Assembly: GCF_002909255.1 (NCBI RefSeq)
Contig: NZ_PIOB01000005.1
Location: forward strand, 124,001 to 188,000
DNA: 64,000 nt
Direction: 5' to 3'
Source of the DNA: Arenibacter hampyeongensis
Lineage (GTDB): Bacteria; Bacteroidota; Bacteroidia; Flavobacteriales; Flavobacteriaceae
Part shown: piece by piece, positions 1-64,000 of the stretch
How the letters are laid out: each line of letters begins with the position of its first letter
How positions within the stretch are numbered: position 1 is the stretch's first letter
The notes under the pieces: generated by a model
Databases searched by the model: none
What the model was told of the DNA's origin: nothing
Seen by the model: the letters and a program-made list of their open reading frames with translations, nothing else
Translations under genes and position numbers: made by a program

Positions 1-506
1 GCGGTTTCCAATTCCCCGGCATGGTCCCCTGGTTCTTGAAAATAGTGGGAAGCCTTGGCGGCCTGCCACCAATTTAGGGAGCAAACGAAGACTGTAGGAT
101 GAATTATGCTCAGTTCCCTGATCATCTGTTTGAAATTATTGCCCCCATGTCCGTTTACGATGACCAATTTCCGAATATCATTGGCCTCCATAACCTGGAC
201 CAAATCTTTTAATACGGCCATTTGGGTACTTGGGTTCATATTTAAACATAGATCAACATCTATTTGTCCCGTATTTACACCAAAAGGGATGGTGGGCAGA
301 ACAATCACTTTAGCACCTTGGGTCCAGGCAATTTCGGCCGATGCCAAGGCGGCGTTCTCTGCCAGAATATTGTCGGTTCCATAAGGCATATGGTAATTGT
401 GGGCCTCGGTGGCACCCCAAGGTAATATAGCAACGGTATACTTTTGCTCCTTTACAGTTTTCCAGTTGGTTTCTGCTAAAACGTAGGGTCTTGGACTTGT
501 ATTCAT
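1..506 (-). CDS. Creatininase-family amidohydrolase (3' end cut by window)
   Basis: Reading leftward from an ATG at 504-506, the frame is open to the window edge, giving the first 168 residues. The family hydrolyses small cyclic or linear amides with a dinuclear metal centre. Visible ligands are E34 and H36 in GATEAH, D45 in PYGTD, and H120 in VNGHGGN. These match the positions I recall for pseudomonad creatininase. The Glu that follows His in creatininase itself is Gly here. A GDHAGELET motif at residues 160-168 supplies the Glu usual in the wider family. The protein is therefore probably not a true creatininase and its substrate is unknown. It is divergent from the GntR-type regulator at 743 and shares a 236-base intergenic region with it, so it may belong to that regulon. 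Family assignment is firm, function is not. Confidence 0.85.
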   Translation of the reverse strand, partial: MNTSPRPYVLAETNWKTVKEQKYTVAILPWGATEAHNYHMPYGTDNILAENAALASAEIAWTQGAKVIVLPTIPFGVNTGQIDVDLCLNMNPSTQMAVLKDLVQVMEANDIRKLVIVNGHGGNNFKQMIRELSIIHPTVFVCSLNWWQAAKASHYFQEPGDHAGELET

Positions 507-610
507 GTGTTTGTTTTTATCGTTTTTATTTGTTGAGACTAATTTAGGTAGCCGAATGCCTATATTTCTTGGTATTTGTGTTGTGAAATGTACTTCATAT
601 TTTTTAGTTA

Positions 611-623
611 TATGTATTACATA
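611..623. promoter_or_regulatory. Candidate FadR/GntR-type operator (TATGTATTACATA)
   Basis: TATGTA and TACATA form a perfect inverted repeat around a central T. It lies in the divergent intergenic region between the creatininase-family gene and the GntR-type regulator, 119 bases before the regulator's start. Close relatives occur upstream of nanA (9989-10005) and of the sialic-acid susC (15064-15076). FCD-type GntR proteins usually bind short A+T-rich palindromes of this size, so autoregulation is the simple reading. Assignment to this regulator is inference. Confidence 0.5.
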
Positions 624-742
624 AAACATTTTGTATGTAATTAACTTAAAATAGTCGTAATATTGTCATAAATTACACAAAATTGGGCAACCTGCGAAGT
701 CAATTAAATATGGTTGCAATTTAACTCTAATGTTAGTAAAGC

Positions 743-1468
743 ATGAGTACATTTAAGAAGATCGAACCTTTGGAAAACCTGTCTTTGGTGGATAAGGCGG
801 AAATTAGAATTCTTAAGTTTTTTAAGGAGAACAATTTAAAGCCTGGGGATGCCATTCCAAAGGAATTGGAATTTTCCGAAGCTTTTGAGGTTAGTAGAAC
901 AGTTGTGCGGGAAGCTCTCTTGCGTTTAAGAACGCTAGGGATTGTTGATTCCAAAAAGCATCGCGGCATGATTTTGACCCAGCCCGATATTATAAATAAT
1001 TTTGAACGTATCCTTGACCCCACTTTACTCGGCGATGATACCCTTAGAAACTTATTTGAGATTCGATTGATAATGGAAATGGGAATTGCGGATTTTCTGT
1101 TTGAATACAAAACGCAAAAGGATATGGATGAATTGGAGCGAATTGTGACTTTGGAGGAAGAAACAAGTTATGAAAAGGATCGCTTTTCTTTGGACCGCGA
1201 AATCGCATTCCATGGCAAGCTTTATCAAATGTCCAACAACGCCACTGTACAAAGGTTTCAAAATCTGTTATTGCCCGTTTTCGAGTATGTGTATTTGGAA
1301 GAATCCAAGAAAAACAAAACTGATTATCAATATTCTTCCGGACAATTTGTTACACATAGAATGCTAATGGACAACTTAAGGGTAGGTACCCCCGAGACCT
1401 ATAGGAGTGCCATGCGCCGTCATTTGGAACCCCATTTTGATCATGCGTTAAAAAACGGAAAGAAATAG
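743..1468 (+). CDS. FadR-subfamily GntR transcriptional regulator
   Basis: A 241-residue regulator. The N-terminal winged helix-turn-helix covers about residues 14-80, with the GntR signature SRTVVREALLRLRTLGIV at 51-68 followed by the wing KKHRGM. The C-terminal all-helical FCD ligand domain covers about residues 95-235. It carries the usual metal-binding set D151, H157, H205 and H227, so it probably binds a small carboxylate near a divalent metal. It is divergent from the creatininase-family gene and stands at the end of the sialic-acid gene block. Its likely role is as repressor of that block, with sialic acid or a breakdown product as inducer. Three similar palindromes in the local promoters support this. 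The role is inferred; the family is clear. Confidence 0.88.
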   Translation: MSTFKKIEPLENLSLVDKAEIRILKFFKENNLKPGDAIPKELEFSEAFEVSRTVVREALLRLRTLGIVDSKKHRGMILTQPDIINNFERILDPTLLGDDTLRNLFEIRLIMEMGIADFLFEYKTQKDMDELERIVTLEEETSYEKDRFSLDREIAFHGKLYQMSNNATVQRFQNLLLPVFEYVYLEESKKNKTDYQYSSGQFVTHRMLMDNLRVGTPETYRSAMRRHLEPHFDHALKNGKK

Positions 1469-1490
1469 TAGAAGCCAGGGCCCAGTAACA

Positions 1491-2369
1491 TTAGGAGGAA
1501 TAAAGCAAAGGAAAAAATTTTCCCTCCATCGTATTGCCTTTGGGTACTTTGGGAACCCCGGCCAAGAGCTCGTCGTCCGTATTGCTTATAGTGCCATCGG
1601 CAAATACGTTGAGTACAAATGCCCTTCTGCTTCTTTCCGATTTATTCTCGTAAGAACCATGCACCATTAAGGGATGATGAAAAGTGGCGAAACCCTTTTT
1701 CAATTCAATGGCCGTGGGCTTAAACTCTTTTTTTTGATCCTCATTAAGATATTTCATGAGGCCATCCATATCACCCGCAAGGGAAGGGGCATCCAAAAGC
1801 CCCCATTTATGGCTTTTGGGGATATAATGAAGGCAACCATTTTCCGTTGTGGCATCATCCAATCCTGTCCAGCAGGTAAGATGTTGCATGGCTATGGTTC
1901 TGGTCCAATAGGAATAGTCTTGGTGCCAAGCTACTACACCACCATGCCGGGCTGGTTTACAAAATAATTGGTCGTGCCAAAACCTAACGGATTTGGTGTT
2001 CAACAGCTGATGGGCCGCCATAGTAAAGGCAGGGTTCCAAAGAACGTCGTGAAATCCTGGAGTAATACGCCAATGTCCAAGGGAATGGAATAAAACCGAA
2101 TTGGGGTCCTGGGATTCATTACTGTGGAATTCATAGAACAAATGATTCCCGGGATGATCCGGGTCCATTATTTCCGCCAATTCTTGGTTTAATTTATCAA
2201 CCTGCCATTCCTCCAAGAGCTTTATGCCCGAGACATAGCCAAATTCATGAAAGTGCGCCAGCTGTTCATCGGATAATTTGTATTGCTCCCATTCTGCCTC
2301 CGATTTTGGCGGTTTGAACATATCCGAAACGGCGTGGTCAAAATTGGCTAGATCTCTATTAATGGACAT
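1491..2369 (-). CDS. Phytanoyl-CoA dioxygenase (PhyH) family Fe(II)/2-oxoglutarate oxygenase
   Basis: A 292-residue soluble protein with a PhyH-type double-stranded beta-helix. The iron facial triad reads H149-x-D151 (AWHQDYSYW) with distal H237 (MVHGSY). Arginines at 248-249 are suited to binding 2-oxoglutarate. There is no signal peptide, so it is cytoplasmic. Family members hydroxylate many small molecules and the substrate cannot be read from sequence. It is the last leftward gene of the sialic-acid block, 156 bases after the sialidase gene. It could be part of the operon or have its own promoter in that gap. An oxygenase is not a known step of sialic-acid breakdown, so it may handle a modified sugar or an unrelated substrate. 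Confidence 0.85.
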   Translation of the reverse strand: MSINRDLANFDHAVSDMFKPPKSEAEWEQYKLSDEQLAHFHEFGYVSGIKLLEEWQVDKLNQELAEIMDPDHPGNHLFYEFHSNESQDPNSVLFHSLGHWRITPGFHDVLWNPAFTMAAHQLLNTKSVRFWHDQLFCKPARHGGVVAWHQDYSYWTRTIAMQHLTCWTGLDDATTENGCLHYIPKSHKWGLLDAPSLAGDMDGLMKYLNEDQKKEFKPTAIELKKGFATFHHPLMVHGSYENKSERSRRAFVLNVFADGTISNTDDELLAGVPKVPKGNTMEGKFFPLLYSS

Positions 2370-2525
2370 AGGTCAGTTTGTTAATTAATACGGTCAAACA
2401 ATATAAGTATCTACAATTCCATAGGGCGTAGTTTGTTATAAATGTATCCAATATTTTTCAATTGACAAGAACCCCTATTAGATCATCGTTATAATGGATG
2501 TATAATTTGTCTTAAAAAGCTATTC

Positions 2526-3653
2526 TTACTTTTTGTTTTTAGGTTTTCTGTATTTATCTTTTCCATCTGTCAGCCATTTTAGAGAAAAGCTTACGAAAGG
2601 ATTTTTTTGGTAATCATCCTGTTCAAAAAACAGCCCAATGTCGCCATTTTTCATTATGGTCATGGACGAATAGGCCGATTCCCCTTTGTAAATGGTTTTT
2701 CCTTCGGACCAGGTTTTGCCCTCATCATAACTTATTCTAACGGTCATGTTAACGCGATCTTTTTCACTTTTGGCATTGGAAAACAACAATCTGTTTTTTC
2801 GGTAACCATCCTCGGTGGAGGTATAGCGGACTATACTGGCATTACAGCCTGGATCTATCAAGGCAGGTTCGGGTTGGGTTACCCAGCTTTTTCCTTCATC
2901 ACTGGAAATATGTACATATCTTTTTCCCTCTTTATTGGCCCTGGCATTGATCATCCAATCCCCATTGGCCAACTCTATAATTTTGGATTCGTCCGCAGGA
3001 CTTACGGGAGTGTCTATAAAAAACCAGGATTTTCCATGGTCCTTACTGCCAAAAACATGTAGTCCGCTATTTAGATTTACCATGCAATGGAGTAGGGTGC
3101 CAGATCGGGTCTGTATGCCTCGGCCAGAGGTTATAAACTTAAAATCGGTATGCCATTCTTTCTTGGCAATTTGAGGGGTAATATCTTCGGGTTGGCTCCA
3201 GGTCTTGCCGTTATCTGCACTTTTTACCATATGTAAATAGTACACGTCCTTTTCCTTATCCAGATCCATATAATTGTAAAAAAGAAAAATTTCATTGGTA
3301 ATGGCATCTACGATCATAGAAGGATCCGAAGCTGATTTGCCTAACGGAAAATCCACAATTTTTTCAATTGCTGACCAGGTTTTGCCATTGTCGCTACTTC
3401 GCCTTATCACAATGTTGATATCCTTGCTCCATTTTAGGTCGCCACAGGAAGGTACCCGTTCGTCTATGGCGGCGATCAGGTCGCCATTTGGGGCGGTAGT
3501 CAAGGCAGGGATGCGATAACAGGAAACATCCTGGTTCATAGTGGTGTTGAACAGATCCTGATGGCTTATAACCCCATCGGCAATCTCGAAGCTTTCCTGT
3601 TGTGCAGTAACATTATAGGTTACGAGCAGAAGTGCTAAAAATGTATTTTTCAT
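2526..3653 (-). CDS. Exo-alpha-sialidase, GH33
   Basis: A 375-residue secreted enzyme that cleaves terminal sialic acid from glycoconjugates. The first 18 residues form a signal peptide ending in TAQQ. The YRIP motif at 46-49 supplies the first arginine of the triad, R47. Five Asp-boxes of the SxDxGxTW type lie at about 86-93, 145-152, 203-210, 250-257 and 308-315. The remaining catalytic set fits the family: D64, E227, R238, R306 and Y328. The length is that of a bare six-bladed propeller with no carbohydrate-binding module. The gene starts 11 bases after the epimerase gene ends, so the two are cotranscribed. The sialic acid it releases is the substrate for the lyase encoded at 9050-9973. 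Confidence 0.93.
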   Translation of the reverse strand: MKNTFLALLLVTYNVTAQQESFEIADGVISHQDLFNTTMNQDVSCYRIPALTTAPNGDLIAAIDERVPSCGDLKWSKDINIVIRRSSDNGKTWSAIEKIVDFPLGKSASDPSMIVDAITNEIFLFYNYMDLDKEKDVYYLHMVKSADNGKTWSQPEDITPQIAKKEWHTDFKFITSGRGIQTRSGTLLHCMVNLNSGLHVFGSKDHGKSWFFIDTPVSPADESKIIELANGDWMINARANKEGKRYVHISSDEGKSWVTQPEPALIDPGCNASIVRYTSTEDGYRKNRLLFSNAKSEKDRVNMTVRISYDEGKTWSEGKTIYKGESAYSSMTIMKNGDIGLFFEQDDYQKNPFVSFSLKWLTDGKDKYRKPKNKK

Positions 3654-3664
3654 GTCTTATAAAT

Positions 3665-4849
3665 TTACGATAATTTCTGTTTTATTATTCCTTTATTCTC
3701 CATTCTCTCAAAGGCTTTCCAACATTGGAGCATGGCTCTTGGCACATGAAAGCATCCCTTCCATTTGCCTCCTTTGAGGTTTAACAATACTTCCCCCCTT
3801 CGATTTAGATACCCAAACCATTCTCCGTGTTGTGGGTCTGAAAAATGCTGCCAGCTATAGTCGTGCACCTTGGTGTACCAAGCGGAAATTTCCGGGTTTT
3901 GGGTTTGTTCATAAGCCTTTGCAAGGGCTACCAAAGTCTCCAAATGCACCCACCATAATTTTTGGTCCCATTCCAATTGTTGGGGCGGATGACCCCTTGA
4001 ATCCATAAAATAAAATATTCCGCCATATTCTTCATCCCAGCTGTATTCCAAAATTTTGATGATGGTCTCAGTAGCCTTATTTATTAACTCCCGGTCATTC
4101 CTTCTCACGGCAATATCGATCATAAACCACATGGCTTCTATGCCATGACCGGGATTCAGCAAACGGCCGTTAAAGCTGTCTTCCAAACTGCCATCTGGCT
4201 TTGTGAATTCGTAGATTATACCGGATTTCCCATCCAGAAATACTTCCATAACCTCTTGAACCGCAAAATCTATGGTTCGCTCCACTTCATTGGGTTCCAA
4301 TATGTCTTCCAGCTCCAGAACCAAATTGGACAAGATCATGGGCAGGGCAAAACTTTTTAAAGGTCTGGCCAATGTTCCTTTTTCATATTTTCCCTTGGGG
4401 TTATCCTTTCTTTGAAGAATATTTAGATACGTTTTTTTGGCGAGTTCTTTATATTCCTGATCTTCTGCCGCTATTCCATATTGGGCAAAAGCCATGGCCG
4501 CAAAACAATCCGAAAAAATGTTATAGGGTTGTACCAAGGGTTGTCCGTTTGCGGTTAGGGAAAAATATACATTGCCTTGTGCATCCATTCCCTTATGTCT
4601 TATAAAATCGACCCCACTTTTGGCAATTTCCAACCAATTTTCCTTTGGTTCCACCTGGTTGTACAAGGTAGAGAACATCCACGCCTGTCTTCCTTGCAGC
4701 CACATAAATTTATCGGTGTCGTAAACCTTACCTTCCCTATCCAGACAGGTAAAATAGCCGCCGTTTGTACGATCAAGGGAATGCCTTTCCCAAAAGGGGA
4801 TGATATTGTTCAATAAGGCATCTTTATAGAGTCTACTTTGTGGTATCAT
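3665..4849 (-). CDS. N-acylglucosamine 2-epimerase (AGE family)
   Basis: A 394-residue (alpha/alpha)6-barrel epimerase. AGE enzymes interconvert N-acetylmannosamine and N-acetylglucosamine. The two histidines needed for proton transfer are visible as H234 in [10 protein letters not shown] and H367 in [18 protein letters not shown] at 52-60 is the usual active-site arginine region. There is no signal peptide, so it is cytoplasmic. In Bacteroides and Tannerella an AGE-type epimerase follows the sialate lyase and replaces the NanK/NanE route of enterobacteria; the same logic fits here. No GlcNAc kinase is encoded in the window and it must be elsewhere. The gene lies 48 bases after the GH20 gene and 11 bases before the sialidase gene. 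Confidence 0.9.
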
Positions 4850-4897
4850 GAATTCCTATTATTAATAATTTTGAATGTATTTTTAGATTTTATTGGT

Positions 4898-6964
4898 TCA
4901 TTTTAGTGCTGTAGCCATGGAGGAACTGAATTTTAAATCGTTAACCTCTTTGACGTTTCCTTTCGTCCTATTAATGGGGACACAACTAAACATCCATTTC
5001 CAGGAATTGCCTCCATGTGGAATCTTTAGAAGAATGTTGTTCCATCCTTTTTTTAAGGGAACTACTGTTGGTGTCCTATAAAAATAATCCTCGTCCACAA
5101 AGCCTATTTCAGGGGTTTCCACTCCTAAATTGGGTTGTTGCCAGATAGGAGGGGCCACTAGGGATCCATTGACCCATATTTTTGGATGTGTGTAATGCCA
5201 TTCACCTAGGTTGGGGGTAGGACCGCCTCTTCTTCCGCCAGACCTGGACCAGCCCTGAAACCCGATCCAAAATTCCTGTTCACGGGCCTCGGGCGAATAT
5301 ATTTTGGTATGGGCATAGAAAGTACCACTTTTTTCTTCTGTCAAGGCAGGGAAGCCAAAGAAGTGCTTTAAATGAATGGTAGCACCAACATAGGGGCCGT
5401 TCCATGTAAACATTTTATCATTTATGGTGTAGGATTCCTTCAAAACCTTTTCCACTTCAAAAATTTTGCCTACCTCCCCCTTATGGTCAAACGGGCCTAT
5501 AATTTTCCACTCTATATCCGTTTGTTTTACATAAGGAAATTCCTTTTCGTTAAAGTAGAGATCCCTGTGAAGCAGTACTTTTTCCTCAAAGGCTTGAAAA
5601 GCTTGTAGTTCAGGACTGTTTTTTTTCGGTAAATTGGCCCAGTATTCTGGATAGTTCTTGTCTTTTCCCTTCCAAACGGCATCAGAATAGAACAGTATGG
5701 AAGGATAAATTGGGTTCTGTCTTAGAATGTCCCGTTCTTGGTTTACATTGTTGTCCGGCCAGGTGCATAGAATGCCTCCCATAGCCAGTTCATCGCCTTG
5801 AGGTTGCCTACAGGGTTGCTGGAAAAATAATCTTGCCATGCCCGCAAAGGGATCCAAATGATTAATGTAGTTGGCCCGTGAATCTATAAAGCGATGTCCT
5901 TCCATAGGGCTATGTTGGGCCCATAGTTGATTTATGGAAGTTGAATCTTCCTCAATTTCTATACCTTCCTTCCAGACAATTATTTCCCGGCCCTGTTTCT
6001 TGATATGATCCATAAGGGTTAGGATCATCTGGTTGTCCACGTATTCTTCCTTGTTTCGCACTTCATCCGTACCCATATGGATATAGGGCATTGTATCTTC
6101 ATTGCCTAGGGATATTAGTTCGTCAAAAAGATCCATAAGTATGGGCAAGACCCTTGGGTCTGCCATGGATTCCAAATCGAATGCCCTTCTAAAGGCTGCG
6201 GTATGGCCCGGGATGTCGAACTCGGGAATAAGGGTAATTTGCCTATCCGCACAGTATTCTAAAATCTCTTTGAACTCTTCCTGGGTATAGAATTTTCCTT
6301 TCCCCCGTGCCGTGGCCTTATCCGATTGTAATTCCGGATACTTTTTACTTTCCAAGCGCCATCCAGGGTCATCGGTTAAATGCCAGTGAAAAACGTTCAT
6401 TTTATATTGGGCCAACACGTCTATCTGCTCCTTTAATTGCGCCACGGATTGAAAGTTTCTTCCCGTATCGTGCATAAAGCCACGGATCTTAAAGGCGGGC
6501 CAGTCCACTATTTTTATTTCTGGAAATGTACCAAGTCGGTTTTGTTTACGGAACAATTGCTTTAAGGTCTGAATTCCATAAAAAATGCCTTTTTCGGTTG
6601 TCGCCGAAAGGGTAATTGTACTGTCGATGTTCAATGAGTAGGCTTCCTCATTGTCTATTTGAGGAAGTGCTTTTCTGACCAATGTAATTTTTATACCCTG
6701 TTGATCCGGGCTTATATTGTTTTCTTTAAAAAAATCGGTCAGTAAATTTCCCTCCTTTTTAAATTCAGTATCGGCAATGGAGATATATTTAAAGGGCAAT
6801 AAGTTTTTTCCAAAGGTAATTTCCTGGGGAGTAGGGATTAAGGGAAAGCTATTTTCTTGGGATAGGGCCATCTTTTGATCTTGCTGGCAACCTATGCCTA
6901 TCCATAGCAAGGTCAGTGGTACAATCCTTATAAGGTCTTTAATTTTATAGTTCATCTTGATCAT
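4898..6964 (-). CDS. Beta-N-acetylhexosaminidase, GH20 lipoprotein
   Basis: A 688-residue enzyme that removes terminal beta-linked GlcNAc or GalNAc. A lipobox ends at C26 (WIGIGC), so it should be anchored to a membrane, probably facing outward. A GH20b domain covers about residues 38-150 and the catalytic barrel about 155-480. The barrel carries HWHLTDDPGWR at 193-203 and the catalytic D300-E301 pair in HMGTDEVRN. A further domain of about 190 residues follows and looks like a beta-sandwich. An alternative start is M4. The first codon lies inside the end of the preceding acetylesterase gene (20-base overlap), which implies translational coupling. It probably trims the glycan after sialidase action. 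Confidence 0.92.
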   Translation of the reverse strand: MIKMNYKIKDLIRIVPLTLLWIGIGCQQDQKMALSQENSFPLIPTPQEITFGKNLLPFKYISIADTEFKKEGNLLTDFFKENNISPDQQGIKITLVRKALPQIDNEEAYSLNIDSTITLSATTEKGIFYGIQTLKQLFRKQNRLGTFPEIKIVDWPAFKIRGFMHDTGRNFQSVAQLKEQIDVLAQYKMNVFHWHLTDDPGWRLESKKYPELQSDKATARGKGKFYTQEEFKEILEYCADRQITLIPEFDIPGHTAAFRRAFDLESMADPRVLPILMDLFDELISLGNEDTMPYIHMGTDEVRNKEEYVDNQMILTLMDHIKKQGREIIVWKEGIEIEEDSTSINQLWAQHSPMEGHRFIDSRANYINHLDPFAGMARLFFQQPCRQPQGDELAMGGILCTWPDNNVNQERDILRQNPIYPSILFYSDAVWKGKDKNYPEYWANLPKKNSPELQAFQAFEEKVLLHRDLYFNEKEFPYVKQTDIEWKIIGPFDHKGEVGKIFEVEKVLKESYTINDKMFTWNGPYVGATIHLKHFFGFPALTEEKSGTFYAHTKIYSPEAREQEFWIGFQGWSRSGGRRGGPTPNLGEWHYTHPKIWVNGSLVAPPIWQQPNLGVETPEIGFVDEDYFYRTPTVVPLKKGWNNILLKIPHGGNSWKWMFSCVPINRTKGNVKEVNDLKFSSSMATALK

Positions 6965-9029
6965 TTATATTGGAAAATGTTGAAGTTGGCCACCCTTCCC
7001 CGTTTATCAAATTAGCATTGGTATAGGGAGAATAACCATATTTAACATATCTTGGCTTTTTTACGTTATGGGACCATATCCTTAAAGTGCCATTTTTAAT
7101 TTTACTTTGAGCAGGGAAGAAAATTTTATCCATTCCGGCAATTTGAATATCATTCACCTCTTTCTGGTCTTCAGTCCTTAACCCGTCCGAATTTGTAAAA
7201 TGGACTTCCAAATAATCGCGTTCAACATTTACATAATCCAGTAATGGACCCGAAAATGTTATGTCTCGGTCGTAACTATTGGCCAGGGCAATTGATGCCA
7301 ATCGTTGGCCAATGGCCCATTTTTCTTTGGGATGGACATCGGTTGGGTGCCCTAGGTCCGATGATACCGCCATTCCGGTGTAGGGAATAGATAAAAGCCT
7401 TCTTTGTGAGTCCCTAAAATGGCCCCAGCCAGATCTATTGAGACTGCTTAACTGGACAAAATTAAAAGCTAAGTTAGGTCTGCCCCAATGCGTTCGCCAG
7501 TCTTTTATCAATAACTTGAATAATCTGGAATGCAATCCCGGGCGTTCGGCATTGGATTCTCCTTGGTACCAAATAACTCCTTTTATGGTGTAGGATGTAA
7601 TGGGCAGTATTCCAGCATCAAAAAGTAGGGTTGGATCAAAAGGATGCCTTGCTTTTATATGGTATTCGTCCATGTTTTCAAGGTTCCTCTCCTTTCTTTT
7701 GGAAACCCAGGGCTGTACCATGGGGTTCAGATGGGTGTCATTTAACAGATCAATAGTTTCATGGGTAGTTTCCATGGTTTTCCGACTAATCCAACTTTGG
7801 GTGGTGGACCCCCCTACGGCATTGCATATAATCCCAATGGGTACCTTTAATTCTTTTTGTAGATTGAATGCGAATGAGTAGCCGATGGCTGAAAAATTTT
7901 CCCGTACTTCCCCAGTTGAGTTGCTCCATCCCGAAAATTTAAAATAATCATGGGCATTGCACGAAAGAAGTTCTTCTTTGGTAAATTGATGATCCGAAGG
8001 AGATGCTTTGCCGTCCATGGAAAATAAGAATATGTTGGAATTTAGGGAATCCTTCAAAACCGTATCGGCATTATTCATATCCCTAACCCTAAAATCCATG
8101 TTCGATTGACCGGATGCCAACCAAACCTCCCCGATAAAAACCTTTTTAATGGTATGGCGGCCAGAAGTTTTTGTTTTGATAGATAGCTCGTGCGGTCCTC
8201 CGGCAGCCATAGCAGGAAACCCTATTTTCCATTGCCCATTTCTATGCACAATGGTCGAGATGGAACGATGGTTGAAAACCACGGAGACCGTATCATTGGC
8301 ATTTGCGGAGCCTTTAATAACAATGGGTTCATTTCTTTGTAACACCATATTCTCCCCGTATAATGGGGGCAACTGCAATCCGCCGTAATCCCCACTAATA
8401 AATTGGTAGGTTTTTTGGGCAAGAATAGTGGCCCCTTTCCCTGTAGGATGGAGGTTGTCCGAGTATAATTCCGGAAATCGGTACAAAGGTTCGGATAAGT
8501 CTATAATGGCTACTTGAGCCTTTGTACCAATTTCCATTATTTTTGCCTGAACCTTCATATAGTTCTCCCGCATTCCTTCCTCGAACCAATGATGTCCGGA
8601 AAATGAGGGAGACATTTTACATATAACTACTTTTGGTTTAGACGGTAACGACCTATAGGCTTGAATCATTTCCAAATAATCCGAAACAAATTTGTCCTTG
8701 TGTTTGGGCCAATTGTTGTTTCCCTGGTCATTTAATCCCAAATGGATAAGGACCAGATCGGGCAAGAATATCATGGATTTGGCATATTCGGGAGTTAGCC
8801 AATATGGTTTATGCCCGTTTTTAAGAAGGGTAGCGCCAGGATGGCCAAAATTGCCTATTTCATATGAGGTTCCCAGTAATTTTTGTAATTGTGCCGGATA
8901 GGAGTTTAGGCTTCTATCCTTTATGGTCGTGCCATAGGTTACACTGTTGCCCACACAAGCTACTTTGATTTTTTGGGCCACCATTAGTTGTGAAAACAAG
9001 AATAATAATATGCATAATTTTTTAAACAT
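6945..9029 (-). CDS. Two-domain SGNH hydrolase / sialate O-acetylesterase
   Basis: A 694-residue secreted protein with an 18-residue signal peptide. The first domain, about 20-215, is an SGNH/GDSL esterase with S29 in GNS, N100 in GLND, and the D191/H194 pair in DNLHPTG. The second, about 220-690, is a sialate O-acetylesterase with S309 in GQSNM and the later WYQGESN motif. Such enzymes remove O-acetyl groups that block sialidase and lyase. Having both domains on one chain may allow removal of acetyl groups at different positions. Its gene lies 20 bases after nanA, and its stop codon overlaps the GH20 start. Domain identity is firm; which domain acts on which ester is unknown. Confidence 0.9.
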   Translation of the reverse strand: MFKKLCILLFLFSQLMVAQKIKVACVGNSVTYGTTIKDRSLNSYPAQLQKLLGTSYEIGNFGHPGATLLKNGHKPYWLTPEYAKSMIFLPDLVLIHLGLNDQGNNNWPKHKDKFVSDYLEMIQAYRSLPSKPKVVICKMSPSFSGHHWFEEGMRENYMKVQAKIMEIGTKAQVAIIDLSEPLYRFPELYSDNLHPTGKGATILAQKTYQFISGDYGGLQLPPLYGENMVLQRNEPIVIKGSANANDTVSVVFNHRSISTIVHRNGQWKIGFPAMAAGGPHELSIKTKTSGRHTIKKVFIGEVWLASGQSNMDFRVRDMNNADTVLKDSLNSNIFLFSMDGKASPSDHQFTKEELLSCNAHDYFKFSGWSNSTGEVRENFSAIGYSFAFNLQKELKVPIGIICNAVGGSTTQSWISRKTMETTHETIDLLNDTHLNPMVQPWVSKRKERNLENMDEYHIKARHPFDPTLLFDAGILPITSYTIKGVIWYQGESNAERPGLHSRLFKLLIKDWRTHWGRPNLAFNFVQLSSLNRSGWGHFRDSQRRLLSIPYTGMAVSSDLGHPTDVHPKEKWAIGQRLASIALANSYDRDITFSGPLLDYVNVERDYLEVHFTNSDGLRTEDQKEVNDIQIAGMDKIFFPAQSKIKNGTLRIWSHNVKKPRYVKYGYSPYTNANLINGEGWPTSTFSNINDQDEL

Positions 9030-9049
9030 CTAAATGGGAGAGGTTAATA

Positions 9050-9973
9050 TTAAGGAATAGTATTGCCCACGGCCAAGCGGCTGGTATGGTCCATGATTCC
9101 CAAGGCATTCAAGGCCGATCTTGCTTCTTCCAATTCTTTTGGCGAAAGGGTTGCATGTGGAAATCTACTGGGGCCACAATCCACGCCCAAGACCTTCATA
9201 AAGGATTTGGCCGCCCCATTAAAACCACCTTTTGCATTTAGGGTATCCACGAACTTCATGGATTTTTCCTGAAGGGCCGCAGCCAACTTATGGTCGTTGT
9301 TTTGGAAGGCCTCTATGATGGATAAATACAAGGGCGCCAAATGGTTGTAGGTGCTACCTACCCAGCCTTCGGCTCCCAAAGGAAGACTCGCCAATAAGAT
9401 TTCATCAAAACCAAACAGAATATTATAGGCGCCATTATCAAAATCCTTACAATATTTATAGTCTATCAGGTTATTGTTGGTAAACTTGATCCCTGCAAAG
9501 TTTGGAATTTCCTGGGAGGCCAATCCCAAAAATTCGTGCATGAGGAAATTGGCACCGGTCAATACCGGTATGTGATAGTAATAAAAGGGAGTGTTGGGAG
9601 CGCAACTCGCAATCTCTTTGCAGTACTCCAACAAACTTTTTAACGAACTAAGTCTAAAGTAATAAGGGGCCAATGCTGCTATGGCATCTACCTTTTGGGC
9701 AGAATGTGTTGCCAAGGCTTTGGCTTCCTTTAAACTATTATGTCCAACGTGGTTTACCAGAAAAAAGTCGTTTGGTTTGTTCGCGGCCCATTCAGTGATA
9801 ATATCTTTCCTTTCTTTAGTGGTTAAAGAAACAAAATCGCCGGTGGATCCGTTTACAAAGGCCCCTTTGACCTTGTTGTTTTTCAAAAATTGGCCGTATT
9901 CGGAGATTATACCCAAATTTATTGAGGTATCCTTATGCATAGGTGCATAGGTAGCGGCTATTAATCCTTTCAT
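9050..9973 (-). CDS. nanA: N-acetylneuraminate lyase
   Basis: A 307-residue class I aldolase of the DHDPS/NAL family that splits N-acetylneuraminate into ManNAc and pyruvate. The Schiff-base lysine is K163 (AGIKFTN), the catalytic tyrosine Y133 lies in YYYHIP, and NGSTGDF at 41-47 binds the pyruvate carboxylate. The YYHIP signature and the sialidase, epimerase and acetylesterase neighbours favour sialate lyase over dihydrodipicolinate synthase. It is cytoplasmic. It is separated from susD by 212 bases that hold a terminator-like hairpin and a candidate operator. The lyase and downstream enzymes may therefore be expressed partly from their own promoter. Confidence 0.92.
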   Translation of the reverse strand: MKGLIAATYAPMHKDTSINLGIISEYGQFLKNNKVKGAFVNGSTGDFVSLTTKERKDIITEWAANKPNDFFLVNHVGHNSLKEAKALATHSAQKVDAIAALAPYYFRLSSLKSLLEYCKEIASCAPNTPFYYYHIPVLTGANFLMHEFLGLASQEIPNFAGIKFTNNNLIDYKYCKDFDNGAYNILFGFDEILLASLPLGAEGWVGSTYNHLAPLYLSIIEAFQNNDHKLAAALQEKSMKFVDTLNAKGGFNGAAKSFMKVLGVDCGPSRFPHATLSPKELEEARSALNALGIMDHTSRLAVGNTIP

Positions 9974-9988
9974 TTATTTAGTTTTTAT

Positions 9989-10005
9989 TATGTATTACAA
10001 AATAC
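9989..10005. promoter_or_regulatory. Candidate GntR-type operator before nanA (degenerate)
   Basis: On the plus strand the site reads TATGTATTACAAAATAC. It shares its first 11 bases with the palindrome at 611-623 and also contains a TGTATT/AATACA inverted repeat. It lies 16 bases before the nanA start codon on the leftward strand, a position that fits repression. It is less symmetric than the other two copies, so confidence is lower. Confidence 0.4.
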
Positions 10006-10117
10006 AATTACGCACAAAGATTTCATTCTCCCAAAATAAATTAATCAACACTTGGCATTTGGTTTAATCAATTTGGGTAATTTTTATTGGATGGTTTTAA
10101 TTGTGGAATTAAAGCTT

Positions 10118-10151
10118 AAAAAGGATTCCAAAAAAAATGGAACCCTTTTTT
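10118..10151 (-). terminator. Rho-independent terminator or attenuator between susD and nanA
   Basis: Read leftward, AAAAAGGGTTCCA and TGGAATCCTTTTT pair as a 13-base stem with one G-U wobble around a seven-T loop, and the stem ends in a U-rich tail. It sits 35 bases beyond the susD stop and 145 bases before nanA. It could end or reduce transcription from the susCD promoter, making receptor genes more abundant than enzyme genes. Confidence 0.7.
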
Positions 10152-10185
10152 CAGCAAACAACTCAATTCAAACTAACTCAATATT

Positions 10186-11688
10186 TTAATTGTATCCCGG
10201 AGTTTGTTCCAGTAAAGGGTTTCTTCCGATCATGTCCAAGGTTATAGGCAATAACAGTTTGTATTCGTCCCCTGGATTTAAGAAGTCTATATTATCCAAA
10301 ACATAACTATCGCCGGCTCTTCTTAGATCCCACCATCTTTTGCCTTCGGCCAGAAACTCCTTATAGCGTTCTTCCAAGATGGCATTGGTGTTCTCGGTAG
10401 GTGTACCATTGCTATATCCATGTATAGCTCCAACATAATTAGCGCCATAAGCTCTTTGTCTGACAAGGTTTATTTCGGTTGAAGGGTCCTGGTTCAAATA
10501 GTTTTTTGCTTCCGCAATCATTAAAAGAACATCGGCATATCTATATAAGGGAACATCATTGTCTGAAATCCGTATGCTGCCATCTACAGTACCTGCAAAC
10601 TTGTTGATTACCGAGCCAAAGTATTTGGAGGCATCATAAATTGGATATCCGAGTCCCCCATTGTCATCGGTATACAATCTGATAAAGGTAGCATTTTTTC
10701 TACTGTCCAAATTGTCGTCCGTTAGTAGTAATACTTCTTCCGACGGTCCATATCGGTTTCCGCCGTTTACCACAAAATCGGCCATGGAATTTCCATTGTT
10801 ATCAAATTGCGGCTGTATTTCTGTACTCCTACCGGTTAAAAGGCTGTAGAAATTAGTAGACTGATCCTGTTCGTATTGTACGGCAAAAATAAATTCGGAA
10901 TTGTTTTCATTCTCGGTAGACCAGAGATCCGAAAAGTTGGGTTCCAAGGAGACGCCCATACCGGCAATTTGTTGTAAGGCTCCAATAGCAGTATTATAAT
11001 CTGCAGTGCCGCCTCCTAATAAGTTGCCCGACCAAATAAAAACATCGCCTTTTAAAGCCATGGTTGCAGCTTTTGACCAATACACTTTTTTGCCTTTCCA
11101 AAAGGAATTATCGGGGCCAAAGGCATCCAAGGAAGCCTGTAGGTCTGCTTTTATCAAAGTCATAACCTCAGATTGTGGGGCTCTTGGTTTGCTCAAGCCT
11201 TCTGGGTCCGTAGTGGCCAAAGGTTCCGTAGATATCGGTACATCTCCCCAAGTCTTCAATAAGGTATAGTAATATAGGGCACGTAGGCCGTAGGCTTGTC
11301 CGAGCATATGATTTCTTTCTGCATTGTCTTCAAATTCTATGGAAGGAACATTGATCAAAAAATCATTTACTTGATGGATTTTGGTGTACAAGCCGGCCCA
11401 TCCACCAAATGGTGCAGTGGACTCCGTTATATTGGATTCGATCAATTCAAGATTTGCAGGGGATTCAAAGGTTTGTCCTCCCCAAACATCACTTCGTATT
11501 TCACCCAATAGCCACATAGTACTATTGGCACCTCTTAATGCACCGTATAGTCCCGTATGGGCAGCACGGGCACCGTTTTCACTATCCCAAAAACCGGATG
11601 AGGTAAGTTCACTGGGCGGGTTGAGTTCCAATTCATTGTCGCAGGCACTAAATAGGGCCAATGTTAGTATGATATATAAATATTTCAT
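10186..11688 (-). CDS. SusD/RagB-family surface glycan-binding lipoprotein
   Basis: A 500-residue outer-surface lipoprotein with a lipobox ending at C16 (ALFSAC). The N-terminal half is rich in the helical TPR-like pattern of the family, for example ARAAHTGLYGALRG and AYGLRALYYYTLLKTWGDVP. The C-terminal region contains the usual RYADVLLMIAEAKNYL and ERYKEFLAEGKRWWDLRR motifs. It caps the SusC partner encoded 11 bases upstream and helps capture ligand. Gene context suggests sialylated glycan or free sialic acid. A terminator-like hairpin follows the gene. Confidence 0.93.
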   Translation of the reverse strand: MKYLYIILTLALFSACDNELELNPPSELTSSGFWDSENGARAAHTGLYGALRGANSTMWLLGEIRSDVWGGQTFESPANLELIESNITESTAPFGGWAGLYTKIHQVNDFLINVPSIEFEDNAERNHMLGQAYGLRALYYYTLLKTWGDVPISTEPLATTDPEGLSKPRAPQSEVMTLIKADLQASLDAFGPDNSFWKGKKVYWSKAATMALKGDVFIWSGNLLGGGTADYNTAIGALQQIAGMGVSLEPNFSDLWSTENENNSEFIFAVQYEQDQSTNFYSLLTGRSTEIQPQFDNNGNSMADFVVNGGNRYGPSEEVLLLTDDNLDSRKNATFIRLYTDDNGGLGYPIYDASKYFGSVINKFAGTVDGSIRISDNDVPLYRYADVLLMIAEAKNYLNQDPSTEINLVRQRAYGANYVGAIHGYSNGTPTENTNAILEERYKEFLAEGKRWWDLRRAGDSYVLDNIDFLNPGDEYKLLLPITLDMIGRNPLLEQTPGYN

Positions 11689-11699
11689 GTTGTTAAGTT

Positions 11700-14600
11700 T
11701 TAAAATGTTAGATTGAGACCAATGGTGATGGTTCTTGGTACTGGAAACTCTCCGGCCTGATAGCCTCCTTCCTCAGGAGTATCGCCGCTATAACTTTTAA
11801 AGTAATGTAAATTACTTCCCGTTAGGTACAGGCTTAGTTGACTTATTTTGTCGTTAAAGGCTTTTGTGGGAAGATCGTAGCTTAGGGTGACTTCCCTTAA
11901 GGCCAAATAATCTCCCTTTTCCCAAAAACGGCTGTTGACCGTAGCTTCATTTCCCCTGAAGATATTTCGTTGGGCATCTACAAAGACAAAACGGGGTATA
12001 TCGGTATTGGTGTTTTCTGGAGTCCACGATTTTAGGATCAGGGCATCCTGATTTAGGTTTCCTTGGGTCTGTGCGAGACCTTTACCTCGAATATGGTTGT
12101 ATATGATATGGCCAGTGGCAAAATCTGTTTTTACAAATAACCCGAAGTTTTTGTATTTAAAGTTTGAGGTAATTCCCCCGATGAAATCTGGAGTAGTCCT
12201 GCCAATGACCTTTTTGTCGAAACTATTAATAGTATTGTCATTATTGGTATCTACCCAGGCAACATCCCCAGGGTATCGTTGGGTGCCATTTGGCAATAAA
12301 TCGTCCTGTCTTCCGGCATGGGCATCTACTGCAGCTTGATCGGCATAGATGTAATCCTGGACATAAGTAATTACCAAATCTTGACCAACCCTTTGTCCTT
12401 CCTGTAGGCCGCCTACCCATTCCAGCTCCCCGGTTTTGGGATTATTGATCTGTACCCCTCCCTGTCTGTTCAATTCATTGTCGTTTTCGGGAAGTGCTAC
12501 CACAAAGTTTTTGCTATGGGATACGGTAGCTCCAATTTGCCATTGTGTATTTTCATTTCTGATGACATCGGCGTTTAATTGTAGCTCAAAACCTTTATTT
12601 CTTAAGGTACCGTTATTGGTTCTTATAGATCCATAACCGGTCCAGTAAGGAAGGGTAAGGTTAGATATCTTATTTTTTACATCCCTAATAAAATAATCTC
12701 CCAATACGCTTATGCGGTTGTTGAAAAAAGAAACATCCAAACCGGCATTGAAGGTGGTAGAACGCTCCCATTGAAGGTCCAAGGTAGGTAGGCCTGTATT
12801 GGCATATCCTGTTTGTCCATCATATATCCCTTGGTTGCCATAGGAACCATATACCACATAATTGGCCGATCGGGGGTTATTTTGATCTGGAGCCAAGGAT
12901 TCCAAGTTTCCGTTTACCCCATAGCTCAATCTTGGTTTAAAGTTGGAGATTACCTTTGCAAGGGATGAATTGGCAAAGAAATTTTCATTGTGTGCGTTCC
13001 ACCCCACGGATACACCAGGGAAGAACCCATATTTATTGTTCGCCAATTGGGAAGAACCGTCGTATCTATAGGTGAATCCGACTAAGTATTTATCGGCGAA
13101 ATCATAGTTAAGGCGACCAAAGGTAGAAATAATCACGTTCTCAGTTTCAAAGCTGCTAGGAGTACCTACAGCTTCACTACCGGCATTCATCGTATAGATC
13201 AGATCGGTAGGGGAATTTTGGGTAGCTGCGGACAGACTAAAGAAGTTATCCTTGTAGTATTCGCCCCCTAACAACAAATTAAAACTGTGGTCATTTATTG
13301 CTTTGGTGTAATTTAAGGTACCGGTAAGTTGATTGCGTAGGGTTCTTCCCAAGCTTGCCGAGGCATTTCTGGTCGTGATCAGCGTATTTCCATTAAGGAA
13401 GGCCTTGTTAAACGCTTCATTGTGATTGTTAATGGTGAAATGGCTTCCTATTATAGAGGCTGTAAGATCCGAATATATCTTCCAATCCAATCCTACCGAT
13501 GCGGACAAGCGCTGTTCCAGATTTTTTCGGATGAATTTGTCCTGATAGTATAGAGGGTTGCCAAATCCGCTATTGGTTCCCTGATTTAATTCTGTAGACA
13601 AACTACCATCTTCGTTGTTGTTGTAGGTCCTAGAGGTGGGAGCCTGACCAGCAAATCTTCTAAAAACCGTGTCATCACCACCCAAGGGACTTCGATTCAA
13701 ATTGGAATGGGAATATAGGATGTTGGAATTCACCTTTAATTTCTCCGAAATATTGTATGAAGCGGTAAATTTTCCCGAATATCTCTTGAACCCTGAACCC
13801 AATATCAACCCTTCATTGTCCAAATAACCCAATCCCAAATAATAACTTCCCTTTTCATTGCCACCATCAAAAGAGAGGTAGTGGTCAATAGATTGGCTGC
13901 TTTGGTAAATATTATCGCTTACATCATTTTCCAAGAATAGAATCTCCCTACTTGGATCTAAAGGATCTGTTACGGTACCCCATCCTGGATAGTTGAGCAG
14001 ATAACTATTGTTGTTATCCAAAAATTGGGTGGTAAAGGGGGAATTGGTGGTGTTGCCTCCAGTTCCAAAGGCGGTTGCCCCATCTATAAATGCTCCAAAT
14101 CCAGTGGGTTGGTTGGTGGCTTCCCTATAATATTGAACTGCTTGCCTATTATACTTAATAAAGTCAGCAGCACCTATATAATCCGGAGTTTCCCGTTTTC
14201 TGTTAATACTGTATTTTTGTTTATAATTTATACTACTTTTTCCTATTTGGCCGGTCTTGGTAGTTACAAGGATAACCCCGTTGGCCGATCTGGCCCCATA
14301 GATTGCAGTGGCTGCGGCATCTTTTAGTACTTCTATGGATTCTATGTCGTCTGCATTAAGTGCATAGAAACTTCCGGGGATACCATCAATTAAAACAAGG
14401 GGAGAACCGGAACCGTCAAAATTGGTACCCCCACGTAGGATAATGGAAGGAGTGGATCCGGGCTGTCCGGTATTATTGGTTACCCTAAGTCCTGCAATGG
14501 TTCCTTGCAGGGCCGTTGCCGCATTGGATCTTGTGGACGTTTCCAATATGCGGGTGTCCAATTTGGCTACCGAAGTGGTCATTTTGGCCCTGGATTGGGA

Positions 14601-14999
14601 TCCGTAGCCGGTAACGACCACTTCGTCCAGTAGGGCAGCGTCTTCTTGTAGGACTGCATTTATTGTGGATTGATCGCCTACGGTAATAGATTGTGATGTG
14701 AATCCTAAATAGCTAAATATTAGAACATCGCTTGTACTGGCCATAATGATGTAGTTGCCATCAAAATCACTTTGGGTCCCTGTTGAGGTCCCCTTGACCA
14801 AGACATTGGCTCCGGGTAGCGGTTGTCCGCTTCCGTCGGATATGGTTCCAGTTATTTCTTTTTGCTGGGCAAAGGTTAGGCCAAAGGTCAGTAAAAGAAT
14901 AGAAGTGAATACCAAAGAAGGGGACTTGGTTGTTTTTTTGTTTTGAACGGACTTGGTAGTAGGTCCATTTCCTGTCCATGGTTTTTTAAGATGCTTCAT
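11700..14999 (-). CDS. SusC/RagA-family TonB-dependent receptor (sialic-acid locus)
   Basis: A 1099-residue outer-membrane transporter. After a long basic leader of about 30 residues and a hydrophobic signal segment ending near FAQQ at 45, a CarboxypepD_reg-like domain covers about 48-125. It contains the family signature GANVLVKGTSTGTQSDFDG. The plug domain follows, with DEVVVTGYGSQ and IESIEVLKDAAATAIYGARS, and then a long beta-barrel ending in a terminal phenylalanine (IGLNLTF). It should import oligosaccharide or sialic acid with energy from TonB. It is the first gene of the leftward operon, and its promoter region carries a candidate GntR-type operator at 15064-15076. Confidence 0.94.
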   Translation of the reverse strand: MKHLKKPWTGNGPTTKSVQNKKTTKSPSLVFTSILLLTFGLTFAQQKEITGTISDGSGQPLPGANVLVKGTSTGTQSDFDGNYIIMASTSDVLIFSYLGFTSQSITVGDQSTINAVLQEDAALLDEVVVTGYGSQSRAKMTTSVAKLDTRILETSTRSNAATALQGTIAGLRVTNNTGQPGSTPSIILRGGTNFDGSGSPLVLIDGIPGSFYALNADDIESIEVLKDAAATAIYGARSANGVILVTTKTGQIGKSSINYKQKYSINRKRETPDYIGAADFIKYNRQAVQYYREATNQPTGFGAFIDGATAFGTGGNTTNSPFTTQFLDNNNSYLLNYPGWGTVTDPLDPSREILFLENDVSDNIYQSSQSIDHYLSFDGGNEKGSYYLGLGYLDNEGLILGSGFKRYSGKFTASYNISEKLKVNSNILYSHSNLNRSPLGGDDTVFRRFAGQAPTSRTYNNNEDGSLSTELNQGTNSGFGNPLYYQDKFIRKNLEQRLSASVGLDWKIYSDLTASIIGSHFTINNHNEAFNKAFLNGNTLITTRNASASLGRTLRNQLTGTLNYTKAINDHSFNLLLGGEYYKDNFFSLSAATQNSPTDLIYTMNAGSEAVGTPSSFETENVIISTFGRLNYDFADKYLVGFTYRYDGSSQLANNKYGFFPGVSVGWNAHNENFFANSSLAKVISNFKPRLSYGVNGNLESLAPDQNNPRSANYVVYGSYGNQGIYDGQTGYANTGLPTLDLQWERSTTFNAGLDVSFFNNRISVLGDYFIRDVKNKISNLTLPYWTGYGSIRTNNGTLRNKGFELQLNADVIRNENTQWQIGATVSHSKNFVVALPENDNELNRQGGVQINNPKTGELEWVGGLQEGQRVGQDLVITYVQDYIYADQAAVDAHAGRQDDLLPNGTQRYPGDVAWVDTNNDNTINSFDKKVIGRTTPDFIGGITSNFKYKNFGLFVKTDFATGHIIYNHIRGKGLAQTQGNLNQDALILKSWTPENTNTDIPRFVFVDAQRNIFRGNEATVNSRFWEKGDYLALREVTLSYDLPTKAFNDKISQLSLYLTGSNLHYFKSYSGDTPEEGGYQAGEFPVPRTITIGLNLTF

Positions 15000-15063
15000 A
15001 AAAAGGATGTGTTTGAGTTATCATATCTGTTAGATTTTGGGCAATATATAAATTTTATATTAT

Positions 15064-15076
15064 TATGTTATACATA
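15064..15076. promoter_or_regulatory. Candidate GntR-type operator before sialic-acid susC (TATGTTATACATA)
   Basis: TATGT and ACATA arms are separated by three bases. The site lies 65 bases before the susC start codon read leftward. Aligned with 611-623, it shares TATGT, TACATA and a following CAT three bases later. The match between the regulator promoter and the susC promoter supports a common repressor, probably the FadR-type protein encoded at 743. Confidence 0.5.
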
Positions 15077-15359
15077 ATGCATATAAAAATTACAATTTTA
15101 ACATATATAAATGATTTTTATGCTATTCTATTTTAAAATATAATTTTTAGGCATAAATAATATATAATTATGTTTATGTAATAGAGGTCCTTGTTTTGCC
15201 AAGGTTGAGTTGGCTGGGTTTTGGGAGAGCAGGATAATTGTAATTTATAGGTGTCGTGGGGGTATTGAGTATACGCAGATTCTAAACCTTGGCATACTGC
15301 GGGGCAGGATAATGAGCATTCCCACAACCTTTTTTGTAGGTTTTACAACAAAAATATGG

Positions 15360-15382
15360 TCTAGAATAAAGAAGATTCTAGA
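15360..15382. repeat. Perfect inverted repeat before the small outer-membrane protein gene
   Basis: TCTAGAAT and ATTCTAGA are separated by seven bases and end 32 bases before the ATG at 15415. It could be an operator or a short 5' untranslated hairpin. No U-run follows, so it is not a terminator. Confidence 0.4.
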
Positions 15383-15414
15383 TTTATACCAAACCAAAAT
15401 AAAAACCAACATTT

Positions 15415-15915
15415 ATGAAAAAAGTACTTGTAACCCTTGTTTTTGCACTTTTGGGAATGGGATTGTTTGCCCAAAAGGGTTTGAAATTGGGAATTCACGG
15501 GGGGCTGCCCTTGGATGAATTTCAAGATGAGCTTAGCCTTGTTGCCGGAGTGGATCTGGGATATAGATGGGGATTGAGTGAAATTATAGACCTTGGGGTT
15601 ATGGTAGGTTTTGTAAATGGTTTCCCGGAGAAATATGATCAGGAGCTCTTCGCTGAGGATTTGCCCAACATTCAATTTATGCCCCTTGCCGCCTCTGTTA
15701 GATTTTGGACATCCAATTCGTTCTCTCTAGGGGGTGATATTGGTCAGGCTATCGGAATAAACGATGGTAATGAAGGTGGATTGTACTATCGGCCAATAAT
15801 AGCTTATTTAATGGGGGCCCAAACCGAAGTTAATTTATCTTATACCGGTATTGCCATGGATGGTGCCACGTGGTCGACCATTAACTTAGGGGTGCTCTAT
15901 ACTTTCGATTTTTAA
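15415..15915 (+). CDS. Small predicted outer-membrane beta-barrel protein, function unknown
   Basis: A 166-residue protein with a clear signal peptide (MKKVLVTLVFALLGMGLFAQ). The mature part alternates hydrophobic and polar residues and has frequent glycines and aromatics. It ends in VLYTFDF, with a terminal phenylalanine typical of outer-membrane barrels. At about 146 mature residues it is the size of an eight-stranded barrel. I do not recognise a named family. It stands alone between two divergent or unrelated units, so context gives no function. The coding frame is convincing because of the signal peptide and the strand-like pattern. Confidence 0.7.
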   Translation: MKKVLVTLVFALLGMGLFAQKGLKLGIHGGLPLDEFQDELSLVAGVDLGYRWGLSEIIDLGVMVGFVNGFPEKYDQELFAEDLPNIQFMPLAASVRFWTSNSFSLGGDIGQAIGINDGNEGGLYYRPIIAYLMGAQTEVNLSYTGIAMDGATWSTINLGVLYTFDF

Positions 15916-16592
15916 AAGGTTCCTGGTTCTACCGGGGTTTATACCGTATAGTTACCCTTGTCCATATTGCTATTATTCCTTATCTAGTCAGCATTAGGTT
16001 GAATAGGACGACTTTGCTTTTCGTCGGCCTAGCTTTGCAACGGTCCTACCTATGTTAAGTTATGGTTACCGAGCTATAAAATGTCAATTGGTGCTGTCCA
16101 GGAATTTCAGCATATTAATTTCCTATGTATATGTTTATCTAAATACTTTGTAATCAGCTATATATATAAAAGAATTCTTTTGTTGTTTATAACTCTGGTC
16201 AAATTTATTTCTTCCTTTTACCTATATATGTTGCTCTGGAAAAGAATCCTGGATCAAAATAGAGAACCGGTTATTAAAATGTAAAGCCAAGGTAAAATCA
16301 TAAAATCGCGCCATTTTCATAACGGCATTTATATAGTTTTGCCGCGTATAACCAATTCAATTAATTAATCGGTACTCTAAATTTAGGAGCAAAGTAAAGG
16401 ACTGTAGTTTTTTTCCAAGGGAGGAAAGGAGTTAAATCAGCTTAATCACAACATGTTTTTGTGTCAGTAAGAAATTTCCTCCAAATCTATTGGTGTGCAA
16501 ACCTTTGCATTGTTTTTTAACACCTTTCGATTCCGATATCGTTAATTATGTGTTAATTTGGTTAAGACAAAACTAATTTAAACCTTAAAAAT
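15916..16592. other. 677-base intergenic region before the orphan susC
   Basis: No gene is supported. A possible structured segment lies at about 16004-16048, where TAGGAC can pair with GTCCTA and GACGA with TCGTC; the two pairings compete in part, so the fold is uncertain. A LacI-type palindrome lies at 16496-16509. The last 80 bases should contain the promoter of the susC gene at 16593. The open frame at 16081-16284 is A+T-rich and looks accidental. Confidence 0.55.
16496..16509 (+). promoter_or_regulatory. Candidate LacI-family operator before orphan susC (TGCAAACCTTTGCA)
   Basis: A 14-base palindrome with TGCAAA/TTTGCA arms lies 83 bases before the susC start. The identical 14-mer occurs before iolJ (33283-33296), and its reverse complement before the GH92 gene (59910-59923). 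In each case it reads the same way relative to the downstream gene. The flanks of the susC and iolJ copies also match, with only three differences over 27 bases. The form is typical of LacI-type operators, and a LacI-type regulator is encoded downstream at 21479. Confidence 0.65.
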
Positions 16593-19541
16593 ATGAAGAA
16601 ACTGAAATTTTTGATGTTTGTCTTTTTGATAGGCACATCCATGACAGCATTGGCACAGACCACGGTTAGTGGTACGGTGTCCGATGAACAGAATATTCCC
16701 TTGCCCGGTGCAACAGTGCTGGAAAAAGGAACTACTAATGGAACTACGGCTGATTTTGATGGTAATTTTACTATACAAGTATCGGACGAGAGCGCAATTC
16801 TCGTTATATCCTTTTTGGGATATGCAAGCAAAGAGTTTTCGCTTAACGGTCAAACCAATATAAGTGTAGCATTGCAGGAAGATTCATCCTTATTGGACGA
16901 GGTGGTCGTTGTAGGTTATGGAACCCAAAGAATTAAGGACGTAACTGGTGCGGTGAAACGGGTTACCAGCGAAGACTTTAATAAGGGAGTCGTTAATAAT
17001 GCGGGCCAACTTATACAGGGTAAGGCTGCGGGTGTAAATGTTACCTCCTCAAGTGGTGAGCCTGGAAGTGGTCAGCGTATTGTGATCCGTGGACAAGGAA
17101 CTATTCGTTCGGGATCTGGGCCATTATTTGTATTGGATGGATTTCCATTGGGCTTGGCAGGTACAGGTTCAGGGGAAAGCCCTTTGAATTTTATCAATCC
17201 AGATGATATAGAATCCATCGATGTATTGAAGGATGCCTCGGCAACTGCTATTTATGGTTCAAGAGGAGCCAACGGTGTTGTAATCATTACCACGAAAAAT
17301 GGAAAGGCCGGTGTTTCAAAAATATCGCTTTCTACCAATGTAGGCGTCTCTACATTGGCTCGTAAACTGGATGTTTTCACCGCTGATGAATTCCGTAGGG
17401 AAGTGGCTGCAATTCCAGGGAGTGAGCTTATTGATGGAGGAGGTTCCACCGATTGGCAGGATGAATTGACCCGGGCTGCCATTACTCAAAACCACAACTT
17501 GGTTTTATCAGGGGGTACCGAAAAGGTCAATTACTATGCTTCCTTAGGTTTGCAAGATCAGGAAGGGATTGTTTATAACTCAGGTCTCAAAAGGACAAGT
17601 GCAAGGATTAATGTGACCCAAAAATTGTTGCAAGATCGATTGAAAATTGATTACAATTTAAATACTACAATTACCGAGCAATCCAGAAATAATAATCTGG
17701 GGTATTCTACCAACCCTACCTTTGATGCCTATACGGCTGATGGGGAAATTAACAACCCTCTTAATTGGAACAATCCATTGTTGTCCAATAAATATAACGG
17801 TGACTTTTCGGAATCTAGAAGGATTTTAATCAATATTGCACCTTCCTTTGAAATTTTGGATGGTCTGGTGTATAAATTAAACGTAGGTTATGAGAATAGA
17901 TCATCGGATAGGGATCAACAAACGATTGCCAATAGTGATCGGAACGATTTAGGTTTTTTAAGACAGTCTTTTGGGAAGTATGAAAATAATCTAATTGAAA
18001 ACTACTTGACCTATACCTTTGATGTTGGAGACCACAACCTAAGTATTTTAGGGGGTCATTCCTATCAAAAAACATTTTCAAGAAGTAGTAGTTGGTCTAT
18101 TGATGAATTTCCGGCCGACACTGGTATAGATCCTCGTAACAACCCTGGTTTGGGTGGGGATACCAATATAGTTGACCATAGACCTTCGGGCAGTACATAT
18201 GAAGACGAGTTGCAATCCTATTTTGGTAGGGCCAACTGGAGCTTTAAAGATCGTTACCTGTTTACTGCAACGGTTAGGGCCGATGGTTCCTCTAAATTCG
18301 GGGGAAACAACAAATATGGTGTGTTCTCTTCCTTTGCAGGGTCATGGAGAATCATAGAAGAGGACTTCATGGAGGGGTCTATTTTTAGCGATTTAAAATT
18401 AAGGGCGGGCTGGGGCCAGACCGGTAACCAGGAAATTCCCGGAAAAATCACAAAAGCCTCTTTTAGGGTTAGTAACTCCAGCAATGTGAGTTATCCAATT
18501 GATCAGAATGGTCCTTATCCCGTGGGATCCGAGTATACCCGTTTTGCCAACCCGGATATTCAATGGGAGGTTTCTACCCAATCCAATGTGGGTGTTGATT
18601 TTGGATTGTTCGATGGAAGTCTAACAGGTACCTTGGATTATTTTCATAAAGTATCCGATAATATCTTATTGGAGGTTACACCTGTAGATCCAATTGTACC
18701 GGCTCCTACTTATTGGACAAATGTTCCTGGCATGACAATTACCAACAAAGGGCTTGAAGTTGCGTTGGATTATTCCAAGCAGAACCCAGACGGTCTTTCC
18801 TACGGCTTTGGAGTAAATGCCACATTTATAGATAATTTAGTGGAAGATTCTCCTTTTACCATTGTAACAACTGGATCCGCTTCTGGTCAGGGGCTTACAG
18901 ATGCTACCATTAACGGATTTGTTAGTGGAGAGGCTATCGGGGCCTTTTATATGCAGACATTCACAGGAATTGGTCCTGATGGTCTTTCGCAATTTGCGGA
19001 CAATGACGGGGACGGTGAGATTACCGAAAAGGATAGAACCATTGTTGGAAGTGCTTTGCCCGACATGACCTATAATTTTTATCTAAACTTGAAGTACAGA
19101 AGGTTTGATCTTAATGCCAATTTTAACGGGGTATCCGGAAATGAAATATATGACCATACCGCTATGGGGAGTTTTTACAAAACCTTGTTGAGCAAATCTA
19201 ACAACACAACAGCAGCTGCCATAGAGTATCCTGAAGAAAGTATCATAAATTCGGCAGCCGTTTCCACACGTTATTTAAAGGATGGTTCTTATTTGAGATT
19301 AAATAATTTAACCTTTGGATACTCTTTCGATACAAAATCCATGTCATGGGCTTCAAATTGGCTCCAGGAATTTAGATTGAGCTTTACTGGTCAAAATCTA
19401 TTCGTTATTACGGATTATGACGGTTATGATCCAGAAGTGAATACGGATAGTTCTACCAATGGGATTCAATCCTTTGGTATTGATAAGTTCGCCTACCCTA
19501 AGGCAAGAACATTTGTTTTTGGTTTGAATGTATCCTTTTAA
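16593..19541 (+). CDS. SusC/RagA-family TonB-dependent receptor (orphan pair)
   Basis: A 982-residue outer-membrane receptor with signal peptide MKKLKFLMFVFLIGTSMTALA. A CarboxypepD_reg-like domain covers about 24-100 and contains PGATVLEKGTTNGTTADFDG. The plug has DEVVVVGYGTQ and IESIDVLKDASATAIYGSRG, followed by the barrel ending FVFGLNVSF. Unlike the 45505 receptor it has no STN domain, so it is not expected to signal through FecR. It forms an operon with the susD gene 18 bases downstream. No glycoside hydrolase lies beside it, so its ligand is unknown. The shared operator before this gene and before iolJ hints that it may serve inositol-related or other coregulated uptake. Confidence 0.93.
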   Translation: MKKLKFLMFVFLIGTSMTALAQTTVSGTVSDEQNIPLPGATVLEKGTTNGTTADFDGNFTIQVSDESAILVISFLGYASKEFSLNGQTNISVALQEDSSLLDEVVVVGYGTQRIKDVTGAVKRVTSEDFNKGVVNNAGQLIQGKAAGVNVTSSSGEPGSGQRIVIRGQGTIRSGSGPLFVLDGFPLGLAGTGSGESPLNFINPDDIESIDVLKDASATAIYGSRGANGVVIITTKNGKAGVSKISLSTNVGVSTLARKLDVFTADEFRREVAAIPGSELIDGGGSTDWQDELTRAAITQNHNLVLSGGTEKVNYYASLGLQDQEGIVYNSGLKRTSARINVTQKLLQDRLKIDYNLNTTITEQSRNNNLGYSTNPTFDAYTADGEINNPLNWNNPLLSNKYNGDFSESRRILINIAPSFEILDGLVYKLNVGYENRSSDRDQQTIANSDRNDLGFLRQSFGKYENNLIENYLTYTFDVGDHNLSILGGHSYQKTFSRSSSWSIDEFPADTGIDPRNNPGLGGDTNIVDHRPSGSTYEDELQSYFGRANWSFKDRYLFTATVRADGSSKFGGNNKYGVFSSFAGSWRIIEEDFMEGSIFSDLKLRAGWGQTGNQEIPGKITKASFRVSNSSNVSYPIDQNGPYPVGSEYTRFANPDIQWEVSTQSNVGVDFGLFDGSLTGTLDYFHKVSDNILLEVTPVDPIVPAPTYWTNVPGMTITNKGLEVALDYSKQNPDGLSYGFGVNATFIDNLVEDSPFTIVTTGSASGQGLTDATINGFVSGEAIGAFYMQTFTGIGPDGLSQFADNDGDGEITEKDRTIVGSALPDMTYNFYLNLKYRRFDLNANFNGVSGNEIYDHTAMGSFYKTLLSKSNNTTAAAIEYPEESIINSAAVSTRYLKDGSYLRLNNLTFGYSFDTKSMSWASNWLQEFRLSFTGQNLFVITDYDGYDPEVNTDSSTNGIQSFGIDKFAYPKARTFVFGLNVSF

Positions 19542-19559
19542 TAAAAAATAAAAATAGAT

Positions 19560-21245
19560 ATGAAAAACAATATAAAATTAGCACTGTTGTTAGGCAGCAT
19601 GTTACTGAATTGGAATTGTACGGATCTTGAGGAGAATATATTGGACGAATCTTTGAATCCCAGTACAGAAGGAATTGATGAAGCTGTGGCAGCTATTGCC
19701 CCGGTTTATGCAAATGCAAATAACAATATTTGGAGGCATACGAATTATTTTTCCATGCAGGAAATCTCTACGGATGAAGCTATATTGCCCTACAGGGGTG
19801 GTACCGATTGGGGTGATGGAGGTAAATTTTCGGATTTGTATCGTCATGCCATGACTCCTGGTAATCGTATTATGAGCGATGTATGGAACGGGGTTACCAG
19901 ACATATAGCAAGATCGGTTAGTGCCATAAATGCTCTGGAACCTCTGGCAGAAACAAATCCCCAAGCAATTGTCTACTTAGCGGAAGCCAAGGCCATGAGG
20001 GCCCTGTTTAACCATATTTTATTGGACGCATTTGGTTTGGTATTCGTTAAGGATAATATTGATGATCAGTCAGTTATACTAAGAGGTAGTGAGGCAGTGG
20101 ATTATTTAATAAGTGAATTGAAAGCAGCTGAACCCGATTTATCTACAACGACTGCCGTTGGACCGGGTAGAATGACAAAGACAGGTGTTCAGGCATTGTT
20201 GGCGAGAATATATCTGAATGCGGCGGTATATAGGGATCCTTATGGGACACCTAATTTTACTGCAGCAGATATGGATGCGGTTATCCAATATACCAACCAG
20301 GTAATTAATTCAGGCGAGCATGCTCTATCTGCAGAATATTTTGAGATTTTTGATGATGAAAACCATACCAATAAAGAGTTGATTTTTGCTATAGATCAAC
20401 GTCCAGATTTGGATGGTCACAATCGTATGGCCTATTTCTCTATGTCTGGAGATTTTTACCCCTTGCCAGAATTTCCTAGTGCCAATGGTACCGATGCCGC
20501 GGCAATTACTCCAGATTTCTATCAGACCTGGGTAGATGCTTATGGTGATGTAGATCCGGCAGATGCAGATCCCAGATTCCATAAGGATAATTTGATCAAT
20601 GAACCCGGATGTGTGAGTGCCGAAGATTTTGAAGTGGATAGGGGTATTTATAGAGGCCTATTGTATGGCTTACAACACGATCAGGGCGGAGATCCCTTTG
20701 AGCGATGCGATGGCGACAATTACGTAGTGGACTTGGTTGTAAACCGTAGGTCCGAGGTAGGTGATCCTGTTTTTCATTCCTTGGAAATCGACTTTACTAC
20801 CAATAGTTCGCATAGTAATGGATATAGGGTATTGAAGTATGAGTTCAGTAAGACTTCGGACTCTGGAAGAAACAAAGGACAGGCAGATCTTGTAGTTTTG
20901 CGCTTGGCCGATATGTACCTGATGCGTGCGGAGGCAGCATTAAGAAAGGGAGATGCTGGTGCCGCTCTTGCCGATGTTAATTTTGTTAGGGCTTCTAGAA
21001 CCGCTAGGCATACGGCTCCTGCACTTGATGAAATGAACCTGGATTTACTATATAGAGAGCGTGGATTTGAGTTTTATTGGGAATTCCAAAGACGTACGGA
21101 TATGATTCGTTTTGGAAAATATGAGGACTCTTATACCGAAAAAACAAATTCAGATCCTCAGAAACGCCTTTTTCCAATACCACAAAGTGCTGTTGATGGA
21201 GCCTCTATCCTTGATGGGTACTTGGTTCAAAACGCAGGATACTAG
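19560..21245 (+). CDS. SusD/RagB-family lipoprotein (orphan pair)
   Basis: A 561-residue surface lipoprotein whose lipobox ends at C20 (LLNWNC). Family features include YLAEAKAMRALFNHILLDAF in the helical core, LADMYLMRAEAALRKGDAG, and the C-terminal RERGFEFYWEFQRRTDMIRFG. It partners the SusC encoded just upstream and should bind the same ligand at the cell surface. The operon ends with a strong terminator 27 bases after this gene. No enzyme is cotranscribed. Confidence 0.93.
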   Translation: MKNNIKLALLLGSMLLNWNCTDLEENILDESLNPSTEGIDEAVAAIAPVYANANNNIWRHTNYFSMQEISTDEAILPYRGGTDWGDGGKFSDLYRHAMTPGNRIMSDVWNGVTRHIARSVSAINALEPLAETNPQAIVYLAEAKAMRALFNHILLDAFGLVFVKDNIDDQSVILRGSEAVDYLISELKAAEPDLSTTTAVGPGRMTKTGVQALLARIYLNAAVYRDPYGTPNFTAADMDAVIQYTNQVINSGEHALSAEYFEIFDDENHTNKELIFAIDQRPDLDGHNRMAYFSMSGDFYPLPEFPSANGTDAAAITPDFYQTWVDAYGDVDPADADPRFHKDNLINEPGCVSAEDFEVDRGIYRGLLYGLQHDQGGDPFERCDGDNYVVDLVVNRRSEVGDPVFHSLEIDFTTNSSHSNGYRVLKYEFSKTSDSGRNKGQADLVVLRLADMYLMRAEAALRKGDAGAALADVNFVRASRTARHTAPALDEMNLDLLYRERGFEFYWEFQRRTDMIRFGKYEDSYTEKTNSDPQKRLFPIPQSAVDGASILDGYLVQNAGY

Positions 21246-21272
21246 GAAGATTAAAAGGAATTGACTTTTGAA

Positions 21273-21306
21273 AAGGGTGGGCAAATATTTGCCCACCCTT
21301 TTTTTT
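21273..21306 (+). terminator. Strong rho-independent terminator after susD
   Basis: A perfect 28-base palindrome, AAGGGTGGGCAAAT followed by its reverse complement, runs straight into eight consecutive T residues. It closes the susC-susD operon and isolates the LacI-type gene, which begins 173 bases downstream with its own promoter. Confidence 0.9.
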
Positions 21307-21478
21307 GGGCTTGCGGGCCGTTACCTCAAGTAGTTGTAGTGTATTTTGTTTACAAGTTCCAATTGCCTAATTTCGGAATATAATTGCCTAAATAATAATT
21401 AGTAGGTTCTAAGGGTCCACACCGTGTAATAAATTGGAAAATGAAAAGGGAAGTTAGGATTGTAAATAGGGACTTTTT

Positions 21479-22498
21479 ATGAAGAAGGGCCGCGTTACCA
21501 TTAAGGACATTGCACGGGAGCTCAATATAGCTCCCTCTACTGTTTCCAGAGCCTTGAACGATCATCCGGCCATAAAAAAAGAGACCAAGGATGCCGTTAA
21601 GGCACTTGCGGAAGCATTGGATTATCAACCCAATCTTTTAGCGTTGAACTTACTGCAAAAAAAATCCAATACCATTGGAGTGATAGTGCCAGAAATTACG
21701 GGCCATTTTTTTTCCGCAATAATTACTGGGATACAGGACGTAATTGTTGATTCCGAATACAATATTATGATCTGTTTGTCCAACGAATCCTATGAGGAAG
21801 AGTTGACCATTGTAAAGAGGTTATCAAAGATCCAGATAGATGGGGTCCTGGTATCTCCCTCCTCGGAGACCAAGAATTTTGATCATTTTCGAAGGCTTCA
21901 AAAAAGCGGTATCCCTGTGGTGGTTTTTGATAGGGACTGTCCTGGACTTGAGGCCGATAAGGTATTGGTAGATGACTATTTTGGGGCTTTTCAGGCTGTG
22001 GAATATTTAATCGGAACAGGTTGCAAGAACATTGCCCACCTTGGGGGGCCCTTAAACTTGAGCACTACCGATCATAGGTTGCAGGGTTATCTGGATGCCC
22101 TTGAAAAAAATAACATTGAGGTAAACAAGGAGTACATTGTTCACGTCCCTGGGTTTAACCACAAGGATGGAATTAAGCCCTCAAAAAAAATACTGGAACT
22201 TAAAAAACGTCCCGATGCTATTTTCGCCTACAACGATAATATCGCCATTTCGGCCATGCATGTCGCCAAAAAATTTGGTTTAAAAATTCCGGAGGATATC
22301 TCTATTATAGGATTTGATGATGAACCGCATTCCAATTTTATTACACCTTCTTTATCTACTGTTTGGCAACCCGTCTATAGTATGGGAATGCTCTCCGCTA
22401 GAATATTATTAAGTCATTTGAACGACAAGAATACCGCCTTAAAGTTTCGTAGGGAAGTCTTTAAACCAGAGCTGGTTATAAGGGCTTCTTCACGTTAA
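21479..22498 (+). CDS. LacI-family transcriptional regulator
   Basis: A 339-residue repressor-type regulator. The N-terminal helix-turn-helix (residues 6-27, VTIKDIARELNIAPSTVSRALN) and hinge helix (about 48-60) are typical. The periplasmic-binding-protein-like effector domain runs from about 62 to 338 and includes TIGVIVPEITGHFFSAIITG and PDAIFAYNDNIAISAMH. It lies just after the orphan susCD unit and, with the terminator between, is transcribed separately. It is the only LacI-type gene in the window. The three copies of TGCAAACCTTTGCA are its most likely operators, which would link susCD, the iol operon and the GH92 gene. The effector is unknown; inositol or a related sugar is a guess. Confidence 0.92.
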   Translation: MKKGRVTIKDIARELNIAPSTVSRALNDHPAIKKETKDAVKALAEALDYQPNLLALNLLQKKSNTIGVIVPEITGHFFSAIITGIQDVIVDSEYNIMICLSNESYEEELTIVKRLSKIQIDGVLVSPSSETKNFDHFRRLQKSGIPVVVFDRDCPGLEADKVLVDDYFGAFQAVEYLIGTGCKNIAHLGGPLNLSTTDHRLQGYLDALEKNNIEVNKEYIVHVPGFNHKDGIKPSKKILELKKRPDAIFAYNDNIAISAMHVAKKFGLKIPEDISIIGFDDEPHSNFITPSLSTVWQPVYSMGMLSARILLSHLNDKNTALKFRREVFKPELVIRASSR

Positions 22499-23082
22499 TG
22501 TTAATTGGATATGACTGAAAAATGAAAATGTATTGCTTTACATTTGAAAGGTGTGTTCGGGATACATAAATATTTGTTCCTACATTTTGTGGATTAGAAG
22601 TGCCTCCTGTGCTATGCTACAATTCTAGCCTTTTATTAATTATTCTCTTTATTGCCGGCAATGGTATTGTCATGGATATTTATGGGAAACTAAAAAAACA
22701 ACTTCCTAGACCAGAAGTTTTTGCTTTTCAAAGTAATACATGATGAAGTGTACTTACCAGCCTAGTCCAATATTTAGTAAAGCCTACCTTGTAATATATG
22801 ATAATTGCAAATTATATCTTCTATACGCAGTATGAACTTCCATTGGATTGCCATTTTGTTATAAGGCATTCATTTTATTTTTAAAGGCCAATATGATTGT
22901 TTTCATAATGAAATGAAATTGGCCCCTAACTTTGTTCATAGTTGAACAAATTTATTTACAAAAACATTACTTGTCGGCAAAATACAGTTAACAAAAACTT
23001 ATTAATATTGGCAGTACAGATTTCAAACAGAATTGAAAGCTATTTTTATATTATAAATATCAACCACCTAAAACCAATAAAA
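22499..23082. other. 584-base intergenic region before the phytate-module receptor
   Basis: No gene is supported. The region is A+T-rich. The only strong structure is the palindrome at 22931-22950 with an overlapping promoter-like TAACTTTG. A weak hairpin (AAATGTA/TACATTT) sits about 30 bases after the LacI stop without a T-run. An in-frame ATG at 22942 precedes the receptor gene, but it lies inside the palindrome and would place 47 non-signal residues before a good signal peptide. Confidence 0.55.
22927..22950 (+). promoter_or_regulatory. Promoter-like -7 element overlapped by a perfect operator-like palindrome
   Basis: TAACTTTG at 22927-22934 matches the Bacteroidota -7 consensus TAnnTTTG. 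Its last four bases open an inverted repeat, TTTGTTCATAGTTGAACAAA (22931-22950), with 8-base perfect arms around four bases. A protein bound here would cover the transcription start of the receptor/phosphatase unit. It lies 133 bases before the ATG at 23083. No second copy was found in the window by eye. Confidence 0.5.
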
Positions 23083-25848
23083 ATGAAATCGAAGTACTTG
23101 AAAATTAGGATATATTTAATTCTATTGTTGATAGGTATTTTTTGTTCTTCCCATTTTGCTTATTCCCAGTCCCAGAACAAGGGATTTATTAAGGGCACTG
23201 TAAAAGATATGGAATCACAGAATCCATTGCCTGGTGCAAATATAAGAATAGTAGGCTCTTACATTGGTGCAACCACAAATTTTGACGGTGAGTATTCACT
23301 TGCAGTTAATTCAGGTAATTTTGAAATAGAAGTTAGCTATATAGGAGAAAAGACTAAAACTTTAAGCGTTGAGGTGGGAGCCGGGGAAACCAAAGTGGTC
23401 AATATTGAACTGGAAATGGAGGCAACCCAATTAAACGAAATAATTCTGGCAGGTTCCCTGGACGGACAAATGAAGGCGTTAAACCAGCAGAAATCTGCCG
23501 ATAACCTTAAAAATGTTGTCTCTTCCGATCAAATGGGGAAATTTCCTGATCAGAATTCAGCGGAATCCCTTCAAAGGGTAACTGGAGTAAATCTTCAGCG
23601 CGATGAAGGGGATGGACGATTTATTCTAGTACGGGGATTGGCTCCACAATTCACCAATATTAGTATAAATGGGGAACAAATTCCTTCTCCGGAAGGGGAT
23701 TCGCGCTTTGTGGCATTGGATGCCATACCCTCCAATCAGTTGGCCTCAATTGAAATTACAAAATCCATCACACCAGATATGGATGGAGATGCAGTGGGAG
23801 GTTCTGTCAACCTAAAAACTCCAACAGCCTATAAAAAGGAATTGGAGGTTTCAGGTTCCTTGGGAGGGGAATATAACAATTCTTCGGAGAAGACAACTGC
23901 ACAAGGGAATATTACCTTGAGTAAACGAACCAACAATGACAAGTTTGGGATTATAGTTGGGGGTAGTTACGCGCCTAGCGAAAAATTTTCTGAGAGATAT
24001 TCCTTTGATGGTTGGGATAAGGATAATCCGGAAGGATTGGATGAGGTGGAGATTACAAGTTATGAGGTTTCTAGAAAACGTATTGGGGCCAATGCCACTT
24101 TGGACTACAAATTCAATGATAAAAATCAGATATATTTTAGGACTTTGTACAGCGAATTAAGGGAGGTGGAACAAAGAAGAAGGCTTCTTCTGGAATCGGA
24201 AGAGGACGAGGATATATTGGAATATGGGGTTTCCAAGGAACTCAAATATCGTCCGGAGAACCAGGGGGTGTATAGCTTTAATCTTGGCGGAAATTACTCT
24301 GGGGCGAAGGTAATTTTGGATTATGAAATAGCATATTCCGAGGCATTTCAAAAAACTGAGGCAAACGAAAAATCGGTGTTTGAAAACGCAGAGGACGTTA
24401 CATGGAGCCTTGACATCTCCGATCGTTATAGTCCAAAGCTCAATAGCTTCACCTACGATGCGCAAAATGCTCAGGTAGGCAATGCGGCCCTTTTAGGATT
24501 GGATGAGTGGGAAAATGAAGTGACTACTGCCAGGGACCATAATACTACCGCTAAAATAAATGCAGCTTTTCCTTTGAATATTTCTGAAAAGCAAGGCGAA
24601 CTGAAAATAGGAGGTAAGCTTAGGTTCAAAGACAAAAATTTTGTTGTAGATAAATTTGAAAGTTATGGGTACGAGGGAGATGATGATCTTTTCTTAAGTG
24701 ACTTTGCGGATAATCATGTGTATTCCGGGTTTATGGATGGAGAATTTAATCAGGATTTAGGACCTTTCACTGATAGAAATAAATTCAATTCATACTTTGA
24801 TAGTAATATAGGGGACTTCGAAGCCGATTTTGCAAAGGCTGCCGAAGAAAAGGCCTTACAGGAATACCAGGCAACAGAAAATGTGTTTGCCGGATATGTT
24901 CAGGGCAAAATACAATTGAACAGACTTATGATACTAGCCGGGGTACGTTACGAAAAAACCAATTTTGATTATGCCTCTGGACAATGGGACGAAGATACTG
25001 AAGAAGCTGTGCCGGTAAGTGGGACCAATGATTATGGATTTCTTTTACCCATGTTTCACCTTAAATACAATATAAGCGATAACGACATTTTGCGTGCTTC
25101 CATTACAAAATCCTATTCCAGACCTAATTTCCAAGATCTTGTTCAAGGAGCAACTTTTAACGGAGAAGAAGCATCAATTTTTAATCCGGACCTTAAACCG
25201 GTAAGGGCTACGAACCTCGATATTTATGGAGAGCATTATTTTGGCACACTGGGACTACTGTCCGGAGGCGTTTTTTATAAAAAATTAAATGATTTCATTT
25301 ATCAGCAAACTACAGATCAGACCTTTAGGGGCATACCGGACATAGAGGTTACCCAATCCGTTAATGGTGATGATGCCTCTTTACTAGGTTTTGAAATAGG
25401 ATATCAACAGAATTTAAGTTTTTTGCCTGGCGTACTTAAAGGCCTCGTGGTTTATTTAAATTATACGCATACGACTTCCGAAGCCAATGTTGCCAATTTT
25501 GCACAAGGGGCAGATCTGAGCGAGATAGACTTGCCAGGGCAAGCGGATAATATTGGTAATGCTGCCCTTGCCTACAATATTGGAGGATTCAAGGCAAGAT
25601 TGTCATTTAATTATAATGGATCCTATATCAATGAGTTTGATGGTGGAGATATAATTAATGTGGAAAGTAGACATCAGTGGGATTTTTCCATGAGCCAATC
25701 ATTTAGTAAAAATAAACTGACAGCTTTTCTGGAGTTGGTAAACCTAACTGATGAGGACGAAAGGGAATTTTACAATACTAAAAATACACCTAGTTTTAGG
25801 ACAAGATATGGATCTTGGGGCAGATTGGGTATAAGGTTTAATTTCTAA
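23083..25848 (+). CDS. TonB-dependent receptor of the phytate/organophosphate module
   Basis: A 921-residue outer-membrane receptor. I chose the ATG at 23083 because it begins a normal signal peptide ending near AYSQ at 29. A CarboxypepD_reg-like domain covers about 35-115 with PLPGANIRIVGSYIGATTNFDG. The plug has GKFPDQNSAESLQRVTGVN and VRGLAPQFTNISINGEQ. The C-terminal barrel ends GRLGIRFNF. The plug motifs place it with the non-SusC receptors that have no SusD partner, and none is present. Receptors of this broad type are often found beside beta-propeller phytases in aquatic bacteria. It is probably cotranscribed with the acid phosphatase 31 bases downstream. Phytate or inositol phosphate uptake is inferred from context. 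Confidence 0.9.
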   Translation: MKSKYLKIRIYLILLLIGIFCSSHFAYSQSQNKGFIKGTVKDMESQNPLPGANIRIVGSYIGATTNFDGEYSLAVNSGNFEIEVSYIGEKTKTLSVEVGAGETKVVNIELEMEATQLNEIILAGSLDGQMKALNQQKSADNLKNVVSSDQMGKFPDQNSAESLQRVTGVNLQRDEGDGRFILVRGLAPQFTNISINGEQIPSPEGDSRFVALDAIPSNQLASIEITKSITPDMDGDAVGGSVNLKTPTAYKKELEVSGSLGGEYNNSSEKTTAQGNITLSKRTNNDKFGIIVGGSYAPSEKFSERYSFDGWDKDNPEGLDEVEITSYEVSRKRIGANATLDYKFNDKNQIYFRTLYSELREVEQRRRLLLESEEDEDILEYGVSKELKYRPENQGVYSFNLGGNYSGAKVILDYEIAYSEAFQKTEANEKSVFENAEDVTWSLDISDRYSPKLNSFTYDAQNAQVGNAALLGLDEWENEVTTARDHNTTAKINAAFPLNISEKQGELKIGGKLRFKDKNFVVDKFESYGYEGDDDLFLSDFADNHVYSGFMDGEFNQDLGPFTDRNKFNSYFDSNIGDFEADFAKAAEEKALQEYQATENVFAGYVQGKIQLNRLMILAGVRYEKTNFDYASGQWDEDTEEAVPVSGTNDYGFLLPMFHLKYNISDNDILRASITKSYSRPNFQDLVQGATFNGEEASIFNPDLKPVRATNLDIYGEHYFGTLGLLSGGVFYKKLNDFIYQQTTDQTFRGIPDIEVTQSVNGDDASLLGFEIGYQQNLSFLPGVLKGLVVYLNYTHTTSEANVANFAQGADLSEIDLPGQADNIGNAALAYNIGGFKARLSFNYNGSYINEFDGGDIINVESRHQWDFSMSQSFSKNKLTAFLELVNLTDEDEREFYNTKNTPSFRTRYGSWGRLGIRFNF

Positions 25849-25879
25849 TATATTCTCCGCCATTTTTAATTTATATTTT

Positions 25880-26872
25880 ATGAAAAGCATTTGGAATAAG
25901 CTTACGCCGATATTTCTGCTATTACTTTTTGGGTTTAGTTGTAGCGCCACTAAGGTAGATGGGAATGATATGCCTTTGTGCGATAACTATAAAGTAACAG
26001 ATAGTCTAGTGGTTATGAAGGATGCGTTACACTTCCTAGTGATTGGGGATTGGGGCCGAAAAGGCTATTATAACCAACAACATGTTGCAGATAGAATGGA
26101 AGAAGCTGCCAAAACACTGGACGCGGAATTTGTCATAGCCTTGGGCGATAACTTTTACCCTAATGGTGTGGCGAGTATAGACGACCCCAACTGGGTGGCT
26201 TCCTTTGAAAATATTTATAAAGGATACCATCTTGAAATTCCGTGGCATGTAGTTTTGGGCAATCACGATTATAGGGGAAACCCTCAGGCCCAAATAGACT
26301 ACACATATAAAAGCCAACGGTGGAATATGCCATCACGTTATTATGACTACGGTTTTACTGATGAAGACACTGGTTTAAATGTTCATTTTCTATTTTTGGA
26401 CACCTGTCCCTTTGAAAAGAAATATTATACTGAAGAGGCCTATGCTAATGTTAAGACCCAGGATTCCACACAACAGATAAAATGGATAGATAGTATTATT
26501 TCTTCTAAGCCAAAAGCAGATTGGACAATTTTTTCGGGCCATCATCCATTATATTCCGGAGGTAAACGGATTGAGGACACGGAACAAATAAGAAATTCAC
26601 TGCAACCCATTTTGAAGAGAAGTAACGCAGATGTATATTTTGCAGGTCATGAGCACGATCTACAATATATTAAACCGCAAGGAAAGACCCATCATTTTAT
26701 TTCAGGAGCAGGTTCTGAAGTCAGAAAAACAGGTATGATAGATGGCATATCAAAGTTTGCCGCTTCTGTTCAGGGGTTTATGGCGGTTTCTATAACTAAA
26801 AGTCAAATGTTGGTGCAGGTCATAAATTATAAAGGCAATGTAATCTACACCACGGAAATAAAAAAGGAGTGA
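25880..26872 (+). CDS. Purple acid phosphatase-like metallophosphoesterase lipoprotein
   Basis: A 330-residue lipoprotein (lipobox FGFSC, C21) of the tartrate-resistant acid phosphatase type. The dinuclear metal motifs are complete: D57 in GDWG, D90 and Y93 in GDNFYPNG, N128 in GNHDY, H222 in GHHPLYSGG, and H257/H259 in GHEHD. Tyr93 after GDNF is the metal-binding tyrosine that gives this family its purple colour. It should hydrolyse phosphomonoesters outside the cytoplasm, possibly inositol phosphates left by the phytase. A terminator 30 bases after the stop ends the receptor-phosphatase unit. Confidence 0.92.
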   Translation: MKSIWNKLTPIFLLLLFGFSCSATKVDGNDMPLCDNYKVTDSLVVMKDALHFLVIGDWGRKGYYNQQHVADRMEEAAKTLDAEFVIALGDNFYPNGVASIDDPNWVASFENIYKGYHLEIPWHVVLGNHDYRGNPQAQIDYTYKSQRWNMPSRYYDYGFTDEDTGLNVHFLFLDTCPFEKKYYTEEAYANVKTQDSTQQIKWIDSIISSKPKADWTIFSGHHPLYSGGKRIEDTEQIRNSLQPILKRSNADVYFAGHEHDLQYIKPQGKTHHFISGAGSEVRKTGMIDGISKFAASVQGFMAVSITKSQMLVQVINYKGNVIYTTEIKKE

Positions 26873-26901
26873 AGTTTAATTAGTTTTGTCAGTGACCAAG
26901 A

Positions 26902-26927
26902 GGTTAGATGCATATCTAGCCTTTTTT
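26902..26927 (+). terminator. Rho-independent terminator after the acid phosphatase gene
   Basis: GGTTAGAT pairs with ATCTAGCC (one G-U pair) around a GCAT loop, followed by six T residues. It separates the receptor-phosphatase unit from the response-regulator operon that begins at 27009. Confidence 0.75.
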
Positions 26928-27008
26928 CTTTACTTATTATTTATAAGGGTCGAATTATTTCATACTTTTCTAATCAACATAATATAAAATAAGAGGTAAC
27001 AAACTAGC

Positions 27009-27686
27009 ATGAAATTATTAATTATAGAAGACGAACAAGAAGTTCAGGATGACTTAATCGAATTCCTTAAAGGGGAAAATTTTTTATGCGAGGCGGTATC
27101 CACTGCCTCATTGGCCAAAGAAAAAGTATATATGCATGAATATGACGCGATTATTTTAGATATTGGCCTTCCAGATGGCTCTGGGCTTGAAGTTTTAGAA
27201 TATCTAAAAAAATTAAACAAGGATACGGGTGTCATTATTCTAAGTGCCCATGGCGCCATAGATGACAAAATTTCTGCCTTAAATATTGGAGCTGATGATT
27301 ATCTTACAAAACCATTCGATTTTAATGAGCTTAATGCCAGAATAAAATCAATAATTAGAAGAAAACAGTTTCATGGCAACAATACAATAGATTTTGGTGA
27401 CATTAAAATAAATACTGTCTCTCATGAAGTTGTAGTAAACAATAAGAACATTACCCTAACCCAAAAAGAGTATCAAATGTTACTTTATTTTATAAGTAAC
27501 GAAAACAGGGTCATAACCAAGGAATCAATAGTGGAGCATTTATGGGGGGATGATACTGATATGTTCGATTCTTTCGATTTCATTTATGGTCATATAAAAA
27601 ATTTAAGAAAAAAAATAGTCAATGCAGGCGGTAACGATTATCTCTCAACCATTTATGGGGTGGGGTACAAATTCCAAAAAATTTGA
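27009..27686 (+). CDS. OmpR-family response regulator
   Basis: A 225-residue response regulator. The receiver domain (about 1-115) has acidic residues E7 and D8, phosphoacceptor D51 (IILDIGLPDG), S79 and K101 (LTKPFD). The C-terminal winged helix (about 125-223) is of the OmpR/PhoB type, with LTQKEYQMLLYFISN and IYGVGYKF. Its stop codon overlaps the TTG start of the kinase gene, a sign of translational coupling. It stands at the head of the unit holding phytase and alkaline phosphatase, so it may control them in response to phosphate or phytate. The signal is not readable from sequence. Confidence 0.93.
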   Translation: MKLLIIEDEQEVQDDLIEFLKGENFLCEAVSTASLAKEKVYMHEYDAIILDIGLPDGSGLEVLEYLKKLNKDTGVIILSAHGAIDDKISALNIGADDYLTKPFDFNELNARIKSIIRRKQFHGNNTIDFGDIKINTVSHEVVVNNKNITLTQKEYQMLLYFISNENRVITKESIVEHLWGDDTDMFDSFDFIYGHIKNLRKKIVNAGGNDYLSTIYGVGYKFQKI

Positions 27687-28927
27687 AATTATTAGTCAAA
27701 ACATCACTTTATTATGCCATGGCTTCGTTGCTTTTTTTTGCCGTTGCCGGTTTTATTATCCTCATTAATTTTAATAATGTCATTGATAATGATATCAATG
27801 ATTTTCTAGTAAACAGGGAAGAAATTGCCACTACACAAATAGTCAATGATATTCCTATTGAAGCCTTGAACAACTATGAGCAAATAATTAAGATTTCAAC
27901 GAACCAGGAAGAAATAGATAATTTAATGTTCACAGACACCATAGTCTATGATATTATTGATGATGAATTTCATGCCTATAGAAAATTAAATGTCATTCGC
28001 AAAATAGGAACAGCTTTTTATGACATCACCATCTTCAAGTCCTTAATAGAATCGAAACTTTTGGTGGTAGAGATATTAAAACCAATGTTATTGGTTTTTT
28101 TAGGGTTGCTTACCTTTCTTATACTTGGTAACCTTTTTATTTCAAGGGGTTTATGGCGGCCTTTTAAGGAAACACTTATCACCCTAAAGAATTATGAACT
28201 TGGAAGTACACGATCTATAAATTTCAGCAAGACGAATACGCAAGAATTCAATCAGCTTAATAGTATGTTAAATACTATGATTAAAAAAATTCATTATGAT
28301 TATCTCAATCTCAAAGAGTTTACCGAGAATGCTGCACATGAGATCCAGACCCCATTGGCCATAATTCGCAATAAATGCGAAATGCTTTTACAGTCCGAAA
28401 AACTAACCGATGTTGAGTTGAAGCCTCTTAAATCTATTTACAATAGTTGCTTGCGGTTATCAAAAATAAACCGCGGTCTTACATTATTGGCTAAAATTGA
28501 ATCTGGTGCTTATGATAATTCTGAGAAAATCGATATAACGGAAGTGGTAAAGAGCCAAGTTCAGCACTATATAGAAGTTATTGAGCTCAATGGGCTAATG
28601 ATTAAAATGGATTTAAATCATCAAATGCACTTTGTCATCAACCCTGACCTTATAGAGATTTTAGTATCAAATTTAATAAGAAATGCCATTAAACATAATA
28701 CTACAAATGGGAAAATACATATAATTACTTTGCAAAATTGTATTAGGTTTTCAAATAGCGGAAATCAATCTAAAATGGATACCGGTCAATTTAGAAGGTT
28801 TAATAGATCAAACAAAAATTCGTTGGGCTTAGGGCTGTCTATTATAAATAAAATTTGTTTGGCCTATAATATTCAGCTAAAATATAGCTATGAAAATGGA
28901 CTACATAATTTTGACTTGAACTTTTGA
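27683..28927 (+). CDS. Sensor histidine kinase
   Basis: A 414-residue membrane kinase that starts at a TTG overlapping the response-regulator stop by four bases. Membrane segments lie at about 10-30 and 127-153 and enclose a short extracytoplasmic sensor of about 95 residues with no recognised domain. A HAMP-like linker follows. HisKA carries H219 in ENAAHEIQTPLAIIRN. The ATPase domain has the N box NLIRNAIKHN and a G box SLGLGLSIINKI; the spacing between them is short, as in compact flavobacterial kinases. It should phosphorylate D51 of the regulator encoded upstream. A downstream ATG at codon 13 is possible but would cut into the first membrane segment. Confidence 0.9.
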   Translation: MKLLVKTSLYYAMASLLFFAVAGFIILINFNNVIDNDINDFLVNREEIATTQIVNDIPIEALNNYEQIIKISTNQEEIDNLMFTDTIVYDIIDDEFHAYRKLNVIRKIGTAFYDITIFKSLIESKLLVVEILKPMLLVFLGLLTFLILGNLFISRGLWRPFKETLITLKNYELGSTRSINFSKTNTQEFNQLNSMLNTMIKKIHYDYLNLKEFTENAAHEIQTPLAIIRNKCEMLLQSEKLTDVELKPLKSIYNSCLRLSKINRGLTLLAKIESGAYDNSEKIDITEVVKSQVQHYIEVIELNGLMIKMDLNHQMHFVINPDLIEILVSNLIRNAIKHNTTNGKIHIITLQNCIRFSNSGNQSKMDTGQFRRFNRSNKNSLGLGLSIINKICLAYNIQLKYSYENGLHNFDLNF

Positions 28928-28981
28928 TTTTATAGACAGATTCTCTACAGAATTAACCCATAAGTTTACTAAACATAAAAT

Positions 28982-29404
28982 ATGAAGCAGTTAATTATAA
29001 TAGTAATTATAGGGTTTATGGTTTGTTCATGTAACAAGGAAACTGTTCCAAGAGAGGTTCAACTCAAATTCTTGGAACTTGAACCGTCAGCTCACAATAT
29101 TGAATGGAGTCTGAAAAGAGAACTATATAGGTTGCATTACACCTTGGACGGCTTCAATTACACTTCTTATTTTGATAAAGCGGGGAACTGGCTTGAAACT
29201 GAATTGGAAATTGATGAAAGTGAACTTCCAGTAGCCATATCCAATACGATAGCTGAAAAATTAAGTGATTACTCAATTATAGATATTGAGTTGGTGAAAA
29301 CAGCGGATAATCAAATATTTTATGAAATAGATCTTAAAAAAGGAGATAAAATTTACGATATACTTTTTAACGATTCAGGAAAAATATTAAGAAAAAAGAT
29401 TTAA
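28982..29404 (+). CDS. PepSY-like (beta-lactamase-inhibitor-like) lipoprotein
   Basis: A 140-residue small lipoprotein with signal MKQLIIIVIIGFMVCSC and a lipid-carrying cysteine at 15 or 17. The mature part resembles the PepSY-like domain found in many Bacteroidota secreted proteins. It has two alpha-beta halves with motifs such as FLELEPSAHNIEWSL, YFDKAGNWLETELEI and ILFNDSGKILRKKI. These small proteins often sit beside two-component systems and may shape signal detection, though their function is poorly known. It lies 54 bases after the kinase and 4 bases before the phytase gene, so it is part of the same operon. Confidence 0.75.
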   Translation: MKQLIIIVIIGFMVCSCNKETVPREVQLKFLELEPSAHNIEWSLKRELYRLHYTLDGFNYTSYFDKAGNWLETELEIDESELPVAISNTIAEKLSDYSIIDIELVKTADNQIFYEIDLKKGDKIYDILFNDSGKILRKKI

Positions 29405-29408
29405 CATT

Positions 29409-31460
29409 ATGAAGATTACAAACCCGGCAGCCAGTCTATTAGGTTTATTAGGCGTTATTTTAATTAGTGCTTGCGAGTCAAAACCAGCGATTTCAGAGAA
29501 CGCCATAAAACCAAAAATCATAACACAGGTCACAAAACATGATACTGATGATGCGGCCATTTGGGTAAATGAGGAAGACCCATCACAAAGCTTAATACTA
29601 GGAACGGATAAAAATATGGACGGTGCCTTGTATGTTTACGATTTAAAAGGCAATATCATTGAAGATAAAACGGTTAGGGGTTTAAAACGTCCGAACAATG
29701 TGGACATTGAAGAATTTGAACTAGGTGAGGAGGAATTTTCCATTGCAGTTGTTACCGAACGCCTTACCAATAAAATAAGAATATTTAGGCTTCCAGAAAT
29801 GACACCTTTGGACAATGGGGGCATTGAAGTTTTTGAAGGTGAAGAGCAAAGGGACCCTATGGGGGTTTCATTATATAAAAATCCGGAAGACAAGGTATAT
29901 GCCTTTGTTGGAAGAAAGTCTGGGCCACTGGATGGGTATATTTGGCAATATGAATTAAAAGGAGATGAAAACGGAAATATCATTGCCGAAAAAGTACGGG
30001 CTTTTGGAAAATATAGTGGAAAAAAGGAAATTGAGGCCGTAGTAGTTGATGATGAATTGGGTTATGTTTATTATTCGGATGAAGGAGTAGGGGTTCGTAA
30101 ATATTATGCCGATACGGACAAGGGTAATGAGGAGTTGGCACTTTTTGCGACAGAAGGTTTTACAGGAGACCATGAGGGGATTAGTATTTATACAACGGAT
30201 ATTGGCACTGGTTATATAATCGTTTCAGATCAACAAGCCAATAAATTTCAATTATTCTCCAGAGAAGGAAGTGTAGATAATCCACACCATCATGTATTGG
30301 TAAAATCTATCGATGTTTCAACAATGGAGAGTGATGGCTCAGAAGTTATAAACGCATCATTGGGCGATCTGTTTCCCAAGGGATTGTTTGTGGCTATGTC
30401 AGATGATAAAACCTTTCAATTATATGCTTGGGAAGATATTGCTGGTGACGATTTAATAATTGCACCAGATGGTCTGCCTCAGCATACCAAAAACGCTATA
30501 CAACCTAAGTATATAACGGAAAAGGTTGTTTTTGATACGGATGATCCTGCTATCTGGGTAAATAAAAATGATCCAGCCCAGAGCTTAATAATTGGTACCG
30601 ACAAAGAAGATGGTGGAGGTTTATACGTTTTTAATTTACAAGGAAAAATCATTAAAGACAAAAGTATTCCAGATCTTCAAAGGCCAAACAATGTAGATAT
30701 TGCTTATGGGTACAATTTAAATGGTAAGCCTATTGATATTGCTGTAACGACGGAAAGAAGCAAAAATCAATTACGGATTTTTAGTGTGCCCGATATGAAA
30801 CCCATAGATGGTGGTGGGATGGCTGTTTTTGAGGACAGAGAAAAGAAAGATCCAATGGGAGTTGCATTGTACAAAAATCCCAAAGATGGAATTGTATACG
30901 CTATTGTTGGCCCTAAAGATGGGCCGTCAAAGGGATATCTATGTCAGTACCGAATAGATAATGACGGTAAAGGCAAAGTGAAGCTGACTAAGATTAGAGA
31001 TTTTGGAAACTATAGTGGAATAAAAGAAATTGAAGCTATTGTTGTTGATAATGAATTAGGCTATGTGTATTGTTCAGACGAAAATTTCGGGATTCGTAAA
31101 TACCATGCAGATCCTGCCAAAGGGGATGAAGAATTGGCATTATTTGGAACAAAGGAATTTGGCAGGGATATCGAGGGTATTAGTATTTATAAGAAGGACA
31201 ATGGAACAGGCTATATTTTAATATCTGACCAACAACAAAATACCTTTAATATATTTTCTAGAGAAGGTTCTGAAGGAAACCCGCATAATCACAAGTTTAT
31301 TAAATCCGTAGAATTAATGACTCTTGAAAGCGATGGTTCAGAAGTAACTTCGGTTAGTTTGGGCGATGAATTCCCCAAAGGAATGTTCGTTGCAATGTCT
31401 ACAGATAAAACATTTCATATATACGACTGGCGCGATATAGCTGGAGACGATTTAAAATAA
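29409..31460 (+). CDS. Tandem-domain beta-propeller phytase (3-phytase-like) lipoprotein
   Basis: A 683-residue lipoprotein (LISAC, C22) made of two full beta-propeller phytase domains, about residues 33-350 and 357-683. Each repeats the same ordered motifs: TDDxAIWVN, LILGTDK or LIIGTDK, RPNNVDI, DPMGV, KEIEA, GYVYxSDE, EGISIY, SDQQ, and a final DIAGDDL. The first domain has TDDAAIW where the second has the usual TDDPAIW. The enzyme should release phosphate stepwise from phytate with calcium. In described dual-domain enzymes the N-terminal unit is incomplete; here both look full length. The gene follows the PepSY-like gene by 4 bases. Its products would feed the inositol operon downstream. 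Confidence 0.92.
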   Translation: MKITNPAASLLGLLGVILISACESKPAISENAIKPKIITQVTKHDTDDAAIWVNEEDPSQSLILGTDKNMDGALYVYDLKGNIIEDKTVRGLKRPNNVDIEEFELGEEEFSIAVVTERLTNKIRIFRLPEMTPLDNGGIEVFEGEEQRDPMGVSLYKNPEDKVYAFVGRKSGPLDGYIWQYELKGDENGNIIAEKVRAFGKYSGKKEIEAVVVDDELGYVYYSDEGVGVRKYYADTDKGNEELALFATEGFTGDHEGISIYTTDIGTGYIIVSDQQANKFQLFSREGSVDNPHHHVLVKSIDVSTMESDGSEVINASLGDLFPKGLFVAMSDDKTFQLYAWEDIAGDDLIIAPDGLPQHTKNAIQPKYITEKVVFDTDDPAIWVNKNDPAQSLIIGTDKEDGGGLYVFNLQGKIIKDKSIPDLQRPNNVDIAYGYNLNGKPIDIAVTTERSKNQLRIFSVPDMKPIDGGGMAVFEDREKKDPMGVALYKNPKDGIVYAIVGPKDGPSKGYLCQYRIDNDGKGKVKLTKIRDFGNYSGIKEIEAIVVDNELGYVYCSDENFGIRKYHADPAKGDEELALFGTKEFGRDIEGISIYKKDNGTGYILISDQQQNTFNIFSREGSEGNPHNHKFIKSVELMTLESDGSEVTSVSLGDEFPKGMFVAMSTDKTFHIYDWRDIAGDDLK

Positions 31461-31497
31461 TCTAGTGTATTTAAATAATATTAAACCTCATTTAAAC

Positions 31498-33138
31498 ATG
31501 CGTGGTCTAACTAAACATTCCCTATTCATAATATTATGTTGCCTCATTTCAGTAAACAGTTTTTCGCAACAACCCCAAGCAAAAACAAAACTTGTTGTTG
31601 GCGTTATTGTGGATCAAATGAGAGCAGAGTATCTATACAGATTTCAAGATAAATTTTCCGATGATGGCTTTAAACGCTTAATGAATGATGGATTTGTTTG
31701 TAGAAATGCAAATTACAATTACATTCCCACTAAAACAGCCCCAGGACATGCATCAGTTTATACGGGTACTACCCCAAAGTACCATGGTATCATTGCAAAT
31801 GAATGGTACGATCGAACTTTAAAAAAGGAAATTAATAATGTTGACGATTATAGCACGCAAACCGTAGGAGGAGAAGGGTCTAGTGGGCAACGTTCACCTC
31901 ATAAAATGTTGTCGACAACAATTACCGATGAATTGCAATTATCAAATGATGGTAAGTCGAAGGTGATAAGCATTTCTTTAAAGGATAGAGGTGCCATTTT
32001 ACCGGGCGGACATATGTCCGATGGGGCATATTGGTACGATGCTGAAAAGGGAAACTTCATAACAAGTACTTATTACAAGCAAGAACTTCCTGCATGGGTT
32101 GAAAAATTCAATAAAGAAGGGTATGTAAAATCATTGTTGAAAAATGGGTGGCATACTATACGGCCCATTGGCAGCTATACTGAAAGCACTATTGATGAGC
32201 AAGCCTATGAAAAAGTTTTTCATCATAAAAACAATGCCTCCTTCCCTTATGAATTTAAAAAACTATCCGATGAAGACCAATTCGATATTTTACAAGAGAC
32301 TCCTTTTGGAAATACAATAGTAGCACTGATGGCTTATGCAGCTCTTGAAAATGAAAAATTAGGAAAAGGTGAGGAAACCGATTTTCTGGCAATTAGTTTT
32401 TCGAGTACTGATAAAATTGGGCATGCATTCGGTCCTCATTCCATAGAAATAGAAGACACTTATATACGATTAGATCAAGACATTGCTTCCTTATTACGTA
32501 AATTGGATGCACAAGTAGGCAAAGGAAATTACACTTTCTTTTTAACTGCGGATCATGCCGCGACAGATGTCCCGCAGTACTTGAAAAATAATAAAATTCC
32601 GGCTGGATATTTTGATAGCGATACAATTGTAAGCAGTTTAAATATGTATTTAGACGCTAGGTATAATGCAAAAGATTTGATAGAAAATATGTCTAATGGT
32701 CAGCTCTTTTTCGATAAGGAAAAAATAGAGGCGATGCAACTAAATTTCAATACTGTTTTGGAAGAAAGTAAACAAGAACTATTAAAAATAGAAGGTGTTT
32801 TTCAAGTATTGCTGCGTACTGATCTTGAAAAATTTGAATATACTCAATTTGAAATGGGCATGGTACAAAGAGGTTTTAATATAAAACGCTCCGGAGACAT
32901 TGTTGTGTTGTTTAATCCTTCTTGGAGTAAATACAGAAAATATGGAACTGAACATGGAACAGGTTATAGCTATGACACCCATGTGCCATTGTTGTGGTTT
33001 GGAAATAAAATACCTAAAGGGTCCTCTACAAGGAAATATAGCATTACAGACATAGCACCATCGATTTCCATGCTCTTGGGAATAAAATTTCCGGGTGCCT
33101 GTATTGGTGTGCCTATCGAGGAGTTGTTTAAGGAGTAG
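31498..33138 (+). CDS. pafA: PafA-type alkaline phosphatase
   Basis: A 546-residue secreted phosphatase. I chose the ATG at 31498, not the upstream GTG at 31465, because it opens directly on a signal peptide ending near FSQQ. From this start the active site falls at D39, T80 (nucleophile, KTAPGHAS), N101, K162 and R164 (SLKDRGAI), D305, H309, D352, H353 and H486. This agrees almost residue for residue with the numbering I recall for flavobacterial PafA. PafA enzymes are calcium-independent phosphomonoesterases active on many organophosphates. The gene ends the phytase operon, 37 bases after the phytase gene, and may complete the removal of phosphates down to free inositol. Confidence 0.93.
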   Translation: MRGLTKHSLFIILCCLISVNSFSQQPQAKTKLVVGVIVDQMRAEYLYRFQDKFSDDGFKRLMNDGFVCRNANYNYIPTKTAPGHASVYTGTTPKYHGIIANEWYDRTLKKEINNVDDYSTQTVGGEGSSGQRSPHKMLSTTITDELQLSNDGKSKVISISLKDRGAILPGGHMSDGAYWYDAEKGNFITSTYYKQELPAWVEKFNKEGYVKSLLKNGWHTIRPIGSYTESTIDEQAYEKVFHHKNNASFPYEFKKLSDEDQFDILQETPFGNTIVALMAYAALENEKLGKGEETDFLAISFSSTDKIGHAFGPHSIEIEDTYIRLDQDIASLLRKLDAQVGKGNYTFFLTADHAATDVPQYLKNNKIPAGYFDSDTIVSSLNMYLDARYNAKDLIENMSNGQLFFDKEKIEAMQLNFNTVLEESKQELLKIEGVFQVLLRTDLEKFEYTQFEMGMVQRGFNIKRSGDIVVLFNPSWSKYRKYGTEHGTGYSYDTHVPLLWFGNKIPKGSSTRKYSITDIAPSISMLLGIKFPGACIGVPIEELFKE

Positions 33139-33282
33139 GTAAATGGCTGTGTTAATTGTTCTTGTAAAGGGTAATTGACTTTAGCTTGGCTTAAAGGTTT
33201 TTTCTTTATGTATTTACCCAGAACCTCTTCAAGACGACTATGCACAATCTATAATCCCTTGATCAGGGAATTTTACACATAA

Positions 33283-33296
33283 TGCAAACCTTTGCA
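33283..33296 (+). promoter_or_regulatory. Candidate LacI-family operator before iolJ (TGCAAACCTTTGCA)
   Basis: Identical to the site at 16496-16509 and followed like it by G and a T-run ending in A. It lies 93 bases before the iolJ start. With the flanking A and T it extends to a 16-base palindrome apart from the CC centre. The iol operon has no regulator of its own nearby, so control by the LacI protein encoded at 21479 is plausible. Confidence 0.65.
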
Positions 33297-33389
33297 TGTT
33301 TTTTTAGCATTAATAGTTTTCTAAAGGGAGATTTTTATTGTTTATTTATAGTAGTATGATTCGTTTGCATTTTAAATATTTATATTCTC

Positions 33390-34331
33390 ATGCACCTTTC
33401 GCCCAAGATATTTTATGATCAGTGTTATGGCAAATATGCCATAGCAGCGGTCAATGTTTTTACCATGGAACAGGTTCTCGGGCTTTTTAGTGCGGGAGAA
33501 AGGGCAAATGCCCCTTTTCTTGTCCAAATTACACCAGCGGCAAGGAATTATGCCCATCCCGAAATGCTCATTGGGATGATCCGTGCTGCTTCCAGAATAT
33601 ACCCCAAGGCAGTGTACTCCGTTCACATGGATCATGGGAACGAGGAACATGCCTTTAATGCAATACAATCCAACGATTATGACTCCATTATGATCGATGC
33701 CTCCCATGATAATTTTGATGGGAACGTAAAAAGGACCAAAGCAGTAGTGGAACAAGCGCACAAAAAAAATATTGTTGTAGAGGCAGAACTGGGAGTGCTG
33801 AGCGGTGTTGAAGATGATTTGTCCATAGACGAAAAACATGCCAAATATACCCAGCCCTCGGAAGTGCAGGAATTTGTGGAATTAACGGAATGTGATAGTT
33901 TGGCGGTAGCAGTAGGCACCAGTCATGGAGCTTATAAGTTTTCCGGCGGAAATGGTATTCAGTTTAAAATATTGGAGGAAATTCAGCGGAGATTGCCTAA
34001 ATTCCCTATAGTGTTGCATGGCGGCTCTGCCGTTAATTTTGAGGAAATAGAACGGATCAATAAGGCAGGAGGGCATTTGAATGAAGGTGCCTCCGGGGTT
34101 TCGCCGGAAGAGATTGTGAAATCCATTGCCTATGGGGTGTGTAAGATCAATATAGCAACAGATACCAGACTATTGTGGACCAGGGTGCATAGGGAATTCT
34201 TCAGGGATACTCCAGAGCTTTTCGACCCCGTTATTCCAGGGAAGACCTATATGGGCGATTACGAAAAATTTATGCTGGAAAAGTTCGATCTATTGGGTGC
34301 CACCGGGAAAGTAAGCGACTTAAAATTTTAA
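33390..34331 (+). CDS. iolJ: Class II aldolase, probably 5-dehydro-2-deoxyphosphogluconate aldolase
   Basis: A 313-residue zinc aldolase of the fructose-bisphosphate aldolase class II fold. Metal and catalytic residues appear as D81-H82 (VHMDHGN), H179 (GTSHGAYKF) and H210 (VLHGGSA). MIDASHDNFDGN at 101-112 and EAELGVLSG at 131-139 are also typical. As first gene of a complete iol operon it most likely cleaves DKG-phosphate to DHAP and malonate semialdehyde. Fructose- or tagatose-bisphosphate aldolase is the alternative by sequence alone. It lies 11 bases before iolB. Confidence 0.85.
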   Translation: MHLSPKIFYDQCYGKYAIAAVNVFTMEQVLGLFSAGERANAPFLVQITPAARNYAHPEMLIGMIRAASRIYPKAVYSVHMDHGNEEHAFNAIQSNDYDSIMIDASHDNFDGNVKRTKAVVEQAHKKNIVVEAELGVLSGVEDDLSIDEKHAKYTQPSEVQEFVELTECDSLAVAVGTSHGAYKFSGGNGIQFKILEEIQRRLPKFPIVLHGGSAVNFEEIERINKAGGHLNEGASGVSPEEIVKSIAYGVCKINIATDTRLLWTRVHREFFRDTPELFDPVIPGKTYMGDYEKFMLEKFDLLGATGKVSDLKF

Positions 34332-34342
34332 AATTAAAAATT

Positions 34343-35221
34343 ATGGAACATAATTCACATTTGCAGATAAAACCAAAATCCAAAACTGGAGTATATCATC
34401 AAATTACACCCGCATCGGCTAAATGGGAATATCTGAATTTTGGGACGAGATTAATGACCAAAGGTGAAACTTGGCAATACGATACCAAGGATAACGAAAT
34501 GGTAATAGTGTTGTTAAGTGGCAATTTTAAAGTGGAAAGCGATAAAGGAAACTGGGAAACAAAAAATGGAAGAATAGACGTTTTTAGCGGGGTGGCACAT
34601 ACCCTTTACCTATCCCGAAATAGTAAATTTACGTTAACGGCTACTAGCAATACTTTGGATATAGGGTATGGTTGGTGCAAGGTCGAAGAAGATTTCCCTG
34701 CTAAATTCGTCACCCCAGAGGACACTCCCGTAGTTATTTTTGGCGGTGACAATGCTACCCGCCAGTTCAATGATCTGGTGCCACCGGGTTTTGGTTGTAG
34801 CAAAATAGTGGTGCGTGAAGTATATACGCCCTCTGGGAATTGGAGTTCCTTTCCGGCCCACAAACATGATGAACGCATTGTAGACGCTGAAGGTACCGTT
34901 TTGGAACCGATACAAGAAGAGACGTATTTCTATAAATTTCAAAAACCGGAGGCATATGCCATACAGCAGGTCTATACCAAGGACAGGTCCTTGGATGAGA
35001 TAGTTAGGCCTAGACATAATGACGTGGTGATGATTCCCAAAGGTTTTCATCCTGTGGTAGCAGAACACGGATTTCATTGCTACTACCTTAATTTCTTGGC
35101 AGGAACGGACCAATGTTTGGCCAATACCACAGACCCGGACCATGAATGGATTTATGATTCCTGGACCTCAAAAGACAAAAGATTACCCTTGGTAACAGCG
35201 GAAATGAATAAACAACAATAG
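34343..35221 (+). CDS. iolB: 5-deoxy-glucuronate isomerase
   Basis: A 292-residue bicupin of the IolB family that converts 5-deoxy-glucuronate to 2-deoxy-5-keto-gluconate. Recognisable features are the N-terminal cupin with MTKGETWQYDTKDNEMVIVL and FSGVAHTLYL, and the C-terminal cupin with SFPAHKHDER, EETYFYKF and PKGFHPV. The HKH and E residues bind the metal. It is cytoplasmic, 11 bases after iolJ and 3 bases before iolC. Confidence 0.93.
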   Translation: MEHNSHLQIKPKSKTGVYHQITPASAKWEYLNFGTRLMTKGETWQYDTKDNEMVIVLLSGNFKVESDKGNWETKNGRIDVFSGVAHTLYLSRNSKFTLTATSNTLDIGYGWCKVEEDFPAKFVTPEDTPVVIFGGDNATRQFNDLVPPGFGCSKIVVREVYTPSGNWSSFPAHKHDERIVDAEGTVLEPIQEETYFYKFQKPEAYAIQQVYTKDRSLDEIVRPRHNDVVMIPKGFHPVVAEHGFHCYYLNFLAGTDQCLANTTDPDHEWIYDSWTSKDKRLPLVTAEMNKQQ

Positions 35222-35224
35222 GAA

Positions 35225-36238
35225 ATGAGCGATAAAAAGTTTGATGTAATCACGTTTGGGAGATCTAGTATTGACCTTTATTCACAGAATATAGGTTCGC
35301 CATTTAATGATATTAAGGGGTTTGATGCCTTTGTGGGGGGGTCTCCACTTAATATAGCTGTGGGATGTGCAAGATTGGGTGTAAATGCCAGCCTTTTGAC
35401 CGCGGTTGGTAATGACAAAGTGGGAGAGTTTATACTAAATTTCTTAAATGGGGAAGGGGTAAATACCCATGCTATACCTGTAAAAAATGGGACTAGGAGT
35501 AGCGCGGTTGTTCTGGGAATAGAACCTCCGGATAAATTTCCCTTGGTGTATTACAGGGATAACGCGGCCGATAGTCAGGTGGATATCGATGACGTGGACA
35601 ATGCCAATATTCCACACTACAAAATATTGTTGATCAATGGTACTGCCCTCAATATAGAACCTACCAGGAGTGCAACTTTTTATGCCACTGAAATCGCTAA
35701 TAGAAATGATGTCGACGTAGTTCTCGATCTGGATTTTAGAGCGGACCAATGGCACGATTACAGGGCGTTTGGATTAACCGTTAGGGCTATTTTGCCCAGG
35801 GTTAAAATGGCCATTGGTACGGAAGAGGAAATTCTTGCCGCCACGCTGATCAATTCCTCGCAAGTAACCATTAAGGAACAACAGATTTCCGCCCCGGAAA
35901 TTAAAGGTGATATAGAGGTGTCCATTAAGCAACTGCTTGCCTCGGGCATAGAGACACTTATAGTAAAACGGGGAGAGAAGGGTGCCAGTATATACCAAAA
36001 GGATGGTTCCAAAGAGGATGTTCCAGGGTTTCCAGTTGAGGTTTTAAATGTGCTGGGCGCAGGGGATGCCTTTGCCAGCGGATTTCTATACGGAATACTA
36101 CAAGGGTGGGATTTAAAAAAGGCGTGCAGAATGGGCAATGCCAGTGGTGCGCAAGTGGTAACTAAAAAGGGTTGTGCCAACTTTATGCCCACCTTGGAAG
36201 AATCCATGGATTTTATAAATCAGAAGGGCGGATTTTAA
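35225..36238 (+). CDS. iolC: 5-dehydro-2-deoxygluconokinase
   Basis: A 337-residue PfkB-family sugar kinase that phosphorylates 2-deoxy-5-keto-gluconate with ATP. The substrate-binding FVGGSPLNIAVGCARLG motif lies at 36-52. The ATP/anion-hole motif GAGDAFASGF at 278-287 carries the catalytic base D281. DLDFRADQW at 168-176 is characteristic of the IolC group. It lies in the tight run iolB-iolC-iolD and is cytoplasmic. Confidence 0.93.
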   Translation: MSDKKFDVITFGRSSIDLYSQNIGSPFNDIKGFDAFVGGSPLNIAVGCARLGVNASLLTAVGNDKVGEFILNFLNGEGVNTHAIPVKNGTRSSAVVLGIEPPDKFPLVYYRDNAADSQVDIDDVDNANIPHYKILLINGTALNIEPTRSATFYATEIANRNDVDVVLDLDFRADQWHDYRAFGLTVRAILPRVKMAIGTEEEILAATLINSSQVTIKEQQISAPEIKGDIEVSIKQLLASGIETLIVKRGEKGASIYQKDGSKEDVPGFPVEVLNVLGAGDAFASGFLYGILQGWDLKKACRMGNASGAQVVTKKGCANFMPTLEESMDFINQKGGF

Positions 36239-36249
36239 TTTTATAAGCG

Positions 36250-38109
36250 ATGAAAACAAAAAGACTTACGGTGGCCCAGGCCACAATTGAATATCTTAAG
36301 AACCAATATGTAGAACGCGATGGCGTTCAGAACAAATTTTTTGCCGGTTGTTTCGGAATTTTAGGGCATGGGAACGTAGCGGGAATAGGACAGGCACTGC
36401 ATCAGAATCTGGATTTTCCATATTATGTGGCCAGGAACGAGCAGGGAATGGTGCATGCTGCGGCGGCCTTTGCCAAAGTAAAAAATAGATTACAAACCTT
36501 TGTCTGTACTTCCTCTATAGGGCCCGGAGCTACCAATATGCTTACCGGCGCTGCGGCAGCCACTATTAATAGGATTCCTATCCTTTTGATTCCTGGTGAC
36601 ATATTTGCCACAAGACAGGTTGCGCCGGTATTGCAGCAATTGGAATCCAATGTTACCCAGGATATATCGGTCAATGATTGTTTTAAGCCCGTTTCCAAAT
36701 ATTGGGACAGAATAAATAGGCCGGAACAATTGATTACCTCCTTGCCCGAAGTAATGCGGGTACTAACTTCACAGGCAGAAACAGGAACTGTTACCTTGTG
36801 CATTCCACAGGATGTTCAGGCGGAAGCCTTTGATTTTCCAGTAGAAATGTTCCAAAAAAGAGTTTGGCATATAGGTAGGACCATGCCAGATCAAACGTTA
36901 TTGGCAAGGGCAATTGGACAAATCAAAGAAAGTAAAAGACCAATGATCATTGCCGGGGGTGGTGCTATTTATAGCGATGCCACGGCAATTTTAAAAAAAT
37001 TGGTCAATAGAACGGGGGTTCCCGTTGCGGAAACCTTTGCGGGAAAGGGCGCCTTGGATTACAACGAACCACAGAACCTGGGAGCAGCTGGTGTAACAGG
37101 AACACCTGGGGCCATAGAGATAGCAAAAGAGGCCGATCTGGTCATTGGGGTCGGCACAAGATATAGTGATTTTACTACCATATCCAAATCCGCATTTCAA
37201 GATCCCAATGTCCGTTTTATCAATATAAATATAACGGAATTCGATTCCTTTAAACATGGAGCACTTCCTTTGGTAGGGGATGCCAAGGCCATATTGGAAA
37301 CTTTGGACAAAGAGCTGTCCAATTTTAAAGTAAGCGCGGATTATAGTGGGAAAGTAGAAAACTTTAATAAGAGTTGGGATCAATTTGTAGCGGATATCTA
37401 TGCCGAAAAGAATGAAGTGCCCGCATTTCAAGGGGAAGTGATCGGAGCTGTAAATTCATTTTCGAACCCAGAGGATATAGTACTTTGCGCCGCAGGTAGC
37501 CTGCCCGGAGACCTTCATAAATTGTGGAGGACCAGAAACCCCAAGGGCTTCCATCTGGAATACGGGTATTCTTGCATGGGTTATGAGATAGCCGGTGGAT
37601 TGGGTGCTAAAATGGCACGGCCCGAAAGTGAGATATATGTAATGGTGGGCGATGGTAGTTACCTAATGATGTCCCAAGAAATCGTGACCTCAATTCAAGA
37701 AAAACAGAAACTGACAATTATTTTATTGAACAACGATGGCTATTCCAGTATTGGAAGCTTGTCCAGTTCTCTTGGAAGCGAAGGTTTTGGAACCTATTAT
37801 AGGTACAGAAATGAGGACACCGATCAATTGGACGGAGGATTATTGCCTATAGATTATGCGGCCAATGCCGCGAGTATGGGGGCACATGTGATTAAAGTGA
37901 AAAATGTAAAGGAATTAAATGCAGCCCTTGAAAAGGCAAAAACCATAGACAAGACCACGGTAATCTATATTGAGGTGGACCGTAAAAAAGCTGTCCCAGG
38001 ATTTGCCTGGTGGGATGTAGCGGTAGCCGAAGTGTCAGAGAAAAGTGGCGTCAAAAAATCTTTGGAAACCTATAGGGAAAATAAGAAAACCCAAAAATAT
38101 TATTTATAG
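36250..38109 (+). CDS. iolD: 3D-(3,5/4)-trihydroxycyclohexane-1,2-dione acylhydrolase
   Basis: A 619-residue thiamin-diphosphate enzyme that opens the ring of the inosose dehydration product to give 5-deoxy-glucuronate. The order of domains is PYR (about 1-190, with the activating glutamate in YVARNEQGMVHAA), a central domain (about 215-350) and PP (about 390-580). The PP domain carries the cofactor motif GDGSYLMMSQ and NNDGYSSIG. The length is normal for IolD. It lies 11 bases after iolC and 19 before the transporter gene. Confidence 0.94.
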   Translation: MKTKRLTVAQATIEYLKNQYVERDGVQNKFFAGCFGILGHGNVAGIGQALHQNLDFPYYVARNEQGMVHAAAAFAKVKNRLQTFVCTSSIGPGATNMLTGAAAATINRIPILLIPGDIFATRQVAPVLQQLESNVTQDISVNDCFKPVSKYWDRINRPEQLITSLPEVMRVLTSQAETGTVTLCIPQDVQAEAFDFPVEMFQKRVWHIGRTMPDQTLLARAIGQIKESKRPMIIAGGGAIYSDATAILKKLVNRTGVPVAETFAGKGALDYNEPQNLGAAGVTGTPGAIEIAKEADLVIGVGTRYSDFTTISKSAFQDPNVRFININITEFDSFKHGALPLVGDAKAILETLDKELSNFKVSADYSGKVENFNKSWDQFVADIYAEKNEVPAFQGEVIGAVNSFSNPEDIVLCAAGSLPGDLHKLWRTRNPKGFHLEYGYSCMGYEIAGGLGAKMARPESEIYVMVGDGSYLMMSQEIVTSIQEKQKLTIILLNNDGYSSIGSLSSSLGSEGFGTYYRYRNEDTDQLDGGLLPIDYAANAASMGAHVIKVKNVKELNAALEKAKTIDKTTVIYIEVDRKKAVPGFAWWDVAVAEVSEKSGVKKSLETYRENKKTQKYYL

Positions 38110-38128
38110 ACCATAACCAACCAGCCTT

Positions 38129-39727
38129 ATGAATTCCGAACTCATTATTATTTTAACGTCTTTCCTTATTTTTACTGGAGGGGTTGCCTTTTTTACTTGG
38201 TACAGTCTTAGAAAAACCAATTTAACATCCTCCGACGGCTATTTCTTGGGAGGTAGAAGTTTAACTGGAATCGTAATTGCGGGTTCCATGTTGCTGACCA
38301 ATATTTCCTCGGAACATCTTATTGGGATGAACGGCAATTCCTATGTCAATGGTTTTATTGTAATTGCCTGGGAGGTTACCTCTTCTATAGCCCTAGTAAT
38401 TGCCGCCATTTTTTTTGTTCCCAAATATTTAAAAATGGGACTGACCACTATACCACAGTTTCTGGAAAGTAGATTTGATGGGTTAACAAGGACTATGGTA
38501 GCCGCCATTCTGATCTTTTCATTTGTGGTTACTTTGTTGCCTATTGTGTTGTATTCTGGTGCAATAGGTATCGAAAGTTTGTTTGGTGTTTCGGAGGCTC
38601 TTGGGGTGAGTAAATCCGAAGGGCTATGGATAACAGTAGTCATTATTGGGGTCATAGGGTCCATATACGCCATATTTGGAGGTTTAAAGGCCGTGGCCTA
38701 TTCCGATACCATTAATGGATTTGGACTTTTATTGGGAGGTCTATTAATACCAATATTGGCGTTGATGGCCATAGGAGATAACAACATTTGGGACGGATTG
38801 GTAAAGGTATATGACTATGCCCCCGAGAAATTCAATGTGGTAGGGGCAAGGGACTCTGTATTGCCTTTTGAAGTTTTGTTTACGGGATTGATCATTAATC
38901 AGCTCTATTTCTGGGGAATGAACCAGACAATTATCCAAAGGGCTTTGGGGGCGAAAAATCTGAAGGAAGCCCAAAAGGGACTTTTAATAACCGGTCTTTT
39001 TAAGATCTTGATTCCCTTGATAATTGTGTTGCCCGGGGTAATTTGTTACTATTATTTTCAAGATACTTATTTTGACCAGCAAGACTCCGTGTACCCCCAA
39101 TTGGTTAAAAAAGTCTTACCTGTTTGGTTGATAGGCTTTTTTGCAGCCGTAATCATGGGAGCGGTATTGAGCACTTTTAATTCTGTTTTAAATTCTGTTG
39201 CTACCTTATTTAGTATGGACATTTATAAGAAACATATAGCCAAAAATGTAAGTGACACCAAATTGGTGAAGATTGGAAAAATAACCTCTGCCATATTAGC
39301 CATTATGGCCATTTTTGCCGCTCCAATGGTGGCCAATGCCTCAGATGGACTGTACCAATTGTTGCAAGAACTGAACGGAATATTTTTTATTCCAATTGCC
39401 TCCATTTTATTGGCGGGTTTCTTTATGAAAAAAGTCTCGGCAATGGGTGCTAAAGTGGCCCTGATTTTCGGACTAAGTTTTTATGTTTTTATGACTTGGG
39501 GCTATACCAGTCATGGCATTCATTTCGTACATTTATGGGGGATAGAATTCTTGTTGAACGTGGCCATAATGTATTCTGTATCCTACTTCTATCCAAATGA
39601 GAACAAGTACGAAATTACGGATGTCGGAGCAGTAAATCTGACTACCTGGAAATATACCATACCCATGTCCATTGGGTTATGCGCTGTTACTATTTTAATC
39701 TATGTTTTGCTCTGGAACAATCAGTAG
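38129..39727 (+). CDS. Sodium/solute symporter (SSS family), probable myo-inositol transporter
   Basis: A 532-residue polytopic inner-membrane protein with about 13-14 hydrophobic segments. Features of the SSS/SLC5 family include SSDGYFLGGRSLTG at 34-47, TTIPQFLESRF after the third segment, and IYAIFGGLKAVAYSDTINGF. It takes up its substrate with sodium. Position inside a complete iol operon, between iolD and iolA, makes myo-inositol the likely cargo. Some eukaryotic inositol carriers belong to the same superfamily. Substrate is inferred from context. Confidence 0.9.
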   Translation: MNSELIIILTSFLIFTGGVAFFTWYSLRKTNLTSSDGYFLGGRSLTGIVIAGSMLLTNISSEHLIGMNGNSYVNGFIVIAWEVTSSIALVIAAIFFVPKYLKMGLTTIPQFLESRFDGLTRTMVAAILIFSFVVTLLPIVLYSGAIGIESLFGVSEALGVSKSEGLWITVVIIGVIGSIYAIFGGLKAVAYSDTINGFGLLLGGLLIPILALMAIGDNNIWDGLVKVYDYAPEKFNVVGARDSVLPFEVLFTGLIINQLYFWGMNQTIIQRALGAKNLKEAQKGLLITGLFKILIPLIIVLPGVICYYYFQDTYFDQQDSVYPQLVKKVLPVWLIGFFAAVIMGAVLSTFNSVLNSVATLFSMDIYKKHIAKNVSDTKLVKIGKITSAILAIMAIFAAPMVANASDGLYQLLQELNGIFFIPIASILLAGFFMKKVSAMGAKVALIFGLSFYVFMTWGYTSHGIHFVHLWGIEFLLNVAIMYSVSYFYPNENKYEITDVGAVNLTTWKYTIPMSIGLCAVTILIYVLLWNNQ

Positions 39728-39763
39728 GAGCACTATAATCAAAAATATTAAATATTTAAAAAA

Positions 39764-41239
39764 ATGGAAATTCTAAAAAATTATATCGATGGTGTTTGGA
39801 CTCCAAGCACCTCAAAAGAAACAAAGGACATCGTAAACCCGGCCACGCAAGAGGTCTTGGCAAAGGTTCCCTATGGCAAGGGAACCCAAAAGGATGTTGA
39901 TTTGGCTGTTGAGGCAGCATCAAAGGCTTATAAGGAATGGAGCAAAGTTCCTGTGTTAAAAAGGGTACAGGTGCTGTATCGCTTAAAAACACTCATGGAG
40001 GAAAATACCGAGATACTCGCTGAGATTATTACCAAAGAGTCCGGCAAAACTTACGGGGAATCCGTGGGGGAAATTCAGCGTGCTATAGAAAATATCGAAG
40101 TGGCATGCGGAACGCCCATGCTTATGGCAGGTGATGTTATTGAAGATATTGCTACGGGAATAGACGAAATGATGATAAGGCAACCCTTAGGTGTGGCAGC
40201 TTGTATAACTCCGTTCAACTTTCCCAGTATGATCGTTTTCTGGTTCTTGCCCTATGCAATTGCTACGGGTAACGCTTTTGTAGTAAAACCTTCCGAGAAG
40301 GTGCCTTTGACCATGATGAAGATATTTGAGTTTTTAGATCAATTGGATATTCCAAAGGGTCTTGTAAGCTTAGTTCACGGCGGTAAGGATTCCGTAGATG
40401 CCATTCTGGAACACCCTTCCATTAAAGCAGTGAGTTTTGTGGGGAGTACTCCGGTAGCTAGATATATCTATTCCAAGGGCACGGCCAATGGTAAGCGGGT
40501 TCAGGCGCAAGGGGGAGCCAAAAATCCAGTGGTGGTACTGCCAGATGCGGATATAGAAATGTCTGCCAAAATAATAGCGGACTCCGTTTATGGTTGTGCA
40601 GGACAAAGATGTTTGGCGGCTTCCACAATTATAACTGTAGATGATCAAAAAAGACAGATTAAGGATGCCCTTTACGAAACCGTTAAATCCAGAACTACAG
40701 GTTATGGTTTGGATAGGGAGATAAATATGGGACCGGTAATTACTCCTGAAAGTAAGGCAAGAATTACGGGATTGATCCAAAAAGGAATTGATGAAGGGGC
40801 CAAAGTGCTTTTGGACGGACGAAATGCTTCCATTTCGGGATATGAGAAAGGAAACTTCCTGAACCCTACTATTTTGGAGGACGTGGCCCTGGATAAGGAA
40901 CTTATTGGAACTGAAATTTTTGGTCCCGTAATGAGTTTGATATCCATGAAGAATATAGATGATGCCCTGAAATTTGTAAATGGCGGGAATTATGGTAACA
41001 TGGCTTGTTTATTTACCGGTAGTGGTGCCAATGCCAGAAGGTTTAGAAATGAGGCCGATGCTGGAAATATTGGTATAAATATAGGGGTTGCTGCCCCAAT
41101 GGCCCAATTCCCGTTCAGTGGTTGGAAAGATAGCTTTTTTGGAGATTTGCACGGCCAAGGCAAGCATGCCATAGAATTCTTTACACAGACCAAGGTAATA
41201 ATAGAAAGATGGCCGAACATTTGGTCAAGAAAATTTTAA
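39764..41239 (+). CDS. iolA: Malonate/methylmalonate-semialdehyde dehydrogenase (acylating)
   Basis: A 491-residue CoA-acylating aldehyde dehydrogenase that turns malonate semialdehyde into acetyl-CoA and CO2 with NAD. Catalytic C283 lies in GCAGQRCLA. The general-base glutamate of ordinary aldehyde dehydrogenases is absent; the region reads QAQGGAKNPVVV, which is diagnostic for this family. The NAD-binding region includes FVGSTPVARY at 225-234. It could also serve valine breakdown, but its place in the operon supports the inositol role. It lies 36 bases after the transporter and 12 before iolE. Confidence 0.94.
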   Translation: MEILKNYIDGVWTPSTSKETKDIVNPATQEVLAKVPYGKGTQKDVDLAVEAASKAYKEWSKVPVLKRVQVLYRLKTLMEENTEILAEIITKESGKTYGESVGEIQRAIENIEVACGTPMLMAGDVIEDIATGIDEMMIRQPLGVAACITPFNFPSMIVFWFLPYAIATGNAFVVKPSEKVPLTMMKIFEFLDQLDIPKGLVSLVHGGKDSVDAILEHPSIKAVSFVGSTPVARYIYSKGTANGKRVQAQGGAKNPVVVLPDADIEMSAKIIADSVYGCAGQRCLAASTIITVDDQKRQIKDALYETVKSRTTGYGLDREINMGPVITPESKARITGLIQKGIDEGAKVLLDGRNASISGYEKGNFLNPTILEDVALDKELIGTEIFGPVMSLISMKNIDDALKFVNGGNYGNMACLFTGSGANARRFRNEADAGNIGINIGVAAPMAQFPFSGWKDSFFGDLHGQGKHAIEFFTQTKVIIERWPNIWSRKF

Positions 41240-41251
41240 TCAGAAAAAGGA

Positions 41252-42157
41252 ATGATGAAAATTGCTAATGCTCCTTGTTCATGGGGCGCCTTGGAATTTG
41301 ACCTGGAAGAAAAATCCGAAGAGATTGGCTTTGAACAGGTATTGGATGAAATTAAGGAAACAGGATATATTGGCACTGAACTGGGCGATTGGGGATACAT
41401 GCCCACCAACCCCGTCCAATTAAAAGCAGAATTGGATAACAGACACTTGGATCTGCTGGGAGCTTTTGTCCCAGTAGCTTTGGCCCAAGTGGACAATCAT
41501 GACAAGGGTGTTGTATCTGCCTTAAAAGTGGCCGAGCTTATGTTCAACGCCGGTTATAAGAATTCTTTTATTGTATTGGCCGATGACAATGGATCGGTTC
41601 CTGAACGCACCAAAAATGCCGGAAGAATTAAACCCGCTATGGGGCTTACGGATGAACAATGGAAAGTTTATGCTGCCGGAGCTGAAAAGATTGCAAGGGC
41701 TGTGAAGGATGCGTATGGTATAAGAACAGTGTTCCACCATCATTGCGCGGGTTATGTAGAAACCCCTGGGGAAATAGACAAGCTTATGACTTTGACCGAC
41801 CCGCAAATATTGGGATTGTGTTTGGATATGGGGCATTACGCCTTTGGTGGTGGAGATCCGGTCACTGCCCTAAAAAAGTTTGGGAATAGAATATGGCATG
41901 TTCATTTCAAGGATTATAGTCCCGAAGCGGCCCAGGCTTCGCAAAAGGTAAACGGGGATTACTTTGATGCCCTTAAAAGAGGGGTGTTTTGTGAACTGGG
42001 AAAAGGATCGGTAGATTTTCAATCCATTGTAAAAATATTGGAAGAAATGAAATACAACGATTGGATCGTTGTAGAACAGGATATTTTACCTGGTATGGGA
42101 AACCCAAAAATATGTGCACAGGCCAATAGGGATTATATAAAATCCTTGGGGCTTTAG
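41252..42157 (+). CDS. iolE: Inosose (2-keto-myo-inositol) dehydratase
   Basis: A 301-residue TIM-barrel protein of the xylose-isomerase-like fold that dehydrates 2-keto-myo-inositol. Typical IolE features are NAPCSWGALEFD at the start, GTELGDWGYMP at 49-59, VFHHHCAGYVETPGEID with metal-binding residues, LCLDMGHYAFGGGDP and VEQDIL near the end. Two adjacent ATG codons open the gene; either could be used. No iolI-type inosose isomerase is seen in the window. Confidence 0.92.
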   Translation: MMKIANAPCSWGALEFDLEEKSEEIGFEQVLDEIKETGYIGTELGDWGYMPTNPVQLKAELDNRHLDLLGAFVPVALAQVDNHDKGVVSALKVAELMFNAGYKNSFIVLADDNGSVPERTKNAGRIKPAMGLTDEQWKVYAAGAEKIARAVKDAYGIRTVFHHHCAGYVETPGEIDKLMTLTDPQILGLCLDMGHYAFGGGDPVTALKKFGNRIWHVHFKDYSPEAAQASQKVNGDYFDALKRGVFCELGKGSVDFQSIVKILEEMKYNDWIVVEQDILPGMGNPKICAQANRDYIKSLGL

Positions 42158-42200
42158 TTAATTGAATTTTCAGAAAACGATCATTAAGAAATATAAAACG

Positions 42201-43211
42201 ATGACAAAAGTTAGATTCGCCGTAGCAGGATTGGGAAGGATAGGAAAGATCCACTTGGAAAACTTACTTCAGATGGAACATGTGGAAGTAGTTGCAGTTA
42301 TGGACCCAATGGAAGAATGTAGACAATATGCAAAGGCAAAGAACATACCCCATATCACAAATTCTTATGAAGAGCTGTTGGCTGTTGCCCCTTTCGATTC
42401 TGTTGTGATTTGTTCCCCAACGGATACCCATGCCGATTATGTTGAAATGGCAGCGAATGCTGGTATCCATGTTTTCTGTGAAAAACCTTTGGACCTTTCC
42501 ATGCAACGGGTGGTTGAGGTGTTGAAAGTGGTAAAGAAGGCCAATATTAAGTTGATGTTAGGTTTTAACCGTAGGTTCGATAAAGAGTTTAGAAAGGTTC
42601 ATGAACTAGTAAAACAGGGTGCCGTAGGTGAGCCCCACTTGGTAAAAATTACAAGCCGAGATCCGGGTGCACCACCTGTAAGCTATATTGAAAAATCAGG
42701 AGGACTCTTCCTGGATATGACCATTCACGATTTTGATATGGCCCGCTTTGTTGTAGGCAAGGAAGTAGAGGAGGTATATGCCAAGGGAGCTGTTTTGGTG
42801 GATGCCGCCATAGGTAAGGCAGGGGATATTGACACCGCAGTTGTTACCTTGACCTATACAGACGGTACTATGGCTGTTATAGACAACAGTAGGGAGGCCG
42901 CATATGGTTACGACCAAAGAATAGAAGTATTTGGATCTAAGGGAATGGCACAGGCAGATAACAATTATGAAAACTCGCATCGCCTTTATACAAATAAGGG
43001 AATCCAAGGGGCACTTCCCCTTCATTTCTTCCTGGAGAGATATGCTGAAGCGTATAAAACGGAAATGGCCAGCTATGTAATGAGTTTAAAAAATGGCGAC
43101 GCCGTCCCTGTGGATGGAAATGATGGGTTGATGTCACTTCAAATTGGATTGGCGGCCATTAAGTCATTAAAGGAAAAAAGACCGGTGAAAATTGCCGAAA
43201 TAGGCAATTAG
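42201..43211 (+). CDS. iolG: Inositol 2-dehydrogenase (GFO/IDH/MocA family)
   Basis: A 336-residue NAD-dependent enzyme that oxidises myo-inositol to 2-keto-myo-inositol, the first catabolic step. I chose the ATG at 42201, which gives MTKVRFAVAGLGRIGKIH with the Rossmann glycines next to the N terminus. An upstream TTG would add 13 basic residues without support. Catalytic residues are K95 (CEKPLD), D172 and H176 (LDMTIHDFD), as in characterised inositol dehydrogenases. It is the last gene of the operon, 43 bases after iolE. No clear terminator follows. Confidence 0.93.
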   Translation: MTKVRFAVAGLGRIGKIHLENLLQMEHVEVVAVMDPMEECRQYAKAKNIPHITNSYEELLAVAPFDSVVICSPTDTHADYVEMAANAGIHVFCEKPLDLSMQRVVEVLKVVKKANIKLMLGFNRRFDKEFRKVHELVKQGAVGEPHLVKITSRDPGAPPVSYIEKSGGLFLDMTIHDFDMARFVVGKEVEEVYAKGAVLVDAAIGKAGDIDTAVVTLTYTDGTMAVIDNSREAAYGYDQRIEVFGSKGMAQADNNYENSHRLYTNKGIQGALPLHFFLERYAEAYKTEMASYVMSLKNGDAVPVDGNDGLMSLQIGLAAIKSLKEKRPVKIAEIGN

Positions 43212-43538
43212 ATTCCCAAAAATTATGAAGGCCCAAAATCAATATCGATTTAAGATTTAAGGAAACCCAATCTTTGGTAAAATTATAATAATTTGTTAAA
43301 TTGGGATGATATTAAAATTCCATCTATTTAAAATCTGCAATAAAAGTACGTAATATTGGATGTTTTTTTATGGAATTTATCAGAAGTAAAATTGATTGCA
43401 CCTAATATATAATTATAGCTTTAATAGAACGGCGATGAGGAAAAATTAGTTGAATCCGTAGGCCACATGCCATTGTAAAAAGTACAATTGCCATGGTAGG
43501 TTAAAAGGTTTAGCCTAGAGTTTAAATCCATTGATAAG
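43212..43538. other. 327-base intergenic region between iolG and the ECF sigma gene
   Basis: A+T-rich sequence with no convincing gene, terminator or palindrome. It presumably holds the promoter of the sigma/anti-sigma unit. Confidence 0.5.
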
Positions 43539-44123
43539 TTGAAAAAGAGTCAACCTAATGTCAACAATGATTTTTTTCTTTCCCTTTTGGAAAAGGGAGA
43601 GAAATGTGCATTTGAGACCTTGTTTAGACTTTACTACTCCAAACTTGTACAAATTGCCAAGGGATATTTAATTTACCACCAAGAGGCAGAAAGTATTGTC
43701 CAAAATGTATTTCTAAAAATTTGGGAAAATAAAGGGACACTTAAGGAAGTGACCAATATTAATAGTTACTTATATACCATGACCAAGAATTCATGCTTGG
43801 ACCAATTAAGGCATGAAAAGGTTAAAAGAAATTTCTTAGATCAACGTTTTCGAATTAAGTCTGAAATTCAATACCAATTCATTCAAGATGACGCGGCCTC
43901 CCTTTTGCTGGAAAATGAACTGGAAAGCAAAATTATTCAGAGCATAGAATTGTTACCGGAAAAGTGTAAAAATATTTTCAAAAAAAGTAGATTCGAGGGG
44001 TTGAAGCATGGTGAAATAGCCTCGCAGATGGGCATTTCACATAAGACCGTAGACAACCATATTGCAAATGCCCTAAGGCATATGAAGCTTCATTTACGGG
44101 AGTTTATTACCATTTCCCAATAA
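43539..44123 (+). CDS. ECF RNA polymerase sigma factor, FecI-like
   Basis: A 194-residue sigma-70 family protein of the Bacteroidota FecI-like type. Region 2 includes AFETLFRLYYSKLVQIAKGYL and NINSYLYTMTKNSCLDQLR. Region 4 is LLPEKCKNIFKKSRFEGLKHG followed by the helix-turn-helix GEIASQMGISHKTVDNHI. No ATG is available before the first conserved region, so the TTG at 43539 is the likely start. It is paired with the FecR gene 59 bases downstream and should direct transcription of the susC/susD genes at 45505-50618 when the receptor is occupied. Confidence 0.9.
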   Translation: MKKSQPNVNNDFFLSLLEKGEKCAFETLFRLYYSKLVQIAKGYLIYHQEAESIVQNVFLKIWENKGTLKEVTNINSYLYTMTKNSCLDQLRHEKVKRNFLDQRFRIKSEIQYQFIQDDAASLLLENELESKIIQSIELLPEKCKNIFKKSRFEGLKHGEIASQMGISHKTVDNHIANALRHMKLHLREFITISQ

Positions 44124-44182
44124 ATTTTTTAGTTAGTACTAGGTGTAAGTCCTTTTTGAATCGTCTTAATACTATACTTTGG

Positions 44183-45328
44183 ATGATGATGGATAAAAAA
44201 ATTTCCAATTACCTTAGGGGTACGGCTACTTCTACAGAAGTAGAGGAGGTTGAGGCTTGGATTACATCCAATGATCAAAATGCCAAGAAATTCTACTCTT
44301 TCAAAGCCAAATATATTGCTTCCACGATGGATGAAACGGAGGTAGATTTGAATTCTTTTTACCATACCAATATCAATTCCAAAAATTCAACTACCAAAAA
44401 TAAAGGTCGCGTTCTATTTACTATTTTGAAATCCGCTGCTGTTTTGGCACTTCTCGTAGGGGTAACGTATATTTTTAAGGACAATATTAATGATTCGGGT
44501 TCTACTCCAATAATATCCAAAGATGCCATTACCCTGCAATTGAGCGATGGAACTGTAGAAATTATTTCAGAGGATGGGACGGCCAGAGTTGTGGATTCTG
44601 AAGGCAACGTGCTAGGGTCTCAGCGAGGGTCACAGTTGGTTTATAAAACGAACGAAACTTCAAAAGAAGAATTGATCTATAATACCCTCACTGTTCCTTA
44701 TGGTAAAAGGTTTGATATAGTATTGTCCGATGGGACCCAAGTAATTCTAAACTCAGGAACATCCCTTAAGTATCCGGTACAATTTTTAGATGGGGATAAC
44801 AGACAAGTTTTTCTAAATGGGGAAGCTTTTTTTACTGTTGCCAAAGACTTGGCGAGTCCATTTATAGTTAATACCAACGAACTTAACGTAAGGGTGATGG
44901 GGACTAAATTTAACTTGTCCTCCTATCCTGAGGATCAATTTATCAATACCACACTTGTTGAGGGATCTGTCTTGGTTTATAATAGTAATGGCACCTTTGA
45001 TTCTTCCAAAGCTGCTCCATTGGAACCTGGGTATAAAGCGGAATGGAATAAATTCAATCAGCAAATTATGATTGAAGCGGCGGATATAGCAATGCATACC
45101 GATTGGCTGAATGGAAAAATTATATTGAGACATGTGCCCTTTAAGAACATAGTCAAAAAATTGGAACGACATTATAATGTGGAGATTACCAACAATAATC
45201 TAAAACTGGATGAGGAATTGTTTACGGCCAGTTTTGATATTGAAACCATTGATCAAGTTTTTAGAACTTTCAATGAGACCTACGAAATGGATTATAAGAT
45301 CAACAACAGACAAATAGTTATTAACTAA
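44183..45328 (+). CDS. FecR-family anti-sigma factor
   Basis: A 381-residue single-pass membrane regulator. Three ATG codons in a row (44183, 44186, 44189) open the gene; I prefer these to a TTG at 44156. The cytoplasmic N-terminal domain (KKISNYLRGTATSTEVEEVEAW) holds the sigma factor. One membrane segment lies near residues 80-100. The periplasmic FecR domain has VPYGKRFDIVLSDGTQVILNS and a DUF4974-type end, LRHVPFKNIVKKLERHYNV. It receives the signal from the STN domain of the SusC encoded downstream and releases the sigma factor. Confidence 0.92.
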   Translation: MMMDKKISNYLRGTATSTEVEEVEAWITSNDQNAKKFYSFKAKYIASTMDETEVDLNSFYHTNINSKNSTTKNKGRVLFTILKSAAVLALLVGVTYIFKDNINDSGSTPIISKDAITLQLSDGTVEIISEDGTARVVDSEGNVLGSQRGSQLVYKTNETSKEELIYNTLTVPYGKRFDIVLSDGTQVILNSGTSLKYPVQFLDGDNRQVFLNGEAFFTVAKDLASPFIVNTNELNVRVMGTKFNLSSYPEDQFINTTLVEGSVLVYNSNGTFDSSKAAPLEPGYKAEWNKFNQQIMIEAADIAMHTDWLNGKIILRHVPFKNIVKKLERHYNVEITNNNLKLDEELFTASFDIETIDQVFRTFNETYEMDYKINNRQIVIN

Positions 45329-45433
45329 TAAACCAGCGGCCAATGAATTGAACCTTCTTAAATTTAAATAAATCACAGTATTAGCTTAAACGCTTAAATT
45401 ATTATTTTAATCAGGGCATAAGGGCAAAAAAAA

Positions 45434-45461
45434 ATCGGAAAGTGCGCCAACACTCCCCGAT
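45434..45461 (+). other. Leader hairpin before the STN-type susC
   Basis: ATCGG/CCGAT and AGTG/CACT form a two-part stem with an AA/CC internal loop and a CGCCAA apical loop. It ends 43 bases before the susC start. No T-run follows, so it is not a simple terminator; it may affect stability or translation of the susC message. It could be chance. Confidence 0.35.
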
Positions 45462-45504
45462 AGAACGTGATTAAATTAATTAACCACTAACACACTACAA
45501 AAAT

Positions 45505-48500
45505 ATGAAAAACCTAATTAAGCTGGAGAGGGAATCCTGTTTCCGGCTACAATATGATTTGAAAATGAAACTTACTACATTAGTTATATTAATTGTTTCG
45601 CTTTTTCAAATTCATGCAAACGAAACTTATGGTCAAAAGACCAAGATTACATTGAATCTCGAAAATGTAAGTATCGAAAATGTATTGAATAAAATTGAAT
45701 CACTTACAGAATTCAAATTCATGTACAACGATAAGGAGGTAGATTATAAGAAAATTGTCTCTGTAAGTGCGGATAAGGAATTGGTAACTGCCATTTTGGA
45801 AAGGCTTTTTTCCAAGATGGATATTACTTACGAGGTATTGGACAAACAGATTGTTCTAAAACCTGAAAAAAATGATAGATCACAAATCAAAGATGTTGTA
45901 AAGAAGGTTGAAGTCTATCAGCAGTTCGTAGTAAATGGGAGTATTGTTGATGGTGAAGGGAATATGTTGCCGGGGGCAAACGTACTGGAAAAAGGAACTG
46001 CGAACGGAACCCAGTCCGATTTTGATGGTAATTTTACTATTGATGTAAATAGTCAAAATGCTGTTCTTGTGGTTTCCTATATTGGATATACAACTAAGGA
46101 AGTTTCCGTAAATGGGCAGGCGAATGTCTCCATAACTTTAGAGGAGAGTGCCACTGGCTTAAGCGAGGTAGTAGTTACCGCCTTAGGAATTAAACGGGAA
46201 AAGAAATCCTTGGGATACGCATCTCAGGAGCTGGATGCCGATCAGGTTTCCTCCTCAAAGGAACCAAATCTCTTAAATGGTATATCCGGTAAAGTTGCAG
46301 GATTACAGATTACCAACAGTCCTTCAGGACTTGGTGGTTCTGCCAGAGTATCAATACGAGGCGATGCCTCATTGAACATTAATGGTAACTCCCCATTGTT
46401 CATTGTGGATGGAACTCCGATAAGTAATTCAATTGTTGGATCTAGCGGCTCCGGTACCCAGGATGTGGATTATGGCAATGGAGCTTCAGAAATAAATCCT
46501 GAAAATATAGAATCGATCAACGTACTAAAAGGACCTGCCGCTGCGGCATTATACGGTGCTAGAGCAGCAAACGGTGCAATTATTATAACCACGAAGAAAG
46601 GAAATAGTAAAAAAGGTCAATTAGGTGTTTCCATTAATTCTGGTATTACAATGGAAAGTGTTTTGCTATTACCGGATTGGCAAAATGAGTATGGTCAGGG
46701 TAACAACCAACAATTTGCATTTGTAGATGGTAGTGGAAGTGGTATTGCGGATGGAGTGGATGAAAGTTGGGGCCCTAGACTCGATACAGGATTAATGATT
46801 CCTCAATTCGATTCGCCTAGAGCTGATGGTACAAGAGGAGGAGATTATTTGGTTAGCAACTCGCCAATTACTCCTACGCCTTGGGTTTCCATGCCTGATA
46901 ATACGTTGGATTTCTTCAATACCGGTTATACGAAGACCAATAGCATTGCCATTTCTAAATCCGGCGACTTGGGAAATATTAGGTTTTCCTATCAAAATTT
47001 GGATCAAGAAGGTATTGTTCCCAACACGGATCTTACGAGAAATACCTTTAACCTAAGTACAGGGCTTAACCTGACCGATAAATTAACAATTAACACAAAT
47101 GTTAATTACATTAAGGCGGATAGTGGTAACAGACCATCCTTGAGTTATGGTACCGAAAGCATCATGTATCTGTTTATTTGGTATGGTAGGCAATTGAACA
47201 CCAATAGCATGCGCGATTATTGGATGCCTGGAAGAGAAGATTTACAGCAGTTTAACTATAACTACAATTATCACGACAACCCATTCTTTAATGTTTATGA
47301 GAATACAAATTCACAAAATAAGGATAGGGTATATGGTAATATCAGCGCCAATTATGCCATAAACGACAATTGGAATTTAATGGTAAGGACAGGTAGGGAT
47401 TTCTACCGCGATTTAAGGACCAAGAAAAGAGCGTTTAGTACCCAACGTTTCCCCTTAGGGTATTATAGGGAGGACAATGTGTTTTTTGAAGAGTCCAATA
47501 CAGACTTTCTTTTGTCTTATGATAAAACGTTCAACGAAAAATGGAACGTAAATATATCCGCCGGGGGAAACCAATTTCGGCAAAGACAGGATTATACACA
47601 AACGGTGGCCCCGCAATTGATCAACCCTGGAATCTATTCTTTTAATAATACAAGAAAGCCATTGGAAGTGAATACCAACAATCAACAGAAGAGAATTAAT
47701 AGTCTCTACGGTTTTGCCAGGTTTGCTTATGACAATTTACTTTTCTTGGATATTACTGGTAGAAACGATTGGTCCAGTACTCTGCCTACGGATAACAATT
47801 CCTATTTTTATCCTTCTGCTACATTGAGCGCCATTGCGAGTGATATGTTTGAAATGCCATCATTCGTGTCCTTTGCAAAATTAAGGGCGGCATATGCCGA
47901 GGTTGGTAACGATACGGACCCTTATAAACTTTCAAGTTTTTTCACCAATGAAACACCCTTTGGGGATAATCCCATTTTAACGGAATCTTCATTGATTCCC
48001 AATGCCGTTTTGAAACCTGAGATTACCTCATCCTATGAAATTGGAGCCGATATTCGTTTGTTTCAAAGTAGGGTTAATTTGGACGCCACTTATTATGACG
48101 GTAGAACCAAAAACCAAATTATTCCTATCAGTACGGATATTTCCAGTGGATATACCAGTAAATTGATCAATGCCGGGGAAGTGAGGAATTATGGTTTTGA
48201 GGCAATTCTAAATGTTGTTCCGATAAAAACTGCTAATTTTAGTTGGAACACCATGTTCAACTATTCCCGAAATAGAAGTGAGGTTACCGATTTGGGAGGT
48301 ATAGATTATACACTTACGGAGAGGAACAGTGTTTTTATTCAAGCCAGGGAAGGTGGATCTATAAGTGCTATTTACGGTAGGGGCTTTCAACGTGTTGAAG
48401 ATCCCAATAGCCAATATTTCGGACAAAAAATAGTTAATTCAAATGGTATCCCTATTAGAACGGACGGGTTAGTGTACCAAGGGGATTATGCACCTGATTA

Positions 48501-49026
48501 TACCCTCGGAATACTGAATAGTTTTAAATATAGGTCTTTGGATTTCGGTTTTATGTTCGATATTAGGCAGGGAGGAATAGTAGTATCCAGAACCAAGACT
48601 ATTGGTTCAACTGCCGGGCAATTAAAAGAGACCTTGGAAGGAAGGGAAACTGGGATAGTGGCCGAAGGTGTTGTGGAAACCTCTCCTGGAGTGTATACTC
48701 CAAATACGACCAATGTGGATGTAAGGACCTACAACAACCGCTATTATGAAAGGGATAATGTGGAGGCTGCCAAATACGATGCTTCCTATACCAAATTGCG
48801 TGAAGTTTCTTTGGGCTACACAGTACCCGCAAGAATTATAGATAAACTGCCCATTAGCAAGGCAAGATTATCACTTACTGGTAGAAATTTGGTGCTTTGG
48901 ACAGATAACCCGCATTTTGATCCGGAAACGGTGGCCGTTGCCGGTGGTACTTTACAGCCGGGTATAGAAAATATGTCTTATCCCAGTACTAAAACATACA
49001 CGCTAAATTTACAAATCGATTTTTAA
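45505..49026 (+). CDS. SusC-type TonB-dependent transducer with STN signalling domain
   Basis: A 1173-residue outer-membrane receptor. After a long leader and hydrophobic segment ending near ETYGQ at 44, an STN domain covers about 47-115. It reads ITLNLENVSIENVLNKI through KMDITYEVLDKQIVLKP. A CarboxypepD_reg-like domain follows at about 145-222, then the plug (SEVVVTALGIKREKKSLGYA) and the barrel, which ends YTLNLQIDF. The STN domain marks it as a transducer that contacts the FecR protein encoded upstream. Its ligand is not revealed by adjacent enzymes. It lies between the inositol operon and the amino-alcohol operon. Confidence 0.94.
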   Translation: MKNLIKLERESCFRLQYDLKMKLTTLVILIVSLFQIHANETYGQKTKITLNLENVSIENVLNKIESLTEFKFMYNDKEVDYKKIVSVSADKELVTAILERLFSKMDITYEVLDKQIVLKPEKNDRSQIKDVVKKVEVYQQFVVNGSIVDGEGNMLPGANVLEKGTANGTQSDFDGNFTIDVNSQNAVLVVSYIGYTTKEVSVNGQANVSITLEESATGLSEVVVTALGIKREKKSLGYASQELDADQVSSSKEPNLLNGISGKVAGLQITNSPSGLGGSARVSIRGDASLNINGNSPLFIVDGTPISNSIVGSSGSGTQDVDYGNGASEINPENIESINVLKGPAAAALYGARAANGAIIITTKKGNSKKGQLGVSINSGITMESVLLLPDWQNEYGQGNNQQFAFVDGSGSGIADGVDESWGPRLDTGLMIPQFDSPRADGTRGGDYLVSNSPITPTPWVSMPDNTLDFFNTGYTKTNSIAISKSGDLGNIRFSYQNLDQEGIVPNTDLTRNTFNLSTGLNLTDKLTINTNVNYIKADSGNRPSLSYGTESIMYLFIWYGRQLNTNSMRDYWMPGREDLQQFNYNYNYHDNPFFNVYENTNSQNKDRVYGNISANYAINDNWNLMVRTGRDFYRDLRTKKRAFSTQRFPLGYYREDNVFFEESNTDFLLSYDKTFNEKWNVNISAGGNQFRQRQDYTQTVAPQLINPGIYSFNNTRKPLEVNTNNQQKRINSLYGFARFAYDNLLFLDITGRNDWSSTLPTDNNSYFYPSATLSAIASDMFEMPSFVSFAKLRAAYAEVGNDTDPYKLSSFFTNETPFGDNPILTESSLIPNAVLKPEITSSYEIGADIRLFQSRVNLDATYYDGRTKNQIIPISTDISSGYTSKLINAGEVRNYGFEAILNVVPIKTANFSWNTMFNYSRNRSEVTDLGGIDYTLTERNSVFIQAREGGSISAIYGRGFQRVEDPNSQYFGQKIVNSNGIPIRTDGLVYQGDYAPDYTLGILNSFKYRSLDFGFMFDIRQGGIVVSRTKTIGSTAGQLKETLEGRETGIVAEGVVETSPGVYTPNTTNVDVRTYNNRYYERDNVEAAKYDASYTKLREVSLGYTVPARIIDKLPISKARLSLTGRNLVLWTDNPHFDPETVAVAGGTLQPGIENMSYPSTKTYTLNLQIDF

Positions 49027-49037
49027 TTGCATAAAAG

Positions 49038-50618
49038 ATGAAAAACATACATATTTCAAAACAGGGTTTCTTCATGATGTTTCTTTTGGCGGCTTTTATG
49101 GGTTGTACGGAAGACTTCGAAGAAATAAATAAAAACCCGAATTTTCCTGAGCAAGCTTCTTCGGAATTGCTTTTGCCAGGGGTTTTAAGGCAAATGGCCT
49201 ACAATTGGGGGAATCAAGGATGGGAAGAAGGCTTTACCGTAGTACAGTACGGAGCTCGACTTCAATTTACTTCAGGTGATAGATACAATTGGTCGCCTAC
49301 AAGTGACCCTTACAATTCATGCTATGACGGTTTAAGGGATATTGAGAATATTATTCGCGATAACAAAGAGAATCCTGACCGTCAAAATTATTATGGCGTT
49401 GGGCTGATCGTAAAATCTTGGATCTATTCCTATTTAACGGATGCCTATGGAGATGTTCCATACACAGACGCCATAAAAGGAATTTCTGATGATAATATTA
49501 CACCTGAATTTACACCACAACAGCAAATATACGATGGTATTTTGGCCGACTTAAAAGCTGCCAATGCAGCCTTGACTGGAGCAGATAATATATCGGGAGA
49601 TATATTGTACGGTGGGGATGTGCTAAAATGGAGAAAATTTGCCAATTCGCTCCGACTTCGTTTGTTGATGAGGATCAGTGATGTTGATAATTCAAAGGCT
49701 GTTGCCGGCATGTCAGAGATTATGGGCGATTTAAGCACTTATCCCATATTTGGCAGCAATGCGGATGCAGCATTGTTACAATGGAATCCGGATAATCCTC
49801 AACCCAAATATGATACCCGTTCAGGGAGTTTTGATGAGGTTAGATTAAGTCTTACCTTGGAAACTAGACTCAAGGAGCTAAACGATAGAAGACTTATCGT
49901 TTTTGCACAACCCACTTCCAATTCGGGAAAAGGTATATATTCCGATAATATAGATGATTATGTAGGCATGCCAAATGGCTTGGACGATGAAGCGGCCTTA
50001 AGTTATAGTCCCTCTGGAAACCCCGATGAAGTTGGGTCTAATTTCATTTCCAGAATTGGGATTCTTTTAGGATGTAGGGCGTGTAATGTAGAGCTGGCTT
50101 CGGCAACGGCCTCCCAAACCATAATAATGGATTATTCTGAGCTTCAATATATTTTGGCTGAAGCAAGGGAAAGAAATTTCATTACCGTTGGTGATGCCGC
50201 AACTTACTATGAAAATGGTATTAGAGCCTCATTTTCCTATTATTTGGATAGGATCAATGCTGGTGGTTGGAATGAAATTGCTGCCGATCTACAAGCTTTT
50301 GACTTGGATGCTTATATAGCACAGACTACTGTGGCTTACTTGGGAACAGCGGGGGAAAAGTTGGAAAAGATTGCCTTGCAAAAATGGATCTCCTTATTCT
50401 ATACCGGCTTTGAAGCTTGGTCGGATTGGAGACGTACCGGAATGCCGGAAGTTATTCCCGGTGTAGATGCAGGTAATGATAAATTGGTCCCAGTAAGGTT
50501 TCAATTTCCTAATGAGGTTAAATCAACAAATAATGCCAACTACCAACAAGCAGTCACAAGAATGGGAGGAGATGACTTAAATACCAGACTTTGGTGGGAT
50601 GTTGCCAGTAATAATTAA
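49038..50618 (+). CDS. SusD-like lipoprotein (SusD-like_2 type)
   Basis: A 526-residue surface lipoprotein, lipobox FMGC. The mature start TEDFEEINKNPNFPEQ and the PGVLRQMAYNW pattern are typical of the SusD-like_2 branch. Further features are SWIYSYLTDAYGDVPYTDA, GGDVLKWRKFANSLRLRLLMR and YSELQYILAEARERN. It forms a unit with the transducer 11 bases upstream and is closed by a terminator. The ligand is unknown. Confidence 0.92.
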   Translation: MKNIHISKQGFFMMFLLAAFMGCTEDFEEINKNPNFPEQASSELLLPGVLRQMAYNWGNQGWEEGFTVVQYGARLQFTSGDRYNWSPTSDPYNSCYDGLRDIENIIRDNKENPDRQNYYGVGLIVKSWIYSYLTDAYGDVPYTDAIKGISDDNITPEFTPQQQIYDGILADLKAANAALTGADNISGDILYGGDVLKWRKFANSLRLRLLMRISDVDNSKAVAGMSEIMGDLSTYPIFGSNADAALLQWNPDNPQPKYDTRSGSFDEVRLSLTLETRLKELNDRRLIVFAQPTSNSGKGIYSDNIDDYVGMPNGLDDEAALSYSPSGNPDEVGSNFISRIGILLGCRACNVELASATASQTIIMDYSELQYILAEARERNFITVGDAATYYENGIRASFSYYLDRINAGGWNEIAADLQAFDLDAYIAQTTVAYLGTAGEKLEKIALQKWISLFYTGFEAWSDWRRTGMPEVIPGVDAGNDKLVPVRFQFPNEVKSTNNANYQQAVTRMGGDDLNTRLWWDVASNN

Positions 50619-50654
50619 ATGTATAATTAAGTAAAGTTTATTATGAATCTTTTA

Positions 50655-50686
50655 GACCATAGGGATTCCTTCCCTATGGTCTTTTT
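50655..50686 (+). terminator. Rho-independent terminator after susD
   Basis: GACCATAGGGA and TCCCTATGGTC form a perfect 11-base stem around TTCCT, followed by five T residues. It ends the FecI/FecR-controlled susCD unit 37 bases after the susD stop and isolates the permease gene. Confidence 0.9.
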
Positions 50687-50789
50687 CTTGAAAATATTAA
50701 TCCTTATTGAAGTTTATGGGTCATATTTTCCCTATTTCATAGTTATCAACTTAGCAATTTATAAATAACCTAAACCAAGATCAATTGAT

Positions 50790-52280
50790 ATGAGCAAAGG
50801 CGTGAAGTACAAGAAAATGGACAAATCCTATTTTGAATCCAGGGAACTTAAACGCCATGCGGGTGTTTGGTCATTATGGGCCTTGGGGGTGGGTGCGGTG
50901 ATATCTGGACATTTTTCCGGATGGAACTTGGGACTGGCTTCAGGAGGGTGGGGCGGTATGTTCGTTGCAACCTGTATTGTAGCCATAATGTATGTCGGGC
51001 TTACCCAGAGCGTAGCAGAAATGTCCCCTGCACTGCCACATACGGGAGGCGCGTATTCTTTTGCTAGATCTGCCATGGGACCCTGGGGTGGATTCTTTAC
51101 AGGACTGGTGGAAAACTTGGAATTTATTCTTACACCCGCCGTTATTGTTTTTTTTCTCAGTAATTATATGCAGGGTATCTTTGAAACTGCGCCCGAAATG
51201 TTGCCTTTTTGGTGGTTCGGATTTTATACCATCTTTACCCTGTTGAATATAATAGGAGTGGAGCTTTCATTCAAATTCACTGTCACCCTCACTTTATTGG
51301 CTTTGGGTTGTTTGGGTATTTTTTGGGTATCATCTATCGGAAGTGCCGATTTTACTACCTATGCGTTAGATATTAAAGCAGGTGCTGATGGTTCTGCTGA
51401 GCATTTGCCCGGTGGAGGAGGTTCATTATTCCCCTTGGGATGGGAAGGAGCATTAAAAGCCATGCCCTTTGCGGTATGGTTATTTTTGGCCATTGAACAG
51501 TTGCCTTTGGCAGCCGAGGAGTCGGTAGATCCCAAAAAGGATATGCCAAAGGGATTGACCTATGGGATCATTACTCTGATTATTTCTGCTTTTTTAATCC
51601 TTTGGCTCAATGCTTCAATACCATTGGGGTCCTTTGCCCTATCCCAATCCGGAGAACCTTTATTGGACGGATTTAAAGTGCTGTACGGGGACAACATAGC
51701 CAAACTTTTAGCTTTGGTGGCTTCAATTGGACTTTTGGCCTCATTCCATACCATTATCTTCGCTTTTGGGAGACAGATCTATTCCCTATCTAGGGCAGGA
51801 TATTTTCCTGTAATGCTTTCCCTTACCCATAATAAAAGAAAAACACCTTATACCGCATTAATTTTGGGATCGGTTATTGGTTTTGTGGTTTTAATGGTCA
51901 CCAAATTTTTGGCGGGAAACGAAAGTGAGGTTTTTATTGGAGGAGCTTTGTTGAACATCGCTGTTTTTAGTGCCATGTTATCCTATATTTTACAATGCGG
52001 GTCCTTTTTGTTATTGCGAAAGAACAAGCCGGATCTGGAAAGACCCTATGTTAGTCCTTTTGGGAAATTCGGAGCTTGGACCACTATTTTGCTGGCCAGT
52101 GTGATTATCTATTTTCAGCTTCAGGATCAATCCTATAGAACGGCAGTTTTTATTTCCATAGGCTATTTGGTAATAGGATTGGTATATTTTGGACTTAAAG
52201 GAAGACATCGATTGATACTCTCCCCTGAGGAAGAATTTGCCTTGGAGCACGAAACAAAAAAAGCTCAAGTAAAAAACTAA
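50790..52280 (+). CDS. APC-family permease, ethanolamine-permease type
   Basis: A 496-residue inner-membrane transporter with about 12 hydrophobic segments. The N-terminal region is strongly like the ethanolamine permease branch of the APC superfamily: LWALGVGAVISGHFSGWNLG at about 31-50, then AEMSPALPHTGGAYSFARSA and GPWGGFFTGLVENLEF. FAFGRQIYSLSRAGYFP is also characteristic. It probably imports a small amine by proton exchange. The genes downstream encode a gamma-glutamyl ligase, two dehydrogenases and an amidotransferase, which fits ethanolamine or a similar amino alcohol as cargo. The 364-base gap to the ligase gene contains a terminator-like hairpin. Confidence 0.87.
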   Translation: MSKGVKYKKMDKSYFESRELKRHAGVWSLWALGVGAVISGHFSGWNLGLASGGWGGMFVATCIVAIMYVGLTQSVAEMSPALPHTGGAYSFARSAMGPWGGFFTGLVENLEFILTPAVIVFFLSNYMQGIFETAPEMLPFWWFGFYTIFTLLNIIGVELSFKFTVTLTLLALGCLGIFWVSSIGSADFTTYALDIKAGADGSAEHLPGGGGSLFPLGWEGALKAMPFAVWLFLAIEQLPLAAEESVDPKKDMPKGLTYGIITLIISAFLILWLNASIPLGSFALSQSGEPLLDGFKVLYGDNIAKLLALVASIGLLASFHTIIFAFGRQIYSLSRAGYFPVMLSLTHNKRKTPYTALILGSVIGFVVLMVTKFLAGNESEVFIGGALLNIAVFSAMLSYILQCGSFLLLRKNKPDLERPYVSPFGKFGAWTTILLASVIIYFQLQDQSYRTAVFISIGYLVIGLVYFGLKGRHRLILSPEEEFALEHETKKAQVKN

Positions 52281-52644
52281 ATTTTATACCTCTAGATGGG
52301 CATTAATGAATATTTTTATAGAAGATACTCTTGTCGATATATGTATTGGAAACCTGGATTTGCAACAACTGGGATAATATAAATATACCAGTGTCCTAAA
52401 ATCATACCTTAGAGTCTAATAATCAACCATATAGTAGTCAAGTAAAACTTTATTGTCCAAGACGTAAGTTTTATCCGGCCTATAGAAAACAATAATAATG
52501 AACCTATGAAATGAGCATAAACAAAATTAATTTTTTGCATACCAACCGAAATAACTAAATTTTTTTTATGCGAAAGCGTAGCGGTTGTTTTATGCATAAA
52601 ATTATTATTACGCTTTTTTTCAGATTAATAAAAATTTTAAATAG
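52281..52644. other. 364-base leader region before the ligase gene
   Basis: No gene is supported. The sequence is A+T-rich and carries the terminator-like hairpin at 52573-52620, directly before the ligase start. Related short strings TTTTTGCATA, TTTTATGCGA and TTTTATGCATAAAA cluster at 52532-52601. They could be repeated binding half-sites. Confidence 0.5.
52573..52620 (+). terminator. Terminator- or attenuator-like hairpin just before the ligase gene
   Basis: AAAGCGTA at 52573-52580 pairs with TACGCTTT at 52609-52616, and the stem runs into a T-tract. Its loop contains a perfect 14-base palindrome, TTTTATGCATAAAA (52588-52601). The structure ends 24 bases before the ATG at 52645. It could terminate permease read-through or regulate entry into the ligase operon. 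The stem is only 8 base pairs, so strength is uncertain. Confidence 0.5.
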
Positions 52645-54021
52645 ATGAAAAAGGAAGATCCTATAATAACTCCGGAATCGGTTAAGAAATATATTAAGGA
52701 ACATCAAATTGAAAATATAAAGTTGGCCGTAGTAGATGTAGATGGCGTGCTACGTGGGAAGTATGTAAATTCTAAAAAATTCCTTTCCGCTTTGGACAAG
52801 GGATTCGGATTTTGCAGTGTAATCTTTGGCTGGGACTCCAATGATGTTTTGTATAAGAATGATTCTTTCACCGGTTGGGCAGATGGTTTTACGGATGCCA
52901 ATGCTACTATAGATGCCTCCAGTATGAGAGTTTTGCCAACGGAAGATTATAAATCGGTCATATTTTTGGTTGATTTTTCCGAGAGCAATGCTTCCAGTGT
53001 GTGCCCCAGATCTGTACTGCGTAAAACCTTGGATAGATTAGGGAATATAGGGTATACGGCAAGCGCATCTTTTGAGTTCGAATTTTTTCTGTTCAATGAG
53101 ACACCGAAATCTATTCGCGATAAGAACTACCATAATTTGGAGCCTATGACGCCCGGTAATTTTGGATACTCCATATTGAGAAGCTCTACCCATGCCAATT
53201 TTTACCACGAAATAATGAGTCTTGCCCAGGAGATGGGCATGCCTTTGGAAGGTCTGCACACCGAGACCGGGGCAGGGGTGCTAGAAGGTGCTCTTGAATA
53301 TTCCGAAGCGCTAAGGGCAGCCGATAATGGGGCTTTGTTTAAAAACTTTGTGAAAGTATGGGCACAACAGAACAGTTTAATGGCCTCTTTTATGGCCAAA
53401 TGGTCTTCCAGTTATCCAGGACAATCCGGACATATCCACATTTCTTTGCAAAATAAGGATGGTTCATCTGCCTTTTATGATAAAAGCAAGGAACATGGAA
53501 TGTCAGACGTTATGCGCTGGTTTATAGGAGGTCAACAAAAATTAATGCCCGAATTGCTGGCCATGGTGGCCTCTACCTGTAATAGTTATACGCGACTCAT
53601 TCCTGGTTTTTGGGCTCCTACGGCTGCCTCATGGGGTATGGACAACAGAACTTGTGCCCTTAGGGCCATCCCTGGATCGGAAAAATCCCAAAGAGTGGAA
53701 TACAGGGTGTCTGCAGCCGATATTAATCCATATTTGGCGCTGGCAGCGGCTATTGGTTCCGGAATTTGGGGCATAGAGAATAAAATTGAACCAACCAAAG
53801 CTGTGGATGGTAACGCCTATGATGTAGATTTTCCTCAGGAGCTTCAGTTGCCCAGGACCTTATCACATGCCGCCGAGAAATTTAAGAATTCAAAAATTGC
53901 ACGAGACTTGTTTGGTGATATATTTGTGGATCATTATGCGTATACCCGACTATGGGAAGATCAACAACAACTGGGAGCCATAACAGACTGGCAATTAAAA
54001 CGTTATTTTGAAATAATATAA
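52645..54021 (+). CDS. Glutamine-synthetase-like gamma-glutamyl amine/amino-alcohol ligase
   Basis: A 458-residue enzyme of the glutamine synthetase fold that joins the side-chain carboxylate of glutamate to an amine with ATP. Metal and substrate residues are present: E144/E146 (FEFEFF), E207 and E214 (HTETGAGVLE), H263 (SGHIHISL), R317, R335 (NRT), R340 and E352-x-R354. The ammonia-site region reads GWADGFTDANATID, unlike ordinary GlnA. It therefore looks like the PuuA/GlnA-like ligases. It begins an operon with aldehyde dehydrogenase (2-base gap), alcohol dehydrogenase and amidotransferase. Predicted product: gamma-glutamylethanolamide. The exact amine is inferred from the neighbours. Confidence 0.85.
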   Translation: MKKEDPIITPESVKKYIKEHQIENIKLAVVDVDGVLRGKYVNSKKFLSALDKGFGFCSVIFGWDSNDVLYKNDSFTGWADGFTDANATIDASSMRVLPTEDYKSVIFLVDFSESNASSVCPRSVLRKTLDRLGNIGYTASASFEFEFFLFNETPKSIRDKNYHNLEPMTPGNFGYSILRSSTHANFYHEIMSLAQEMGMPLEGLHTETGAGVLEGALEYSEALRAADNGALFKNFVKVWAQQNSLMASFMAKWSSSYPGQSGHIHISLQNKDGSSAFYDKSKEHGMSDVMRWFIGGQQKLMPELLAMVASTCNSYTRLIPGFWAPTAASWGMDNRTCALRAIPGSEKSQRVEYRVSAADINPYLALAAAIGSGIWGIENKIEPTKAVDGNAYDVDFPQELQLPRTLSHAAEKFKNSKIARDLFGDIFVDHYAYTRLWEDQQQLGAITDWQLKRYFEII

Positions 54022-54023
54022 AA

Positions 54024-55409
54024 ATGATAAAAACCATATCACCTATAGACAACAGTATTTATTATACTGCTGAAGAACATGGCCCAAAGGACATTGAGCA
54101 GGCCTTAAGTTTAGCACAAAATGCTTTTTCATTGTGGTCCGATTTATCTATTGCAGAACGAGCAAAATATATCACATCTTTTGTAGAGGCTATTGTTCAG
54201 GATAAAAATGAAATTGCCCTCGAAATTACTTGGCAAATGGGTAGGCCATTGGGCCAATCGCCTGGGGAGATAAAGGGATTTGCAGACCGAGCCCATTATA
54301 TGATCGGTGCTGCTGAAGAGGCTCTAACCGATTATAAGGTGGTAGATAGCGCGAATCCGGATAAAAGATGGGTAGAACGTGTACCCATTGGCGTAGTTGG
54401 CGTGCTAAGCCCTTGGAATTATCCTTTCCTGACCTCTGTAAATGCTATTGTTCCCGCTCTAATGGCAGGAAACGTGGTGGTGTTAAAGCATTCTTTTCAG
54501 ACACCTTTGGTTGCGGAACGATATGCCAAGGCAGCTGTGAAGGCCGGCTTACCGAAGGGTGTTTTTCAAATATTACACCTGAATCATAAAAATGCGGCCC
54601 AATTAATTGCCGATACCAGAATTGATGGGGTGTACTTTACAGGTTCTGTACAAGGGGGAATAGCCGTTCAAAATTCATTGCTGAATAAGTTTATTCCCTG
54701 TGGTTTGGAACTGGGAGGGAAAGATCCCGCCTATGTAATGGCCGATGCCTCTTTGGACAACAGTGTAGAAAATTTGGTGGACGGGGCATTCTTTAATAGT
54801 GGGCAATCCTGCTGTGGTATAGAAAGGATTTATGTCCACGAATCCCTGTACGACAAGTTTGTTGATGGATTTGTAGCGTTGACAAAGCAATACAGCTTAG
54901 GAAATCCTTTGGATGCAGGGACCAATCTTGGACCAATGGTGAAGACAGATGCGGCTAATTACGTAAGGAAACAAATAGAACAGGCATTGGGTAAGGGGGC
55001 AAAGTCCTTGGTGGCCGAATCTCTGTTCGCAGCTTCCAAAAGAGATACTCCCTATTTATCCCCTCATGTGCTGGTGAATGTGGATCATAGCATGGACGTA
55101 ATGAGCGAGGAAAGTTTTGGACCTGTTGTTGGAATAATGAAGGTAAAGAACGATGAAGAAGCATTGCGGTTAATGAATGATTCCCAATACGGACTTACCG
55201 CTTCCTTATGGGGCAATGACATGGATAGAGCCTTTAATCTGGGAAGGAAAATAGAAACTGGTACTGTGTTTATGAACCGCTGTGATTATTTGGATCCTGC
55301 CTTGGCTTGGACGGGTGTTAAAAATTCAGGAAAGGGCGTTACACTGTCAAAAATTGGCTATGACCATGTTACACGGGTAAAGTCGTTTAACTTTCGAAAA
55401 GGGAAATAA
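54024..55409 (+). CDS. NAD(P)-dependent aldehyde dehydrogenase (gamma-glutamyl aldehyde oxidation predicted)
   Basis: A 461-residue aldehyde dehydrogenase. N132 (SPWNYPF), E229 (LELGGKDP) and catalytic C263 (GQSCC) are in place, and the cofactor loop is FTGSVQGG at 205-212. The length is slightly short for the family, as in several PuuC- or succinate-semialdehyde-type enzymes. In this operon it should oxidise the gamma-glutamyl aldehyde made by the alcohol dehydrogenase to gamma-glutamylglycine, if ethanolamine is the substrate. It starts 2 bases after the ligase stop. The specific substrate is inferred. Confidence 0.85.
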   Translation: MIKTISPIDNSIYYTAEEHGPKDIEQALSLAQNAFSLWSDLSIAERAKYITSFVEAIVQDKNEIALEITWQMGRPLGQSPGEIKGFADRAHYMIGAAEEALTDYKVVDSANPDKRWVERVPIGVVGVLSPWNYPFLTSVNAIVPALMAGNVVVLKHSFQTPLVAERYAKAAVKAGLPKGVFQILHLNHKNAAQLIADTRIDGVYFTGSVQGGIAVQNSLLNKFIPCGLELGGKDPAYVMADASLDNSVENLVDGAFFNSGQSCCGIERIYVHESLYDKFVDGFVALTKQYSLGNPLDAGTNLGPMVKTDAANYVRKQIEQALGKGAKSLVAESLFAASKRDTPYLSPHVLVNVDHSMDVMSEESFGPVVGIMKVKNDEEALRLMNDSQYGLTASLWGNDMDRAFNLGRKIETGTVFMNRCDYLDPALAWTGVKNSGKGVTLSKIGYDHVTRVKSFNFRKGK

Positions 55410-55449
55410 GATTTATAAATCAATTTATTGAATTAAAAAATAAGAATTA

Positions 55450-56622
55450 ATGCAGTTAGCAAATACAAATTGGAATTATCCTACCACCATCTGGTTTGGA
55501 AATGGCAGAATAAACGAGATATCACAGGCTTGCAAAAAATTGGGGATCAAGAACCCTTTATTTGTTACCGATGAAGGTCTGGTAAAATTGGATATAGTAG
55601 AAAAAACTATAAATATTTTAAAAAAGGACGGATTAAAATTTACCGTGTACAGTGATGTACAGGGAAATCCTACTGAAAAAAATGTGGTCGATGGAGTAGC
55701 CCATTATTTAAAAAATAAACATGATGGAGTTATTGCCTTTGGTGGTGGTTCTGCCATAGATGCAGCCAAGACAATCGCATTTATGTCAGGACAGACAAAG
55801 TCTCTTTGGGATTTTGAAGATGTGGGCGACAATTGGAGTTATGCGGACCTCGCAGGTATTGCTCCCATTATTGCTGTCCCGACTACTGCCGGCACAGGGT
55901 CTGAGGTGGGTAGGGCATCGGTAATTTTGGATGAAAAATTACACACCAAGAAAATCATTTTTCACCCTAAAATGTTACCGGCTATAGTGATATCCGATCC
56001 TGAATTGACTTTGGGCTTGCCTCCCCATATTACTGCATGGACAGGGGTAGATGCTATGGTACATGCCATTGAGGCATATTGTGCTCCGGGATATCATCCG
56101 ATGGCCGAGGGTATTGCTATTGAAGCCATCCGTATTATTGCCAAATATTTGCCGATTGCTGTTAAGGACGGAAAAAATTTGGAAGCTCGGGGACAAATGC
56201 TGGTAGCTGCTTCTATGGGAGCCACAGCCTTTCAGAAAGGATTGGGCTCCGTGCATTCCGTGGCCCATCAATTGGGAGCCATATACAATAAACAACACGG
56301 TTTACTAAATGCTATAATATTACCATATGCCTTAAAACAGAATAAGGCAGCTATTGAAGATAGAATGGTGCATTTAAGCAAAGTCCTTGGATTGGAAAAG
56401 TTAGGTACCGAGGCTATTATCGATTATATAATAGGGCTGAGAAAGGAATTGAACATTCCCCATACGCTAAAGGAAATAGATATTAATGCTGATAAGGCCA
56501 AGGAAATAGGTGAAATGGCCTTTAAAGACCCATCAACACCTTCCAACGCCAAACCTGTTAATGCAAAGGATTTGGAGCAACTTTTTAGAGCTGCTGTATC
56601 CGGTGAAATAAAAGGACTGTAA
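55450..56622 (+). CDS. Iron-containing (group III) alcohol dehydrogenase
   Basis: A 390-residue dehydrogenase of the iron-dependent family. The nucleotide site is GGGSAIDAAK at 98-107, and the metal ligands are D201, H205 (GVDAMVHAIEAY), H269 (GLGSVHSVAHQ) and H283 (NKQHG). TTAGTGSEV at 145-153 is also characteristic. It oxidises primary alcohols to aldehydes with NAD. In this operon it occupies the place of the amine oxidase PuuB of the polyamine pathway. This suggests that the gamma-glutamylated substrate bears a hydroxyl group. It lies 40 bases after the aldehyde dehydrogenase gene and 2 before the amidotransferase gene. Confidence 0.9.
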   Translation: MQLANTNWNYPTTIWFGNGRINEISQACKKLGIKNPLFVTDEGLVKLDIVEKTINILKKDGLKFTVYSDVQGNPTEKNVVDGVAHYLKNKHDGVIAFGGGSAIDAAKTIAFMSGQTKSLWDFEDVGDNWSYADLAGIAPIIAVPTTAGTGSEVGRASVILDEKLHTKKIIFHPKMLPAIVISDPELTLGLPPHITAWTGVDAMVHAIEAYCAPGYHPMAEGIAIEAIRIIAKYLPIAVKDGKNLEARGQMLVAASMGATAFQKGLGSVHSVAHQLGAIYNKQHGLLNAIILPYALKQNKAAIEDRMVHLSKVLGLEKLGTEAIIDYIIGLRKELNIPHTLKEIDINADKAKEIGEMAFKDPSTPSNAKPVNAKDLEQLFRAAVSGEIKGL

Positions 56623-56624
56623 AG

Positions 56625-57422
56625 GTGAAATTATTAATAGTAGAAGGCAATAACGAACAAACACGCTTACTTAGGGGAACCTTTGGGATACCACCATATC
56701 ATCTAATGTTCCAGGAAATGTTAAGGGGCCTGGTTCCAGGAGCAAAGACAGATTTTGCCTTTCCGGCAGATGTTGACAGTGAATTGCCCACTGATGCACA
56801 GTTGAAAAATTATGATGGTGTATTGTGGACCGGCAGCTCTCTTAGTGTCCTCGATGACATCCCTGACGTTCAACAGCAATTGAATTTTGCCGATGAGGTT
56901 TTTAAGAGCGGTGTACCATTTTACGGCAGCTGTTGGGGTATGCAGATAGCCACTGTAGTTGCTGGGGGCAAGGTGGCACTTAGCAAGAACGGTTTGGAGT
57001 TTGGTGTCTCCAAGCCCATTGAACTTACCGAACTTGGTAGGCAAAGTCCATTGTTCGCAGCCCGTAAATCTGCTTATTCTGCCCTGTGCATTCATTTTGA
57101 TGAGGTGTCTGAAATTCCTAAAAATGCCCATGTTTTAGCCAGTAATTCCCATTCCAAAGTGCAGGCCATGACATTTGATTATAAAAAAGGTTCATTCTTT
57201 GGGGTGCAGTACCATCCAGAATTCAGTACCTCGGATATGGCCATGATAGCTTCATTTTTGTCGCAAAAACTGGTTGATAACCATGCTTTTAAATCCGTCA
57301 CGGAAGTACACGAATTTTGTCTTTTATTGAGGGAGCAAAACGGATTTCCACCTGAAATTAGCGATTACCAACTCCATACCCAAGAAATAATGGCTTGGTT
57401 GAAACTTATTTCAAGCATGTAA
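56625..57422 (+). CDS. Class I glutamine amidotransferase-like gamma-glutamyl hydrolase
   Basis: A 265-residue stand-alone amidotransferase domain starting at GTG two bases after the dehydrogenase stop. The triad is C103 (YGSCWGMQ), H197 and E199 (QYHPEFS). No synthetase domain is attached and no partner subunit is nearby. It is therefore likely to act as a hydrolase, like PuuD in the polyamine pathway, splitting a gamma-glutamyl amide and returning glutamate. With ethanolamine as input the other product would be glycine. The C-terminal about 50 residues extend beyond the core domain. The gene ends the operon and is followed by a terminator. Confidence 0.87.
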   Translation: MKLLIVEGNNEQTRLLRGTFGIPPYHLMFQEMLRGLVPGAKTDFAFPADVDSELPTDAQLKNYDGVLWTGSSLSVLDDIPDVQQQLNFADEVFKSGVPFYGSCWGMQIATVVAGGKVALSKNGLEFGVSKPIELTELGRQSPLFAARKSAYSALCIHFDEVSEIPKNAHVLASNSHSKVQAMTFDYKKGSFFGVQYHPEFSTSDMAMIASFLSQKLVDNHAFKSVTEVHEFCLLLREQNGFPPEISDYQLHTQEIMAWLKLISSM

Positions 57423-57443
57423 TTGGAATATACTAAATAACAG

Positions 57444-57489
57444 AATGAGGATGGGTCAAACTATGGGAACCATCCTCATTTTTTTTTTT
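57444..57489 (+). terminator. Rho-independent terminator after the amidotransferase gene
   Basis: AATGAGGATGG pairs with CCATCCTCATT around a 15-base loop, followed by a run of T residues to 57489. It ends the rightward amino-alcohol operon. The opposite strand has no T-run, so it does not serve the leftward GH92 gene that ends at 57534. Confidence 0.85.
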
Positions 57490-57533
57490 ATTGAAACCAC
57501 AACGAAGGCTTTTAAATAATAATGTTCTCCTTT

Positions 57534-59795
57534 TTAGTTGTTTATAAAAGCGTTTGCATTGGGGCTTTTTCCCATTTCAAATTCAAGGACATTGCCGTTC
57601 ATTATTTGGGTATAGGTGATAAAAGGTTCATCCAATATCTTCCCATCCAATTTTAAGGATTGAATGTACATATTCCCTTCTGATAGGTTATTGGCTTTTA
57701 TTTTAAATGATTTTACTTCACCATTCTTGCGCAAGTTAAGGGTGAATTCTGGAAATTGCGGAGCCCCAATAGCAAATATTTCAGTTCCTGGAGTGACAGG
57801 GTAAAATCCCATTACACCAAAAACATACCAGGCGGACATTTGTCCACAATCATCGTTTCCGTTGATTCCCAAAGGGTGATTTCTATAATTAATGGTTGAG
57901 GTATGCTTACGAATAAGCTCTTGGGTTTTCCAAGGTTGCCCTGCATAGTTGAATAGGTAGGCATAATGATGCCCCGGCTCATTATCATGGCGGTAATGCT
58001 GTCCATCAAAATTTTCGTTTAATTTGGCGGCATACTTATCCTTTCCACCGAAGAGTTCAATGCTTCCTGGTATGTCGTGCATGGCTCCAAATAAATAGGT
58101 CCATCGTCCCCCTTCGGTAAAACCTTCCTGTACATTTTTGTCCCAATCACCATTGAATAGTCGCGCGTTAAGAAATCCGGTCTCCTTGTTGTAAAGGTTT
58201 TTGTAGTTTTTACTCCAACCCATTAATCGCTCATAATCTTCCATTTTGCCCAAATCTTTGGCCATTTGGGCAATGCTGTAATCGTCTATGCCAAACTCAA
58301 TGGTCCTTGTAACGGATTCCCGTGTCTTATCTGCTGCTACATATCCTAAGGAATGATAGTAGGTTAGTCCGCCTCTTGCTTCATATAAAGTACCTTCATC
58401 CCGATCGCCCCAAGGCTTTTCGGTATCCCTATAAGGTGGGTGCATGGCATTTTTTCTCACAGCTTCATAGGCCAGATCCAGGTCGTAATCCCTGAAGCCC
58501 TTTATATAGGCATCTGCAATTACGGCGTCGGCATGGGTCCCCGTCATAATATTGGTATAGGTGGGATTGGGCCATTTTGGCAGCCACCCTCCCTCTTGGT
58601 ACATCTGCAGCAAGGATTGTATCATGGGACTTACCCGTTCTGGATGTGTAAAATGTAGAAGGGGGTGTAGGGCCCTAAAAGTATCCCAAAGAGAATAATC
58701 GTTATAAGAAACCCCTTCATGGACCTTGTCATCGAACGGACTGTAATAACGGCCATACTCAGAAAACTCCCTTGGAAACAACATGGTGTGGAACAAGGCG
58801 GTGTAGAAAATACTTTTCTGATCTTCCGTTGCTCCATTTACTTTTATTCTGGAAAGATTTTCCTGCCAAATATCCCGAGTATTTTCCACTACTTTATTAA
58901 AGTCCCAATCCGGAATTTCCTTTGATAGGTTTTCACGGGCCTGTTCCAGGCTTATAAACGAAGTGGCAATTTTGACTTTTACTTTTTCATTCTTTTCTGT
59001 TTTGAAACTTATATATCCGCCCATTCTGGCTCCCGTCTGCTCCCTACCCATTTCTTTGATATCGGGCTCTGTCCTAAAGGAATTCCAAGTTCCAAAACGC
59101 TCAAAAGATTTGTCAAATTGAATTATAAAATAGCCTTTAAAGTTTTTGAGTTCCGGTCCTAAATGGGAAGACATCCGCTCAGGGTTATATCCAGCAATTT
59201 CCCTTTTATCTTCATCTATATTGATATAGCCGTGAAACGCCTTTTTGTTTTCCGTGATATTAATACCCTGTATAATGATATGGGATTCATCGGACTTCGG
59301 GAATGTGAATTGGAAGATGCCACATCGCGATGCAGCGGCTATTTCTCCTTTTATCCTTTGTCCTTTATCACCCATGGAAACACTGTAGTAATTGGGTTTG
59401 GAAATTTCATCCTTATGGGTAAATGGCAAGGCCCGATCTTTGGGGAGAAGCTTAAGCTTCCCCACTTGCGGCATTACCGATACATAGCCATAATCGCCCA
59501 TCCAGACCGTAGGTTGGTGCGTTGCCATAAACCCTTGAACAGTATTGTCCTCATAGAAATAAGGCATTTCACTGATCTTATTTTCCCGGGTTTGGACTAC
59601 AAAATTGGTCATGGCAAATGGCGTTCCCACGCATGGCATGGTGCCTCCTCCGTCCCTTCCATCCATGAAGCCAGAGGAAGGGGTTCCAATCAAAGGGTTC
59701 ACATAGTCAACTTCTATTTTGTTTTGGGCGGACAGCACTGTTATCCACAATAAAAGTAAAAGGAAGGGGTGCAAGGATTTCTTATTCGTTTTCAT
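57534..59795 (-). CDS. GH92 alpha-mannosidase
   Basis: A 753-residue exo-alpha-mannosidase of family GH92, most members of which cleave alpha-1,2 links with calcium. I chose the ATG at 59793-59795, which opens a signal peptide MKTNKKSLHPFLLLLLWITV ending near SAQ at 24. An upstream in-frame ATG at 59861 would add 22 residues before it. Family landmarks are VNPLIGTP and DGRDGGGTMPCVG near the start, YSLWDTFRALHPL and GTHADAVIADAYIKGF in the catalytic region, and GNDDCGQMSAWYVFGVMGFY near the end. It is divergent from the susC gene at 60272. Its promoter carries the palindrome shared with iolJ and the orphan susC. Confidence 0.92.
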   Translation of the reverse strand: MKTNKKSLHPFLLLLLWITVLSAQNKIEVDYVNPLIGTPSSGFMDGRDGGGTMPCVGTPFAMTNFVVQTRENKISEMPYFYEDNTVQGFMATHQPTVWMGDYGYVSVMPQVGKLKLLPKDRALPFTHKDEISKPNYYSVSMGDKGQRIKGEIAAASRCGIFQFTFPKSDESHIIIQGINITENKKAFHGYINIDEDKREIAGYNPERMSSHLGPELKNFKGYFIIQFDKSFERFGTWNSFRTEPDIKEMGREQTGARMGGYISFKTEKNEKVKVKIATSFISLEQARENLSKEIPDWDFNKVVENTRDIWQENLSRIKVNGATEDQKSIFYTALFHTMLFPREFSEYGRYYSPFDDKVHEGVSYNDYSLWDTFRALHPLLHFTHPERVSPMIQSLLQMYQEGGWLPKWPNPTYTNIMTGTHADAVIADAYIKGFRDYDLDLAYEAVRKNAMHPPYRDTEKPWGDRDEGTLYEARGGLTYYHSLGYVAADKTRESVTRTIEFGIDDYSIAQMAKDLGKMEDYERLMGWSKNYKNLYNKETGFLNARLFNGDWDKNVQEGFTEGGRWTYLFGAMHDIPGSIELFGGKDKYAAKLNENFDGQHYRHDNEPGHHYAYLFNYAGQPWKTQELIRKHTSTINYRNHPLGINGNDDCGQMSAWYVFGVMGFYPVTPGTEIFAIGAPQFPEFTLNLRKNGEVKSFKIKANNLSEGNMYIQSLKLDGKILDEPFITYTQIMNGNVLEFEMGKSPNANAFINN

Positions 59796-59909
59796 ATAAT
59801 AGATAAATAAGCTTAAACTTTTGGGCAATCCTAAATATGAATTGCATAGGGTGCTAATCAAAAAAACAATAAAATATTGATAATGGGAAAGATATGGAAA
59901 TTAATATTG

Positions 59910-59923
59910 TGCAAAGGTTTGCA
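59910..59923 (-). promoter_or_regulatory. Candidate LacI-family operator before the GH92 gene
   Basis: On the plus strand the site reads TGCAAAGGTTTGCA. In the direction of the GH92 gene it reads TGCAAACCTTTGCA, identical to the iolJ and orphan susC sites. It lies 114 bases before the GH92 start codon and 348 before the susC start on the other side, so GH92 is the more likely target. Confidence 0.6.
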
Positions 59924-60112
59924 TTATTTGAGAAACTGTTGCAAAACGTTTTTATGATTTTATATATGAGAAAGAACGGGGAAAACATAAAGGAGTACCG
60001 TTCAGGAAACGTAGAATTTACAGATTTTATGCCAACTTAACCAGCTGTTCTTAAATATGTAGCATACCCTGTAAATAAGGGTTGCGTTTGGTGATTCTTG
60101 AAAATATGTAGG

Positions 60113-60155
60113 AAAGAACTCTAAAATTCATGAATTTTAGAGTTCTTTTTTCTTT
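60113..60155 (+). terminator. Long perfect palindrome with T-tract, terminator-like, no gene upstream
   Basis: AAAGAACTCTAAAATTCA is followed at once by its exact reverse complement (60113-60148), then T-rich sequence to 60155. As RNA it would form a hairpin of about 15-16 pairs with a U-tail, a good terminator on the plus strand. No gene precedes it on that strand, because the GH92 gene reads the other way. It may end a small RNA or act as an attenuator in the susC leader. Confidence 0.65.
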
Positions 60156-60271
60156 AATCCGCAACTTTCCATTTTTCTTAGGATACATTTAACAATTGTA
60201 TGCAATTGCTTTTAACTCGGCTTGGCATGCGAATTCAAAAAAACAATTAACTAACTAAAAATCATTTATTT

Positions 60272-63200
60272 ATGAAGATTACACTATGTAAATGCCTATT
60301 GCTTGTGGGAACATTTTTATGTTTCGGGCTGGCAGAGGCACAAACGGTGACGGGGAGTGTTTCGGATCAATCCGGACCCTTGCCTGGGGCGAACGTATTG
60401 GTAAAAGGTACAACCAACGGAACGCAAACAGATTTTGACGGTAATTTCACATTGGAAAATGTGAATAGTAATGCCACTTTAGTTTTCAGTTATATAGGTT
60501 TCAAAACTTTGGAAATACCTGTAGGCGGAAAAACCACAATTAATGCTGTATTGGAAGAAGATGCCAGCGAATTGGAAGAAGTGGTGTTGATTGGTTACGG
60601 TAGTCAGAGGAAATCGGATTTAACAGGTTCGGTTGGACAAGTTGATACCGATCAGCTGAAAGAGCGCCCAGCTACATCGCTTAACCAGGCTTTATCTGGT
60701 AAGATTGCCGGTGTACAGGTAAACACCAATTCGGGTCGCCCGGGTGGTAAATCGAATATCAGGGTTAGGGGTTTTAGTTCCATAAACTCTTCCAACAACC
60801 CGCTATACGTGATAGATGGGGTGCAGTTACCCCAAGGTAATCAAGCTAACTTTAGTTCAGCTATAGATTACTTAAACCCTAATGATGTAGTATCTATTGA
60901 AGTGTTGAAGGATGCTTCCTCAACGGCGATATACGGTGCACGTGGTGCTAACGGTGTTATTTTGGTGACTACTAAAAGAGGTCGCGCTGGTCAGGGTAGG
61001 GTGACTTACGATGTTGACTATAGTGTAAACCAATATGGTCCAAACAGGGCTAAGGCATTAAATTCCGAACAGTATGCCATGATAGAGCAACTTTCTTGGG
61101 AAAACACACAAAAATTTGATCCTGCTGGCTGGGCTGCTGGGAACTATGCCCAGTATGAGCCTAGGCTTAAAAGAGCCAATCCCAATGTGGCTTATCTTTT
61201 CGATAGTGATGGTAAGGCAATCTATGATACCGATTGGTCCAAAGAGGTGGTACAACATAAATTATCACAAAACCATCAGTTGGGTTTCTCAGGGGGTAAT
61301 GAAAGAACAACATATGCCATCTCACTTGGAATTAGGGATGATCAAGGTCTTTTCAAAAATACCTACCTCAAGCGTTATTCAGGAAGGTTTTCAATTGATG
61401 ATCAAATAAAAACGTGGTTAAAGATCGGTGGTTCTTTGAGCTATAATAACCAAACTGAGAATTTGGCCGATACCAATGACCAAGTGCCACGTAGAATGGT
61501 TGAAGATTACCCTTTTTACCCTGCTCCTTTTCATACGGGCGGTCCATTGGAAGGTCTATATGCCAATAACAGGGATTATCCCTTTGCGGAGGGTACCCGA
61601 AATTCGGTGAACTGGCTTGACAATAATGAGTATATTTTAAATACTCAAACAACGGCAGGAAGTTTTTATACCAATCTTAACTTTACCAAGGAATTGGAAA
61701 TGAGAACGGTTATTGGGACAAATGTACTTACCCAGGAGAACAATGAATTCCGAAATAGTGTTCTGGATAATAATGCGGTGGCCAGGGCACAATCTAGCAA
61801 CGAAAAGCAGACATTCTGGTCAATTGAAAACTACTTGACCTATAATAAGAAAATCAATGAAAACAATTCATTGACGGCATTGTTGGGTTTATCTTGGCAA
61901 CAGTCGAACCAATTCTTTGTCAACGCTGATTCTAGAAACTTTCCCACTGATTTCTTTCAATTCAACAACTTGGGTGCAGGATCTGATAATATAGCGGTAC
62001 AATCCTTTGCAGACAGGGAAGCATTGAACTCCTATTTTGGAAGATTGAACTATAACCTAATGGGCAAATATTTGTTTACGGTTACCGGTAGGGCCGATGG
62101 TTCGTCGAAATTTGGTGATAACAATAAGTTTTCCTTTTTCCCCTCAGCAGCGGTTGCCTGGAGGATTTCGGACGAGGATTTTCTTGTAGATAACGCCCTA
62201 ATTTCGAACTTAAAACTTAGAACAAGTTATGGGGTTACAGGTAACTCCGAAATACCACCTTATTCTTCCTTATCTCTATTAAGCTCCAATTATGCCGCAA
62301 TATGGAACGATAGTCGTATTGGCGGAACTGGTTTGAATAGGTTGGCGAATCCGGATTTGAAATGGGAAAAGACCGCACAGTACGATGTTGGTTTGGAATT
62401 AGGCCTATTTGATAATAGAATTAGCTTGGAAGCGGATTATTACTACAGAAAAACCACCGATATGCTCTTGGATGCCCCTGTTCCACAATCTAGTGGGTAT
62501 GCCACCATAAGAAGAAATGTGGGTTCCATGGAGAACAAGGGTCTTGAACTTGGGTTATCAACCAAGAATATAGTAACCGCTGATTTAACCTGGACTTCCT
62601 CCTTCAATATTTCTATGAACAGAAACAAAGTACTTTCCTTGGCCACACCCTCGGATATCTTTGGGGTAGGTGGACCTGGAATTACCAACGAAACCAGTAT
62701 TATAAGGGTCGGTGAACCCGTAGGTGCCTTCTGGGGTCTAACCAGATTGGGTGTTTGGGGAACTGACGAAGCCGCTGAAGCGGCTAGTTTCGTAAGCTAC
62801 CGAAACGGTCTTACTATTCTTCCTGGTGATATCAAATACAAGGATTTTAACGGCGACAAAATTATAAATGATGAGGATAGATCTATCATCGGTAATGGTT
62901 ACCCAACAGCTTGGGGGTCATTTACAAATTACGTGTCCTATAAAAATATTGATTTCACCTTGGAACTTCAATATTCTTGGGGTAATGATGTAATGGATAT
63001 GAACTTGCACTCCAGCGAGGACAGACAAGCGCTAGCCAATAGTTATACTACAGTCTTGGATGCTTGGACTCCTGATAATCAAGATACAATGATTGCCCAG
63101 GTAAGGGATACGCGTGCTGGTTATGTAACCAATGTGGATTCTCATTGGGTAAAGGATGGTTCCTTTGTTCGTGGTAAGAATATCATGCTAGGGTATACTT

Positions 63201-63418
63201 TTGATCAAAACTTGGTTGAACGTATGCATTTGAATAAATTGAGATTGTACGCTTCGGCACAAAATTTCTTTTTGTTGGTAAATGATGAACTACTTGGTGA
63301 TCCCGAGGTAACTCCTATTCGTGGTGGTGAGGGTAACAATGTCTTCTCACAAGGAATGAAATGGCATGAATATCCAAAATCGACAACATTTGTAATTGGT
63401 CTGCAAGTCGGTCTGTAA
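60272..63418 (+). CDS. SusC/RagA-family TonB-dependent receptor (next to GH92)
   Basis: A 1048-residue outer-membrane receptor with signal MKITLCKCLLLVGTFLCFGLA. The CarboxypepD_reg-like domain (about 25-100) contains PGANVLVKGTTNGTQTDFDG. The plug has EEVVLIGYGSQRKSDLTGSV and VSIEVLKDASSTAIYGARGA. The barrel ends FVIGLQVGL. There is no STN domain. It forms an operon with the susD gene 25 bases downstream. Its GH92 neighbour suggests a mannose-containing glycan, but the two genes are divergent and further genes lie beyond the window, so this is tentative. Confidence 0.94.
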   Translation: MKITLCKCLLLVGTFLCFGLAEAQTVTGSVSDQSGPLPGANVLVKGTTNGTQTDFDGNFTLENVNSNATLVFSYIGFKTLEIPVGGKTTINAVLEEDASELEEVVLIGYGSQRKSDLTGSVGQVDTDQLKERPATSLNQALSGKIAGVQVNTNSGRPGGKSNIRVRGFSSINSSNNPLYVIDGVQLPQGNQANFSSAIDYLNPNDVVSIEVLKDASSTAIYGARGANGVILVTTKRGRAGQGRVTYDVDYSVNQYGPNRAKALNSEQYAMIEQLSWENTQKFDPAGWAAGNYAQYEPRLKRANPNVAYLFDSDGKAIYDTDWSKEVVQHKLSQNHQLGFSGGNERTTYAISLGIRDDQGLFKNTYLKRYSGRFSIDDQIKTWLKIGGSLSYNNQTENLADTNDQVPRRMVEDYPFYPAPFHTGGPLEGLYANNRDYPFAEGTRNSVNWLDNNEYILNTQTTAGSFYTNLNFTKELEMRTVIGTNVLTQENNEFRNSVLDNNAVARAQSSNEKQTFWSIENYLTYNKKINENNSLTALLGLSWQQSNQFFVNADSRNFPTDFFQFNNLGAGSDNIAVQSFADREALNSYFGRLNYNLMGKYLFTVTGRADGSSKFGDNNKFSFFPSAAVAWRISDEDFLVDNALISNLKLRTSYGVTGNSEIPPYSSLSLLSSNYAAIWNDSRIGGTGLNRLANPDLKWEKTAQYDVGLELGLFDNRISLEADYYYRKTTDMLLDAPVPQSSGYATIRRNVGSMENKGLELGLSTKNIVTADLTWTSSFNISMNRNKVLSLATPSDIFGVGGPGITNETSIIRVGEPVGAFWGLTRLGVWGTDEAAEAASFVSYRNGLTILPGDIKYKDFNGDKIINDEDRSIIGNGYPTAWGSFTNYVSYKNIDFTLELQYSWGNDVMDMNLHSSEDRQALANSYTTVLDAWTPDNQDTMIAQVRDTRAGYVTNVDSHWVKDGSFVRGKNIMLGYTFDQNLVERMHLNKLRLYASAQNFFLLVNDELLGDPEVTPIRGGEGNNVFSQGMKWHEYPKSTTFVIGLQVGL

Positions 63419-63443
63419 TTAATAAAATTTAAAATAAGATATT

Positions 63444-64000
63444 ATGAAATTTGATATAACAAAACACATAGGAAAGTTTTACCTCTGTTCGCTAATGTTG
63501 CTGACAACGGTGGGTTGTTCCGATTTTTTGGATGAATCCGATCCATCAAACCTAACACCGGACAGCTTTTACACTACAGCCAAACATGCCGAATCGGCCA
63601 TTGCTGCCGTTTATGCTGATGCTAGGTTCGTGGGAGACGGCGCGGGTATTTTCTCGTCCAATTGGCAATTATTGGAAGCAGTTACTGGAACTTCCACTAC
63701 CCAAACGGCACAGAACTCGGATTTAAACAACTTGTATTCCTTATCCTACGATGCAAATACATTGCATATTCGTAATTGGTGGCGTGGAGCGTATAAAGTC
63801 ATAGCCAACGCCAACTTAGTTCTTGAAAATGTACCTGGTATAGAAATGGACCCGGCACAAAAGAACAAAGTATTGGGAGAAGCGCGATTTTTTAGGGCTT
63901 GGGCTTACTTTTACGTTGTTAGACTTTGGGGAGATGTTCCTTTGATTACACTTCCACAAAGTGCCAATTCCGAAGACTTTAACCCTACCCGTAGCCCTCA
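63444..64000 (+). CDS. SusD/RagB-family lipoprotein (3' end cut by window)
   Basis: The frame is open from the ATG at 63444 to the end of the window, giving about 185 residues. The signal peptide ends in a lipobox (TTVGC) followed by SDFLDESDPSNLTPDSFYTT, the common SusD mature start. The helical-core motif EARFFRAWAYFYVVRLWGDVP is present. It is the partner of the SusC encoded just upstream. Confidence 0.93.
   Translation, partial: MKFDITKHIGKFYLCSLMLLTTVGCSDFLDESDPSNLTPDSFYTTAKHAESAIAAVYADARFVGDGAGIFSSNWQLLEAVTGTSTTQTAQNSDLNNLYSLSYDANTLHIRNWWRGAYKVIANANLVLENVPGIEMDPAQKNKVLGEARFFRAWAYFYVVRLWGDVPLITLPQSANSEDFNPTRSP

Follow-up and report, generated by a model that had tools for sequence, protein, structure and literature searches.

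We analysed a window of 64,000 nucleotides from the marine bacterium Arenibacter hampyeongensis and found a five-gene operon that, judged by its sequence, very likely encodes a pathway of ethanolamine catabolism that needs neither vitamin B12 nor a microcompartment. Comparison with characterized systems suggests that the operon follows the published gamma-glutamylation pathway but draws its ligase and hydrolase from other subfamilies. The route itself is already known in other bacteria; the differences here lie in the ligase clade, the type of hydrolase and the Eat-like permease. All five genes lie on the forward strand, are intact, contain no internal stops and stand in the order given in a preliminary description of this DNA. 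They encode an APC-type permease of the ethanolamine permease family (TIGR00908, under its cut-off; 50790..52280, 496 aa), a glutamine synthetase (GS)-like ligase of PF00120, the predicted gamma-glutamylethanolamide synthetase (52645..54021, 458 aa), an aldehyde dehydrogenase of PF00171 predicted to form gamma-glutamylglycine (54024..55409, 461 aa), a group III iron alcohol dehydrogenase with PF00465 and PF25137, the predicted gamma-glutamylethanolamide dehydrogenase (55450..56622, 390 aa), and a class I glutamine-amidotransferase (GATase)-type hydrolase of PF00117, the predicted gamma-glutamylglycine hydrolase (56625..57422, GTG start, 265 aa). The permease gene ends 364 bp before the ligase gene, and the last four genes are as tightly packed as had been described, with spacings of 2, 40 and 2 bp. 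The likely end of the operon is an inverted repeat with a T run behind it (57444..57480, forward strand; arms AATGAGGATGG / CCATCCTCATT); it was read directly and is not among the hairpins listed by the scan.

We propose the following model for the pathway. The permease would import ethanolamine, and the ligase would use ATP to join it to the gamma-carboxyl of glutamate, forming gamma-glutamylethanolamide. The iron alcohol dehydrogenase may then oxidize the hydroxyl of this compound to an aldehyde with NAD, and the aldehyde dehydrogenase would convert the aldehyde to gamma-glutamylglycine. Finally, the hydrolase would release glycine and regenerate glutamate, and the glycine could enter the glycine cleavage system; glycine decarboxylase is present in the genome. 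This reading is based on the intact genes with their catalytic residues, the loss of the ammonia-site residue E327, the kinship of both dehydrogenases with their counterparts in known ethanolamine operons, and the fact that some ligase relatives are linked to EtoX-type binding proteins or to a permease that scores above the ethanolamine cut-off. The chemistry is that of the preliminary description and is very probably right: sequence comparison supports a gamma-glutamyl route and an amino-alcohol substrate, with ethanolamine the likeliest. The same description had seen no eut gene, and this agrees with the genome-wide absence of EutB (PF06751), the one eut gene searched for across the genome, for which the E. 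coli control was positive. It overlooked, however, that the ligase and the hydrolase are not orthologous to the known ethanolamine enzymes, and that the operon lies among inositol, SusCD and phosphoesterase genes. Nor is the iron alcohol dehydrogenase a novelty, as gamma-glutamylation of ethanolamine with a PF00465 enzyme has been published (described in parts of PMC9397018 and PMC10132767).

The window ligase retains the metal, glutamate and nucleotide residues of GS, with E129, E131, E212, E220, H269, R321, E357 and R359 conserved in the alignment. In contrast, the ammonia-site residue E327 is aligned with W323. The corresponding residue is also tryptophan in PauA7 and is phenylalanine in GlnA4. 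Because tryptophan at this position is common to ligase relatives in quite different gene settings, it argues against ammonia as the substrate but not for ethanolamine. The ligase could in principle belong to a housekeeping or regulatory GS cluster that takes no part in degrading amines, as it falls in PF00120 and matches the TIGR00653 GlnA model at 229.8 bits. We consider this extremely improbable: the score is far below the cut-off of 429.15, the ammonia-site residue is lost, a separate GSIII is encoded elsewhere in the genome, and the ligase is missing from 4 of 18 Arenibacter genomes.

The ligase is 29-34% identical to known ethanolamine ligases, 29.6% to PuuA and 37.6% to IpuC. In a tree of 104 ORFs, left from 153 after thinning at 82% identity, the window ligase and those encoded in the known TRAP-linked operons formed separate clades, and a tree grouping the two types was rejected (p-AU 0.0024, for groups picked after the trees had been seen). 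Relatives at 48-53% identity occur in other settings. Two of them are accompanied by an aminotransferase and a polyamine-type ABC transporter (L034, L036), two by a GMC oxidoreductase (L032, L033), and a large group belongs to X345-HAD loci. The idea that the whole ligase subfamily is tied to ethanolamine was refuted, as 18 of 20 fetched loci, drawn from the better-scoring matches in the phylum after the window itself, showed a different ligase-X345-HAD arrangement.

Catalytic residues are also present in the remaining enzymes. The aldehyde dehydrogenase contains its family motifs with E229 and C263, and C103, H197 and E199 of the hydrolase are invariant across 19 aligned sequences. D201, H205, H269 and H283 of the iron alcohol dehydrogenase align with the metal-ligand positions of FucO. 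Both dehydrogenases are about 50% identical to those of seven operons from Alphaproteobacteria that have the known layout (L119, L121-L126), at 48-51% for the aldehyde dehydrogenase and 49-52% for the iron enzyme. By comparison, the former is 30% identical to PuuC and the latter 32-33% to FucO and EutG. The iron enzymes of the window and of the known-layout operons share a single clade of 26 rows (SH-aLRT 97). This clade also contains members without a ligase nearby (L132) or without such an aldehyde dehydrogenase (L117, L078). The aldehyde dehydrogenases of L035 and L036 are 51-52% identical to that of the window, as close as those of the known operons, and no iron alcohol dehydrogenase was seen at these loci.

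The GS-like ligase, aldehyde dehydrogenase and class I GATase are of the same kinds as PuuA, PuuC and PuuD, which act on a gamma-glutamyl scaffold in E. coli, and two ligase relatives stand beside polyamine-type ABC transporters. A polyamine or diamine pathway, with the alcohol dehydrogenase there only incidentally, is nevertheless highly unlikely. The E. coli pathway uses the amine oxidase PuuB instead of an alcohol dehydrogenase, no PuuB-like ORF was found in the Arenibacter ligase loci, identities to the Puu enzymes are low (20-30%; ligase and aldehyde dehydrogenase as given above), and the iron alcohol dehydrogenase is part of the operon in all 14 ligase-bearing Arenibacter genomes. We dropped this reading because of the absence of a PuuB-like gene and the low identities.

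The structures 4uab and 4xf5 are those of the ethanolamine-binding protein of Chromohalobacter salexigens, and 5dm3 is that of the ligase next to it. TRAP proteins beside two ligases close to that of the window (L060, 58% identity; L064, 60%) match 4uab at 515 and 485 bits, the L064 TRAP gene being on the opposite strand. Among the known-layout operons, the TRAP protein of L123 scores 567 bits and that of L122 is 75% identical to it. The permease was previously called ethanolamine-type; TIGR00908 is indeed its best family (352.6 bits against 102.4 for the next), but this Eat-like protein falls 29 bits short of the curated cut-off of 381.75. A Photobacterium plasmid (L127) carries all five genes in identical order, and its permease scores 552.8 bits. 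Additionally, two known-type operons are followed by glycine-linked genes, glyA and L-serine ammonia-lyase in L121 and bhcRABCD in L126.

These findings bear on whether the same logic might serve another primary amino alcohol, such as 2-amino-1-propanol, 3-aminopropanol or 4-aminobutanol, yielding gamma-glutamyl-alanine, -beta-alanine or -GABA for the hydrolase to split. Both dehydrogenases require just a primary alcohol, the window permease is below the ethanolamine cut-off, and the distantly related IpuC acts in isopropylamine breakdown. Yet 4uab-type TRAP proteins adjoin close ligases, an above-cut-off ethanolamine permease occurs in the identical gene order, and glycine-linked genes adjoin the two known-type operons. 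Thus, we regard another amino alcohol as unlikely and ethanolamine as the probable substrate.

The search for the five-gene order in other genomes, suggested in the preliminary description, showed that it is kept in 14 of 14 ligase-bearing genomes among the 18 Arenibacter genomes examined (the 13 besides the window are represented by the 12 loci L037-L048 and by L166). Six more Flavobacteriaceae loci have the identical order (L049, L050=L167, L051, L168, L169, L170). Its recurrence in Arenibacter, other Flavobacteriaceae and Photobacterium suggests that the set is not a product of chance. One locus deviates: L052 has the permease, ligase and hydrolase, and no dehydrogenase was found between or beside them.

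Among the closest known systems is the operon of C. salexigens, Agrobacterium and Phaeobacter MED193 (EtoVWX, ETAGA, GAADDH, GETADH, GGAH), which, as parts of PMC10132767 and PMC9397018 describe it, carries out the same four reactions. The families of steps 1-3 (PF00120, PF00465, PF00171) and the order ligase-aldehyde dehydrogenase-alcohol dehydrogenase are alike; Table 2 of PMC9397018 lists these families and PF05013 for C. salexigens. The two systems differ in the ligase clade, in the transporter (APC permease versus TRAP) and in the RpiR regulator gene, which is not beside the Arenibacter operon. For the last step, the operon has the PF00117 GATase in place of the PF05013 amidohydrolase of C. 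salexigens. Protein levels of the homologous Phaeobacter operon were raised on phosphoethanolamine (PMC10132767). The Streptomyces GlnA4 cluster, compared by its description in PMC6529630, shares a GS-like gamma-glutamylethanolamide synthetase, an aldehyde dehydrogenase and a glutamine-amidotransferase gene (orf5), but it is actinobacterial, has its own regulator gene and uses a short-chain dehydrogenase instead of an iron enzyme. The Fig. 2 legend of that paper calls orf5 a glutamine amidotransferase, whereas its discussion credits the formylglutamate amidohydrolase family with this last reaction. The isopropylamine locus on pTC2 of Paenarthrobacter (L120) holds IpuC, which is closest to the window ligase among those annotated for a specific substrate, and has GATase genes nearby. 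It differs in its isopropylamine annotation and in its P450, ferredoxin and short-chain dehydrogenase genes; relatives of the P450 were absent from the Arenibacter ligase loci. The reaction sequence appears constant while lineages swap the ligase, the alcohol dehydrogenase, the hydrolase and the transporter. Because of this exchange, genome surveys limited to eut genes or to the known ligase clade would undercount ethanolamine use.

The operon's neighbours, all on the forward strand, hint that the bacterium consumes the head groups of membrane lipids. Upstream lie genes for a phytase-like phosphatase (PF02333, two stretches; 29409..31460), a PafA alkaline phosphatase (31465..33138; 744 bits, cut-off 650), an inositol catabolism cluster (33390..43211; an IolJ-like class II aldolase, IolB, IolC, IolD, a sodium:solute symporter, an IolA-type methylmalonate-semialdehyde dehydrogenase, an under-cut-off IolE-like protein and IolG), an ECF sigma factor (43539..44123), a FecR-type anti-sigma factor (44156..45328) and two frequent neighbours of the operon, a SusC-like TonB-dependent transporter (45505..49026) and a SusD-like surface lipoprotein (PF12771; 49038..50618). 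The ligase and the inositol cluster co-occur in the identical 14 Arenibacter genomes; in 13 of these they lie next to each other, in most cases separated by SusCD. The phytase and PafA were rejected as fixed parts of the locus, as they lie beside the inositol cluster in just 3 of 14 loci, the same three for both; a phytase match exists in 4 of the 18 Arenibacter genomes, and one of the four is distant (54%) and lies on another contig. The family sample has four window-type genomes from other genera, and in these a gene for a secreted phosphodiesterase or a phosphatase of the purple-acid type precedes the permease gene; phosphoesterases or SusC/D are found at 7 of 28 second-type loci. Ethanolamine-type loci have phosphoesterases in 9 of 51 cases and SusC/D in 18 of 51, compared with 0 and 1 of 45 X345-HAD loci; these counts are descriptive only, since the searches started from proteins of ethanolamine-type loci, anything shorter than 11 kb was omitted, close species are non-independent and some places were fetched twice (L050=L167, L038=L165).

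We tentatively suggest, as a possibility that falls a little short of even, that the Flavobacteriaceae pathway forms the innermost part of a membrane head-group utilization locus resembling a polysaccharide locus. An ECF-sigma/FecR-controlled SusCD pair would import a phospho-ethanolamine compound (in Arenibacter, one also containing inositol), and secreted phospholipase C, phosphodiesterase and phosphatase would release ethanolamine. Ethanolamine would then be catabolized by the gamma-glutamyl pathway and inositol by the iol pathway. Candidate cargoes are glycerophosphoethanolamine, glycerophosphoinositol, phospholipid head groups or pieces of GPI anchors. The PusCD loci of Flavobacterium likewise combine SusCD-like pairs with phosphodiesterases and phosphatases, but they respond to phosphate depletion, and the word ethanolamine is absent from the main text of their description (PMC8115612). 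Flavobacterium is named among genera reported to use ethanolamine in a passage of the review PMC9397018 that leaves the route unstated. If our model is true, Bacteroidota that degrade algal and animal matter can use a very common membrane head group and need no vitamin B12 to do so, with uptake perhaps of the SusCD type. The linkage to inositol and phosphoesterase genes means that growth on phospholipid head groups could be tested directly.

A single transcript from susC to the hydrolase gene is doubtful. A terminator-like hairpin of 12 pairs (50654..50682, forward strand) was detected by the hairpin scan between susD and the permease gene, in a region not enriched in hairpins of this kind (12 observed against 13.8 in shuffles). 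Thus, susD and the permease gene may be on separate transcripts.

The five genes claimed for window 50790..57422 (+), permease, GS-like ligase, aldehyde dehydrogenase (PF00171), iron alcohol dehydrogenase (PF00465) and class I GATase-type hydrolase (PF00117), are present, intact and correctly placed, as judged by gene calling and family models. The last four are separated by 2, 40 and 2 bp, and 364 bp lie between the end of the permease and the start of the ligase. The host genome (G000, contig C24) is 5.43 Mb, and its nearest named relatives are Arenibacter (ligase identity 85-98% to 12 records). By alignment, the ligase conserves the GS metal, glutamate and nucleotide residues (E129, E131, E212, E220, H269, H271, R321, R339, R344, E357 and R359), but the ammonia-site glutamate, GS E327, is replaced by W323. 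E327 is also lost in PauA7 (W) and GlnA4 (F) (PMC6529630). As a tryptophan occupies this position in ligase relatives from other genomic settings too, it counts against ammonia, not for ethanolamine. Relatives of 48-53% identity are found in other settings, and thus the ligase alone does not fix the amine. The four residues that we take to be the metal ligands of the iron alcohol dehydrogenase are present, Glu and Cys motifs were found in the aldehyde dehydrogenase, and C103, H197 and E199 of the hydrolase are invariant across 19 aligned sequences. The genome also encodes a separate GSIII and a glycine decarboxylase. The preliminary description had seen no eut gene in the window, and a whole-genome search for EutB, the only Eut protein sought, found none. 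The operon is real, probably a functional variant of a known pathway, in a genomic setting that is unusual and testable.

The proposed pathway, iron enzyme included, is already in the literature, because work on C. salexigens, Phaeobacter and Streptomyces describes it. The C. salexigens ethanolamine enzymes are PF00120, iron-dependent PF00465, PF00171 and PF05013 (PMC9397018, Table 2). The homologous Phaeobacter operon has the order hydrolase, TRAP transporter, ligase, aldehyde dehydrogenase, alcohol dehydrogenase; its proteins are raised on phosphoethanolamine, and EtoX binds ethanolamine at 7.9 uM (PMC10132767). GlnA4 of Streptomyces is a characterised ligase (PMC6529630). Flavobacterium is named among genera reported as ethanolamine users (PMC9397018, a review). 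Among the open-access papers searched, judged from titles and the start of abstracts, we saw no report of a gamma-glutamyl ethanolamine route in Bacteroidota.

Three results point to ethanolamine as the predicted substrate. Two ligases with 58% and 60% identity to the window ligase (L060 and L064) have TRAP neighbours that score 515 and 485 bits against 4uab, which we take to be the EtoX-type binding protein of C. salexigens. The first is accompanied by an alcohol dehydrogenase and an aldehyde ferredoxin oxidoreductase; at the second the TRAP gene is divergent and both dehydrogenases are present. The window's five-gene order, from permease to hydrolase, which the preliminary description had proposed to look for in other genomes, recurs on a Photobacterium plasmid (L127). 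Its permease scores 552.8 against an ethanolamine permease cut-off of 381.75; those of the window and four close relatives score 351-376, slightly below it. Glycine-linked genes adjoin two operons of the known, TRAP-linked type (L121 and L126).

We compared the window enzymes with seven known-layout operons on alphaproteobacterial plasmids (L119, L121-L126). Identity is 48-51% for the aldehyde dehydrogenase and 49-52% for the iron alcohol dehydrogenase, but only 29-34% for the ligase. In the P. denitrificans operon (L123), the TRAP protein matches 4uab at 567 bits, and the ligase matches 5dm3, presumably the C. salexigens ligase, at 603 bits versus 204 bits for the window ligase. In quick-search trees with SH-aLRT support only, the alcohol dehydrogenases of both kinds of operon formed one clade (26 rows, SH-aLRT 97; 85 and not starred in a smaller tree), the known-kind ligases formed their own clade of 12 (100), and the window ligase grouped apart from these with a second Bacteroidota kind (99). 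With groups picked after viewing the trees, constraining window and known ligases together was rejected (p-AU 0.0024) and constraining window alcohol dehydrogenases with the second kind was borderline (p-AU 0.047). The simplest reading would be that the dehydrogenase pair was retained while ligase, hydrolase and transporter were all swapped. The picture is less tidy than this suggests: L035 and L036, where an iron alcohol dehydrogenase is absent, have aldehyde dehydrogenases equally close to that of the window (51-52%).

Ligase matches at 1e-50 occurred in 25/397 genomes of the Flavobacteriaceae sample. By neighbourhood, 7 were window-type (window included), 16 were a second type (permease, ligase, alcohol dehydrogenase, PuuD-like hydrolase, aldehyde dehydrogenase), 1 had a short-chain dehydrogenase instead, and 1 was an X345-HAD module. 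The permeases scanned were above the ethanolamine cut-off in both the second type (4/4: L102, L111, L212 and, from the family sample, L171) and the short-chain type (2/2: L211 and L218). The phylum sample gave matches in 52/395 genomes; neighbourhoods examined in 33 of the 51 other than the window's own comprised 7 second-type loci (at one, L190, a separate hydrolase was not found), 2 short-chain, 2 known-type, 21 X345-HAD and 1 ligase alone. Such mixed neighbourhoods in both samples indicate that several versions of one predicted reaction set exist within Bacteroidota.

The X345-HAD module combines a ligase of the same superclade with a 345-aa protein and a HAD hydrolase (L084:5525-11441, L085, L109, L185-L189 and others); in many cases it is preceded by a short GS-like gene of 336 aa. 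Its hosts include many Mucilaginibacter, Fodinibius, Balneolaceae and other Bacteroidota genomes, and two 345-aa proteins tested gave zero Pfam matches. It is a conserved module by gene order, counted at 45 loci. Two further arrangements were seen. At L060:3825-7974, in a Desulfobacteraceae MAG, the aldehyde ferredoxin oxidoreductase occupies the position of the aldehyde dehydrogenase, behind EtoX-type TRAP genes, the ligase and the iron alcohol dehydrogenase; this may be an anaerobic form of the route. At L126:3410-14589, in Aminobacter aminovorans, a known-type operon adjoins bhcRABCD (beta-hydroxyaspartate cycle).

On its strand, the window operon is preceded first by an inositol cluster (IolB, IolC, IolD, IolG and an IolA-type enzyme above model cut-offs, IolE below) and then, closer to it, by genes for an ECF sigma factor, FecR, SusC and SusD. 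The ligase and IolD each occur in 14/18 Arenibacter genomes, the identical 14 (Fisher p 3e-4, uncorrected for kinship), and share a contig and strand in 13/14; in the exception (G787) they lie near the ends of two contigs. The interval from IolG to the permease holds sigma-FecR-SusC-SusD in nine Arenibacter genomes (window included), a different SusC-SusD in two (G778 and G749) and nothing in two (G593 and G775), and is unreadable in G787. Across the family sample, 8/397 genomes carry IolD along with a ligase, whatever its type, versus 1.3 expected; without Arenibacter the figure is 5/394 (p 0.0018, uncorrected for kinship), and in those five the two sit on separate contigs. Outside Arenibacter, a SusCD 75-84% identical accompanies the ethanolamine operon in one genus (G753) and in another (G471 and G669); IolD is on a different contig in G753 and was not found at 1e-150 in G471 and G669.

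In the family sample, every window-type genome outside Arenibacter (four in all) has phosphoesterase-like genes directly before the permease, on its strand and 37-97 bp from it. The product is phosphodiesterase-like (PF01676/PF01663) in G471 and G706, purple-acid-phosphatase-like in Pricia antarctica (G669) and of both kinds in G753, where an additional protein has metallo-beta-lactamase-like histidine motifs by reading and no Pfam hit; signal peptides were judged by eye. Three further loci are window-type or close to it: L051 has a lipase/acylhydrolase of the GDSL type in this position, and L049 and L052 yielded none of the kinds searched for. Phosphoesterase or SusC/D features occur in 7/28 second-type loci: a phosphatase, a phosphodiesterase (64% to its L169 counterpart) and a GDPD_2 protein following the operon (L173), SusC and SusD with a phospholipase C (PF04185) before it (L181 and L183), a phospholipase C relative nearby (L182), or a SusC-like gene after it (L171, L172 and L209). 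The L183 SusD is 71% identical to that before the operon in G778 and G749. Because such genes recur with two types of operon, we tentatively propose that the locus might serve membrane-lipid head-group use, which we consider possible but somewhat doubtful. Counter-evidence comes from the 21/28 second-type loci with none of these features, from Arenibacter, where no phosphoesterase adjoining the permease was found, and from a hairpin that separates susD from the permease gene.

Beyond the operon, the window carries a GH92 gene (alpha-mannosidase family; window:57534-59861 (-)) and a second SusC/SusD-like pair (in window:60272-64000). By adjacency, GH92, SusC/SusD, inositol and ethanolamine genes are compatible with GPI-anchor use. 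By reading, window:2526-14999 holds sialidase-like, epimerase-like, GH20-like and NanA-like genes with a SusCD, a putative locus of sialic acid or N-acetylhexosamine type.
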